In this document: positions 1 to 64,000 of the stretch, piece by piece
How the letters are laid out: each line of letters begins with the position of its first letter
Position numbering within the stretch: position 1 is the stretch's first letter
Source: Lineus longissimus
Taxonomy: Eukaryota; Nemertea; Pilidiophora; Heteronemertea; Lineidae
Reading direction: 5' to 3'
Assembly (NCBI RefSeq): GCF_910592395.1
Contig: NC_088319.1
Location: 5,332,001-5,396,000, forward strand
DNA length: 64,000 nt
Made by a program: the position numbers and the translations under genes
The notes under the pieces: generated by a model
What the model saw: the letters and a program-made list of their open reading frames with translations, nothing else
Told to the model about the DNA's origin: nothing
Databases searched by the model: none

Positions 1-2325
1 CTTTTGTGGTGCTATGTATTGCGGTGCGATATGCCATCATGGCGAACGGCAGCTGTAGATCCCAATCCTTTTGATTTTTCTTGACCATCATGGCCAACGA
101 GTTTAGAAGAGTTCGGTTCTGGCGTTCGATCATTCCATCGGATTGAGGCCGTGCTGGAGTGGTCCTTGTCTTTTGTATGTCAAGTATCTTGCATACTTCT
201 TTTACCAGGTTAGACTCGTAATTTGTTCCTTGGTCAGAATGTAACTGTCGGGAAGAGCCGTATCGACAAATAAATTATTTCACGATAGTCCTGGCTACGG
301 TCACAGCTTCTTGATTGGGAAGGGCATAACCCTCTATCCATTTGGTAAAATGATCGCCCACTAAGATGACATATTTATTCCTTCTGGCTGTGATAGGAAG
401 TGGACCCAAGATATCAGTGCTAATTCTTTCCATGGGGAGTCCTACAAGATATGTTTTAAGATGTCCTTTGTTTCTATGTGGTGGAGACTTCCTTGATTCA
501 CATTTGTCACATTTTCGACAGAGATCAGTCATGGTGTCCTTCATATTTTTCCAATAAAATCTTGCTTTGGCTTTCTCATAGGTCTTCTGGATGCCAAGAT
601 GGGCTGCTGTTCTAGTACTGTGTAGGTGGTGAAAGAGTTCCTCTCGAAAATCTGACGGCAGAAGTGGTTTCAATTTCAGCGTCTTGCCGTCATCCGACTC
701 GTATCGTTGGCACAACACTCCATTTTTAAACTGTAACTGATTCCACATAGACCAATAGTGCTTGTCACCTTCACCATTCAATGACACAGTCTCCCAGGAG
801 GGTCTTTTCTCGTTTTCTTCCATTGTTTTGATGATCCAACGGACCTCCAGTTCAAACCTTTGTGCTTCATGAAGGACATCATCAGACCATTTGATCGCTC
901 TTTCAATGTTAATCTGAGCTACTTTCTTGATCGGTTTACGTTTCTTTCGGAGTGGTCTAGGTTTCTGGTACCAGTGTTTCGGAATCCATTTAATCTTGGT
1001 TGGGGCAGCGTCTTCGAGTGGGCCAGAATGTTCAGTCTGCATCTGAGCCTCTGCTAACAAGGGTTTGTCTGAAGTGAAGGTCGTTGTCGAATCATTGATC
1101 AGTCTCACGCACGGGGAGTCGTATTTCTTATTAGTGCAGTAGGTACATGTTATCCTTGATAAGGCATCAGCATTTCCATGGAGTTTACCGCTACGGTGGA
1201 TGATCTCAAAATCAAATGTCCCCAAGTATTCAATCCAACGAGCTAACTGACCTTCAGGTTCTTTAAAGTTCGTAAGCCATTGAAGACAGCTATGATCTGT
1301 TCTAATAGTGAACTTCTTCCCATATAAGTAATGGGGATATTTCCGAACAAATATAACCACAGCCAAAAGTTCTCGTCGGGTGACACAATAATTCTTTTCG
1401 CTGTTGGACATCGTCTTACTTGCATAAGCCATCACTTTCTCTTTTCCATCTTGCATCTGACTGAGCACAGCTCCCAAAGCATATCCTGAAGCGTCCGTGT
1501 CTAAAATAAACTTTCCATGTTTGTTGGGGTATCCTAGGATCCTAGGATCTTTTGATATCAAAAGCTCTTTTAACTTTTCAAAAGAATGCTCACATTTCAG
1601 GGTCCAATCAAATTCTTGATCAGCGTTGGAGAGTTTGTAGAGTGGCCTTGCGACGTCTCCAAACGACGGTATAAACGACTTATAATATGTTACGAGTCCC
1701 AAAAATGATTTCACCTCCGTAAGATTCGTTGGAATATGCCAGTTCTTTACTGCTTCAATCTTTCTTGGTGCAGTGCCTATGCCATCTTCCGTAACTAAAT
1801 GGCCCAAAAACTCGACTTCTTTTTGCAAGAGGTGACATTTCTTTGGTTTCAGTTTGACTCCTGCGGCTTCTAACTTGGCAAAGATCTTGTCCAGATTATC
1901 GATGGCGCTTTCGCAATCTTTTTCCATTGCAACAACGTCATCGAGTTATATCAAACAGGTGTGCCACTCCAAACCTTCAAGGATATGTTGCATGAGTCTG
2001 GAGAAAGTAGCACCCGCGTTTACTCACCCAAATGGCATTCTTTTGAATTGGAAGTGCCCCAATCTAGTAGAGAACGCCGTTTTTTCGCTTGAAGATCCCT
2101 CCATCTCCACATTCCAATACGCACTCGTGATGTCGAGTGTGCTGAACCATTTGGAGCCCTGAAGACTGTCTAGTTGTGAATCGATTCTTTGTAACCCGCT
2201 GTTCATTTTGACTGTGACGCAATTCAACCTTCTGAAATCGATACAAAATCTCTGACTTCCATCCTTCTTCTCAACCAATACAACGCCGCAGCTCCATGGA
2301 CTGATTGACCTTTCAATGACCCCAG
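1..2325 (-). pseudogene. Ty3/Gypsy LTR-retrotransposon pol remnant (RT, RNase H, integrase)
   Basis: Reading the minus strand from about 2320 down to 1 gives the N-terminal half of a reverse transcriptase (FCIDFRRLN, LDITSAYWN, MPFG), the catalytic LDD, the RT thumb (FLGLVTYY), RNase H (LDTDASG, RRELLAVV, RTDHSCLQWL), an H2C2 zinc-binding module (HHLHS ... CRKCDKC) and an integrase core (STDILGPLP, then LHSDQG and the DGMIERQ glutamate region between 270 and 1). Such a polyprotein copies element RNA to cDNA and inserts it. It is dead here: in-frame stops at 2024-2026 (right after MPFG), at 1946-1948 (replacing the Tyr codon of the YxDD motif) and at 275-277. No gag or protease is found upstream; coding similarity stops near 2325. 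The 3' part leaves the window. Seen directly: motifs and stops. Family assignment is from domain order (RT-RH-IN). Confidence 0.93.
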
Positions 2326-2692
2326 TGTGGCGGCCACGTGTCTTAGGCAGGTTTCCTTCCTCCTTCGTGATGATAATACCGGAGAGTCAAGTGCTATACA
2401 CTTGGAGATGAGGAGTAACAGAGATACACGGAGATACCACAGAATTAGTCAAACAACGTCTGGATACCAAATTGAATAATAAGTAATTACAACAACAGTG
2501 TTTTCTTTTACAACTTTGTTTCACTCATGATTCCTGCTATATTTACACAATGTACACTCTTCATATACCGTCACGCTCGGATTACAGTGCTCCTCTAAAG
2601 ATACGGCACAACAACAAGGGGGAAGCATGAACCCACGGAGAGCGGATACTTCAAGTCTTACCCGCTATCAGGAATTGCATCTACGGTATTAA
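2326..2692. other. Non-coding flank of the Gypsy remnant, possible LTR/leader sequence
   Basis: No convincing ORF. It begins with TGTGGCGGCCACGTG exactly where RT similarity ends, and continues without change of character beyond the inserted element at 4107. It could be LTR or leader sequence joined to pol by an internal deletion, but no second LTR copy is in the window to compare. Confidence 0.3.
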
Positions 2693-4103
2693 GGGGCCTT
2701 GTCCAAATTATTCGCCGAAATTCACCGGCGAATTTCTGGCGAATTTTTACAAGTTCGCCAAAATTCGCTAAAACCTCCTCAAAAATCGTCAAAAATTCGC
2801 CGGAAAGTTCGACAGAAATCGCCTAGAATTCGCCATAAAATTGCCATAAATTCGCCGAGAATTCGCCATAAAATCGCCACAAATTCGCCGGAAAATCGCC
2901 ACAAATTCGCCGGAAATTCGCCACAAATTCGCCAAAATTTCGCCGAGAAATCGCCGCTGGTATTTCAATGAATTTCGCCGAAATTCGCCGATCGAAATAT
3001 ATCTGGCTCAAATTTGCCACAAATCGCTACAATCTGGCGAAAATCACCTCGCCGGTTCCTCATTGCAATGTCGTAAAAATAGAAGCTCTGTAGCTACCTT
3101 GTGTTGGATTATAAAAAATATTGGCCAAAAATAGTACATCCACTGTCAATGTAGAACTGACTGTTCAATGCACGTCTACAGAGCAAAAACATTATAATTA
3201 TTACTATAGTCCAGGTAACCTCGACCGCCGGGGCTGCGTCGATTCACTAGGAATAAAGCCCAATGTACAGCCAATGTACAGAGCACTGAGAAATACTGAA
3301 CGCTCCGATATTCATTAGGCACGAGGATACCTGGGAATCCCCAGCCTAATACCATTAGTCCCCACGGTGGCGCTGAAGTCGCTGCCTTGGGATCTCACTT
3401 ATGTTCGTTTATCTGGTCGCGCCGTATATCGTAGGATAGGAATAAGTAAATAACCACATTAACGAGGCAAAAAACACTAACTGGTAATTTTTCATTTAGT
3501 CATCCAAATCTATTTTCAGTTATTCAAGAAATAGCTAATGTTTTGTGCTGGCTATAATTTAATCATTTTTTTGAAACGAAAGTCTCGTTCGAAGCTGGCT
3601 CTGTACAACTATCCAAGAAAAAATCTTGTACTCACCATTACAGAAATCTCTCTGTTCTCCATTGGACGTACAATGAGGAGGATGACGATACAAAGAACAG
3701 GGTGAGCTGCGACTGCTTTCTGGTAAAAAAATGCGCCCAAAAATACGGAAATTCACCAGATTTCGGCGATTTTCACTTCGCCTCTCCTCGTCGAAATTTG
3801 CCTGGTATAAATTTCGCCAACGTTCAATGATAAAAACTCGTCGAAAAATCGTAGGGAATTCGCCGAAAGTTCGCCTGAAATTCGCCTGCAATTCGTCCGA
3901 AATTTGCCATAAAATCGCCGCTAATTCGCCAAAAATTCGCCGATAATTCGCCATAAATTCGCCGAAATTCGCCTTCAAAATCGCCCAAACTTAGCCAAAC
4001 ATCGTCAGTACTTCGCCAAAATTCGTCGGAGACTTTCGGCGAATTTGTGGCGTTTTTGGGGCGAATTACGGCGAATTTCGGCGAATAATTTGGACAAGGC
4101 CCC
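2693..4103. mobile_element. Non-autonomous Harbinger-type TIR element with AATTCGCC-rich arms
   Basis: The ends are inverted copies starting GGGGCCTTGTCC and matching for at least 31 bp, flanked by the 3-bp repeat TAA (2690-2692 and 4104-4106), as expected of PIF/Harbinger insertions. Both arms (about 2700-3040 and 3730-4100) consist of many imperfect head-to-tail copies of a short unit containing AATTCGCC, in inverted orientation, so the whole element could fold into a long hairpin. The unique centre (3040-3730) has no recognisable coding sequence. Peptide ORFs in the arms are translations of the repeat and are not genes. Inference: transposed in trans by a Harbinger transposase. Confidence 0.85.
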
Positions 4104-4199
4104 TAAGTTGGAAAGGTTGGAGAGTCGAGGCACATCCAACATCTAAGAAAGGGGGCGGAGTTCAGACACTTGAGCGTCTTAAATTAACCAAGTTAGACA

Positions 4200-4680
4200 T
4201 TATTTAGTAATACACTCATCAGGGTCCGACATCGAGCCTATGTATATACGTCTATTGTTCCAAATTTGTCAGAGTCGCATTAACATCTGTATGTTCGTCA
4301 GAGCCGGACATCTAAATTAATGCGCATCTCTCAGTCTTTTATGGTACCGTGTTAACATCTATGTTCATCAAAGTCGGGCATCTAAGTTAAAGCACATCTC
4401 AAAACGTCAGGGTAGCGTATTAACATCTATGTTCATCAAAGTCGGACATCCAAGTTAAGGCACATCTCAAAACGTCAGGGTAGCTGTTAACATCTATGTT
4501 CATCAAAGTCGGACATCAAAGTTAAAACACATCTCAAAACGGCAGAGTCCCGTATCAACATCTAAATTCGTGTGTAAGTCCGGCCCCGACGTGGAAATTC
4601 ATCAAAGTCCAGCGTCAGCGTCAAAATCGATCAGAGTCCAAGCACGACGTCAAAATTATTCAGAGTCCAACCTTGCGCTA
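4200..4680. repeat. Satellite-like tandem repeat, unit about 65 bp
   Basis: At least three near-identical units (about 4350-4560) contain AACATCTATGTTCATCAAAG, then a CGGACATC word, then CACATCTCAAAACG; more diverged units flank them from about 4200 and to about 4680 (AAAGTC/AGAGTCC words). No ORF. Could be an expanded subterminal repeat of an older element. Confidence 0.7.
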
Positions 4681-5728
4681 AACAGCGCGGCGTACTGGAA
4701 CATTCAAACGAGGGCGGGACCAAGGAAATGACAAGTTGGCATACATAATGATGGATAGAGTCCAAGTCAAATTCGCAATTCGAAAATGTCAAAGTTACCT
4801 AGTGCTGCTCATCTTCGCAATATCTTCAAAGTCAGAATTATCGTATTATGCAATCACACAGTTTTTCTCGGCTCTCTCCTCGTTTTTCGATGTGTTTTGA
4901 TATATATTCTCGCATGCCGCAACATTGTATCATTCCGTGACGCAACGTAAGATTCGGATCTGCGACGCAATTGGTCGGGCTAAACGGAGGTGTGTCATGA
5001 TAGGCTAACGTCACCGACGGTGTGGCGTAGCCCTGCCCATGCGGCTAGTGACGTCATACACCATTGCATTGATTGCACGTGGAAAACTTGACATGAAAAC
5101 ATGGCTAAGAAAAGATCATATTGTGTATTTAAATGAGAAGAGGGACGGGATTAATTACGGGTATATTAGTAAGATGCCGAGGAATAAGGATAACGGCAAG
5201 TAAGGCAGAAGTTTTATAGACATATTGGCCAGTATAACGCCTAAGAAATATGGCAGATCACTGAAATTGAAAAGCCGCCGAAAGAAAACATGGCGGGCGC
5301 GATAGAAAAGATCGCGATTTTTACCAATTAAATGCATGATTTCTCCTGCGCAAAGGCTTGTCAGCGACATAAGAATTAAGAAACAGGGCAACCAAAACCT
5401 ACTCAAGGTTGGAGACGATCTGTTCTTTGCCTTACATAAGTTTACAATGAGATAGATGAGTCGAGATGCGCGACTGATTCGCGGTGAAATGGAAGCTGTC
5501 CAAAATACACAGCGTGTGTAATGTACTCGAATTTCGCCGATCCCTTATCCATGGACATGATCACTGTTCTCCCATCATCTTGCAAACAGGGCCTACAACA
5601 TAACTCCTTCTTGCGCATGAGGAAGTACGTATGTATCGAGTGAATGACCTGATATGTCAGGATGTTATTCCTCACATCAGCTTCGAGCATTTCTTCAACT
5701 TGCTTGTCAGCTTCGTCTTGCTGGTGTA
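4681..5728. other. No supported gene
   Basis: Two minus-strand ORFs (5155-5406, 83 codons; 5442-5690, 82 codons) show no family motif. The second, starting MLEADVRNN and containing CCRPC, continues openly upstream to the LINE insertion at about 5729, so it may be a broken end of an unknown gene. Nothing else seen. Confidence 0.4.
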
Positions 5729-7118
5729 ATATATATTCTTGTTTATTTCACACAAATTGTACAGAGATTTATAGAACTGGTGCTATACAAAAAAATTGTG
5801 TAGTGCGTGGTGCAGCGTGAAATAATTCATTTCCATACCGGCCTAGAGGCCTGACATAAAGACTTGATCATGACGCAATGTCCATTAATCGGACGTACAT
5901 AAGAAATTCATAATATCAGCTAATTCCCCGTAATTTAACATTCCAATCCCAAAGTCCCTCATCCCCAGAAGTTCCCTTATTTGTTCAGCAACCCTATTTT
6001 GTTTATGTCTATTATTCACCCTATCTATTTCTCTTAACATATCCCCAGTATTTGGTATGTGATCCCTATGCCAGCCATATTTGTGAAACAACCACTTAAA
6101 ACTACAACCCAATGAGGACCGACTCCCCTGGCTTAATCTGAAAAATATATTGACATAAATATTATTTGACAAATAATTTCCCGAAATGAACTTGACAAAG
6201 CGCTTTTCTAACTGAATTTGAATGCTATTATCATGAATTATGAAAGGTAGGAGAACATTGTGGGTCCGATAAGATAACAATAAAACCTGACGTACACATT
6301 TGCGCCATGCTACATGCAATTCTTCCATATAGGGTTTCGAAACATCTAACATCTGATAACCATAATGTGACATACAAAAACTCTTAAATAACTTATACCT
6401 TATGTCCCAATTAGCAAATCTAAATTGTGCCATTAATATATTAGTCCTTTTATACAAGTCATTAATTAAACCCAGCACTCTCCGATGATGTACGTTTGGA
6501 CCGATTAAAATTCCAAGATGATCTTCCCCAGTAGAAATACTAATCCTAGTCCCCTCAAATAAAATTTCCCGTGGCGGATCTTGTGACCCAAACACCAAGA
6601 ACCTACTTTTTGACGCATTGAAAGATATGCATGATTTAATCGAGAATTAGCTTGCAATTTTAAGCATTGCCTTTAGCCCAAATAAAGTTGGGGCCAACAG
6701 AATTATATCATCTGCGTAGGCGAAAGCGCCGCAAAAAAGAGTGCCTACATGACAGCCAAAACCAGCTGTTTTTAAACCCTCCAAAAGTTCATCAAGATAT
6801 CTTCCAAAAAGTATTGGAGATAATACTCCTCCCTGTTTAACGCCATTGGTAACCGAAAATTCAGAAGATATGTGTTCCCCCCACTGAACTCTAACACGCT
6901 GTTGGGTGTAAAGATTTGCTAAAAACCTTGCCGCAAACGTACACAACCCTTTCTTGATCAATAGACGAAATAATTTGATAAAATTGACGCAGTCAAACGC
7001 GCGACTCGCGTCAAGCATAATACAATACACCGCAGTGTTACAACTATTATAATAATTTATCACTTCATTGACCACCGTACTACACGATGCCGTAGAGAGA
7101 CCTGACTTGCGTGCCGTA
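5729..7118 (-). pseudogene. 5'-truncated LINE (non-LTR retrotransposon) reverse transcriptase
   Basis: Minus strand from about 7115: an RT palm with KSGLSTASC, CIMLDASRAFDCVN, NGVKQGGVLSP and the catalytic FAYADDIILLAP, then after one in-frame TAA (just below 6647) the post-RT region FNASKSRFLVFG, LGILIGPN and a long C-terminal tail ending near 5885. The two ORF pieces are in the same frame, so one nonsense codon separates them. The 3' end carries an AATAAA signal and a TA-rich tail near 5730-5760. RT fingers, endonuclease and ORF1 are absent, the usual result of 5' truncation during target-primed reverse transcription. Clade (CR1/L2-like versus other) is not resolved by eye. Confidence 0.9.
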
Positions 7119-7276
7119 CCTCCTCGGACGGCGTCCCTCCGTTCCCCGAATCGTTCCTCCGTCGGCGTTCCTCCATTGACCTACGTTGTTTTCTAAGCTT
7201 GATCATAGATGTTGACACCGCTGCCTCTGCCTCCTTCGCCCCCCCGTGTGCCTAGATTGGCCGATTTGTTCCTCCT
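7119..7276. other. Unassigned spacer between LINE and Harbinger remnant
   Basis: Pyrimidine-rich sequence with repeated TTCCTCC(G) words; no ORF or repeat boundary identified. Confidence 0.4.
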
Positions 7277-7279
7277 TTA

Positions 7280-7500
7280 GGCTGGGTTCACATAGAACTA
7301 TACTATTCGGGTATTCGGTGCACGTTTTGCCAGGGCACGCGGGTACCTGAAATCGAACAAGGAAATTTGACAATACCGGGTCACATAAGGCACCTATTCT
7401 ATAGAACTACACGGTATACGATCTACGCTACACGACACGTATAGGTATTCGGTATACCTATACGTCAAGTTACATAGGGTATTCTCGTGTCTCGTTCATT
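7280..7500. mobile_element. Left terminus of a Harbinger-like element (TIR and subterminal repeats)
   Basis: TTA at 7277-7279 is followed by GGCTGGGTTCACATAGAAC, a typical Harbinger-style end. It is followed by repeated and inverted words of the kind ATTCGGTATAC and CACGTATAGG up to 7490. The transposase start follows at 7534. A matching right end was not found before 9600, so the element is probably truncated or deleted. Confidence 0.55.
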
Positions 7501-7533
7501 TGCCACATTTCAATTTGCGCGGTTGGAAGAAAC

Positions 7534-7896
7534 ATGGATTCCTCCGAGGAAGAAACAATCGGGCTGTTTCTGCTGGTCAAAAAGAAGCGAAAACAGCAAA
7601 AGGTGGTCAAGAGAAAATGTACCATGTGGTGCAGACAGCATTTTCTCCTCCTAGAAACATTGGGGGAGTACCACACCACTTTCAGAAACTTATTGGACAA
7701 TCCTGATCCCGAGGTTTTCTTCAACTACACCAGGATGTCGTATGGAACATTCCATGAATTAAAGGGTCTGCTGCAGCCACATATAGCACCCGTTGGATGC
7801 AACTATAGGACTCCGATATCTGCCGAGGAGAAACTGCTGTTAACTTTGAGGGGAGCAAACATTAAAAAGAACAATGATTTTGACAAATTTGATTAA
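7534..7896 (+). pseudogene. Harbinger transposase, N-terminal fragment
   Basis: A 120-codon ORF starting MDSSEEETIG, basic near the N-terminus (KKKRKQQK), then FFNYTRMSYGTFHELKGLL and SAEEKLLLTLRG. This matches the N-terminal helical region of HARBI1-like transposases (FxxxxRMsxxtFxxLL ... ispxErLaltLR) and parallels the sequence of element C at 9990-10110. The catalytic DDE part is absent; sequence after LRG becomes unrelated. DNA cutting would therefore not be possible. It faces the MADF exon at 9066-9240, the usual divergent pair of a Harbinger element, which suggests an internally deleted copy. Confidence 0.75.
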
Positions 7897-9065
7897 TTCA
7901 TTCCATCAAATTTCTAATTACACATTGTTCAATATATTAAGAAAACTTTGGTAACTGGAAATATGGATGCGAGATGGGAGAGGGGTATGTAGAAGAGAAT
8001 GCATTACGAAGCGGTTGTAATCCCTGGGAAGCACTTGGTGCACCACTAATTGGCCATGTCTCGGCTGACTGAGAGGTGGTATCAATATTTGGTCAATAAT
8101 CTCTGGCTTTTGATTTACTCTTCAGTAGGTTAAGCACATCTACACACTGCCATCTCAGGTTCCTGATCGTACGTGTTTTCCATTCTTAATGACGGAGATT
8201 TACTAATGTGGCAGCCAAGCGAAACTTTTCCTCCTTTAGAACAAAATCGACAAGAGTTTACCGACGTTTAAACTTGTATTGATCCAAATAACCATCTAAG
8301 TCTTCACATACAGTCTACTAATCATCATACATGTCGTAAATATGTCGTAAATCTGAAATTACAAACAAAGACAATGCCACAACCACAGCCCAAAGACTGG
8401 AAATCCTGTATACACTGACCTCAAGGAGGTGGCGACATCTATCGTTAAAAATCTGAACTAAAACAGACAGGGGTTTCTTCACCGAAAACAACATTTTACC
8501 CCCAAAACTTATGTTTACCACACACGTATTATCTAAATAAAGAGCTTAAACTACAGTGCTCTTTCAGAACAAGCTGTGAATTACGAATATCACAAACTAA
8601 TGCAATATCTGGCAGGATCTGAAGACACTCCAAGTGGTATAACAGGAATTGAATGTCACCGGGACAATCAAACCTTGGCTCGACCCAGAAAACACGCCAT
8701 AAAAGTGTCTTATCATCTTGTCAGCATAATAAACATTGCGATATATAATCTATACATATAGTTACCTCGTATGTCTTCTACAAAACTTGATTTCAAATGA
8801 AGAAAAGATCTCAAAAAGGCTACTACATGACAAAATTGATCGAAAGATCACAATTCGATGGAACGAGCTTCGTAAGGGAAGCTGGAGCTAGACTAAAAGA
8901 GCGTGAAAAACTATTTGGGAAATTCGGCGCTCACACACATGGTATGACTATATCACTTTAGCACTGGCCCACATGTAGTGAAGATTGACCTACTGGTGTT
9001 TGGCTGTGCTGATCTGATAGTCAACTATGTAGGCTACACATCATGCACTGGCTGGTTTTACTTAC
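7897..9065. other. No supported gene; interior of degraded Harbinger remnant
   Basis: Short ORFs on both strands lack recognisable motifs. The stretch lies between the transposase fragment and the MADF exon and is presumably decayed element interior. Confidence 0.4.
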
Positions 9066-9240
9066 CTGTGGTACCAACAAGCTTGGCCAGATCATCTTTG
9101 GCTGCAGACCTTTTAATTCTGTCTTTATATGATTCCTCCTTGGTATTATAAAGACAAGGGTGGCGTTCCAGATTCTCAACAAGGACATTTTCGGTTTCAA
9201 AAGTCCACTCATATGCATTTGACTTGTCACTTTTAGCCAT
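9066..9240 (-). pseudogene. MADF-domain exon of a Harbinger partner protein
   Basis: From ATG at 9240-9238 (MAKSDKSN) the frame gives EWTFETENVLVENLERHP, CLYNTKEESYKDR and LAKLVGTTG, the N-terminal two-thirds of a MADF (Myb/SANT-like) DNA-binding domain: the initial Trp, the hydrophobic/acidic helix and the PxLYNxxxxxYKDR signature. It ends at a good donor (CACAG/GTAAGT, intron starts at 9065). Harbinger elements commonly encode such a Myb/SANT/MADF partner that binds the ends and carries the transposase to the nucleus. No downstream exon was found below 9060, so this is a remnant. Confidence 0.75.
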
Positions 9241-9775
9241 TTTGGATATGGAGTAAAAATCACATGACTTTTTATCACAGTCTGATTGGCCACAAAGTTG
9301 AAATGTAATCGACACTTGTAGAAACTTGATGAAACCAGTCCAGAATTTACGAGCATGTTCGTAAATTGTTTCATGTTATACAATACATATTATACAATAG
9401 CATCAAATTTTTCAAACAATATTTAATAGTTTAACCATATCGCTCACTTGTATTGTACACACTGCACATCAGATTGTAAGTCATATAACCAGATACTTAT
9501 CAAGGTGCACCAGTCGAGCATTCTCCAAAAAGTTTCTTTTTTCAAATAGCTTGCTACCAACCATCAGCACAATTAGTATAAATGACCCCTCAGGACTAAA
9601 AAGCTCTGTACACACTGACAACATTTTGGGAAACATGTTGGCCAACATGTTGTCCAGGTGCGATGTTATCGAAAATTTGGCCCTGTATACACATGACAAC
9701 ATTCGACAACATGTTGGGCAACTTGTTGTCGAATGTTTCCGAGAAATGAGGATTTTGGAGGGAAATTCCTAAACA

Positions 9776-12453
9776 ATGGAAGATTCTAAGAGAAGAAGAT
9801 GTATTGTCGGTGGCTCTGCCAAAATTTTACGTATCCTGGTTGAAAGACTGCAAAGAAGACGTAAAGATGAGAAAAGAGTGTGGACAAGACCATGGATTTA
9901 TGAGACACCAGCATGGGGCCTACCACTGTCTCCTGAAAGAATTAAGATTGGTGGACAAGCCCTCGTACAAGAATTTCCTTAGGATGGATGAACCAGCATT
10001 TGAGGAGCTCCTACACAAAGTTGGGCCTCTCATAACTAAGCAAGACACCCATCTAAGGGACTCCATTCCGGCTGCCGAAAGGCTGGCCTTAACGCTACGG
10101 TTCCTTGCATCAGGTGAGTGATTAAAAACTTGGAAGAATAAACTATTTCCGAAGTTCAGAAATTATCTTATGTTCCACTGTCCATTGTTATAAAATTGCA
10201 CTATTTTTGAGCTTACTCTTGTAACCAATCTGCATTCTCCCAAAATGAAAAGTGAAGGGACATAAAAATTATCTTTTCAGGTGATTCATTCACAAGTCTC
10301 CAGTATTTGTACTGGATACCGAAGTCAACTATATCAGCAATTGTTCCAGAGGTTTGCGAGGCGATATTTCAAGTACTTGTGGATGAGTACCTTAAGGTAA
10401 ATTCCCTGATCAAATTATGATTGATACACGGTTTCCATACAGGTCATTCTGAGGAAATCTCATCACTGTCGGAGGGGAGTGCAGTAAGCATCCCTGATTT
10501 CCTAAAGATGATTTTATGAGTGACGCAGTGGGACTACAAATAAAGTAAATGATAAGTTACCCAAATGCATCCTGAGGAAATCAGGTGTTCTTCTTACAAT
10601 CCTATTCCCACACCTCTTGGGCTAATGAATGCTTAGTACATGTATTTCCTCAGGATGCCCAATGAAGAAAACAAATAGCATGGATATACAAACTAAGGTT
10701 TATTTTTCCTAAAAAATACAAAGTATCACACCCCTTGGTGTTTCTGCTGCTATAAAATATTATATGTCAACCTAACACTGACCATGTTTGGCATTCTACG
10801 TTTGTAATCGAGATTAACACTTTTTAGATTTCTTAAAACTGAGAATTGGACCAAAACTTATATAAGGGTACATGTGTACAACAACATTCAACTCAATAGG
10901 TCGAACGGATGGCGGCAACGACGGACGCCTCGCCAAAGCAAAAGCTCACCTCTCTGAGATTTACAGCGACATATAGGTCATTTGTGAGTCAGATAACGAG
11001 GGTGATGGAGAGGCAGAAAAAGGAGAAGGAGACGGAGAGGGGAATTGGCCTCCTTGAAAAGGAGAGGGAGTACGAAACATCTCCGTCCTCCTGCCAGGTG
11101 GCTCAAATGGTCTTATTGATGGGACACTTTGAGCCATGCTTCTAGCAGGAGGATGTGAGAGCAGCATTTGCGGCCTTTGCATGGGCATGGTACACTCAAA
11201 AATTACTGTTTGAATTTTGTGTTTCACAAATTTTTTCAATCTTGCATCAGAAATGGTTTTTAATTCTGAAGATACATATTGTCCAAAGATGTCATCGGCA
11301 CATTGTGTCTTTTCCACCTGGATCTCAGGTATGGTAGCTCTTTCTACAGCCTTCGTGGCTCTGTGAAGGAGGTTATTTTCACTTTCTTCTAGTCGTCGCT
11401 TCTTACTCATTCTTTTCTCTTTCACAGGTTTCTTTGTGGAACGTCGAATTTCTGGCAGCTCTTCATCATCATCTTCATCATTCCCCTCTACAGATCCATC
11501 AGCAAGATCGTCCACTACCTCAGCTTCCTCTGCCTCATAAGCCTAAAATAAAAAAAACTTTTCTATATATCATTTCAGGTACCTCAATCAGCAGAAGAAT
11601 GGGAAGAGAAAGCAAATGAGTTCGCGACACGATGGCAGTTCTTCAATTGCATTGGCGCCATTGATGGGAAGCATATTGTAATACAGGCCCCAGCCAACAG
11701 TGGGTCGTATTACTTTAATTATAAAGGGACATTTAGCATTGTACTCCTAGCCCTGGTTGATGCTGATTACAAGTTCACATATGTAGATGTTGGACAAAAT
11801 GGTCGAGCTTCAGATGGGGGGGGGGGGGGGTGTACAAGACCTCAACGCTTGCAAAAGCCTTAGAAACGGGAGAACTTAACATAACATCGAAGTGCCAACT
11901 TCCTGGAACAGACAAGCTGGTGCCATATGTGTTTGTAGGAGACGATGCCTTCCCTTTGAATAATGGTATGATGAAGCCATACAAGAAATGCCCTCTAACG
12001 AAGCAGCAGAGGATTTTTAACTATCGACTCAGCAGGGCCAGACGCATTTCTGAGAATGCTTTTGGCATACTGGCCAATCGTTTCCGAGTTTTCATGAAAC
12101 CGATAGCACTTGAGGCAAAAAAAGTGGAGAGCGTGGTCTTGGCATGTGTCACGCTTCACAATTTTCATCAAGCGAAACCGAGTTGTCGCCGTTTGTACAC
12201 CCCAAGAGGAAGCTTTGATCATGAAGACACTAATGCCGGAGTTTTCACTGACGGTAGCTGGAGGCCAGAACCACTGGCACTTGGAGCTGTCGCAAATGAA
12301 CCAGAACCAAAAGGACTAACTGATATTACAGGCGGCATGCGGGGGAGGCAGTTAGACATAGGAAAAAGAATCAGAGATGTCTTGTGTGACCACTTCAATT
12401 CGGAAGCTGGTGCAGTCCTTTGGCAGGACAAAATGCTGGAAACTGGAGTTTAA
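9776..12453 (+). pseudogene. Harbinger transposase of element C, three exons
   Basis: Exon 1 9776-10113 (donor CAG/GTGAGTG), exon 2 10281-10396, exon 3 11579-12453, all GT-AG and in phase. Domains: N-terminal helical region (NFLRMDEPAFEELL, PAAERLALTLRFLASG), HTH-like exon 2 (ISAIVPEVCEAIF), then the DDE nuclease: CIGAIDGKH (first Asp), GQNGRASDGG (second Asp) and RRISENAFGIL (Glu). The product would cut and rejoin element DNA. Lesions: the ATG at 9776 is out of frame with the rest, implying a frameshift near 9800, and a run of 15 G at 11816-11830, where the family has a short Gly-Gly stretch, puts the two sides in different frames. The G run could also be an assembly or polymerase-slippage error, which would leave the gene almost intact. 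Confidence 0.88.
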
Positions 12454-13102
12454 TGGAAATAGGCTAACCTGTGACTGACTTGTCAGATTCGACCTTGTTA
12501 CTGATCGCTTTCCAGCAATTTCCTCTAAAAAATACATTTGGTCATAGTGCACCCAGTTGACTTTGGTTACCTCGTCAGTGTCGGCTCCACTGCTCATTGA
12601 TGCCATTTTCTTATTTTTTTCTCGGTTGTGCTGGGCCTGAAGTGATTTCATCTTTTTGTTTACTTCATCAACTGAAATGGAAAAACAAAGTTATTGTTCT
12701 TGTTATGTATAGCCCTTTAATATAAAAAAAATACAACAACAAAACGTTAGCCTATATAGTCTGCATTATTCTTGATTATGTTTTTACACTGTGCTGTACT
12801 ACATGCAGTCAGAGTTGGAGTTTACAATGTAGAAAAAAAATATGACTACCATCAAAAAAAGTGAAAGACCAAAAATGTAGTACCACTCCCAGTTTTCTCC
12901 ACAAGCATGACATGGCTTTTGTTAGGTTGACCCACCCTACATTTCTGTACCTTGTCATTTTACCAGCCTACTTTGGAAGTAGCAACCCTATTAACCTATA
13001 ATATTGTCGAAAAAATAATTGAAACCACTGCACTGGCACTGGGCTGGGATGGTCTTTATCTGTTTTTGCTACCATACATGTAGCCATAATTCTATAGTAT
13101 AA

Positions 13103-14305
13103 GGCCATTCAAAATAAATTACTTGTTTATCATCACTCCACCTCACGATATTTGGAGGGGAGGCCCTTTGATATTGATATTTGATATTTTGTTTGGCGCC
13201 AATGTTTGATGGGGAAGGCCTTTGATATTTGGTATTTGATATTTTTCGGTCATGAACTTGGCAATGTATTCCATTGGGAGGGGCTTTGATATTCGATATT
13301 TGATAATTTTTGGACTGACATATTACAAATGTATGTATAAGCCATGTCAAGTTATAATCAGTACAGATGTGTCAGGGAGGCCTAAAAATGTATACAGTGA
13401 TCAAATTCCAAAATGGATAGATAAAATAAGGACAGGAGAATACAAATTAAAGTTTAATTACAAAACGTGTATGGACACTGTCAAACTCACCGTTGGCAAA
13501 GGCATTGTACAGTTCAGATAAAGACCAAGTCTCAATAACATCTACACCATACCAGTCCTTCACGCATTTGGCACCCGACGAGATTTTTACCACGAGGAGC
13601 ACCATGATCTGCTGATGATTTATTCCCCTGACATTTTACATGTACCGTACAAATCCATGTATATCTGACACAAGCATGCAAAGTGACAGCAAGCAGCATG
13701 GCCCCAAGTCTCGCCCATTGAAAACATTCTCCTCATACACCACATAGTGTGTAAGCTTTGGTCAAACATTCATGCGTTGAGCAAGAAATAAAAACACATG
13801 CGTTTATTCATCTCGGTTCCAGGCTCATCGGCAATATAAAAATAACTGGTAGGCCTATACGCATTTGCCCACGCAGGTATGAGGTTGAGAAAGTATTGGT
13901 TCCAAAATCTCCCCGAGTGTAGTCTCACTGAGTCAATAATTATTTTGTGTGCTGACAATTCACTTTGAATGAAAATAATTCATTGCCGTTGAGCGAGACT
14001 GGTGTCACCCCCTGTACTGAGGTATTGAGACATTTTTTCAGCATCGGCTGGCTGCATGTTTGTTTAGTCGTAACTAATACCACGTGTGATGGCCAGAACG
14101 GGGAAATGGATATCAATTATCAACAGGCCACCGGGTCAGGTAAAATTAGGGCGGTAGGTTGTTTGAATCTGAGTTGGAAGTTGAGGGCACAACTTGGGGC
14201 GGACGGTACCTTGATATTTGATATATCGAATATCAAAATAATCGGCACGGGACCTAAATGTCGGGGCGGCGGTGATGATAAACAAGTAATTTATGTTGAA
14301 TGGCC
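13103..14305. mobile_element. Nested 1.2-kb TIR element in the MADF-BESS intron
   Basis: Ends are inverted copies starting GGCCATTCAA and matching for about 34 bp (through TTACTTGTTTATCATCA), flanked by TAA on both sides (13100-13102, 14306-14308). Subterminal zones are rich in TTTGATATTTGATATT words. There is no transposase. An exon-like minus-strand segment lies inside (13605-13491). Confidence 0.85.
13491..13605 (-). CDS. Exon-like ORF inside the nested TIR element (possible captured exon)
   Basis: From ATG 13605-13603 the minus strand stays open for 38 codons (begins MVLLVVKISSGAKC, ends LYNAFAN) and terminates at a strong donor (AACG/GTGAGT). It does not resemble a transposase or any domain I recognise. 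No partner exon is evident inside the element. It could be a host exon carried by a non-autonomous element, or a chance ORF. Confidence 0.3.
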
Positions 14306-14908
14306 TAATATATGGTAGCATTAGCAATAGCTTAGCTGTGCATTATTATTCCTATTGTACATGTATTAACTGTAGGCCTACTATAAAAGTGCATGTACAG
14401 TTCACATATCACATGTATGTGACTGAAATGATTGATGAAAAAACACGTGGTAAACTCACCTGTTGTTTCAAATTTTGTAGCTATTTCTAAAATAGCAGCT
14501 TTCTTTTTGTTCTTGTCTTTATATTCCTTGGATGTTACATCCCATAAACAGGCACAACTTTCCCATACTGCATAAGTTGTTCAACTTCACTCAGTAACCA
14601 TTCCTTGCTTGAGGCTGCCATTTTGACTACATCACATGGCTTAAGGTAGATCATGTGATTTGTGGCCTATTTCTGATTGGATAAAACTCGACAACATCAT
14701 TAGCATCTCGGCAACAAAATTGATTTTGTATTATTTCGACAACATTTGAGCAACATTTGGCCAACATGTTACCGAATGTTTCCGAATGTTTCCGAACTGT
14801 ACACACTGCCAACATTTTCGATAACATCGCACCTGGACAACATGTTGGCCAACATGTTTCCCAAAATGTTGTCAGTGTGTACAGAGCTTAAGGCCAATGT
14901 TTGCTTAC

Positions 14909-15058
14909 AGTGGTTTGCCTCTTCCAAGGAGCATCATCCACAGATGGCTGACCTACTTCACTTGTGTACGATGCGTCCTGGCTTGCTGTCTCGTCTAAGC
15001 TGTCGTGGCCGCACTCCATACCATCTTCCTCAAACAGTTTCTTGGATGCTGATGAGTT
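14909..15058 (-). CDS. Exon 6 of the minus-strand host-like gene (39609 to 14909)
   Basis: Minus-strand exon between an acceptor (TTTTCATTCAAG/AACTCATC) and a donor (ACCACT/GTAAGC), 50 codons in phase 0, reading NSSASKKLFEEDGM ... DDAPWKRQTT: acidic, serine-rich, without a recognised domain. The phase matches exon 5. Harbinger C begins only about 20 bp into the following intron. No further exon was identified below 9600. Confidence 0.5.
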
Positions 15059-15492
15059 CTTGAATGAAAAAGGTGTGATCTAAATTATAACTGGAGAGCA
15101 TGATTCAAAGGTGATCATAACCAGCATGACTAGTTGTATGTTGTATTACATGGAGAGTTCAGGGGCGACCATGTACATATAAACTCTGATAGCGCTACAG
15201 AGATGAATGCAATGTATTTAACCATTATATCCATTTATATCTGGTCGCCCCAGTCAGATCTTGACAAAGAGAGAACATAATGATAGCAGTCAGTATGTCC
15301 AACTTAGATGAACTGTTCCATGAAATTGTAGGCATCCCAGCGACACCCACCAGGCATATGGCTTCTCTTTTAATCATTGATCAGGAAATCAACCTCAGTC
15401 CCAGAGTTGGCTAAGGCCAGCAACAGCAATCAATGCTCTAATCATGAGACACAAGTATGTACCGATCCCTACCCTTGTTGCACAATACTTAC
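15059..15492. other. Intron 5 of the host-like gene
   Basis: No coding signal on either strand; lies between the donor at 15492 and the acceptor at 15059-15060 of the minus-strand gene. Confidence 0.45.
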
Positions 15493-15551
15493 TTCACCAA
15501 CTGATTTTCGGCAACTATCCAATATGCCTTGGAGAAATTTAACTTTTCCAG
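15493..15551 (-). CDS. 3' part of exon 5 of the host-like gene, split by Harbinger A
   Basis: The minus-strand frame reads PGKVKFLQGILDSC ... SVGE and ends at a donor (GGTGAA/GTAAGT). Upstream it is cut by the left end of Harbinger A at 15552. Its other part is 28043-28020, beyond the right end. Joining the two across the CAG duplication gives one open exon that is in phase with the preceding exon at 28285 and the next at 15058. Confidence 0.55.
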
Positions 15552-15809
15552 GGAGGACCGCATCAAACCTCCGATAGCGTTGCTGATAGCCTATCGCCAT
15601 CTAATCGGCCGATAAGAGCGCATGGAAGATGCAATAGTTAATTGACCGATTCTGCTCGATACGGCGACGATAGTTAGGACCGCACCCAATGTTCGATAGA
15701 CTAACGGTGACCCGGCGATAGGCCTACGACAGGCAATTTCGCTAACGGTGGGGTGAGGGTCCAATACCGTGGCGATAGCATCATCACAAGCTCTGAAATC
15801 AGTCTCATC

Positions 15810-17143
15810 ATGTTGCGAGGTGCAGAAGTAGAATTATTTGAGGAGGATTTACGTCCTTTTCCAAATTACAAAGAACGGTACAATCCGTTCGAAACAGCCA
15901 GTGACGCAGAATTCTTTGCCTGTCACCGATTTACAAAAGCGGTCTTTCGCGATTTGCTCGATATATTGGAACCAGGAATTAACCGGGCCACAAGAAGGTA
16001 GGAGTACTAATGGCAGCCTACTTGTAAGCGTGAAATACACGTGGTTTTGACTTGCCATTGGCCATTGTCTGGTTTGTGCCGATGATGTGCTGCATGATCG
16101 AGACGGTATTCATCATAATGATAAATTTCAAGGTACTTGTAGTCATATTTAAAGGCCTACGCTAGCCCTCCTCTCTCTAGGCCTATATCCATAGCAACGG
16201 CATACTATGTCCAAATTGCACAGAGCTTGAAGCCGATTAAAACAATTCGTTTTGGATTTGTCGTTTCAGGTCGCATGCTTTGGAACCCATTGTCCTGCTT
16301 TGCGTTGGTATAAGATACCTCGCTCAAGGTGGTTTCCTACCCATGATAGGGGACGTGTATGGTATTTCCCCAGGGCAGCAAGTAACTGCATACACTCCGT
16401 CACGCAAGCCATTTGTGACAGAATGGATAGGTTCATCACCTGGCCCGACATGGAGGAAGTGAACAGGGTGAAACTCGACTTTTACAACGCCAACCATCAT
16501 CGATTCCCTTGCATTACGGGACTGATTGACGGCACGCAAGTAGAGGTCAACACTCCACATCGACCCTACAATGAGGCTGCATACGTCAACAGAAAGGGAT
16601 ACCACGCGATCAATGCTCAGGTTGTATGCGATAGGAAGATGAAGATCTTCAACTTGGATGCACGTTGGCCGGGCACCACCCACGACTCCTTCATGCTCCG
16701 AAACTCCCACGTATGGGACAGATTTGAGGAAGGCCGTATGGAAAACAGCTGGCTTCTGGGGGATGCTGGTTATCCCCTTCGGAAGTGGCTTCTTAATCCA
16801 TTCAACAATCCTAACAACGAGGCCCAGGAGAGGTACAATAGGGCCCATAAACATCTCCGATCCGAGGTAGAACGCTGCATTGGAGTGATGAAGATGAGAT
16901 GGAGGTGCCTTACCAAGCCAATAATGTTTGCACCAAACAAGGCTTCTAGGATTATAGCTGCATGTGGTGCCCTGCACAATTTTCGCAATCGCTCATAGAG
17001 TCCGACTAGACGAAGAATACGCTAAAGGGATGTTCGATAACCAGCCCAATATTCAGGCGGAGAATGACATTTGGGAGCAGAATGTGGCTGGGGTCAGAGC
17101 AAGAGAGGAGCTTGTACAGAGGGTTTTCACTAGGAATGCCTAG
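15810..17143 (+). pseudogene. HARBI1-like transposase of Harbinger A
   Basis: Exon 1 15810-15997 (MLRGAEVELFEEDL ... GINRATRR, donor AG/GTAGG) and exon 2 16270-17143. Exon 2 begins HALEPIVLLCVGIRYLAQG, the HTH region (FLPMIGDVYGIS ... NCIHSVTQAICD), then the DDE nuclease: LIDGTQVEV (Asp), GTTHDSFMLRN (Asp), LLGDAGYPL, SEVERCIGVMK (Glu) and the ALHNF motif. Two frameshifts are visible: near 16370-16380 (one G short after GISP) and near 16980, after ALHNF, beyond which the correct frame continues LDEEYAKGMFDN to a stop at 17141-17143. Otherwise full length for the family, so recently inactivated. Confidence 0.9.
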
Positions 17144-17636
17144 GATTGACTGTCTGTTTCGTCATGCACCACATCGCCTTACCCGTTTTTAAATCAAAAG
17201 TAAACTCTCACAATCAAAGACCATTTAAAATGAACTCCTCAAATGTGCAAATAAACTGAATAATGATAATATATTTTAAGTGTTTTGTGACTGAGATTTT
17301 ATTTGCTGAAGCTAATTCTAACTTACATACCGGCGCCGTACTATACAATAACTACAAAAGCAAACGCTACACTGGGGATGGCCTTACATCAATTGCGCAG
17401 TCTTTGATATGATTCAAGGTGTTTCATCATGTCATTTTACAAATGAAATGGTACGGCTCGGTATGCCGAACATCGCCCGGCAGAAGACTAGCAGCACAGC
17501 AGCAAAAATTTCTTTTGATGAAAGTCTGTTTGTGTCTACATATACTTGTACAATTTGTCAACATATTAATCTTTATATTGTCATGATGTGGCTTAGTCAA
17601 CAAGTGAGTGATTGGAATCAAATCTGAATTTATCAC
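17144..17636. other. Harbinger A interior, no gene
   Basis: AT-rich spacer between the convergent 3' ends of the transposase and its partner gene. It has polyadenylation-like AATAAA words on the + strand (about 17250) and nothing else. Confidence 0.4.
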
Positions 17637-18184
17637 TTACAGCGGAGTGAAGCTGCGCGAACCCATCTCGCTGTGGTCAGTATAATCAAAATTGTACTGT
17701 GCATTCTCCGTGTGTGCCGAGCAATTTAGGAGCGAAGAATCACTGAATGAGTGATTGACAGTTTGATCCCTCTTCACTTGTTGACTTAGCAATTGCAATT
17801 TATTATTATAATACATTTGCTTCAGATCGTACAACTTCTCTTCGTTCTTCAGTTTCTTTTTTTCAATTCTAATCATTTTCCTGTAATAATCGGCTGACGT
17901 CATGGGACTCTTATCGTCATTCCTGGAGCGTGAAATAGTGGCAGTGGGAGTGGCTTGGCGGGAGGACATGCTGTTCATCTTGCATGGACCGTGCATGGCA
18001 ATGTTTTTAAGGCGATTTGCCGACTGGACCGGAGATGGGACTCGAAAACTGTCCGCTGGAGACTGCGACCTGCTAGTGCTGCATGAGGGAGCGTCATCAA
18101 AAGGTGTTGACTCATTGTCACTTTCATCCCCAAGTTGATGGATGTTGTTGTCGCTTTCACTGGTACCGAAGGATCCCTGATTAC

Positions 18185-18844
18185 CTGAAAATGAATGGAC
18201 CCTGTTTAAACAGGTACCGCTGGTATAAAAGGTGGAGGCGGGCACCAGGTTGGCAAATGGCTGGGTGGCAAATTTGAATTCAGAGCTCCTGTACATTTTC
18301 ACATTTTCTTTCAATTTTCTCAGGTTATGTGGCAGATTGTGACTCAGAAATGTGATGATGATGATTATGAATATCATGAAAATCAAAATTCCTTGGAAGA
18401 TTATTTCAACCTGTGTTTGAAATAGTGGAATTTGATGGAAAATTGTCTTCTAAATGACCCAACTGAAGAATCTTGTGCATATTTGCAGTGCATAAATAAT
18501 GCAAATACGCATAAATTATACAAATTCATGAGTAATACACGGTTAGTAAACAAAGTGCACATGCACATGTCATGCCCAATCTGGAATGGAATGAAAGCTC
18601 CATGCTTTGCTTATTTAGAGGGCCTACCTCCCAAGCTGTTAGGTCCCTGAAGTCAGTAGTCCTATGACAGTCCCAGTCCCAGTCTAATGTGTATAATCCA
18701 CTAAAATAAATTCAATAGAATGAAAATAAAATCCATCTGAAATTGACAGTCAAAAGTCATAATCCATACACGATTGAAAATAAGTCCAAATAATATTGTG
18801 ATATTCCTTGCAACCAGTGAAATAGTAACTAATGATATCCAAAT
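18185..18844. other. Intron sequence downstream of the P2RX7-like ORF
   Basis: No ORF with recognisable features. One terminus of the host element of the 26124-18845 gene should lie here, but I could not identify matching inverted repeats. Confidence 0.4.
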
Positions 18845-19410
18845 CTAGTTCCACATATGTCCCATGTATGGCTTTCCACGAGGGGTAGGGTAAAGACCCC
18901 TGACCAGGGTAAGAACACAGTCAGGAATGACCTCCCTGTCACCTCTTTGCCTTGAAATCCAAACAGCATGGTCTTGATTCCTTTCTTGCAACATCCTATG
19001 TTTTTTCTGAATGTATCTGTAATCATTCCATGCATCACGATCCTTCATCAATTTCCAATATCTTTTGTACAAGTCCTTCCTAATTGTATTGTTTCCTTTC
19101 CTGGGAGGCTGTCCTGCCCCCAGCCACCCTGACCTCTTGGTTGCAACACATGGTTGGCAATAACATAAATTACATTCCTCTCTCTGTGGATCACGAGGCA
19201 CACGAATCTGCTGCCTTTCTTCTACAACAGGCACAGCTGGAACTGGGTTAATAGACAGGTTCTGCTATCCCGTTCCAAGATCGGCACCGGGATAGCCTAT
19301 CCCGGAGCCGGAGCTGGAGCCGGTACCGTGCTTTTCAGGTTCTGCTACGGCGGCGCCGCTGCGCGATTTAGAATTCGACCGACAGATGTCAGCCTTGTTT
19401 CAAAGTTAAA

Positions 19411-20496
19411 ATGGCGGCAGATTTGAGTTTGATTGAGTTGGCAGCTCTTGCAGATGACGACGATTTGATGCTGTACGCATTGGATGAAAATGATGATACT
19501 GGACGAGAATCAACTTTTGATCCTCGTTGGGAACGATTTGATATCAACAACTACAATGATGAGCAGTGCAAAGCCAAATTCAGGTTCTCTAAAGGGGAAA
19601 TTGGTCAACTCCTTGATTCACTTGCAATTCCACGTGTCTACAAATGTCCTCATGGCTGTATTGTAAGCGGGCATGATGGTTTATGCATGCTTTTGCGGCG
19701 ACTTGTCTACCCAAACAGACTTGTTGATCTGGAGAAGGAATTCGGAAGACCTAAAAGTGTTCTTTCGGAAATAATTACTACTGTTCATGAGGACATCTAT
19801 TCACGATTCCACACCAAGTTTTCGCAACTGGAACAGTCATGGATGGGACAAACTCCAAGAGACAAGCTCCAAGAATTTGCAAATGCAGTGCATGAGAAGG
19901 GTGCACCCCTTACAAACTGTTGGGGGTTCATAGATGGAACGCCCAGGCAAATCTGTAGACCAAAATACAATCAGAAAGTCTGTTTCAGTGGCCATAAGAG
20001 ATATCATTGTATACAATTTCAATCAGTAGTGGCCCCAAATGGGTTGATCGTAAACCTCTTCGGCCCAGTAGAGGGGAGGCGGCACGATTCGGCTATGCTC
20101 AGGATGAGCAATCTGGTTCGGATACTCGAAATATTGGACTACCGCATGAACGACGAGGACAGAACACCAATATGCTTGTATGGGGATCCTGCGTACCCCT
20201 TGAGAGACATTTTGGTTGGACCATTCAAGGGAGCTGTACTGACAGACGAGCAGAAGGAATTCAATAAAAGGATGAGTTCGGTGAGACAAAGCGTTGAATG
20301 GCAGTTCGGCGAGATAGTTGGTATATTTGCCTTCCTCGACTACGAGAAAAACCTGAAACTTTATCTTCAACCTGTCGGAAAACTGTACGTGGTGGGGGCA
20401 TTGCTGACCAACTGCCATACCTGCATTAAAGGGTCGCAAACTGGAATATACTTTGGTGTTGAAGCCCCTACATTAGAGGATTACTTGGCCATTTGA
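19411..20496 (+). CDS. Intact Harbinger transposase of element B (361 aa, single exon)
   Basis: ATG at 19411 (AAA ATG G context) opens a 361-codon frame. Residues 1-50 are acidic; 51-150 form the helical/HTH region (FRFSKGEIGQLLDSL, LLRRLVYPNRLVDLEKEFG, SVLSEIITTVHEDI). The DDE_Tnp_4-type nuclease carries D175 (CWGFIDGTPRQI), D226 (GRRHDSAML), the GDPAYPL motif at 258 and E296 (SVEWQFGEI). All three catalytic positions are present and there is no internal stop, so cut-and-paste activity is plausible. Length is normal for HARBI1-like transposases. It is transcribed toward the 3' end of its partner gene. The internal stop-free state contrasts with elements A, C and the 7534 remnant. Confidence 0.93.
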   Translation: MAADLSLIELAALADDDDLMLYALDENDDTGRESTFDPRWERFDINNYNDEQCKAKFRFSKGEIGQLLDSLAIPRVYKCPHGCIVSGHDGLCMLLRRLVYPNRLVDLEKEFGRPKSVLSEIITTVHEDIYSRFHTKFSQLEQSWMGQTPRDKLQEFANAVHEKGAPLTNCWGFIDGTPRQICRPKYNQKVCFSGHKRYHCIQFQSVVAPNGLIVNLFGPVEGRRHDSAMLRMSNLVRILEILDYRMNDEDRTPICLYGDPAYPLRDILVGPFKGAVLTDEQKEFNKRMSSVRQSVEWQFGEIVGIFAFLDYEKNLKLYLQPVGKLYVVGALLTNCHTCIKGSQTGIYFGVEAPTLEDYLAI

Positions 20497-20861
20497 TCAA
20501 TCATCCTCGTGACATGAAAACAACAGCAAGGAGGGAGCACAATCATAGAACACTCCCGATGAAACTAATTTCAGTCAATATTCCGAAATGGTCTTGTTTC
20601 TAATTTCTAGATGGTCATACCATCCCGTCTGCTAAATTTCTGGTCCATGCTTTCATTTCAACATCTGTCTTGTCTCGTGGTGAGTTTTATTATAATTGGC
20701 ATGGGGAAATTTCCCAAACTCAAGAGTGACTCCCACTCATCCAGGTCAGACATTAGCAGAAATATTTGAAGCCCAATTAATGAGACTAAATAACTAAGAT
20801 GTTTGAAATTGTATGTTATTAAACTTTTATTAAACACATCAATTTCTATTTATGTACATGT

Positions 20862-22117
20862 CTATTTGTTATTCGCAGCCAGTTTCATCAGAGCGTCCAT
20901 AAATCCACGGCGTTCCTCTCGCTGTGCCTCCAGTTTCTGTTCCTCCAGAACCAGTCTCCTCTCTTCGAATTCGTTTTTCCTCTCCAGATACGCACCAACA
21001 TCAAACTTCTGCTTCTTAGTCGGTGTTGGATCTTCTGAAATAGAAAGAAACAAGCCAAAGTTGTGAGGGCTAATACCATTAAAAAGAAGAAAATTACTGT
21101 CCAATTCACACAATATAGCATTTTTTTTCGAATAGCCACCCAGCTCCACCAGCCCCCCCCCCCCACCCCCACCCCCGTTCCGCCGAAAAAGACCATTCAG
21201 ACTTACTGGACATTCCTTCCATAGCCTTCCGACAGACCTCCTCTCCCTTCCCCTCAAGGTCCTCAGCCTTCTTTGCCGCCTCTGCCTTTTTCTCCTTCTT
21301 GACCTCCTCGCTTTCGCCTTTCAATTCCCGGACCTCTTGCAGAAGGATTTCTCGTTCACTATACTCTTCCTCAGTGCCAGACCTAAAAATCAATGCAGGG
21401 AAATTAAATTCCACCAACAAGTTAACAAGTGCCATCCATCATGCCTCCAAATCATTTGTAGCTCTGTCACCCCACCATATGAATCTACAATCAACAATCT
21501 AACTTTGGCACAACAAGTGACACTGAATTGAATTCTTTGGTCTATTCGTTTCGACATGCCAGTGCTCAAGGAATGGTGCAAAGATATCAACTGCTTTGGT
21601 GCACTACCTTCCAATTTTTCTTTAATGCACATCAGAATGGGTTTATAGGAACTTTGGGACATCAATCTCATCAAAAGGGCCTTAACATTCATTCATCATT
21701 TTCATAGGGTATATAATGTACATGATGTACCTGATATGGCCTAATTTTTTTCCACGATTTCTGAGAAAAATAATGAATACCGGACCGGTATAATAATTTG
21801 CAATAACTTAATTAGTTTTGAAGGAAACTACCAAGGCCAAGTACCGTCAAGCCTACTTACCTCTTGAGAGCAGCCATGTCCTCCTTGACATATGCATCCA
21901 AGAGTATGCCAAGCCTTTCTCTTATTGACCTCTCCTTAAAATATTTGGCCTCTGGTCGCATGCCCTTGACTGCCTTGTTTACTTCTTTAACAACTTTCTC
22001 CCACTTCGTTGCATCAGAGAACGGGTTAGTCGCCACCACCTCTTTTAAGAAGACAATGTCAATGGCAGGAGTATATCTAATAAAGCGCAGCTTGGGAGGA
22101 TTCTCTTTTGCTGTCAT
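20862..22117 (-). CDS. Myb/SANT-like partner protein of Harbinger B, three exons, intact
   Basis: Exon 1 22117-21861 (MTAKENPPKLRF, YTPAIDIVFLKEVVATNPF, WEKVVKEVN, RSIRERLGILLDAY), exon 2 21382-21207 (GTEEEYSEREILLQEVREL, charged coiled coil), exon 3 21034-20862 (KDPTPTKKQKFDVGAYLE ... GFMDALMKLAANNK, stop at 20862). Donors GTAAGT/GTAAGT and acceptors TTTTAG and TTTCAG are all canonical and in phase (KR|SGTEE, MS|KDP), giving about 201 aa without a stop. The N-terminal trihelix binds DNA in this family; the C-terminal amphipathic region resembles those that contact the transposase. A run of 12 C (21153-21164) lies in intron 2. The first ATG at 22183 is possible, but 22117 fits better with the family start. 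Confidence 0.85.
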
Positions 22118-24198
22118 GATGATATCCTGGTATAATACACCAGATGAAAACTCCTGAAAAAAGTGAATTTTATGAAACAACATTCAAGAAAGTAAATACT
22201 CTGCACATATTTTGCATGCCGATTTGTATAGGCCCTATCCTCATCAATCCAGGCCCCCTTTAACAACAGACCATCAATAGAGAGACTGCAGACCCTTCAT
22301 GGCCCTAGTCTAGTGCCTAGCCCAACCCATCACTTGCTACAACTGACATGACGTAACAATTGTCCAAGGTACAAGCAAGCTTGGGGTCTAAAACTCGGCG
22401 AGAAGTGAAATAGGGATACCACGAAATTAGGTACCATGTACTTATATATTGCACGTAGCATAGCACTTGACTGAATCATGATATGGTCATGCCTGGATGA
22501 TGATGGAGTCAGTGCAAAGCGGGACTTCTGATTTTGGCCTGATTATTTGAAATATCATGGGGAAAATGCCTAAACTCCTGATTCCTCAGTGTCATCACAT
22601 GTTTATCTGACTACGGAACACTTCAAATCCGGTGTTATAACTCTTGAAATGCAGAAATCGATGAAAAGCCTGCACCGTTTGACACTTACGAGATACAGAC
22701 TATTTATCTCGGAACACGGGACCTGCTTAGCTTCATAATATGCACGAAATGATGACGTCACGGCATTTTCTGATGACACGGTCCTCCGTTATCCCGGAGC
22801 CGATCTCGGAAACGGGATAGCAGAACCTGTCTAATGTTAACCCCTCCACCCTCTACAGTGTCTACTGGTAATGCTACATTGTCATCAATAATTCCAACAG
22901 GTTCAGCAGCAACCACTCTATCAACTGTGTCTGCTTCAACTGAGTCTGAATCACACTGTATTCCAATATCATGATGCATAACATCAAGTTCTTCAATATC
23001 CAAATTATTAAAATGAATTATTCCCAATATCAACTCTTTTTGTTCAGCTGTAACCAGCAGTTGCAATATCTCCTTCCTTTCCATGATGATAAAACTTGGT
23101 CTAACACAGCCCAAATAAAACTAAGAAATTCACCTCATGAACCAGGTCTTACCAACATGAGGGGTGATAGGTTGGTCTGTCATCTATGAAGAAACCTGGC
23201 CATAGAAACTGTCCATCCAAAGCTCCCACCATATACCCCTGTAGCCACACAGTTTTTTCTTTTTTATATCCCTGCCAATTGTCCTCCTTGGTTTTCTGGA
23301 GTCCTTCACTAATACTGTCGAAGTTACTTCCCTATCCTGCTGTTCATTCCAATCTAAAACAGCCAAGTTACTACGGATAACATATGCTGATTTCTCAAAA
23401 ACTATCGTTTTGTCATGAAACTGTAATATCGCATTATTGAATGATTCAACAAAATGTGTGTCCTTGCAACAAATGTACAACTCCGGTTTCTTGTATACAG
23501 CCATACCATGAAGGAACTTTCTCAAGGCCTCCACTGCTTTTGGGTTGACAATCGGTTCCTTGCTAGGTTCATAGTCAGGATCAGACCTGCAAGGGAACTC
23601 AAGATGACAGTGACTGTGATCGCCTTGATAGTGTGGAATGATACTGTCAATTCCTTCCTTGATCTTTTCAGGATCACCATTGCATCTTTTGATGTGGTAA
23701 TACACATGGGTCTTTACTGAACCTGCTTTTTCCGCCAAGTCTCTAAACCAGGTTTTCCCTTCTAAGTACTTGTACCCCGATGTCAGCTTTTTCAATCCAG
23801 CAGCTATGTTTTTAGTCATGTGCCATGTATCCAGAGAATTCATTGTTGGAGCATGTTGATCCCTGACAAATTTGGTGATCTGAGGGTTCGAGTCATGGGC
23901 GTGCACCCTCACTGGAAAATCCTGTTCATCTAAATATGTATATATTTTCTTAGTTCCTATGAGTTCATGTCTCCCTGGAGCTGGATCATCATATTTGGAC
24001 ATGACCTCATGGGCAAGTACCTTGTGAGTTTTATCCCCCAAACACAAAACATCAGTAAATCTGGAATTCTTGTGCCAGCAGTGTCTTGCATCTGTCGCAA
24101 TGTCTACGCCATCAAGTCCACTTGTTTCGACAGAGGCGGCAATTTCATTCAACAAAGCATAACCCTCCGATTCCTTTGTGGTGGCGTCAGTCACAGTT

Positions 24199-25299
24199 TT
24201 TAGCTCACCTCTTAGCAGAGGTGAGCTTATCCCATACCGTGGCGTCCGTCGTCGTCGTCGTCGTCCGTCGTCCGTTAGCATGGCACGTTTCGTAACTGTT
24301 AGAGCTATTGAGTTGAAACTTGGTACACATGTACCCTTATGTAATGACACCTTGGAGACCAAGTTTCGGTCCGATTCGTTTCATGGTTTGGCCACCAGGG
24401 GGCCAAACGTTAAAAGTGAAAATATGCAATATCTCCCTTAATAGTAGTCGGGAAATTTTGAAAAAAATATGGTAGGTACTTCTAGCAAAGGTGCATCATA
24501 TATCCTCCAGGTTTTTGATTTGACCTCCTTTTCAAGGTCACAGAGGTCAAATGGTGTAAATTGGCCGTTAGGATGTAACGATGGCACGTTTCTAAACTGC
24601 AATGACTATTGATACCAAATTTGGTACACATTTACCCCTTAGTCAGGTGATCCCAGGGACCGAAGTTTGGTCCAATATGATTCACCACTTGACCACCAGG
24701 GGGCAAAATCCAAAAACCTTAAAAATCTGATTATTCCTTAACTTCTTGCCCGATTGCCACCAATTTGATATCATGGGTACATCTAACCACCATACAGTAT
24801 ATGTCACACAGGTTTTTAATTTGACCTTCTTGTCAAGGTCACAGAGGTCAAATGGCATAAATTCGCTGTCAGGCCGTAACTATGGCACGTTTCTTAACTG
24901 CAATGACTATTGATCACAAATTAAGTACACATGTACCCCTTGGTCAGGTGATCTCAGGTACCGAAGTTTGGTGCGATCTGATTTGCCGTTTGGCCTCCAG
25001 GGAGGGGGCCAAATCCTAAATTCTTCAAAATGCCATTATTCCTAGTAATGACTTGCCCGATTGGCACCAATTTTATATCATAGGTACATCTAATTCTAAC
25101 AACCTTTCAATGTGTCACCCGGGTCTTCTTTGATTTGACCTACTCTTCAAGGTCACAGAGGTGGAATGTACTGTAAATTGGCCATTTTGGGGAAATTGTA
25201 ATTGCTTGGACCTACATCAAACCTAACACTACATGACACAATACCATGCTCTTTATCCATCTTTCCTCCACATAAGGTGAGCACAATGGCCCTGGCCAT
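24199..25299. repeat. Hairpin-ended repeat, family 1, copy 1 (full length, about 1.1 kb)
   Basis: Starts TTTAGCTCACCTCTTAGCAG, in which AGCTCACCTC and GAGGTGAGCT form a hairpin, followed by a CGTCGT-rich stretch. It ends GAGGTGAGCACAATGGCCCTGGCCAT, where AATGGCC/GGCCATT forms a terminal hairpin. The inner part has about 230-bp internal periodicity (TCAAGGTCACAGAGGTCAAA recurs at about 24535, 24835 and 25150). No coding capacity. It interrupts the transposase gene between LAETYMK and TVTDATTK. The ORF that seems to run from the gene into this repeat (start at 24362) is a chimera. Confidence 0.9.
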
Positions 25300-26124
25300 T
25301 TCATATATGTTTCAGCTAATGCCGTCAATGATTTTTCCCCAATTTTCCCTACACCAGCACCATCACACACTCTTTTGTACTGATTTGGTAAAATCCCAGA
25401 AGCAATATAGGCGTGTGCCATCCTTAGGTTATTTAAAAGTTGTCCTCCTTTCTACATGAGGAGAGGTTGTCCAACTCATCTTATGGGCACCATTTTGACA
25501 TGCAATATCAAAAATAGCAACATGCCCATCCATCCTTTCTGTCATTATTCCCATTTTCGATGTGCAATCACGGTGATGCAAACACAATTTATCGAAGAGG
25601 TTCTCCAACGACTGGTTTGATGTAATGAATAATGGCTGCTCAATTTCTGATCTCTCACAGTACTGGTACGAGTTGCTACTTGGTTCACTTTGGAGTGATT
25701 TGTTATTCTCAATTGTCATTTCCTCATCACGACAAGTATTTTGGACCCCTGTCTTATTATGAAGTTTATAGAATTCCACAATTTCATTCAAAAACCTGTA
25801 GTTTGATATTTTCGATATGGTTCCACCACCTAGGTGTTTTTTTATCAAGTCTATATTGTTATAAAGCGAAAGTTTCTCTGCGTCGCTCTCACACGTAAAT
25901 TCCAAGCAGCCACGAAATTTCTTCTCCGATGATTTCTTCTGCTTGTAGCGCTCTTTTCTCTCACGAACCTTTGATGGACTGTCAGAAGGAAATCGTTTTC
26001 TCGGATTTTCAAGACGTTCCCTGTTCTTTAATCGTAGTTGTTCTGTATCCTCATGGCTTAAACTGGGTACAGATGATGTATCTTGGTCCATGTCTGATTG
26101 TCTGATGAACTTCTCGTCTATCAC

Positions 26125-27260
26125 TTATTTTTCAAGACTCTCCCTTTAACAGTGAGCCATCAGCCTCCTCTACTTCTGAATGGAACTTTCTGATCAGTTT
26201 ATAGACTTTGTTATGTCATATCCAGACAAATTAGAATGCCAAATGATAAGAACCATATGTGTCGAATCTTTATTTCATTTCATTTTCCCCAGAAACTGGC
26301 ATTTCTGTCAGGTTCAAGTATCTTAGTCAAATGACCCATGAATGATGATTGAAGACTTTCTGGTACAGAACCCAATTCATGAAGTGGGACCATCTCAGAA
26401 TATCTCACATGAAGTCATGTTTTGAAGATTTTTGAGTTTTCAGACAGTTTGAATATTCCCGAATGAATGAGACTCGATACACTGTCAATGAAAGTCTGGT
26501 AATACATCTCAAGAAGGCCAAAATCAACCATTTTATAGGGAATAGCACCCTCCTATTTCATTTCTGAAATGGCCCCTGGTTCTTTGGCCAGGCATATTGT
26601 TGCCAACAGCTTGAACTTGTTTACAAGAAGTTACACTTTATCTCTAGCAAAACTAGCATTTCTGGAAGCTAAACTATTGAACACAAAACATTGTTTGCCA
26701 CCTCCATGAAAGTTGTACAGTACACCTAATAGGCACATGGCCATTTCCCGCCAAGTATTCAATTGAGCTATATTTAGGTGATGTGCCAGCCAACCAGCAG
26801 ATGCACGCTGCTGCCTGAGTAGTTATCAGCCAGGTATCATGCACTGCCTGACTCGTGCCACTGGGAACTAGCGGTACCTGTTTAACAAACACCATTTCAT
26901 TGTTATAGGCTAACACAGCTAAAAATATATAGACTTATAGAAACTACAGCTGCACTGAAACATACATTTATCAGCAAAAAACCCATTGACTACCCATTCC
27001 CCGATCTTGACCATCAAGCATTTGTCACAGTGCTCTGATGAAATGTGCGAAGGCATGATGACGTAGTACAGAGACATGGTAGGCCAGGATCCCCAATAGC
27101 AATGCATGCAATAGCCTCGGAATTGACCATCTGCTTCCGCTGCTCTCTACGTTATTCGACACACGATAGGGAGTGGTGGAAAGAACCCCTGATTAAGTGT
27201 CCTCAGGATGCTGAACCCTTGTTGGTGTATATTTCATGCAAGTATGTCCAAAACACCAAC
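26125..27260. other. Harbinger A intron upstream of the large transposase gene
   Basis: No domain-bearing ORF. The 5' end of the gene at 26124 and one end of its element should be here, but no terminal repeat was found. Confidence 0.4.
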
Positions 27261-28019
27261 CTTCAATCTGTTCCTTTGGAATGACTTGATAGATGCGCCA
27301 TTCCTGATCTGTCAGAATCACTTTCAGCGATTCCTCCCCATGATCATCATATTCGTCTCCTGGTAGGGCTTCCCCACCACCCGTTTTGGTTCTTCGTTGC
27401 TTCAAATATTTAAATGTTCGGCCACTTTGTTCTTCACATCCATCCTGACGCTTATCCATTTGTCTTTGATCGAATTCAATTTGCGATCGTGTCCACCAAT
27501 GGCATTCACATTTGCATGTATTTCGGTATAGACGTAGTCCAATTGAGTGATTTTGCCATGCTTGGCTGTCAGCGTCGCATTATGCTTGACAAACATGTCA
27601 ATTAGGCATTCCAGCTCTGCAGCAGAAAAGTCCGGCTTGCGCTCACGCTTTGATTTCTTTGGTTGAGCCATTTTGACCGCTATCTACGCACACAGAGAGG
27701 CTGATGAAGCTACTGTTGATACCTGCGACTAGCACTGAAGCACTTGGTTGACATATAAAACTCACGTGTTGCATCGAGTTATAAATAAACATTTCTTGGA
27801 TTTTACTAAATTTAGTGCTGATGCGGTCGACCTCGTACCTGGAACACGCGTTTTTTAGGTCAGCGATAGCGTATCGGTGCTCTATCGTAGGATACCCCTA
27901 CCGTACCCTTTCGGTGCTTTTGATGCGCCGATACGGCAGTGGACGACAGGTGGCCTACGATAGTGCTCCGATAGTGCTATCGCCCGTTTGTATCTATCGG
28001 GGTTCTGATGCGGTCGCCC

Positions 28020-28043
28020 CAGGGGTACATGGAATTGGAAGAC
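28020..28043 (-). CDS. 5' part of exon 5 of the host-like gene
   Basis: The acceptor TTTCAG/GTCTTCC at 28044-28046 starts an exon reading LPIPCTP that is cut after 24 bp by the right end of Harbinger A. Together with 15551-15493 it forms one exon. Confidence 0.5.
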
Positions 28044-28284
28044 CTGAAAGAAATATTATATGATTAACTAAGTGTCATTTACAGCTATGGTACAGCAATT
28101 CCAACCACTAACCTGGTCGGGACGCAAACCAGGTCAATCGTAAGTTGCATCTCTGCCTGACTTTGTCAGCAGCTGCATTACACTTAGTCCAGAACGCACA
28201 AAAACAGTAATACAATACAGGATAGTGAGTACTAGTATATGAGAAAACAGCATGGATACATTGCCATTCTATTATAAAACATAC

Positions 28285-29094
28285 CTAAATTAGAAGGCTT
28301 TGCTTTATGCTTGGCCAGCTCACGGTGGAGGTAGTCTACCTCTTCTTTCAAGGCCTCATTCTCTTCTTTCAATTCTGCATATGTCAGAAGTGGTGGAAAT
28401 TGTCTGATGAATATCCACTAGCATAGCTGGCATGGCGGGTTTGATGAGGCTGGCAATCATTGCCTGTATAGGCTGGAGTAGATGTCATTGACGTTCCGCT
28501 GTTAAACATATCTATTGACCCCTAGAAGGAATACTGCTGGCTGCAGGGTGACGCCGATGGTTCTTCATACGCTGGATACACTTATGATCCAGATGCTTGC
28601 GGCCAAGAGAAGGCTTGCCATGTCTGCGGATTCACTGGTGGAGGAGGTGGTGGCAACATGTCAACAGTTTGTTGTGGCTGGTTGGCAGGTGAATGGCTGT
28701 TAACTGGGGGGGGGGGGGCAGGATAGGACTGTGGCGACTGGACGGCAGTTTGTTGTGGCTGGTTGGCAGGTGGATGGCTGTAAACTGTGGGGGCAGGATA
28801 TGAATTTGGCGACTGGATGGCAGGTTGTGGCAACTGGATGGAAGTTGATAGTGGTGGTTGGTCAGCAAGGGATTGCAGCGGCTGCTCAGCAGGTGGAAGC
28901 GGTAGCCCCATGGCAGTTGACTGCAGTGGCTGGTCAGCATCAGGTGATTGCAGCAGCTGGTCAGCATCAGGTGATTGCAGTGGCTGCGAGGAGGATGAAT
29001 TTGAAGACATCTTAAGCTTCCTGATGATGTCTTGGGTCATTGTTTTAGCAGCACTAATCTTTGCATCCTTAAGATCTTTCACTTTTCGTTTTGC
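28285..29094 (-). CDS. Exon 4 of the host-like gene (basic coiled coil, then Pro/Gln-rich)
   Basis: Acceptor TTTTGCAG/GCAAAACG, donor TTTAG/GTATGT. It starts AKRKVKDLKDAK ... DIIRKLKMSS (basic, helical), then a long low-complexity Gln/Pro/Ser region with repeated QPLQSPDADQ and NQPQQT words, then YAELKEENEALKEEVDYLH, a leucine coiled coil. Two in-frame stops (TAA near 28582 and TAG near 28529) and a frameshift near 28390 interrupt the Pro/Gln-rich part, so either the gene is a pseudogene or small introns were missed. A 13-G tract at 28706-28718 encodes Pro here. Function unknown. Confidence 0.5.
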
Positions 29095-29301
29095 CTGCAA
29101 AATTGACAGATCACATTAATAAAAGATAAAAGTTTAACCTTTGTTGTCAGTATGTAATCACGGCACTAAGCACATGCTGACTTTGTGCTTATTTATTCAG
29201 TTATATCAGGGTGGTAGAAATTAAGCACCATTAATTTGTGTCGAGATGACTTCTGTTAACAAGGTAGACACACAGAAATACAGTAGTAATAATCAACATA
29301 C

Positions 29302-29361
29302 ATCATCAGCTTCGTCCAACGGTTTTCCACTTTTCTTCTTGGCTTTTGATGATGATGGTAC
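29302..29361 (-). CDS. Exon 3 of the host-like gene
   Basis: Twenty codons (VPSSSKAKKKSGKPLDEADD), basic then acidic, bounded by ATTTTCAG/GTACC and GATGAT/GTATGT. Phase 0 on both sides, matching exons 2 and 4. Confidence 0.5.
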
Positions 29362-29721
29362 CTGAAAATAGTTATTTCAATTGATTTAAAAACAAGAATT
29401 ATTAGCTGGACAAAAGGGTACATGTATGGCCTTCACATGGAATGATCTTTAAAATGTCATAACATATGGCAACTTCAAACTTGTAGTTTTAAACATCTTT
29501 TGTAGCCACAAACCTTCGTCAAGTCTGTTGTTGAGCCACATGGGCCAGGGGCCAATGTGCTCATCAGGGTGTTATGCATTGTAAATGTACGCACCAGACA
29601 AAAACTTGGTGTGTGAGTTTATCTCACCTCGGGGTTGACCTATGTGTGCAAAGTTTCAGGTTAGTTGCCCAAGTCCCAAGTGGCTATCAAAATCAGCATT
29701 GAATTGAAATGAGACACCCAC

Positions 29722-29810
29722 CATTACTAGAATCCCATTGCTACTGGCTTGAAACTGTACAATTTGCTTGAGTATACACTCAAGGGCTGCATTCAATTCC
29801 TCTTCTTTGT
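29722..29810 (-). CDS. Exon 2 of the host-like gene
   Basis: Acceptor TGTTTCAG/ACAAAG, donor GTAATG/GTGGGT. Reads KEEELNAALECILKQIVQF, a probable amphipathic helix. Phase 1 entry fits exon 1. The weak donor (GTGGGT) is the least certain point. Confidence 0.5.
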
Positions 29811-31083
29811 CTGAAACAAAACAACAATCTTTATATAATGATTATCTTAGTGTTACCTAGATATTCAAGGTCTTCTGCTGGTATGGGTCAGGTACCAAGG
29901 TTTGCCTGATCATCAAGGGTTGTTCCATTGTCATGTTATTATAGACAAGTTTTGAAAGTCGAAGACAAAGTGTAATCCACTAATTGTGCTTTAATTGAAC
30001 AGCATGTTCAGGGTATAGGCCTAGGCCTTGGCTTACGGTATAGACTGGGATAGAACCAGTCTACCTATTGTAATCATAAATAACGTGGTGGTGGTCACAT
30101 GCCCCCAATGACCTTCTAGGGTAAAAAATATCATTGACTCGATACATGTACATTGCAAAATGTACAGGAAAACCTTGTAACAACAAAAACATGAAAACTT
30201 GCCAATAAAAGGGGATGTTCGGCTAAGGGACCTGATTACCAAAATTTGTTTAGGGTATTTATAGTAGGAATTAAAAGATGAAATTTGCATGGATGGTACA
30301 AAAGACCGAACTCTAGATGATGAAAAAAGAAAATCTCGGCATATCTGTAATTAAGGATGGAAAACAATGAGGTTTCTAAAAAGTGGCAAAAAAGGTAGAA
30401 AACAGTAAGAAATTAAAAATATTAATATGAATATCTTTAGAATTCATTATAATCTGTACCCTGACAAAAAATTATTTTGATCCGAGATTGCCTTCATGCA
30501 GAAAATCGAGAAAAATCAAGAAAAAACGTCATATTGCTGGGTGTGTGTATTGCATGGAATAGCCATATTGAACTTAACTAACAATAGAAAACCACAACAC
30601 CGTGAGGCATTATTTGCCAGACATGAATCTATTTCAATAAGCTTTATAAATGCTGTAATTGAGTAGTTCAATTGTTAAGTGACTGTCAACTTTACCAACT
30701 GGAAGAAGTTAACCCATTCTGTCCCAGCAAGATAATAATATTAGACATTTGTTAAAATCATTTGATTTTTACGATCTACATGTAATTTGTAATTGAAGTA
30801 CAGAGAAATTCCTTAATAAATGGTGATATTTTGATCCTGCTCCCAATCTTTATCTTCTTTGTAATGAAATAACATACTATAATATAACATGTTAATCTCA
30901 CCTTTCTTTGCCCCAACAATGAATAATTGGGCATTTTAAACCCATTCTAACCATGAGTATGTTTTTATGTTAAAAGAATGCCTTTTTTTGTCCCATATAC
31001 AAGGGGTCATAAATATGATGGCCTTGGCCGCTGTGGAAATATTTCTTAAAGCTTATAAAGAAGTTGAAATCGTATTTAACCCT

Positions 31084-31231
31084 GTGACCGCCATACACGA
31101 TATACTATTTTCCTTTAAAATATTTCCTATGATTTTCCATGAGAATCGGTTGGATGTAAAATATATATCAATATTTTTTTAGGAAATATTTTGAACAATC
31201 AAGTAATGTATCGTGTATGGTGGGGTCATAA
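31084..31231. repeat. Short inverted-repeat element, about 150 bp
   Basis: GACCGCCATACACGATAT at the left and its reverse (ATCGTGTATGGTGGGGTC) at the right bracket an AT-rich centre. MITE-like; superfamily unknown. Confidence 0.55.
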
Positions 31232-31669
31232 TTTTTTTTAGTATTGTTAACCCTTTACAAACCAGATACCGGGTACCTATAAAGCATTGTAGTCGATGAT
31301 CGCCGGCCCGAAAGGTCAATTTGACATAAAAATGTAGCCCCAGCTTAAACGGTCAAATTAATTATTTCGCATAGCATTTTTTGAACGAAATGAATAGGAC
31401 AGAACCTATTTGTGGAGTTTTTTTTCCTTTACGATAAAAATTGAACAATGTTTCCTGACAGACACGTTGCCAGTTTTTCCTATCCAATTCCTATACGATG
31501 AAAATGTACCGTGTGTGGCAGGCATTAGGCATGATTTTTTAGGTAGAAGACTGTGTTTAAGGATGAGGTCTGTCCTCAACTGTTCTAAGACCTAACAGAA
31601 TAAATGATGTTTCCGGTTACCCGACCCCCCCTCCAAAAAGAAGTAAACGACCCAGGTTGAGGCAGACAT

Positions 31670-32320
31670 TTGATATATCCCAACTAGTTGTTGTCAAGGT
31701 AACAGAGTATTATCCATTTGAAAATCCCAAAGGTTGTTGTCAAGGTACATAGGATTATCCATTCCATATTCCAACTAGTTGTTGTCAAAGTAACAGAGGA
31801 TTATCCATTTGATATTTTAACTAGTTGTTGTCAAGGACACAGAGCATTATCCATTTGATATATCCCAACTAGGTGCGTTGTCAAGGTAACAGAGCATTAT
31901 ACATTCCGTATTCTAACTATTTGTTGGGAAGGTAACAGAGGATTATCCATTCGATATTCCAACTAGTTGTTTTCAAGGCAACAGAGCATTATCCATTTGA
32001 TATTCCAACTAGTCATTGTCAAGGTAACAGTGCATTATCCATTCCATATTCAAACTAGTTGTTGTCCAGGCAACAGAGCATTATCCATTTGATATTTCAA
32101 CTAGTTGTTGTCAAGCTAAAAGAGGATTATCCATTCAATATTCCAACTGGTTGTTGTCAAGGTAACAGAGGATTATCCATTCTATATTCCAACTAGCTGT
32201 TGTCAAGGTAACAGAGGATTATCCATTCAATATTCCAACTAGTCGTTGTAAAGGTAACAGAGCATTATCCATTTGATATTCCAACTAGTTGTTGGGAGGG
32301 TAACACATATTATCTAGTAG
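31670..32320. repeat. Minisatellite, about 46-bp unit, about 14 copies
   Basis: Diverged head-to-tail units of the form CCAACTAGTTGTTGTCAAGG followed by TAACAGAG(C/G)ATTATCCATT and a GATATT variant. It lies between the left TIR and the transposase stop codon. A second, looser repeat of about 120 bp (TCGTCAACTGGTTGATACC, CCATTTCACGAC) follows at 32440-32790. Confidence 0.88.
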
Positions 32321-32929
32321 CATGTTCTAACTGTGTTGGCAACACAACACAGCTGTTTCTATCCTTAGCCAAGTCACTTCACCTCGTCATCTGCTCCCCC
32401 ATTTGATAAGCTCAATGACCAAGTGAACAATATTAGTACTGTCCTTCAAATGTCTCTCTTCAACTCTTTCTCTTCTCGGGTAATCTCGTCAACTGGATGA
32501 TACCAGCAATTGCCATTTCACGACAAACTCTTTCCCGCTGGCCGCTCGATGACTCAAGTGAACAATACATATTACGATTGTCCTTCAACTCTTTTTCTTC
32601 TCCGGTAATCTCGTCAACTTGTTGATACCAGCAATCGCCATTTCACGACTAACTCGTTCATGACACAGGTGAACAATACATATTACGATTGTCCTTCAAC
32701 TCTTTCCCTTCTCGGGTAATCTCGTCAACTGGTTGATACCGGCGTTTGCCATTTCATGACATCCATGCTTTAACTGTTTCTCTTCACGGGGAAGTCACTT
32801 CATCTCTGAGCATTTACGTATTTACAAAATGTTAGCCTATTGTCCTGAGACCAGAGTTGTTCTAGGCTAAATTGTTTGAAACATTTCAAAGTATGTACAA
32901 ATTTAAGCTTGGTTCTAATGCTGCCTATT
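32321..32929. other. 3' region of the DDE-USP gene, repeat-rich
   Basis: Contains the second tandem array (32440-32790, about 120-bp units) and no ORF. Probably 3' UTR or subterminal element sequence. Confidence 0.45.
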
Positions 32930-35900
32930 CTAGCGAAAGAATATCGCATTTATTGTAAGTAGATTGCCCTGGGTCTCCCAGGGTGAAACTTTAACTGGCC
33001 GCTGGCTATCATCTAGCTTCCACCAATCCTGTCTCGTGTCTTTTAGGAAACATAACCAGTGACCGATGTCACAGGACTTTCCTGAATGGCATAGCACTGC
33101 CATTGCTGTTTGGTTAGTGAAAACTTCTGAAGTTGGAGCAGAGATACTAGTAGTACACTTTGTGTTGGATAACAGATCGAGGCGTCTGTTTAGTTCTATA
33201 ATTGACACCTGTCCTTGCCTGCATACTTGTAATCCGATGCCACTTTGAGCGCATAATCTATTTCTAACTGGTGTCTCACATATCAGTGGAACTGGTGCTG
33301 CCTCTTCAAAATAATGTTCATACATATGTTGCAGCGAAGCACGATTTCCTTGTGGAACATTAAGTCGGATGCTGAAATTATCTGCACCGACCATTTTCTG
33401 TGACACATGCCCGGAAGGACACACCAGTTCTGCAGGCCAAGAGGTGAGGAAACCCTCGTTTATGTGCAGTTTCTGCAGAAGTTCCATTAGAAATTCTCCG
33501 GCGTCATTATACAGTGGGATTCTGAATCCTGCTCCTTGCATTGTTGCATTGACTGCACGGATTAGAGGAATGAGCGAGAACTCCTCACCCCCAATTCTCT
33601 GGCAGGTGTTCATAAAAATATTATCAAGTGCACTTGTTCCTCGAATGTTGTCATGTAAGCCCACATGCTTTAAACATTGACTAACAGCAATGCTGTAGCA
33701 TATGTTACCGTCATTTGTTAGGCCAAGAAATCCAGAAGTAGATGCAGCTGAGGAAGTACCAGGTGACACTGTTGGTATCCTGGTTGTGATTGGTGGTGAT
33801 TGGGTCTGTGCACTGCAAGATCGACTGGCTGAGGAAGTACCAGGTGACACTGTTGGTATCCTGGTTGTGATTGGTGGTGATTGGGTCTGTGCACTGCAAG
33901 ATCGACTGTCTGCTACTGAAGTGCTCGCCCCAAGTTGCACTGTGGACTGATGTTGACTATTTGCAGAATTTACGCTCACTTGTCTACAAATCTGTGGCCC
34001 AGCATAACTTGGCTGTAGTGAGAGAGGCAACTTCGGATCACTCATGTGACATAGTCTGATCACTGGCCTGTGTGGTAGATTTCCACATATTATGATCAGT
34101 AAGGCTAGTACATGGGCGTCAGATACAAGGATGCGTGATCCTAGATCGCTTCCAGCTGCCGAGCTGCAATTCCAGCCCACAAGTTTCATTAGAGGTCCTG
34201 TGAAACCCAGGTAATTGTTTGGAACATCAGCGAAGACCAACAGTGGGCGTTTGAGATTTGTAGTGTTACGGTTTGATCGATTTGCTGATGGCATCTTTGC
34301 TGTAATGATTTTAATTCCACCAGAGACTGGCCATTGGAAATAGCGCTGTTCATCCCATCCCTGGGGTTCATTTGCCAGTGTTCTGTAGTAAACAACAGTT
34401 GTAGAAGGAGGCTCGCGCATTGCATCCCAGAGGTCACTGATGTCTTCAAAACTGTCAAGAATCGGAGGGATGTCTAGCTCCAGCTGCCGCAGGTGTGTGA
34501 TATAGGACAGAGCTCTTTTGAACAGGAATGGACCCAATGGCAATTCATAAAAGCTATCCCGTTCCTGCGCATCGACTGTGGGGAGATTCAGCTGATTTCT
34601 GAGAGTCCCAGTTCCACTCATTGTTATCGTACTCCAGCCGCTGGAAGCAGCATTTGACCTCGGAATGTCAGTGATATTTACTGGCCACTGAATGTCAAGA
34701 TCGTGCAAGAAACTTGTTTGATTCAGCCGAAGTTTCACCAATTGCGCTAGTCGTATCTGTTCCTGGTTGCTGACGAATTTCAAGCTGAATTTCCTATGGA
34801 ATTGGTTGTACACGTTCACACTGGCTAGCCATATTAAAGACAAGCGAGGGCTGTTCGCATAAGCCAAGGGAATGTGATACTTCTGGCAAAATGATTCTCC
34901 AAGGGGTAGCAGAAACTGATATGGCACTGTGGCAAAGATCTTCTCCTGCCTCATGGCCCCATGAAATTGCTCAACACCTGCACGCAGCTTTCCAACAATG
35001 GCTCGACTATTCTTTGTCAGAATGGGATCCCCAGGACAGTCCACGAATTGAATGTTATTATTTCGTACTTGCAGGATTTGTTCATCTCCATCACTGGGCC
35101 ATATTACAAAGCATCCATTTGTCTTACACCACTCTTGGAAGTTCTGAATGTTGTTCAGGTTGACATTATGAGGAACGAAGATGTACCCTTTATCTACAGC
35201 AAGGACAACAAAGTAACGATCTGTGCCTTTCAAGAGGGACGTCATCCCATGATCCCCTGTATTCTGGTGTGACTCACGGGCAATTTCGAGGCCTGCCAAT
35301 TGGCTGTCACCACATCTTGGAGTTGCTGCTGCAGCTATTGGCGTTGTCAACAAAACATGCCCTGTTGTGCTGACTAATGAGGTAAATGTGACACAATGAC
35401 CACCCTTCTTTGGGTAATAAGAAGCTTTCTGATTATCGTAATCCATGGAATTTGGCACCCGCACCTTCTTGGAATCAAGGGAAATTCCTACTGGGCTACG
35501 GTGTCGTCCTGTTGGGTCATCCATATACGATAGCAACTCCCTGTGGTATGGCGACTCTGCTTGTTGAACACTTTGAAAAAACTTATGTTTTTCGGTTGTT
35601 GTGGTTGATGGAGACCAGAAGAGATTTGGTATATGACTATTTTGGAAAAGATGATAGGTCAATTGTGACCAGAAGATGTCGTGCGCAGTTGATGCAGCGA
35701 CTTGGAAGGTGGCCGAAATGTCAATGAAGTCAACGTTTGACCTCATTCTATACCTATACAGCAACACACGTGCAGAAATATCTAATCCCGAGTCTCTGTG
35801 AACGGTATCTCTCTGTAGCCATACAAGATTCCAGAAATCTCTGACCCTTAGTCCTGAACAGTTCTGAAGTTGGCCTTCCTGCAACATCCATGGATGACGG

Positions 35901-36214
35901 AAACAGTTTTTACTTTCCCGTCTTTCTTTTGGCCACTGATGCCTCTCATACACTTCATCATAATGACTATCAGTTTGTTTATATGTATATCCACTCTGTC
36001 CATTTTGTCCTGCACTGCTCTGAACATTCGATTCAGAACACCCCTGAATATCATCTTCTTCATCTGAAAAATCCAGATAACCGTATTCCTCATCGCTTGA
36101 GTCTCCATGTGAACTTGTACTATCCTCAGCTGAAATATCCTGGCTATGCTGTGATGCTCCAAGATGTCCGGGTTGTGAGTGTGGCTGTATCTTGTTTAAA
36201 ATAGAAAGAAGCAT
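32930..36214 (-). CDS. DDE transposase fused to a ubiquitin-specific protease (1094 aa)
   Basis: One uninterrupted frame. Residues 1-100: Ser/Asp/Glu-rich. 120-190: helical/HTH region (LDISARVLLYRYRMRS, FIDISATFQVAASTAHDIF). 240-420: DDE_Tnp_4-like core with D247 (GISLDSKKVRV), D303 (CGDSQLAGLEI), D341 (VLAVDKGYIF) and E415 (LRAGVEQFHGAM). 740-825: Ser/Thr/Pro linker with a perfect 27-residue tandem duplication. 828-1094: USP-type deubiquitinase with Cys box GLTNDGNICYS (C839), a CPSGH zinc-ribbon hint at 932, and His box CDIGHWLCFL (H1052) with WWKLDDS (D1068/1069). All catalytic positions of both enzymes appear present. Role: transposition, with removal of ubiquitin from itself or a host factor as inference. 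ATG at 36214 is the ORF start, but an upstream exon may join near 36193. Ordinary transposases of this fold are 350-450 aa. Confidence 0.8.
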   Translation of the reverse strand: MLLSILNKIQPHSQPGHLGASQHSQDISAEDSTSSHGDSSDEEYGYLDFSDEEDDIQGCSESNVQSSAGQNGQSGYTYKQTDSHYDEVYERHQWPKERRESKNCFRHPWMLQEGQLQNCSGLRVRDFWNLVWLQRDTVHRDSGLDISARVLLYRYRMRSNVDFIDISATFQVAASTAHDIFWSQLTYHLFQNSHIPNLFWSPSTTTTEKHKFFQSVQQAESPYHRELLSYMDDPTGRHRSPVGISLDSKKVRVPNSMDYDNQKASYYPKKGGHCVTFTSLVSTTGHVLLTTPIAAAATPRCGDSQLAGLEIARESHQNTGDHGMTSLLKGTDRYFVVLAVDKGYIFVPHNVNLNNIQNFQEWCKTNGCFVIWPSDGDEQILQVRNNNIQFVDCPGDPILTKNSRAIVGKLRAGVEQFHGAMRQEKIFATVPYQFLLPLGESFCQKYHIPLAYANSPRLSLIWLASVNVYNQFHRKFSLKFVSNQEQIRLAQLVKLRLNQTSFLHDLDIQWPVNITDIPRSNAASSGWSTITMSGTGTLRNQLNLPTVDAQERDSFYELPLGPFLFKRALSYITHLRQLELDIPPILDSFEDISDLWDAMREPPSTTVVYYRTLANEPQGWDEQRYFQWPVSGGIKIITAKMPSANRSNRNTTNLKRPLLVFADVPNNYLGFTGPLMKLVGWNCSSAAGSDLGSRILVSDAHVLALLIIICGNLPHRPVIRLCHMSDPKLPLSLQPSYAGPQICRQVSVNSANSQHQSTVQLGASTSVADSRSCSAQTQSPPITTRIPTVSPGTSSASRSCSAQTQSPPITTRIPTVSPGTSSAASTSGFLGLTNDGNICYSIAVSQCLKHVGLHDNIRGTSALDNIFMNTCQRIGGEEFSLIPLIRAVNATMQGAGFRIPLYNDAGEFLMELLQKLHINEGFLTSWPAELVCPSGHVSQKMVGADNFSIRLNVPQGNRASLQHMYEHYFEEAAPVPLICETPVRNRLCAQSGIGLQVCRQGQVSIIELNRRLDLLSNTKCTTSISAPTSEVFTNQTAMAVLCHSGKSCDIGHWLCFLKDTRQDWWKLDDSQRPVKVSPWETQGNLLTINAIFFR
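33747..33908 (-). repeat. 81-bp coding tandem duplication in the DDE-USP linker
   Basis: Two copies of 81 bp (33747-33827, 33828-33908) differ little or not at all and add 27 residues (SRSCSAQTQSPP ... VSPGTSSA) without shifting the frame. It lies between the transposase and protease domains, where length change should be tolerated. Confidence 0.9.
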
Positions 36215-36494
36215 ACTACAGGGTGGGTAAATAAAAGGTTAATACATCCAGGATAATTATTTTTGGCTAAATAATTGTATAATGAGTTATTGTCTTCAAA
36301 CAATATCAGTTCGGCAAAAGTGAATATTCAACAGCGCTGTCAAATATGACAACCCTTGGTCTCATAGTAATGGAAATGCTATAGACAGGGTTGTCATATT
36401 CAACAACTCTAGGGGTAAATATTTCCAATCATTATTGGGGGGACGTGTGAAGGATTAGTGATTTCTCTTTCTGTTCATGGTAGACAGTGCTGAA

Positions 36495-36652
36495 TTTACT
36501 AAAAATCTGCCCTGGGACATTTGCTCTTTCCCTTGCATTCCCGCCAAAATCAGATGTTTACCCTCCTTCAATACAAGAAATTGGCCAAGAAATCGACCTT
36601 ATTTCCAAACGCAGTGAAAGGTTCAAATGTCACAGGGCAGATTTTTAGTAAA
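36495..36652. repeat. Small inverted-repeat element upstream of the DDE-USP ORF
   Basis: TTTACTAAAAATCTGCCCTG at the left is matched by its reverse complement at the right over about 28 bp. A shorter perfect hairpin (ATATGACAACCCT, arms at 36344-36356 and 36387-36399) lies beside it. Both are in the presumed intron or 5' region of the gene. Confidence 0.65.
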
Positions 36653-37028
36653 AATGGCCAATTAACGCTATTTGACCTCTGTGACCTTGTAAAGTAGGTC
36701 AAATGAAATAGAAATGGTATTTCTCATTCAAATTGCAAATCACTTCGTCTATATCCAAAAGCCAAAAGTACATTTTTCACAAAGCGCCACCTATCCGGCT
36801 GAGCATGTCAAAAATGACTGAAACCGCCAAAAGGCACAATGCAACATCATCCCAGGTGGTGAGAACCATGATGACGCGAACCTGGTCCTATAGGCTATGG
36901 GTTTAAGTATCTACCCAGTAAACATCACACAATGTCGGAGTGAAGACTAGGATGAGTATTTGTAATAGATCATGCAGTAAAACTGCTGTGGCAAAGTAAC
37001 CTAGTTTTCGCAAAACCTGCATACTCAC

Positions 37029-37511
37029 CGAGCTTTGCACAATTGTTACCATATTTCCACTAATACTAGACGAATATTGACATCCTCCTGGTGGTAGAGT
37101 CCATGGCGGACATATAGTATAATCAGTATTAGAGGAAATGTCATGAATTTTCAGGTATGCATTATAAGTTATGGTGCCATTGTTTTTGAGAATTGTGTGC
37201 AACTCCTGATGGGGATTGATAGCTGCTAGCTCCTTTAGCTTCAGATAAGCTGTTGCATTTATTCTGCCGGGTATAAACACAAATGGCCACACTCCTGGTA
37301 CGGCAAGTTTGCCGGCCTGACAAATAATAAGTCGCTCACAAATTGAATTGGCTCCCAAAGCATCCTTAACACTATTTACGTTGCTTGGTCTTTCAAGAGT
37401 TTGAAAGGTAGCTGCATCCACTGCACTCACTCTAAATGGACACGAATGTGTCAACAAATGACTCCATCGGGTGAATACATGGGTACAGTGTTCACATTGG
37501 TTTTCAGGCAT
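37029..37511 (-). CDS. C2H2-like zinc-finger exon of the DDE-USP element
   Basis: From ATG at 37511-37509 the frame starts MPENQCEHCTHVFTRWSHLL with C-x2-C followed by H-x3-H (LTHSC), a zinc-finger-like motif, then about 130 residues (SICERLIICQAGKLAVPG, YLKLKELAAINPHQ) of unknown fold, ending at a strong donor (AGCTCG/GTGAGT at 37028). A phase-0 acceptor (AAACAAG/ATACAG, about 36193) would join it to IQPHSQPGHLG of the large ORF, giving one protein with an N-terminal DNA-binding finger. Alternatively it is a separate small protein of the element. The ORF may extend upstream to 37589. Confidence 0.55.
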
Positions 37512-38306
37512 CTTTGAAGAACAACTGTGCACTACTGAAATACACAGGTAAAATTCCCCAACACTATTACAAGGACTATTACATAACAAGAAATGAACCC
37601 ACTGCCTAAAAACGGCATTTAGTCATGGACAGCCAATGTCATTAGAGTGGAAAACAACTATAGAAATTGCTTATGAACCATGACCAACACAAAAGGGGTG
37701 GGTGGGGGGAGGTATTGTGATGACATCATGATCAAGTTGAGGGATTTATATAATTTGGTTTTGCCACTGGGCATCATGTTCAGAGTATGGCTTGATGATG
37801 TAATTACTTTGATCTTGTCACACACATAAAAATCACATTGTAGATGGCCTATTCTATACTCAATAATAAGACAATACCACTAAAAAAGCAAGAACACCAA
37901 CATAAAAAAGAACCAAATATTGAGTACTGATAACTGATGTACATTTTGACATGTTTAAAAAAAACACAAGTTAATAATATAAGTACCAATTGCCTGCACA
38001 TAAAGTCGATATGAATGGGAAACACCCTTGCCAATCCAATTCTTGCACAAACGCTATATGCATGTAGTTTTTCTTCGCTGAACATACAGTATATACTCAA
38101 ATTGGGGTGAATAAATTCTGACCAGCGCTGGAGACACACATGAGCAAAAAGGGTTAACCGCCTGGTCATCAAGAGGTTATGGAATGCATGCATACAGAGC
38201 CAAATCAATCTTCAACCAAACTAGTCAATTAATGAAACAGACACAGGGCCACAGGACTGTGTTATCAAAGTTATTACTGGTTCATTTATTCTTTTGTGCT
38301 GGTCAT
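37512..38306. other. 5' region of the DDE-USP element, no gene
   Basis: Between the zinc-finger exon and the right TIR. No coding signal; a promoter would be expected here but no specific element is recognisable. Confidence 0.4.
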
Positions 38307-38739
38307 TTTAAATGGCTATTCCATGCAATACACACACCCAGCAATATGACGTTTTTTCTTGATTTTTCTTGATTTTCTGCATGAAGGCAATCTCGGATCA
38401 AAATAATTTTTTGTCAGGGTACAGATTATAATGAATTCTAAAGATATTCATATTAATATTTTTAATTTCTTACTGTTTTCTACCTTTTTTGCCACTTTTT
38501 AGAAACCTCATTGTTTTCCATCCTTAATTACAGATATGCCGAGATTTTCTTTTTTCATCATCTAGAGTTCGGTCTTTTGTACCATCCATGCAAATTTCAT
38601 CTTTTAATTCCTACTATAAATACCCTAAAAAAATTTTGGTAATCAGGTCCCTTAGCCGAACATCCCCTTTCCACAAAACAACTCTTAATTGATTCTCATG
38701 GACTTTAACAATGTCAAGTTATTGGATCGTTATCGGGCA

Positions 38740-39096
38740 TGCGCAGAAGAGTCAAGGTTGGTCGAAAATACAATGTACCGTACCTTGTTTTATACATTTT
38801 TCGGTCAGCCTTGACCTTTCTGCACATGCCCGATTACTTAAATTAATGAAAAAGATAGCACCGGCTGGGAAGACGATAAGACCACCATTGGCCTTAGAGC
38901 CGGTGTACTGCATGTATTGTAAACCGTGAAATGTACGCGAAGCAAAAGGTTGGCGAATTTGTACGTTTTCGTTGGCGGCAGACTCAATATCGCATTTGCT
39001 GCCAAATTTTATTAGAGTTGAAATTTTCACTTTTAAGTTTGCATTTGAGAGTGCATGCGTGAAAATAATACGCTTGTCAAAATTTCACGGTTTACA
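38740..39096. repeat. Two small inverted-repeat elements next to the right TIR
   Basis: 38742-38840 is an imperfect hairpin (CGGGCATGCGCAGAAGAG at the left; reversed CGGGCATGTGCAGAAAGG at the right). 38918-39096 has ends TGTAAACCGTGAAAT / ATTTCACGGTTTACA. Both look like MITEs; no ORF. Confidence 0.65.
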
Positions 39097-39440
39097 CTTT
39101 ACAGTATAGTTAGTATTTGCGAGCCATAACAAACCGATGGCATCAGCAATGCATGCGCATTATGGTCTACAAAAGAATCGGGTAGGCCTACGGCATGGGT
39201 AACTGCACCTTTTGTATTTCGAGGATTAAACAGATTAAAGTGTGCACGCGCATCGATTTCTTTTGACTCACGATCGCTAGGCCTAATACATGAATAGAAT
39301 TTGCTGTTGCTCAAAAGGCCCATTTAATTACATTTTACCCTGGTTTCAACTGTTCTAAAGGCATATTTTCGCCAGCTTGGTCTATCCTGTGGCATATTCT
39401 TCAGACAAAAATCTAGCTGTACCGTATATAGTTTACATAC

Positions 39441-39609
39441 CACTTATTTTTATTATTTTGGCCTGGTATCGCTTACTTTTCGACCACTTGACACTGCAAA
39501 TATTTCTTTCTTTGCGATCAGCTTCAATCACAGCATCAATGCCCACTCGGCTGGCTTTCTTGTCACCTATCCAGTACACCACACATGATTGCTTCCTTGA
39601 GGAAGGCAT
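39441..39609 (-). CDS. Exon 1 of the host-like gene
   Basis: ATG at 39609-39607 opens MPSSRKQSCVVYWIGDKKAS ... CSVKWSKSKRYQAKIIKIS, ending at donor AGTG/GTATGT. The pattern (a short beta-rich segment with VxW and YxAKI) resembles the N-terminal exon seen in some invertebrate BEN-domain proteins, but no BEN domain is visible in the window, so no name is given. Phase 1 exit matches exon 2 at 29810, 9.6 kb away across the DDE-USP element. A standard non-TE nuclear protein is the simplest reading; an old TE gene is the alternative. Confidence 0.5.
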
Positions 39610-40461
39610 TAGGAAAATCAAAAATATCCATTGTGATTGTGAATTAAAATGACAAAAGGCAGAAAATATTTCGAAAACATGGCAGATCGTGAAAATCAAA
39701 GAACATGAAGCTTTCCCGCTCTCAATAACAGCTCTGTAACAGCTCATCTGATTGGCTGCACTGAACATTGGTTTGCACTAAGTTGTGACATAGGTTTGTG
39801 TCATGGCTGGATCCTGGTGGAATAAAAACATGTTATTGGCCCTCTATGGAACTTTTTGAAATTTCTTATCATTGTGATGGATAGAAAGAGTTGTCAGGGG
39901 TCAAAAATGTTACACTTATAGCAAGTGTTGTTATATTTCATTCCAATGGTCTTACTCGGTGTGGCATCAGGCATTCATTTTGCATCCTCATTTTCTGAAA
40001 ACCCATCCCTACACCTGCACATGCACATGCATGACAATATGCAGTCCGGCAGAACCTTCCAATCGGGGTATTTACTGACAATACCCCGAATGAATTCCAT
40101 TCGGGGTATTATACCTCAATCCGGGTATATAGCTGCGCGTACACCACCTGAAAATGGACCACCAATCTTGGTTCGCGAACCAATGTCGCACCATCGAAAT
40201 CCACCAAGCGCGTACACCAGCGCTGCAGCTAGTTATAAATCCAGCAACAGATGGCGTGCAAACAATAAGCAGAAAGCGCCATTTCGAAAGCGCCGCCTGT
40301 TGCCGAACCATCTAACTAGCTAATTGGAGATCCAATAGCGCGTACACCACCACAAAGCCGAGCTTTTAACAAGCCGGGCGAATTTGGACCATCAAGCTCA
40401 AGACCATCAAGCTCAAGCTTGATGGGACAATTCGCCGGGTCTAACATGAAGGTTCGAACCA
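39610..40461. other. Intergenic; perfect 31-bp palindrome at 40080-40110
   Basis: Contains AATACCCCGAATG / CATTCGGGGTATT, 13-bp arms round AATTC, preceded by a partial copy (TCGGGGTATT at 40062). GCGCGTACACCA recurs at about 40133, 40210 and 40340. No gene. Confidence 0.6.
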
Positions 40462-42753
40462 ATGTGTGTGTGCATACATCACCACAACTATAGGTCACAA
40501 TGCAGTGGTGATGTGAAACTGTACGATATAAAAGCATCTAAGAAGGTACCAGCCAGGCTCCTTGAGTGTTTCAGAAGAGAGGGCCTTCTCACGAATTATG
40601 GTACCTTCTTATGTACCGCCTGCTTGTCTGAAGGAAGAAAACAGTTTGGTATAGGACCATCTAGGCCGATAGTAGAGGACCTAATTGTGGCTGACATTGA
40701 CAATGACATGACTAGGCCTACCCACAGCGATGTTGAGATGTTTGCATCGGACAAAGACAGTAGCAGGGAGCCACTACTTGCTGTGCCGTTGGATGATTGT
40801 GTAGATATCGGACATATCGATTCTGATTGTGATAGCGGCAGCAGCAGTGATCAGCCTGCTGATCAAGATTGCTTTCTCTCCACTATACAGAAACTTAGAG
40901 ATGGTACGGCATCAGAGGAGCAGATGGTGGAACTTGCTGCTGCATTAGGACAGTCACAGTCATCGCAAGTGATGAACGATGGTGTTGTGACTCTGCCACT
41001 GTATAAGTCCAGTGAGAAGTTGGTGGAAACAAACAGTACTGAATGGCTAAGGCAACGTAATCAAGTTGTGGTCAACTTCCTCGGCAAAGCAGCGGGCAGA
41101 GATCCATGTGATGGAAAGGAGGATCAGCACCCAAAAAAATGTATGCCCTATCAAAGCCGTTGACCAGTTGTATTATGGGAGGAACCTGAATTATATCTCA
41201 CCCATGTGGTTCTCAGAAAATCTGGTTTCATATTCAATCACCAACAGTAAAATAGATGCACGGATAAGAGGTTTAGCATCTCCATGTGGCAGATATGATT
41301 CTCTTCTTCACTGGATCAACCAACAGAGCTCCAAACCCAGTCCAGCACCAGTAGGTGGTCTGGTTACAGCCATCAATAACAACCAAACACTAAGTAAAAC
41401 TTGGTGTCTTCGCTTATGATCAAAGGTCGAGACTAATGTAGTAACGATGGTGTGTCATATCCCGGCGGATAAAGAAGGAAGGCTTCAAACATGCACAGAC
41501 CTTCGTCCGAATGTTTGGCGCCAGAACGCCAGTCAAGCGATGTACTATTTGAAAAAAAACCTGATACAGATTAATGCGAGTTCTGATGAACTGCATAGAA
41601 AAACAAGGAATCACTTTGTCCATATTGGGTTGGATAGGGTCTGGAGGCAGTTGAGTGATGTTTCTGATGAAATAGATCAAATGATTCGGAAAGAGAATGA
41701 AAGTCGGTTCCGAATGTGTACTGGTTGTTCTACTGTAAATGCTAATCCACGTGCAAGAAAATGCCAAACATGCGGAGAGAAGCTTTCAGCCGTTGTACCA
41801 GCGCCACCCATGCCAGCTGAGTCCAAGTCTGGCAGTCGGAAGAATGACGCTGACAATCAACCGTACCAACGACCATCAATGGCTCTCTTCGACCACGGGC
41901 ACAAAGAAGACCCGCCTAAGCCCGTGCTTGGAGATCCGATTGGAGGAAACCCGAACGCTTATGAAACGCTACATAAGGTATTGAAATATGTTGGGCGGCA
42001 AGCAAAAATTGTTGATTACCACAAGGATTTCTTGGAAGAGGACCATACTCACCGACAATGGTTGTCATTGGTTTGCGACGGACTGCCGTATGTTCTGTTG
42101 AGCAAGATCCGCTAGGAAGATGAATTTAAATTGTATTGTTCTGTGTCCCGGTTTCGGACATTTTGAGATCAATATGCTCAGGTCGTTTTTCTCCCTGAAC
42201 TTGGATGTCTTTTTAAGACCGCTGTCATCCCTGATGGCGTTTCGCACAGAGAAGCAGCAAGCCTATGCTAAACATGCCCAGGACCACCACAAAACCTGGG
42301 ACATGTTTACCATCTTCGTGCATGGTACAGCGGATGAACTTCCCTTCCCTACGTGCAGTCCTGCAAGGCTGCAAATGTGTTGCAACTGTGGACGGATATT
42401 AGGAATGGCACCATGGTGCTAAGGATCCGAACTATCTATACATGAGTGAAATGGTATTTTCTTATGGCTTGGCAATCATTAATCTCAGGTGTGGGATTCG
42501 CCTAAACAATTGTGATCTTCTGCTTAGTGCCAGAAAGAAATACTCCCCCATCTGGTTTTGTAGGAATCATTCAAAATATCGGGAGATTGAATGCAAAGAC
42601 ATTGCTGATCGGCTGATGTACCCCCCAGAGCTACTAAAGCACGTTCAGGAAACTGAATCATTCAGCACTTCGGGCCTGAAAGATAAAGGAGAGTCTGCAG
42701 ACTTCGTACTCGAAAATATGAATGCCAAAGCGAAACTATTCATACCACCATGA
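40462..42753 (+). pseudogene. Unclassified TE-like gene remnant, several frameshifts
   Basis: Plus-strand pieces follow one another with frame breaks near 41134 (A7 run), 41400-41440, 42115 and 42424. They carry an N-terminal Cys motif (CTACLS), acidic linker, NYISPMWFSENLVSY, a zinc-ribbon-like CTGCSTVNANPRARKCQTCG, VCDGLPYVLLSKI, CPGFGHFEINMLRSFF, QDHHKTWDMFTIFVHGTADE and YMSEMVFSYGLAIINLRCGIR. This set recalls long repetitive proteins of unknown function seen in cnidarian and other invertebrate genomes, thought to be TE-encoded. I recognise no named domain. The last ORF ends with a stop at about 42751-42753. Confidence 0.5.
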
Positions 42754-42853
42754 CCACAGTTACAACACTGGAAAAGAAGCTGTAATAATCATGAAAGATT
42801 AACAGAGGTAACTGAAAATTATTTTATAAGAATTAACTTTTATATTCAACATT

Positions 42854-42880
42854 TTAACTCTTTCAGCCCTAGGCCCTTAA
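42854..42880. mobile_element. Possible piggyBac-type terminus
   Basis: TTAA followed by CTCTTTCAGCCCTAGGCC lies 0.4 kb beyond the 3' end of the piggyBac transposase and resembles piggyBac ends (TTAA then a C/T-rich start). No matching opposite terminus was found near 44900-45400. Confidence 0.35.
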
Positions 42881-43255
42881 ATCGCGACATGATCTGAAAA
42901 CCTAGGCGTTTTTTGCAAAATTCGCCAATTTAGAAAAATTTGTTGAAAAAAACTACTTGCCCTATGTGAGAAAGATTGGTATCCCTGTAAAGGTCTCTCT
43001 CTCAGCAACAGAATGCAGGGTTCAATTTCAGTGAAGCATCATCTTGTGATTTTAGGTAATCCACAAACTGAATAGTGAATTTTGTCCAAAAACGATATTC
43101 CGAAAAACTGGCGGAAACGTATTTACAATTATAATAATTCCAAAATGTAGTCAAATGTATTCCTGAATCACTGGGACTGTTTGTAAGAGGTATATAAGTC
43201 ATCAGAATAAAATGTTTTCCACTTACAACAGTGTTTGTAGTCTTTTTACTGATAA

Positions 43256-44880
43256 TTACTGATTGTAGACTCTTTTGGTGTGGAAGAGCTCAAAACACGT
43301 GGTCGGACACAGAGGCACACCACACTTATGACACCAAAACAATGTATCTTTTCTCTTCCTATCTGTTTTTGGAGTGTTTGTCATCTTTCTCTCATAAGCA
43401 GCCTTATCACTGCACACTTTACAAGCCCTTTGGGGCTTGTTCTTTTTTTCTGTTGGAGGTAGATAGGATGGGAAGTGGCGTGCGGTCAAGCGGTTCGCTG
43501 GGTCCGGCTCATCATCAGAACCCTCAGAATCGACATCAGCCTCATGCATATTACTGGCAAGATCAATAATGAAGTCCTTCAGACACATGGATTTGACATT
43601 TCTGGCTTTGAGTTCCTTCTGGTATACCTTGTGAGCATTGACTACTGTCAAGTAAAATAGATGGAAGAATAGTTTCTTCCACCACTTCATCGTCTTGTGT
43701 TCGAAGGCGTAGTAGAACATCATCTGATCAATTTTGTCAACTCCAGCCATATGATCATTGTAGTCCTGAACAACTACTGGTTTATCCTTGTCCTTTCTGC
43801 CCCCTCTAGCCCTGACTCTGACATTCATCATAGCAGAAGCATGCTGATTGGACAGCATCAAAACATCTTTTCTATCCTTCCACTTCAGTGCCAATAGTTT
43901 CCCTCGGCGGTAAGCTTTCACTTCACCCTTCTGTTTCAGTTTTGGTTTTATCTCAATAGGTAGTCCTTTCCTATTATTATTGCAAGTACCAGTGACTGAT
44001 GTTCCTCTAGCAGTGAGTTCATCATATAGCTTTGGTGATGAATAATACCTGTCCATGTATAACTTGCGACCAATGTCGAGAGAGCGATTCATGATACGCA
44101 TGACTGTGTGAAATGTTTTGTCCTGGGTCACATCATTCTCAGACCCTGTAAATATTTCGAACTCAAAGCAGTAACCAGAGCTTGCCTCACACAATTCATA
44201 GAGTTTGATACCCCATTTGTGGGGTTTGTCCTTATTGTAGACATGAAATTTGACTCTTCCTTTGAAGGCACATGTACCTTCATCAAAACTGATGTGTTGC
44301 TCCGGATATACAGCACGTCGAAACTTTTCCTTCAACAGGTCAACCATGAAGCATACTTTGTACAGGGGGTCATGCCCATCCTCACCACGGGGGATATAGT
44401 TAGTGTTGTCCATCAAGTGAAGCATTGAAAGAATTCCCATGAACCGATCTCGTCCCATCAGTTTACGAGCAAATGTTGACTTCAAGACACTACCCCCGGA
44501 CCAATAATCTCGCAGTGCTGGTTTCTGGACCATCCCCATGTGTAAAATAATTGCAAAGAATCTCTTTAGTTCATCTAATGTAACAGTCTTCCAAGAGTTC
44601 ACCACTCCAGTTGGAGAATGCACCCCAGGCCCACGTTTCCTGCTCCGGGCATAAAGGTTGGTTTGTTCTTTGAGCTGAACCCAAAATGCATGCGGCAAAA
44701 TTTGTCTAGGACATCCCGCGCAGACACATCATCATCAAAGTCAAGCCTGACCTTAGGATCTGGTCCAGTAAAATCAGGAATGTCTGGTAACTCTCCTGGG
44801 TCACCACCCCAAGCTCCAGCAGGGCTAGGTTGCCTACGCCTTCGACTAGGAATACGCAGTAGAGCACAATGTCATGAAAA
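43256..44880 (-). pseudogene. piggyBac transposase (PGBD4-like)
   Basis: The main frame 44698-43256 (480 codons) has the dimerisation region (ELKRFFAIILHMGMV, FMGILSMLHLMDN), the catalytic aspartates in HISFDEGTCAFKGR, KLYMDRYYSSPKLYDEL and NDHMAGVDKIDQMM, and the C-terminal Cys-rich zinc module (CKVCSDKAAYE ... FWCHKCGVPLC). The usual N-terminus (GDPGELPDIPDFTGPDPK) is readable upstream at 44880-44705 but in another frame, so a single-base deletion at about 44698 separates it; the frame opens there on TTG, not ATG. The nuclease core is otherwise complete. piggyBac transposases cut at TTAA and excise precisely. Confidence 0.92.
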
Positions 44881-45366
44881 ACGACCCTTTGTATTGTAAA
44901 TTCCAATCTCCTGCAGGACAGGTCAATTTCTCTCAATAAGATTAATTTTGTTGACTCCTGTAATCTCTACCTTATTAAAAAAAAAAGACAGTGGTGTTAG
45001 TCCCAAACTGGTAATTTCTATTTATTTTGACCTCTGTTTCAGGATACCTCTCAATTACAGACAGCATTTTGTATCCTTGTGCTGTACAACCCAGCCTGGA
45101 CATACCACAGTTGTCCATGGAGAAGTCTCATCCTCTCTGACACTTCTTTTCTGTAAAGCTAATGATACAACATACTGAACTAGGGATATCTTCCGTTGCC
45201 TCCTGTAATATTTACATACCATGGCTGATTAGTTCAATCATATTTCATCCAGCTGGCAGCTCTGCATTGGAAATTTTAGTGGTATATCGTGTTCTCTTGA
45301 CCTTCAAACAGTAGTATAAAGCCGATATTTACTAATTTATACCCTCAGTCCTATGTTATTAGGTCA
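44881..45366. other. No supported gene
   Basis: Spacer between piggyBac and the repeat fragment; short ORFs only. Confidence 0.4.
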
Positions 45367-45402
45367 TCCAGCTGAGCGCCAGGCCTTTGGGCCTCTTGTT
45401 TT
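45367..45402. repeat. Hairpin-ended repeat, family 2, 3' end only
   Basis: CCAGCTGAGCGCCAGGCCTTTGGGCCTCTTG matches the 3' end of the full copy at 50631-52311, including the AGGCC/GGCCT hairpin and CTTG tail. It abuts, and appears to truncate, the gene at 45403-46619. Confidence 0.7.
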
Positions 45403-46619
45403 TGTTAGGCCTAAACAACGGACCTTGTCCAAGAGAGGGGTCCTCACGAAAGCATATATCATGTCATCAACTGCGAATCCACGTCGGATTAACAATTCGT
45501 CAGTCAGTGTTGGGCGTTCTAGATCCAAAAATGCATTACCAGCTTCGATTCTGGAATCTGGTAGTTCATCCAGTGGCAACGTTGCTGGTGATCCCAGCGG
45601 GGCTTGGCATGGTAGTCTTTGCTGTTCTGGGTCCAAAGATACATTACCAGCTTCTGTTCTCAAATCTGGTTGTTGATCCAGAGGTGGTGCTCCTAGGGCA
45701 GCTGGGCATGTGTTTTGAACACGACTCCTTCTTTCCAATGGGATATCTGGCAACGTAGAATATTCCTTTGGGACTTGATTCTCCGTTCCCAGGGCAGCAG
45801 GGCTGGCATTTTCCACTGGGCTGCTTGTCACTAACGGAATGTATGGTAACGTGACAGAAAATGTCAACATCCCCGCTAAGTGCGCCAAACTGAATTTCTG
45901 CATCAGACCAATCTACATGAATAGGTGTTGTCTTGGTTGTGTTGTCAATGCTGATAATTGGAATCTGCGAGATCGGAATCTGAAATATTGGTGCAGCAAC
46001 AGGGGGACTAACTGTATCGATGATCTCCGGCGTGCTTTCCTGGGTTTCCTTTTTCGTTGTGACGATGTAGAATCGTAGCATCGCCATTAGCGTCCTCTCA
46101 TACAGGTTATCTACGGTATCCGTTGATTCCAACGTATTTTCTTTGAAGTCCATAACACTGAAGTCGAAATCATCGGCCCGACCAATTGGCGATACACCGT
46201 CGGGAAAGAACAGCATTTTTTCCGACGGCTATCAAATCATGTACATTTAATGCTTTCTCGACTTTCGTCTTCCTGGTACCACCTCCGTTCCGTTTACGCA
46301 TCTGCTTTCGTACGCCAGTGTCATCGCGGTGAATCCACCCCATCTCAATCAGACGCATTTTTTTCTTTGCGTTCGTATTGCTGAATTTATGAGTAGAGCT
46401 AAGCTTTGCTTTGACACTAGGTTTGGCGAGATCTTCATCGTTGTCGCTCTCACCATTCTCTCGAGACCTTTTTAATTTCAACTTCGCGCGAAGCCGCCCT
46501 AACAAGTGATCGTTTTTCTTATCTTTTTCGTTCTTTGCCAGTAAGCACGAGCAAAAGTTTGTCACCGCCAACCGATCGCCATAGAACGGAAAATAATCCT
46601 TGAGTCGTTCGTCTGTCAT
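45403..46619 (-). pseudogene. N-terminal part of a HECT/G2E3-like gene
   Basis: From ATG at 46619 (MTDERLKDYFPFYGD) the frame runs through a basic region to MGWIHRDDTGVRKQMRKRNG, GGTRKTKVEKALNVHDLIAV and, after a 1-bp shift in an A6 run at about 46214-46219, MLFFPDGVSPIGRADDFDFS. The GWxH / GGGTRK / LFFPDGxSxxG series is, as I recall, shared by multicopy invertebrate proteins ending in a HECT-like ubiquitin ligase domain (G2E3-like). Further on there are imperfect repeats (LGTENQVP, SRVQNTCPAALG) and TDELLIRRGFAVDDMIYAF, after which a repeat end at 45403 interrupts it. The ligase domain itself is not in the window. The start codon lies 4 bp from the MITE at 46627. Confidence 0.5.
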
Positions 46620-46626
46620 CGCTTAA

Positions 46627-47202
46627 GCTGTGTTCACACTAGCGTTTTAATACGAATTGAATACGAATTAAAACCTGAATTCGTATTAACTGTTCAGACT
46701 GAAATCGTTTTGGAATGATGCCAAATCGGTTTATCGAAAACGGTTCCAGCACCGTATTGAATTCGCATCAGAATTCGGATCGCCCGATACGCATTCGGTG
46801 TGAACAACTCAATGCGCATTAACAAGGCTGCCCTCCTGTGCGCATGCGCATTATGTTATTTCCGTTCTAGCACATGGAGAACGCATGATCTGTCATTTCG
46901 TTGTCAATAGTGCATGTAGTGTCAGATTTCTTCCGTTTGTCAGCTTTGCCGGCGTTGCTGTTCCTCATCTTGTTGGACATGTTGGACATCCATCTCCATG
47001 TTGCTGTTGTAGTAGCGACATTTGCGCCTCCTGATCAGGAGAGTCGATTCGTTCTCCTAATGGCCAATAGGCGGCGATACCGGTTAATGCGCATTGGCAT
47101 GTTGTGTGTGAACACCCCAATTAATGCGAATTAACATTGATTCGTATTCCGGGGCACGTATTCCGGAATGCGCATTCAATACGTATTCAGTGTGAACGCA
47201 GC
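46627..47202. mobile_element. MITE, 576 bp, immediately upstream of the gene at 46619
   Basis: Ends GCTGTGTTCACACTAGCG / (reversed) GCTGCGTTCACACTGAAT with TTAA on both sides (46623-46626, 47203-47206), so either a piggyBac-type TTAA or Harbinger-type TAA/TTA target. Subterminal regions repeat GTATTGAATACGAATT-like words. No coding capacity. Confidence 0.75.
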
Positions 47203-47830
47203 TTAATAGGATGTTGTGGTCAATCTGAAATGACAAAAGGATAAACTACTATTAATGAAAAATCACGTAACGTTTAATTGTGGTTGTATTGGCTTATTGT
47301 GTATTTGGACACGTATGTGTGGATTGTAGGCTCTTAAAAGGCAGTGTCTGTCGGGAAACCTTGTCCAATTTTTATGCTATAAGAAAAAAATACAAGTATA
47401 GGTCATTTCATAGTTTTCTCGGACAATAAAATTCTATACAATTTAATTTGAGCGTGTATGATGGGGTTGCTTTTTCATGTACGCTTGGTCGTTTACTGAC
47501 TGGATACATGGGGGTTGCAGGGTCCTCAATTCGTGACCCGTCCTACTAAGAGCTTAGGTGCCTTTTAATAATAATAATAAACTTTCACAATGACCTTGAC
47601 CTCTGACCTTGAAATGGATTAGTCTATTGAATGTCCCACCTGAACAAACATACATAATACTTGATTTCATGTTTCTATATAATCTCTCGCACAAGTTTGG
47701 ATTTTTGAGATTATCAAATTTGATATATCAATATCACCTTGAACCGCTCATCTGATAGTGAAAGTGATGAGCTCATTTGATTCCCAGGGTATGAAAACCC
47801 TATAGAAGAACTTACTCATTACCACTGCTG

Positions 47831-48254
47831 TAACGTCTCAGGACCCACTTCGGCACAGGACCCAGTTCGGCACAACAGTAGTTTTTTTTACGTTAATTAA
47901 AGAAAGAGCGCGCGGCCCCTGATGTCATGGCACTGATAACTAGGCCTACATAGCAACCATTTGTATATAGGATGCACTAATAGAATTATGATTGAATACC
48001 CATAAAAGGGACGATGTGAATCTGGCGTGCCGAACTCGGTACTGTCCCTGATCGGTGTCAAGGCCAAATTAATCCATCTTCGGAGACTCACAAATTACGT
48101 ATAAAACCTGTTAATAGGTATTTTTATGTGATATATTTATAGATCACTGCCTCTTCTATTGACAAGCCAAAAATATGCCAATAATTTCAAGGCGAAGTCT
48201 AAATTTATTCGGAAAATGCCGTTTTCTTGTGCCGAACTGGGTCCTGAGACGTTA
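47831..48254. mobile_element. MITE, 424 bp
   Basis: TAACGTCTCAGGACCCA at the left and its reverse complement at the right; a GTTCGGCACA word follows inside each end (duplicated at the left). No ORF longer than chance, no clear target duplication. Confidence 0.7.
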
Positions 48255-48274
48255 CGCGATAAAGGAGCCGAGTA

Positions 48275-48460
48275 AGGGACAGTCCGTGAAGTATTTTCTT
48301 GTGTTAAAGACAGAGTTGCAGGCTGTTGAGGAATATCCTATTTTAAAGGGGCAGACTCCTGTTTTAAAGCTAATTTCTGTTGTTGGAATAAAACTATTAA
48401 AGGGACAGTCCATGAAGTATTTTCTTGTGTTAAAGACAGAGTTTAATACAGGCTGTTATT
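48275..48460. repeat. Direct repeat, about 60 bp, two copies 121 bp apart
   Basis: AAGTATTTTCTTGTGTTAAA with flanking GGGACAGTCC and AGACAGAGTT appears at about 48280 and 48400. A nearby minisatellite-like pair; no gene. Confidence 0.7.
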
Positions 48461-48547
48461 TTTATCTTGTGAAGCATCTGTCAAGCACGAACCCACATTC
48501 ACTCTTTGTCATGTCTCGCACTCTTTGAAGACTTATAAAAACTGTCT

Positions 48548-49474
48548 TTAGCTCACCTTTTAGCAGAGGTGAGCTTATCCCATACCAGGGGGAAATATGC
48601 AAATATCTCCCTTAATAGTAGTCGGGAAATTTTGAAAAAAATATGGTAGGTACTTCTAGCAAAGGTGCATCATATATCCTCCGGGTTTTTGATTTGACCT
48701 CCTTTTCAAGGTCACAGAGGTCAAATGGTGTAAATTGGCCGTTAGGATGTAACGATGGCACGTTTCTAAACTGCAATGACTATTGATACCAAATTTGGTA
48801 CACATTTACCCCTTAGTCAGGTGATCTCAGGGACTGAAGTTTGGTCCAATATGATTCACCACTTGACCACCAGGGGGCAAAATCCCTAAACCTTAAAAAT
48901 GTGGTTATTCCTTAACCTCTTGCCCGATTGCCACCAATTTGATATCATGGGTACATCTAACCAATATACAGTATATGTCACACGGGTTTTTAATTTGACC
49001 TTCTTGTCAAGGTCACAGAGGTCAAATGGTGTAAATTCGCCGTCAGGCCGTAACTATGGCACGTTTCTTAACTGCAATGACTATTGATCACAAATTAAGT
49101 ACACATGTACCCCTTGGTCAGGTGATCTCAGGTACCGAAGTTTGGTGCGATCTGATTTGCCGTTTGGCCTCCAGGGAGGGGGCCAAATCCTAAATTCTTC
49201 AAAATGCCATTATTCCTAGTAATGACTTGCCCGATTGGCACCAATTTTATATCATAGGTACATCTAATTCTAACAACCATTCAATGTGTCACCCGGGTCT
49301 TCTTTGATTTGACCTACTTTTCAAGGTCACAGAGGTCGAATGTACTGTAAATTGGCCATTTTGGGGAAATTGTAATTGCTTGGACCTACATCAAACATAA
49401 CACTACATGACACAATACCATGCTCTTTATCCATCTTTCCTCCACATGAGGTGAGCACAATGGCCCTGGCCATT
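48548..49474. repeat. Hairpin-ended repeat, family 1, copy 2 (internal deletion)
   Basis: Same start and terminal hairpin as the copy at 24199. The CGTCGT block and about 150 bp after it are missing (join at about 48585). The remaining body is almost identical to copy 1, so spread was recent. Confidence 0.9.
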
Positions 49475-50370
49475 TCATTTACAGAAAGGCCTAGGGTATT
49501 GTATGGAGTTTTCAGTAAAAGCATTTGCTAGTCTTCATTCATATCACCCATTGACTGGGTGTGTGATTTGTACATTTAATGATCTAAAAATACAATTATT
49601 TTATACAACTTTGCAATTTACCTCCTCTTATGTATACATGTATGATATAAGACATTTCTGAAGAATGGATGAATGGATTCTGGGCAGCTTGACTGCTTGA
49701 TATCTGCCCAGAAAGAGTCATGTCATGATGTGGATTGAAAATAATGTAGTATTTTTGATGCTTACCATGACTGGAATCGTCCTTGATTGGTCTCACTGAG
49801 TAACCACCTTTCTTGGATTTGATGAAGGTTACTGACCATCTTAGTTTCCTGTCCTCAGTCGTTGCCTGCTCCCTGTCACCATTTTCATTATAATGTAGCG
49901 CTGACAGGAGAAGCCTAAAAAGTAAAATATAAAAAGCTCTCAGATACTTGTGCATGTATGTCATTCAAGGCTCATCGGCGCGTGCAGTTCACAACTGATA
50001 AATTGACTTGATTGATAGATTTTTGGAACATCACTCAGCTGTGCCTGGTTCTGTCTTATTTCAAGTACACGTACACACCTCACTGACAAATTTCTAAAGT
50101 TGGTAATTTCATGAAGACTTTGAGTAGATTTCACTACTCCAGGACTTCATGTACATTTGTACTGCGGCCTTCTATCAAACTTGGAATTTACCTGCATAGC
50201 ATCCCTTTGAAGCTGAATGCTGTCATTTTGGGGGCAAAATGGAGGATTAGACTGCGATATGCCTCAATGCTTGACGTCTGTTCGCCAGGAGACATTTTCT
50301 TCACAGCTGGTTTGAAGTAGGCATTGTCAATGATGTTGCCAGCTTTCACTGATGCTGCCGATCCAGACAT
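49475..50370 (-). pseudogene. C-terminal fragment of a transposase related to that at 26124-18845
   Basis: Two exons: about 50370-50193 (AGNIIDNAYFKPAVKKM, IEAYRSLILHFAPKMTAFSF, donor GCAG/GTAAAT) and 49920-49767 (LLLSALHYNENGDREQATT, WSVTFIKSKKGGYSVRPIK, donor near 49766). The join CR|LLLSALHY is in phase. The HFAPK-x-FSFxGM ... ALHYNENxxREQATT series aligns with LQFHDKTIVFEKSA ... AVLDWNEQQDREVTS of the 23184-24196 segment, so both come from one broad transposase group. No catalytic aspartates are included. It is flanked by the two hairpin-repeat families on either side. Confidence 0.6.
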
Positions 50371-50630
50371 TTGAAAATGTGTATAGGTCACACATATAAT
50401 TTGATGTTCATTTTATCACCAGAAGACAGACCATTTTATCCGAGAGTTTTGTTTTGAAACATCTCTCCAAAAACTTTGTGCATGTCGGGATGCATGTACA
50501 CTCAAGTCGATACCCGAAGGTCTGTGATATCAATTCGAGAAATACTCACCTTGTTCAAGCCACTTCTTGCCCTTCTGCCGCCCAACTAATCGACCATGGC
50601 CGCACTTCGGATATACCCCTCCATGTCCTT

Positions 50631-52311
50631 TTTAGCTCAGCTGACTAAGTCAGCCGAGCTTGTCAAATAAGTTGTTCAGTGGCGTCCGTCTGTCCATCCA
50701 TCCATCCATCCGTCCGTTAAACCCATGGTGCACATTTTGTAACCGTAAGACCTAGAGACTTCAATTTTGCATTTCTGGATACTTCTGGTCAAACTCTACT
50801 TTCAAAACAAAATTTGTCGCCATTCGACCTACTTCCTGCGAGCGAGAGTGCATGAAGGAAACTGGCCTATATCGGCCTAGGAGTAGCAGAATTAGTCGAA
50901 ATATGCTCTAATATTAAGATAAAATTCTTGAAAATCTATTTTATTGAGAAAAAGTTCAAAATTTTAACAGGAGAGGGCGCTACCTGCCTTTTAATTATTT
51001 CTGCCGATTCAAATTCCCGCCCGATGACGTCAGCCATCAATGAAGTCTCCTATTTGCCAGTTCTCAAAACATGGCAGCTACACAACAAAAGCAGTAGCGC
51101 CAGGAATAAATCACTGTTCACTTCAGCTTCGTAATCGATTGTACCCCCACTTTATTGTGTTTTGTGTGGTGTTCCTATTCAATCAACGTTGTAAGGCCTT
51201 ATTATGTTGGTTTTAATTGAGAAGGTGCATTATAAGCGGCGTACGAAATACCGAAGCGGAGACAAAATGGCGGCATGTTGTTTAAGCTATGTGCAATAAT
51301 CTTGGAGCTCAATGACACTCAAGTACCCAATTTTCTGCTTAAAAAGTAGTCTGGTAGGCGATATTATCACTAGTTCGTTTCAGTGGTAGTCATAAGGTCT
51401 TTAGGGACTAAATTCAGAAATTAGTTCTTGAATATTTGGCTACATTTCTGTGAAAACGATATCGGAAGTGCATGCTCTGTTCGCGATGACATCGCCGATG
51501 TATTTTGAAGTGGAGAATTCCCACAGTATGTGCAGTGAATCGGCATGATTCTGTTCGCCTATTATGTTTTAGTTCTACGATTCTTTCATGAGTAAAAAGT
51601 AGCCATTCTAAGCAATACAATAATGTCACTCCCATAAAAATTGATTGGAAATTGAGGGAGCTACGGCATTCTCTTCGGCAATTGGTAGCGCTGAAAAAAT
51701 ACATTGCATACTGTACAATACCAAATGGCACATTTTAAAAAGCGCTCATTGGACAACGTAGGGAATCACCAGAAATGACGTCATCGCTGGTCTAAATAGG
51801 AAACTACGGTGGCGCAGTAGAGCACAAGAAAAGGTTTAGCATTAACTTCGTCATGCAAGCTTCAGCAACAAAACGATTTCTCATGAATGATTTATTTGAT
51901 CATCATCAGCTTGTTTCCCCTGATAGATAAAAAAATGATTTACAATTTCCATCAAAGTTTTCTATTTTGTGTATAGTCACATGTTATTTAACTGGCAAGG
52001 AGCCAAGCAGTTTTGAATATTCGCGGGAAAATACTTCGTACTTGTAAACGAGGCTAAATGGGTATCCTCATTCATGGCATAAACTTCATGTTTCGGTAAA
52101 TATTTTCATACGATGATTTCACCCGAATTATGGTCAGGATTGAGGAATGAACAGTGGCATAATTATGTCAACCAAAAACATTGGTACCGTAGTGAACGCA
52201 AAAGGATATCAAATACCATGGAGCATGCCATTTTCATGCATAATGAACTAAACACCGGGAAGATATTAATGATATTAACTCAGCTGAGCACCAGGCCCTT
52301 GGGCCTCTTGT
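50631..52311. repeat. Hairpin-ended repeat, family 2, full copy (about 1.7 kb)
   Basis: Starts TTTAGCTCAGCTGACTAAGTCAGCCGAGC (hairpin), continues with GGCGTCCGTCTGTCC and CCATCCATCC, and ends CTCAGCTGAGCACCAGGCCCTTGGGCCTCTTG. The layout equals family 1 (AGCTCA start, CGTCCGTC block, inverted GAGC near the 3' end, terminal hairpin) with a different body. No protein-coding sequence. Confidence 0.8.
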
Positions 52312-53783
52312 TGCATTACCCACTCAAAAAATGAACTTTTAGGTAGAGTCATAAAAATGAATTTATCTGAAAGCTGTTGGGACAACAATCTCAGAACTTC
52401 TTAAATTTTTCAGATTGACCAATTATAAGTCGAGATATCGCAATTTTTGTTTTCGGTATTTACCCTTATTTTCTAATTGATCAACTGTAAAACAATGAAG
52501 GGATTTCACGCCATTTTACGCCATTGAAAATGATATTATAGACCTAAAATACCTGTCTTGGAGCATTGCTGTAGTATCCAAATACTATGACAAACATTCC
52601 AGACATTTGGTACCCGGGGTAAAAATTGTATGCTCGATCCATTCCTGTCATCAAAAATGGCGTACAGAGTACGAAATGCACCATCTGGCGGCCATCTTGG
52701 AAGAGTAACAGTAAGGATCGCTTAGTAAAAGTGCCTCGACCAGGTCAAAACAACAAATTTGACATTAGACCAATATTTTAGGGCAAAGGACTCTGAAAAT
52801 ACCAGATGAAATTGAAATACAAACAATTAAATGCAAAACCAGGGTCACCTTTAATAATAAAGAGGCCATCTTGAAATCCAAAATGGCCGCCACCAAGCAA
52901 GACGACGGGTAATTTTCTAGATTCGAACCATGCTGTGTAACATGTCTACGGAAAGGTCTCAGTGAGAAGATTCCAAATATTGCCTTGATTCAGTCATTAG
53001 CATACATTCCAGGGAGAAATCAACATAAATCAATTTCCACATTTGCCTTAGACAAGTTTAAAAGACGTTTTGGTCCGTGAATTGTGCTACTGAGTTCCGT
53101 CACTCCCAAATATTGACTGGGGCGTCTCTCTCAGTTCGTAACTACAAACAGCACACAATTACAATATACTTAGTATGTCAATTATCATGCAAATCCTTAA
53201 AAATTTCAGTCTATATCACAATCAGGAAGAAGATCAAAGCAGTGAGAAAGTTCAATCCATGTATCGTCAGTACAGCATAAGTCTTTACTCCAGCCTCGGT
53301 CCAGTCCCAGCAGGTGACCATGTCTTCGTTACAATAGTACATAAGACAAGAGAAATTCTTGAATAATTTCTTTTTGCTACCAACAGTACAAATGTATCAA
53401 AAGAATCTTGTACCATATATATTGTGGTGAAGGAACAGTGTATATTCTGCGGTATATCACACGCCGGCGCCTCAAAGCTCGACCAACTGGGTCAATTCTT
53501 GTTAGGCTTTCTCTTATTCTTGATCTCTGGACTCGAATACCTGAAAAAGAACCAATTTTAAAAGCATTGGACAACATTGGGCTAAGACAACACAACACAT
53601 TGCTTGTAAAACCAAAAAATAAAATTATTCAAAAAATTAAGGAGGGGCCAATCATTGCCATATTAATGGAAATGGGAAAACAATATGCCTAGTAACTCAA
53701 CTGGGTTGCTACCTCGAATGGTTTTTTGGCCTAAAACCCATTGGTTTCTCAAGGGTGGAGGGGGAACTGAAATATATCCATAT
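52312..53783. other. No recognised gene
   Basis: A plus-strand ORF at 53408-53692 (94 codons, containing LDNIGLRQHNTLL) and overlapping ORFs at 53077-53366 are open but show no family motif. Elsewhere AT-rich sequence with no identified repeat. Confidence 0.35.
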
Positions 53784-53836
53784 TTAGCTCACCTCTTAGC
53801 AGAGGTGAGCTTATCCCATACCGTGGCGTCCGTCGT

Positions 53837-53871
<35 letters not shown>

Positions 53872-54924
53872 CGTCGTCGTCCGTCGTCCGTTAGCAGGGC
53901 ACGTTTCGTAACTGTTAGAGCTATTGGGTTGAAACTTGGTACACATGTACCCTTATGTAATGACACCTTGGAAACCAAGTTTCGGTCCGATTCGTTTCAT
54001 GGTTTGGCCACCAGGGGGCCAAACGTTAAAAGTGAAAATATGCAATATCTCCCTTAATAGTAGTCGGGTAATTTAAAAAAAAATATGGTAGGTACTTCTA
54101 GCAAAGGTGCATCATATATCCTCCGGGTTTTTGATTTGACCTCCTTTTCAAGGTCACAGAGGTCAAATGGTGTAAATTGGCCGTTAGGATGTAACGATGG
54201 CACGTTTCTAAACTGCAATGACTATTGATACCAAATTTGGTACACATTTACCCCTTAGTCAGGTGATCTCAGGGACCGAAGTTTGGTCCAATATGATTCA
54301 CCACTTGACCACCAGGGGGCAAAATCCAAAAACCTTAAAAATGTGATTTTTCCTTAACTTCTTGCCCGATTGCCACCAATTTGATATCATGGGTACATCT
54401 AACCACCATACAGTATATGTCACACAGGTTTTTAATTTGACCTTCTTGTCAAGGTCACAGACATGACAGAGGTCAAATGGCGTAAATTCGCCGTCAGGCC
54501 GTAACTATAGCACGTTTCTTAACTGCAATGACTATTGATCACAAATTAAGTACACATGTATCCCTTGGTCAGGTGATCTCAGGTACTGAAGTTTGGTGCG
54601 ATCTGATTTGCCGTTTGGCCTCCAGGGAGGGGGCCAAATCCTAAATTCTTCAAAATGCCATTATTCCTAGTAATGACTTGCCCGATTGGCACCAATTTTA
54701 TATCATAGGTACATCTAATTCTAACAACCGTTCAATGTGTCACCCGGGTCTTCTTTGATTTGACCTACTTTTCAAGGTCACAGAGGTCGAATGTACTGTG
54801 AATTGGCCATTTTGGGGAAATTGTAATTGCTTGGACCTACATCAAACCTAACACTACATGACACAATACCATGCTCTTTATCCATCTTTCCTCCACATGA
54901 GGTGAGCACAATGGCCCTGGCCAT
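53784..54924. repeat. Hairpin-ended repeat, family 1, copy 3 (full length)
   Basis: Same ends as the copy at 24199; the CGTCGT block is expanded to about 60 bp (53826-53890), the most variable part of the family. A short local duplication (CACAGACATGACAGAGG) is at about 54456. Confidence 0.92.
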
Positions 54925-55124
54925 TTTTTTAGTTTTTTTATTGAAGTGTTACTATATCAATTCCTCAGCAAAATACTCTCTTGTGTAAGAGGTCAGTGGT
55001 CTGGCCATCCGATGCAATAATAACAAGGCAAAGCGTAGGACATATTTACTACGACCTAATTTTAAGTGTATATAAAGGGATTTACATCATTTTGAAGGAA
55101 AAACATTGCTGCCACGCATTTACC

Positions 55125-55785
55125 TCGTTGTCGCAGAGCACCAATCATGAGTGTTTCTCCACATCGTTGGCTAATCAGACGAATGCGTCCAAGTTCTTCA
55201 TCTAATTCATCATCAGTTATAGTAGAATACTCAAGTTTAGATGATTCAAATGAAGCTTCACTGCGACGATTCCGCAAAGTCCTCTCACTGACACCAATCA
55301 TAGAAGCAATTGACCGCCAGTTGAATCCCATTTCCCATAGTTGTTTGACTTGGTGTTTAGGGATGTCGATCCATGAACGCCCAGGTAATCCAGTCCGTAT
55401 GAGACCATCTTGTCCATGAACAGGCGTTTCTGTTTCTCGTGGATGTGCAGCAGCAGCAGTAGCAGAACTTGGCAAACCTGGTGTGGAGGTGATGAGCAAG
55501 GATGAAATCCTTTCATCAAATTGTAGCCGAACTTCGAGTAACAGAGCCTAACAGATTGTCAAACAGTGAATTAAGCAAATCATCAGCCTGAGTTTGTTGA
55601 GCTTCTGCAGCAATGGTGACAGCTATCTCGGCATAATCATTTATTCTTCCCCGATAATATTCAGCCACATTGACATCAAATGTGTTCCTTTCAGCATCTG
55701 CCTCAGCTACAAAACGTGGCAGGAACAACAAAAAGTCTTCAGCATTGTCAGAATGGTTTCGACTGCTGTGAGGAGGCATGATCAA
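55125..55785 (-). pseudogene. 5' exon of an integrase-domain-type gene
   Basis: ATG at 55785 (MIMPPHSSRNHSDN); after a frameshift near 55550 the frame continues to IPKHQVKQLWEMGFNWRSIASMIGVSERTLRNRRSE, a clear HTH, then TITDDELDEELGRIRLIS and GETLMIGALRQRG at a donor (ACGAG/GTAAAT). The order 'HTH, then ISDxELD, then G.xMMxGxLxxxG' is the N-terminal half of a widespread animal family whose C-terminus is a retroviral-type integrase core. That half is not present downstream, where the hairpin repeat ends at 54924. Confidence 0.6.
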
Positions 55786-57754
55786 AATAGCTGGAAATCA
55801 AACAGATGCATTTGTTAGAAACAGAAGAAAATTACCAAAAAAAGAGCCTGAAACCAACATTTTAAGAAAAAGTCCTCTTGGGTCCCGAAATTAGATTCAA
55901 GAAAAACCAACCTCTGAAGAAATCGGCCCAGCAGTAGTTTTTGCACAGCGACCCAAAAGGGCAGTGACATTGATTAACACTAACGTACACTGCAACAACA
56001 GGGTCATACATGTACACCAACCCTCCATGCAGGCCGGCCGCACAACGCCACGGCTGACAAAATCCTTACTTTGCATTGCAGTTTATTACGATATTTACTT
56101 ACGGTTTCCTCATGAATTTGCCATTGGCTCTGTGATATGACTAGCTGTGAACATCATCATGATAATGATCAGATCGCGAATAGATTCTCATCCCCGGGTG
56201 CTCATTGTCATCGGTATGCGCTGGTCACGTGATGGATCCTGGTCACGTGATTCTTGATCCTGGTCACGTGAGTCTTGGGGGAGTTTTTATATCTTGAGGG
56301 AATTTTTTGTCTTGAGGGACTTTTTTAATGTTGAGGCGAATTCTTTTTCTTGAGGAAGTTTTTATATCTTGAGAGAGTTTTTATATCTTGAGGGAATTTT
56401 TTGCCTTGAGGGACTTTTTTAATGTTGAGGCGAATTATTTTTCTTTGAGGGAGGTTTTTTTATCTTGAGCTGTTTCCTCTTTCTTGCGTCTTTTTTTTGT
56501 TTTGAGGGTGTTTCTTTAAAGTTTTGGTTGAAGTTCATGATTGTTGGTAGAGAATTTAGAATATCTTGAGATATTTTCTTGTGTTGAGTTTATTCTGCTT
56601 TGGCATTCCATACCCTGGGCTGTCTGATCTACCATCCCCTCCAACAACAACTGGCTTCCTGGAATCTTTCACTTGCTGCAACACTTCCTGCTGGTTCTCC
56701 CGCCACACTGTCATCACTGCCGGCCACAGGTATTAACTCTGGTGCTGGTAGAACATTACCAGCAATCCCCAACTTTATTATGCCGCTGCTAAATGCAGGC
56801 GCTACGATCGAGTTTGACACGTGACCCAATTTAGCCAATCAGAGCGTTCATCGAATAATAAAATATATGTTTAGTACAAGAAATCAATGCCTTGTGTCAG
56901 TTTTATGCCTTCAAGTTGTGGGTTCACAATTTTGAATGTGTTCCAGCTCATCAAAGAAAAGTGTTTTGTCTAGAATCACGGTTTTTCCGAGTTTCTCCTT
57001 GTCAACACTGTCAGGAACCCCCCCCCCCCCCCCATCCTATCCACCTAGCCAACACCCAGACAGAGGTTACCAAATGATAGAGCTGAGAGAGCCCAAACAT
57101 CTGAGGAATCCATGCAACAGCAAAAGCTTTGGCAAATATGCTGAAGGGAACGATGCAAAATAATATTTCGGGCTTGGTCACCCGCCTACCCCCCCTGACA
57201 TGACCCTTCCCAGCCCTAGTGTCCCTAATTGAACCATCCAAAGCTAGGGATCTTAGGCCATAAAGGGGACAAATAAAGCAAGAACTTATCAAAGGGCAGT
57301 CATTCTCATATCTTCAAAGATCACTTAAGGTCCAGCTTTTCATGTATGTTGATGTTTGGACATATTCTCTCCTCAAATCCACTTGGGACGCCAATTTGGA
57401 CCCACCTGTGGACATGGAAAAATTTTCAATTTTCCCAATGGCATGTGTTTCAGTATACTCAGTATGATGCTGCCATCTGCAGGAGCTATCGGCAAACTAA
57501 ATTTGCAAACTCTATGTGATTCAAAACGGCCACAGAAGTCGGCCAATTTTCATGTTTTCTTAGAATTTACATTAGGAAAAATTGCAATACATGTGGTATT
57601 TTCAACCCATATGTTGACATGGAAAAATTTTCACCAATCAACTCAAAATTTGGCCTGAAAATGACTTGATAGTCATAGAATCACATACGCTATCGGCAAC
57701 TAGGCTTTAGTGACACAGAAAGCCGTGAGATGTCGAGTCTCTCACCTCGATCTG
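55786..57754. other. No gene; T-rich tandem repeat and poly-C tract
   Basis: 56195-56270 has three CTGGTCACGTGA units; 56270-56530 is a T-rich array of TTTTTxxxTTGAGGGA-like units. A run of 16 C lies at 57018-57033. Short ORFs (56600-56824, 56892-57163) have no motif. Confidence 0.5.
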
Positions 57755-57829
57755 CTATAGAAAACGTATGCTTGGCTCTGGAAGGGAGTTTGGCGCATGC
57801 GCAGCTAAATGGTTGGGAATTGCTGGTAA

Positions 57830-60540
57830 TGAGGTGCTCCATTTTACCACTTGGCATCCAAGATAACTGAAGACTTTCAGCGTTTTGGCTGCAGTCGAAC
57901 CGGCAAGTTTCCAGCTGGAATACGGTTTATAAATGGTTGGCTCTCCCAAAATCTGAAATGAAAGCAATGTTCAGCATGACACAATATGTACCAAGTGAAA
58001 AGGACTCTGGAGAAACACTATCAAACACCTAGCTATTATTTAGTCACACTAATGCTGAAAGATGTATTAATTGATGTACTTGGTTAATAGCCAAACTTTT
58101 GGCAATCGGGGAAAAAAAACATGACAACAATTTTCATACAAAAATACAGGATTTCCTTCAATCTTACCTTTCAAAAGAACAGAGTTTATTGGAACAACAT
58201 TGCTTAATGGATAAATATGTCCCTAGGGTCCGGATGTGTCTCTTGGCTAGGGAACAGCATACAGGACATATCTTGAAGAGTTCCATCAATTTCGAGTGGA
58301 ACACCAGGTACTTTGTCTGACAGTGTGGATCATCTTTCTAGGCTATGGAAAAATCGAGAGAAAATTCACAAAGAATACACAAAAGTCAAAAGCACAGGAA
58401 AAATTCCAATCTGCATGATCTGTGTTGGTGATGACTATATAAAAGGATCAGTTTAGTGGACTGGTCAATATCACTGGTTAATTTACAAGGCTGTTTTTTA
58501 AAAATGATCGCAAAAGCTGTTGCCCGTGTTGGGCCCCTTTTTAGAGAAATTCCTGGAAATAACATTTAGATGCTATATTGTTTTTTAGTAAGTATTATGT
58601 TGAGATGGGATGGCTTATATCAGATTACATGATTATGCTTTAGACAACCTTCTTCAATGCAAGGACACAGTAGTGTTACATAAATGTAGTAAAATACTCA
58701 CTCATTCTCATTATCAATGAAGTTGAATTCTTCATCAGAGACCTCCTCGCTGCTGATGTCGCTCTCCGCTGGTTCATAGCTCTTGTCAAGGGGATCAACC
58801 GTATCATCAAGAGATTCATCATCAGACGATTCTGACCCAGGTCCATCCTCCATTTCATTTGACGCTGATGGCACGGCTTGAGGGCAATTTCCTGTGGCTA
58901 TGTTTGGAAGGTGGTCAGGGTCAGTTCCAGTTGGTGTTCCTGTAAAATTCAATATACATGTAGCATTAGAACATGCAATATCATATCGATTTTATGTTAA
59001 AACTAATCGGATAGATTCTTGACAGTGAGACAACATGCAGATGCTGTGAAAATTTCCTGTGTTCAGTTCCAACATATTATCTAGACATAGACGGAGGTCT
59101 TTCACAGTTTGTCTTTTTCATTTCTCTGAAAACATCATTCATCACCTCATAAAGGCTTTACCTGATGAGGAAACATTTGGCTTGACATCAGTGATGGAAG
59201 GCTTGACCTCAATGATGGAAATGCTGCACACCTTTTCATCTGTTTGTGTTCCTGAATATAAAAACAAAACGTTTCTCAAACTTGTCTCAGTTCCCTATTA
59301 AATTCTATTGTGTTCAATTTGGTGAAAGCTACTTGTTGTTTATGTAGTCGCCCTGTTTTATGACCAATATTAGTATATTATGCTTTAAAAATACTTCCCT
59401 ATTGAGACTGTCACCTTGGTCTTTGGTTTTTCATAATTCGTCTGCACCCTCATCGAACGATGCTTTGGTCGCCGAATTCGCCTATTCACTTGGGTGAATT
59501 GACTTTTGGTCTGACAAGGCTGAAAAGGTGGAGTAAAGAGCTCAAATAAAAACCATTGCCAAAACTTTGTTTCATGAATTCAACTTTTTGCTGTGCAAAG
59601 TCAAGTCTAGTTACATGGCTGCTTGTTGTAAATTCTGTTCCGAAATATTGAGTAAAAGAGACAAAATATTTTCTTTCACCTGGAAGGCAATGATGATGGG
59701 GGAAATTTTTACTGTTCAATCCAGAGTAGTGTCAGCTTGTTAGTTCGATTCTCTACTCACCACAGATTCCAGACCACCATCTTCATCATCACTGACATCA
59801 GCTTCGATAGCAGCCTGGAAATCCATGGCTTCCTTCCAAGTATCAGCAGCCTCCACGTCCTATGTAATTGTAAAAAGAATGTAATTATTGCCAGTGATTG
59901 TCCCACATGTCAGTCTACCCCTGATTATCTCGATTGTCTAGCTGCTCTGTGCATCCGTAAGGAAGTAAGGAAATGTATGGGCCTTATACTGTCGTGACTG
60001 TTACTGTGTGATGCTTCATACATAGGCCTACAATGAGTACAATGCATAAGCATAACAAGAATGTCAACAAAACAAGACTTACTCGTTTTCTCTCCCTTAT
60101 CATGGCGGCATTTCGACTTCCAGTCAATTTGGGGGGTCGTAAAAATGTCTGATGAAGGACCAGGAACTGGGGTGAGAGGGCTTCGTGTAACTCTCGGACG
60201 TTCTGTGACTGCAAGGGTCCCGTGTTTCGGCTTGCTGGGGAGAAGTGAAACGGACGGGATTGCATCGTCGGCCAGGCTCCAGTTCACTTTGATGTCCTTG
60301 GCATCTTTCTGATATGCCTTCGCCAGCATTTCTTTCTGCATTTGCCTGGACACCTTGTTGGTCATATCGTCGGGAAAATGTTCACTACATATCACTGCAT
60401 TTTTGGTCCAAACGAAATCTGAACGGGAGTGGGAAATGACCCTGCACCAAGCTTTAAATCTACGAAAATCATCAGCTCTATCCGGAAACAAATGCGCTTC
60501 GAAGTCACTATTTGATGTGGTGTTGTAAGGATGACAACAA
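57830..60540 (-). pseudogene. THAP-domain transposase remnant, at least six exons
   Basis: The first exon (about 60540-60087) encodes a THAP zinc finger (CCHPYN ... LFPDRADDFRRFKAWCRVI ... DFVWTKNAVICSEHFPDDM, then AIPSVSLLP) and ends at GTAAGT. Later exons: 59851-59756 (EAADTWKEAMDFQAAIEAD), 59251-59162 (GTQTDEKVCSISIIEVK), 58938-58699 (acidic, DDESLDDTVDPLDKS), 58314-58169 (KYLVFHSKLMELFKICPVC) and 57953-57830 (WESQPFINRIPAGNLP, then GSTAAKTLKVFSYLGCQ after a small frame break). The last two match the zinc/HTH region of THAP-type DDE transposases. The catalytic part is missing after 57830 and an initiator ATG is not evident, so the gene is broken at both ends. Confidence 0.7.
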
Positions 60541-61134
60541 AAATTTCAACTTTGTCCTATTGCATTAATTCTGGTATTTCTGGAAAGGGCTCAGAATAAG
60601 CTTTCCAATGATACCAAAATTAATCTAATAGGATGTATATTAAGGGAGATATGCCTAATTAACCATCAGCATTTAGCAACATCTCGTTAAATGGTTAATG
60701 CATAGAACAAAAGGGAAAACGTTGGACCTAATTTGAGAAAACAAAGACAAAATCTGTTGAAAAAATGTCATAACTTTTTCATTTTTTAAGCAATTGCCTT
60801 GAAATTTTCAGCACTTGTAGCTTATGCTCTGTACATTACAATGCCATCATCTAAATGAATAGTGGGCAATCATGTTCATTCTTTTGAGCCAAAATTGGTG
60901 ACTAATAATGTAAACACTGGTTTCTGACTTCACGGATTAAGAGTAGAAAAAAAAGACAAAAAATGTCATAACTTTTTCATTTTTTAAGTAATTGTATTGA
61001 AATTTTCAGCACATGTAGCTTTTGCTCTGTACTATAACATGCCATCATATAATGAATAGTGTGCAATGGTGACTAATGTAAACATTCATGGATTAAGATA
61101 TAATACATACCAACATGTCCCATAAACCAAAGAA
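60541..61134. repeat. Direct duplication of about 110 bp in non-coding sequence
   Basis: AATGTCATAACTTTTTCATT followed by TTGAAATTTTCAGCAC and GCTCTGTAC recurs at about 60765 and 60963 (spacing about 197 bp), 85-90% similar by eye. No ORF. Confidence 0.65.
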
Positions 61135-63109
61135 TTATGATGAAATTATCACCAGCTCGTCACAAATGAAATCCACTACAAGTTGATGAATAGGCATGAT
61201 GTAGTCCTCTCCATCTGGATCATAGTCCTGATCAAGGCCCCAATAGCACACCACATAACCAGGGATCTTCGTCTTTTTTTTCTTTTCAATTTTCCCATTC
61301 CAGGTACAGTCTGCAAAAGATCCATCTGAAGTCCAGTTATGCAGAATTTTTGTCCCGACCACCACCCCACCAACAATATCCATCACAACATCTACTGCAG
61401 CACTGTCCAGTTCAGGGAATGCTTCAACATAGTGGCATCTTTCACCACCAGAAGCCATCAACTCCTTTACAGTCTTCTCCATTTTGTTCCTCTCACTAGC
61501 TTGTTTTTTTTGCATCTTGTTTGCAATCCGGCGTGAAAGTTCGGCCTGCAATTCAGCCACTGACTTCTTAGTGTTCCGACGGAGTTTAGCTGCCAATGGA
61601 ACAGAATGACAGCGTCTTCTGTTGCAGGATGAGACAAAATATAGGGCAGAGTCTTATTCTTTTTGGCACGAATTTTTCGAAGAAATGAAGAGCAGAGTGG
61701 CACGAGGAGCCCTGGCTTGGTTTGCACTAAACATGCCCATCACTTCCTCCGAGTCGATGTTGTGGGGCCTTGCACTAGAAAGTTGAGTTTTCATATTGTC
61801 TGTTATTTCCATTTCAAAGTACCGCTTGTACTGTTTTTGGATCACACCTACTGTTGCTGTCAGGACCCCCTTGAACATTTCATTAAAGTCCTTCTGACTG
61901 ACGTTGTCTTTCCAGATCTCCTCCGTCAGCAATTAGGGAAGCCTTCATGTTGGAATTATGTAGGCATCTCGTCCTGAGATAGAGCAGGATAGCTTCATAA
62001 TGTTTGATGTAAATGGCCACTATCTTGAACAAAACGTGCAGACGATTGCCCCTGTACCTAAGTATCAATGATTGGGGAAGGTTGTGGTCAACCAAGAAAA
62101 CTCGGAATCCATGAGGGTCCCCCTTGCCGTCCTTGAACCGCATCTTATTTAGGTTGACAATTACTCTTTCTGCAATACAACCAGGATTAAAAAGCTTTGG
62201 TTTCACTTTCTCTTTATCAATATTCAACAAGGCAGTCTTGCATCTAGTTGCAATGGTGTCAAGGGGATGCAAGTGGCAGTTAACTTCAATGAGAGTCTTG
62301 TTGAATGCTTCATTCACTATGCGAATTGCAGCATGGTTGGCTGCTGCACGATCCGACAAGGTGCACGAAATATGAGATACCAGAGTTGTCTTCACATCAG
62401 GGAATTCAGATGCAGGGTGAAAGTCACAAAAGATGCGAGCAAGATGTTCAACAGAACTAATTATATGATCAGCGTAATCATTGGCAGTACCCCCAGCAAG
62501 CTGTTCCAATGAAATCACCAAACACTCATTATCCGTAGTTGTATTAATGGCATTCACGTGTGTTGTGGCGTCAAAACCTATAGTCACATCTGTAGCATGA
62601 AATATGAGCTCAGCAACTTGTAAGTCACTAATGAGACCAAGTTCAATGGCCATGTTCTCGACAGTACTTCTCACAGGTATGTCCTTGGTATCAACTTCAA
62701 TCCCAAATCTCTGAGCAAAAGAATGTATAAGTTTTGGAATATTTTCTGTTGGCACATTTGACATTAAACAATCGTACACCATAATCCTCATCTTAAAATT
62801 GAAAGTCTTCCCCTCCTTCTTCCAATCACAATTCTTGGACTGAACTTTTATTGTCTCGATTTCTTCTTCCAGCAGAAGTATTTTATTTTGATAATCAGTC
62901 TCCATGGTTTTGATTTTTTCTGCATTGTTCTTTTGAACGATTTTTTGATTTAACTTAAGTTTCGCAATCTCCTTTTTACGAGCCTTATTGAGTTTGTTTA
63001 GCTTGTTAATTTCATCCTGTAATTCAGCCTCTTTCTGTCCCCTCAACTCCTGTATGGTTGCATCTTTTCGTTCAATAGCTGCATCCCGGCGTTTCAAAGT
63101 TTCTGTCAT
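61135..63109 (-). pseudogene. Coiled-coil / RNase-H-like transposase candidate
   Basis: ATG at 63109 opens 408 codons: residues 1-90 charged coiled coil (ELRGQKEAELQDEINKLNK), 100-150 helical (MVYDCLMSNVPTENIPKLI), then VTIGFDATTHVNA, NECLVISLEQLAGGTANDY, HISCTLSDRAAANHAAIRI and VNCHLHPLDTIA. FDATT and LSDRAAANH look like the first two aspartates of an RNase-H-like nuclease; CHLHPL is a possible metal site. After frameshifts near 61935 and 61680 it continues (LTEEIWKDNVSQKDFNEM; AELQAELSRRIANKM) to a C-terminal Tudor/chromo-like segment (VVGTKILHNWTSDGSFADC, stop at 61135). I recognise the type as repeated in invertebrate genomes but cannot assign a named superfamily. Confidence 0.5.
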
Positions 63110-63289
63110 TTACACTACATTTTGGGGGTCAATTTAGTGAAAAATTTGAATGTGCTCAAATCACTCTAATTCATTTAGAATATTGTATTGCTGATGATTT
63201 AAGGTCAAAACAAGCTAAAATAATGAGAAAAAAACTCAATTTGACCACAATATGAGCCAACCTAGCCCCGGTCTAAGTCTTGTTTCATT

Positions 63290-64000
63290 TTTAGCTCACC
63301 TCTTAGCAGAGGTGAGCTTATCCCATACCGTGGCGTCCGTCGTCCGTCGTCCGTCGTCGTCGTCCGTTAGCAGGGCACGTTTCGTAACTGTTAGAGCTAT
63401 TGAGTTGAAACTTAGTACACATGTACCCTTATGTAATGACACCTTGGAGACCAAGTTTCCGTCGATTCGTTTCATGGTTTGGCCACCAGGGGGCCAAACG
63501 TTAAAAGTGAAAATATGCAATATCTCCCTTAATAGTAGTCGGGAAATTTTGAAAAAAATATGGTAGGTACTTCTAGCAAAGGTGCATCATATATCCTCCG
63601 GGTTTTTGATTTGACCTCCTTTTCAAGGTCACAGAGGTCAAATGGTGTAAATTGGCCGTTAGGATGTAACGATGGCACGTTTCTAAACTGCAATGACTAT
63701 TGATACCAAATTTTGTACACATTTACCCCTTAGTCAGGTGATCTCAGGGACCGAAGTTTGGTCCAATATGATTCACCACTTGACCACCAGGGGGCAAAAT
63801 CCAAAAACCTTAAAAATGTGATAATTCCTTAACTTCTTGCCCGATTGCCACCAACTTGATATCATGGGTACATCTAACCACCATACAGTATATGTCACAC
63901 AGGTTTTTAATTTGACCTTCTTGTCAAGGTCACAGAGGTCAAATGGCGTAAATTCGCCGTCAGGCCGTAACTATGGCACGTTTCTTAACTGCAGTGACTA
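63290..64000. repeat. Hairpin-ended repeat, family 1, copy 4 (runs off the window)
   Basis: Starts TTTAGCTCACCTCTTAGCAG after a T run, with a short CGTCGT block (63337-63365), then the common body to the window end. Confidence 0.92.

Follow-up and report, generated by a model that had tools for sequence, protein, structure and literature searches.

A Spy-like transposon of Lineus longissimus encoding a transposase fused to a putative ubiquitin-specific protease

Introduction

Spy transposons insert within AAATTT without forming a target-site duplication (TSD). In the available portions of their descriptions, the terminal inverted repeats (TIRs) vary greatly in length (5-691 bp), the elements measure 1,165-5,910 bp, and the transposases, of about 700 aa, are encoded by one ORF, or by one or two according to the discussion (PMC4482050, PMC11304231). 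Spy transposases are also reported, in the accessible part of one source, to be functional in human cells (PMC11304231). Ubiquitin or SUMO proteases are borne by unrelated kinds of transposons: OTU and Ulp1 proteases occur in Ginger, Mutator and Helitron elements, and PMC2836005 mentions a Trichomonas protein (XP_001314237.1) combining transposase_11 with Peptidase C19 and, on the function of such proteases, contains proposals only, in its discussion. A literature search, partly swamped by reviews of deubiquitinases, retrieved no paper describing a ubiquitin-specific protease (USP) joined to a transposase of Spy or Harbinger type. An earlier note on the locus described here had found its transposase-USP fusion unfamiliar; the Trichomonas protein, of another transposase family, is a precedent for the combination as far as the partial source goes (PMC2836005).

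Results

Coordinates are positions in the window, the whole 64,000-nt stretch of DNA analysed, and the genome searched was that of Lineus longissimus. The element and its target site are composed as follows.

30211..38667, gene on the minus strand: complete transposon with ends GGGG...CCCC, 8,457 bp
30211..30566, plus strand: left TIR, from repeat comparison
38312..38667, minus strand: right TIR, from repeat comparison
30208..30210, unstranded: left target half, AAA, from family-1 flanks and empty sites
38668..38670, unstranded: right target half, TTT, from family-1 flanks and empty sites
31675..32760, unstranded: non-coding tandem arrays, a 46-bp unit then a 101-nt unit, downstream of the gene

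The earlier note had delimited a transposon at 30211-38667, which are exactly the element ends once the flanking AAA and TTT are assigned to the target. Its inverted repeats of about 360 bp were likewise recovered, as 359 nt with 2 mismatches (30208-30566 and 38312-38670, AAA/TTT flanks counted in). Genome-wide, the terminal pattern gave 11 forward and 11 reverse matches, pairing into 11 elements (family 1), and the reversed-pattern control gave none. Family-1 elements are 6,983-12,863 bp long (n=11), the variation arising partly through the array region. A family-2 element measures 7,823 bp and has an inverted repeat of 21 nt with one mismatch. The element family is young and recently active.

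The outer flanks of family 1 read AAA in 20 of 22 cases and TAA in the other two, while those of family 2 read AAA in 10/10 and TTT in 9/10. The GGG...CCC ends thus directly abut AAA and TTT, and a TSD is absent. Among the loci retrieved, paralogous empty sites were available for 4 of 21 copies, with a duplication in none of the four; one of them is a weak, gapped match that reads AAACTT. Side-by-side comparison of the flanks of 21 copies revealed no 3-bp duplication. Since neither flanks nor empty sites contain a TWA duplication, assignment to PIF/Harbinger was rejected, and the Harbinger/IS5-like placement proposed earlier gives way: ends of the form GGG...CCC set between AAA and TTT without a TSD are the hallmark of Spy elements (PHIS superfamily). 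TIR lengths in both families (359 nt including AAA, and 21 nt) fall within the Spy range. Pfam detected no Myb/SANT or YqaJ domain in the frames scanned. The coding features are listed below.

32930..36214, minus strand: single open frame encoding the transposase-USP fusion, 1,094 aa, from ORF translation
34055..35905, minus strand: transposase part, residues 104-720, with D247, D341 and E415 identical in 5 aligned sequences
33728..34054, minus strand: variable linker, residues 721-829, holding an 81-bp in-frame tandem repeat
32933..33727, minus strand: USP domain, residues 830-1094, with N834, C839, H1052 and D1068
36903..37589, minus strand: frame of 228 codons upstream of the fusion gene, bearing a weakly scoring C2H2-like motif (zf-C2H2, E 0.019, under the cut-off)

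A Spy-sized transposase part of about 700 aa is followed by the USP, and the main frame exceeds the length of published Spy transposases because the USP is appended. It is highly probable, in our judgement, that the locus is a Spy-like element with an added USP, the likeness to Spy being to its published description. The 1,094-codon frame reported earlier is intact, with all the residues named in it in place (D247, D303, D341, E415, N834, C839, H1052, D1068 and D1069). The linker repeat, at 33747-33908, varies from 1 to 3 units among copies. The separate upstream frame, present in 10 of 11 family-1 copies, is possibly a 5' exon or an accessory frame, and the fusion gene is therefore perhaps not single-exon.

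The transposase half matched HTH_Tnp_4 in 5/5 aligned sequences (best E 1.9e-4) and DDE_Tnp_4 in 4/5 (best E 1.2e-3), both weakly, and the bit scores displayed are under the curated cut-offs. The similarity behind the DDE_Tnp_4-like core claimed earlier is weak. In hhalign comparisons, the transposase aligned with a DDE_Tnp_4 frame of the window at 30.5% probability and with a DDE_Tnp_1_7 (piggyBac-type) frame at 0.2%. Pfam gave no match to rve, the Gypsy-type integrase core, at E up to 10, and a PDB profile search found no relative of the transposase, returning one unrelated row (E 0.91). Three DDE_Tnp_4 frames lie elsewhere in the window.

The protease half matched Pfam UCH above its cut-off (E 1.8e-7; 31.5 bits vs 23.9) and, with C839, H1052 and D1068 in place, the USP had been correctly located at the C-terminus. 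UCH was also found in all five families of the genome and in the database protein P0003. In a PDB profile search the best 60 of 72 matches were all USPs, including USP12/46, USP36 and USP7; the closest among the matches listed was USP36 (E 1.1e-8). Across the five genome families and P0003, the oxyanion Asn, the Cys, the His and the second Asp are identical, and the first Asp is Asp or Asn; we take the roles of these residues to be those in USP7 and USP2. The structure models were of low confidence (mean pLDDT 34 and 35, the latter for the USP). With the low-pLDDT USP model as query, each of the first 21 Foldseek rows was a USP or a SAGA deubiquitinase module, the best at E 0.0069 and none at 0.001 or better. 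The domain is probably an active protease. Searches with the element USP scarcely detected the non-element USPs of the genome.

By hand tally, both halves are present at 38 of the 41 loci with a transposase core, the other three being fragments or terminating before the protease, so copies do not consistently lack the protease. All 11 family-1 elements contain it. Eight loci had a transposase match and no USP match in the combined search, which left 40 of its 82 candidates unscored (42 scored). When the USP alone was searched for (51/51 scored), it was recovered at seven of the eight, and loss of the protease as a rule was rejected. The frame is open across both halves in 6/11 family-1 and 8/10 family-2 copies, one of the six full-frame family-1 copies having an altered VDKGY string. 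Two loci (L016 and L023) have altered strings at the USP catalytic boxes, and in two others (L025 and L028) the USP frame is no longer complete. The catalytic residues are retained in the five genome families and in P0003, with protease-half identities of 39-47% where compared. The same fusion is found on many contigs, and also in a database protein of another source; its genome-wide recurrence led to the rejection of a chance or assembly fusion. Among the candidates scored, which in one search formed a capped list of 7,991, the protein searches matched only members of this clan, P0003, P0004 and P0007 (a 212-aa fragment). Outside the clan, the USP search gave only two matches with E values of 0.15 and 1.5 besides a piece of 44 aa (E 1.3e-5). 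Pattern-matching stretches in viral contigs (31) and in a prokaryote genome collection (21) yielded no confirmation by tblastn.

The two halves diverge in parallel in 6/6 pairs compared, the USP half faster than the transposase half. Codon-position differences in the USP half are 0.69-0.70 at third vs 0.34-0.36 at second positions. With dS saturated in almost every comparison, no usable dN/dS ratio is available. Within families, full-frame copies differ in the USP half by 0 synonymous and 3 non-synonymous substitutions (family 1) and 0 and 2 (family 2), and in the transposase half by 1 and 4 in each family; these are mostly non-synonymous but too few to demonstrate constraint.

Discussion

We propose that the transposase would bind its inverted repeats, excise the element and join it into an AAATTT target, while the C-terminal USP would strip ubiquitin in cis, first from the transposase itself and also from proteins touching the bound ends. 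The transposase might thereby evade the proteasome long enough to act. That the pairing is kept across several families suggests that ubiquitin removal helps these elements move, and we consider this whole explanation, a Spy-type element encoding a transposase-USP with cis-acting ubiquitin removal, likely. Its narrower part, that the USP acts chiefly on the transposase or transpososome and not on a distant host protein, is put forward tentatively.

It is also possible, if somewhat doubtful, that the USP acts mainly on chromatin or repair proteins of the host, at the donor or the target site (e.g. ubiquitinated H2A/H2B, PCNA or FANCD2), and so opens silenced chromatin or directs repair. Its attachment to a DNA-binding enzyme and the matches to USP12/46, USP36 and USP7 are consistent with this, as are the repair roles proposed for OTU/Ulp1 in the accessible part of the Ginger paper (PMC2836005), although the likeness to those USPs is confined to the catalytic core. 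Cleavage of another modifier (SUMO, NEDD8 or Fubi) is improbable: one entry of the closest listed PDB match, USP36, is a complex with Fubi, and the Mutator Ulp1 proteases, in the same partial source, illustrate transposon use of modifier proteases (PMC2836005), but UCH scores above its cut-off and the Cys and His boxes are those of ubiquitin-type USPs.

The altered or truncated USPs at four loci and the faster divergence of this half would suit a domain that is dead or was passively captured as a passenger; against this, the catalytic residues persist in five genome families and P0003 despite saturated synonymous divergence, and the protease half is found at 38/41 loci, which makes a passenger very improbable. 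Scarcely credible is a reading in which an ordinary PIF/Harbinger element lies beside a USP exon of the host, or in which the fusion is due to chance or mis-assembly. The HTH_Tnp_4/DDE_Tnp_4-type similarity and the three other DDE_Tnp_4 frames of the window fit such an element, but the 3-bp duplication is absent from all 21 compared copies, the fusion occurs on many contigs and in a protein of another source, and USP matches outside the clan amount to E 0.15, 1.5 and the 44-aa piece. This alternative is already refuted unless the assembly is wrong genome-wide.

Beyond the proposed cis-acting ubiquitin removal, the elements could, though this is unlikely, represent a Spy lineage that is old and distinct and whose transpososome includes the deubiquitinase as a working component. 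Excision would then be licensed, or insertion guided, by the local removal of ubiquitin; if true, transposition would be coupled to ubiquitin signalling in chromatin. Protease and transposase form one polypeptide, kept across families, in young elements with several full-frame copies. As Spy transposases are reported to work in human cells (PMC11304231), the role of the protease is testable with a single catalytic-site mutant.

Compared with Spy as far as its partial descriptions go, the insertion within AAATTT, the lack of a TSD and the very variable TIR length are shared and the transposase part is of similar size (about 700 aa), whereas the present elements add a C-terminal USP (1,094 aa in total) and are longer (6,983-12,863 and 7,823 bp). 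PIF/Harbinger and ISL2EU (PHIS) have the broad DDE_Tnp_4/HTH_Tnp_4 transposase type that the present elements match weakly, but their TWA or AT duplication is absent here. Cellular USPs (USP36, USP14, USP12/46) share the Cys and His boxes, the oxyanion Asn and the UCH profile, whereas here a short core of about 265 aa is fused to a transposase. Ginger1, in the accessible text, also couples a transposase to a C-terminal cysteine protease of the ubiquitin/SUMO pathway, OTU or Ulp1 (PMC2836005), but its DDE domain is of the Gypsy-integrase type and its protease family is another. The Trichomonas protein XP_001314237.1, likened through its published mention in that partial source, likewise unites a transposase and a USP-class protease in a single protein, but with another transposase family and in a protist (PMC2836005).

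Architecture of the element and its protein

The transposon at 30211-38667 of the window carries its gene on the minus strand and has the following features.

32930-36214, minus strand: transposase-USP frame, 1,094 codons, uninterrupted
Both ends of the element: terminal inverted repeats (TIRs), 359 nt, two mismatches
Residues 144-181: HTH_Tnp_4, Pfam, weak match
Residues 831-1071: UCH domain, Pfam, 31.5 bits (cut-off 23.9)

The catalytic residues that an earlier note had claimed for this frame, D247, D303/D341 and E415 in the transposase and C839, H1052 and D1068/D1069 in the ubiquitin-specific protease (USP), were all found in place. The transposase matched DDE_Tnp_4 weakly, with the DDE_Tnp_1_7 frame of the window used as a control. 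The linker between the two halves contains an exact, in-frame 81-bp tandem repeat (33747-33908), with one to three units among the genome copies.

The element also holds, upstream of the transposase frame, a 228-codon frame (36903-37589, minus strand) with a weak C2H2 motif, detected in 10 of the 11 copies of the same family (family 1). The N-terminus of P0004, a protein-database relative, is Cys/His-rich as well, so the 228-codon frame is possibly a spliced 5' exon. A 52-62-bp piece of the element at 36653-36708 also matches the window at 11 further positions, grouped near 24.5-25.2, 48.7-49.4, 54.1-54.8 and 63.6-64.0 kb, which suggests a piece of another repeat within the element.

Ten other frames of the window were scanned. 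Three had no match, and seven were of transposon type (16231-16998, 19372-20496, 11767-12453, 43256-44728, 23184-24380, 59925-60545 and 275-1945), comprising three DDE_Tnp_4, one DDE_Tnp_1_7 (piggyBac-type), one Mutator-like, one THAP domain and one retroelement (RNase H/integrase).

The fusion across the genome

The transposase-USP fusion is the rule in this genome. We searched the 391-Mb assembly (30 contigs) with the transposase core, scoring 66 of 66 candidates; the 69 matches were grouped by hand into 41 loci, one of which (C12:7300599-7304454) may represent two elements, and a match at E 5.2 was left out as noise. A USP match adjoins the core on the same strand at 38 of these 41 hand-grouped loci, albeit partially at some (e.g. 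62 residues at C15:5019306). The protease half, which the earlier note had described as fused to the transposase, is thus not consistently absent from other copies. At C14:9115298 the match stops before the USP, and the other two loci lacking it, C4:15526 and C9:6922915, are fragments.

Querying with the USP half (51 of 51 candidates scored) also retrieved pieces with no listed transposase neighbour at C4:17228460, C7:14720569-14723396 and C20:9947461 (the last of 44 residues, E 1.3e-5); these are either remnants or a sign that the domain is used separately as well. Host USPs may account for the two remaining matches (E 0.15 and 1.5). The protein database yielded one full-length relative from another source, P0003 (48% identity, UCH present); P0004 has no USP part and stops at its residue 822, possibly through truncation.

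Recent transposition and target site

A 30-base pattern of the family-1 ends, allowing up to three mismatches, occurred 22 times in the whole genome (11 forward and 11 reverse), while the reversed-pattern control had zero occurrences. These ends pair into 11 elements of 6,983-12,863 bp, all with the USP half at 99-100% identity. The full stop-to-stop frame (1,102 codons) is open in five copies; a sixth, also open, has an extra 81-bp unit and an altered VDKGY string. Family 2 (L019-L028, ten copies; 7,823 bp in L019) has a 21-nt TIR with one mismatch, and its copies are 99.5-99.9% identical across aligned stretches. Its frame is built in the same way (1,095 codons stop-to-stop, 1,046 from the first ATG/GTG/TTG) and is open in eight of the ten.

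Of the 22 outer flanks of family 1, 20 read AAA and two TAA, and they are dissimilar further out; with AAA occurring at a frequency of 0.032 across the window, this is far from chance. Family-2 flanks are AAA in 10/10 and TTT in 9/10 copies. When the flanks of 21 copies were joined and compared with the retrieved loci and with the window itself, four of the copies proved to have a paralogous empty site.

Paralogous empty sites
L024, family 2: 117/120, AAATTT
L025, family 2: 198/202, AAATTT
L029/L030, family 1: 52/59, AAATTT
L047/L048, family 1: 118/173, many gaps, weakest of the four, AAACTT

Target duplication was seen in none of these four copies. The near-identical copies and clean AAA|TTT joints show that these elements have transposed recently.

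Conservation and possible role of the protease half

UCH was matched in all five families compared from this genome, across which Asn834, Cys839, His1052 and Asp1069 are invariant and position 1068 holds Asp or Asn, like the corresponding position of known USPs. P0003 agrees at the catalytic positions. Asn834 corresponds to the oxyanion Asn, with catalytic roles as in USP7 and USP2. A profile of four USP halves matched 72 PDB sequences (E up to 0.01), the best 60 of which are all USPs (top USP36, E 1.1e-8). AlphaFold models had a mean pLDDT of 34 for the whole protein and 35 for the USP half; with the latter, the first 21 Foldseek rows were USPs or SAGA deubiquitinase modules, with TM-scores near 0.2 and none at E < 0.001, a result no more than consistent with the USP assignment.

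Among four proteins, the transposase half is 49-56% identical versus 39-47% for the USP half, and the two diverge in parallel over the six pairs. In the USP half, differences are roughly twice as frequent at third as at second codon positions, a pattern compatible with purifying selection, although dS is saturated in nearly all comparisons.

From the conserved residues, we infer that the fusion protein acts as the element's transposase and that its USP is catalytically active. Such a protease would deubiquitinate the transposase and its complex in cis, the role that we tentatively favour at somewhat below an even chance. Its main rival, in which the substrates would be host chromatin or repair factors, we rate as only somewhat less likely.

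Comparison with known systems

Passages of PMC4482050 and PMC11304231 set Spy apart from other PHIS transposons by AAATTT insertion without a TSD. Spy elements are reported to encode a transposase some 700 aa long in a single open frame (the paper's discussion gives one or two), to have TIRs of 5-691 bp and to measure 1,165-5,910 bp. Our protein has about 720 aa ahead of its linker and is therefore, on the published description of Spy, most simply read as a Spy transposase with a USP joined on. A USP fused to a transposase with Spy-like insertion, in several families with open frames, was not found in the literature covered, mostly papers outside subscription. Passages of PMC2836005 report OTU and Ulp1 for Ginger1, Ulp1 for Mutator elements and OTU for Helitrons, and mention a Trichomonas protein combining transposase_11 with Peptidase C19; a ubiquitin protease within a transposon is therefore already known, with a USP-class example noted before.
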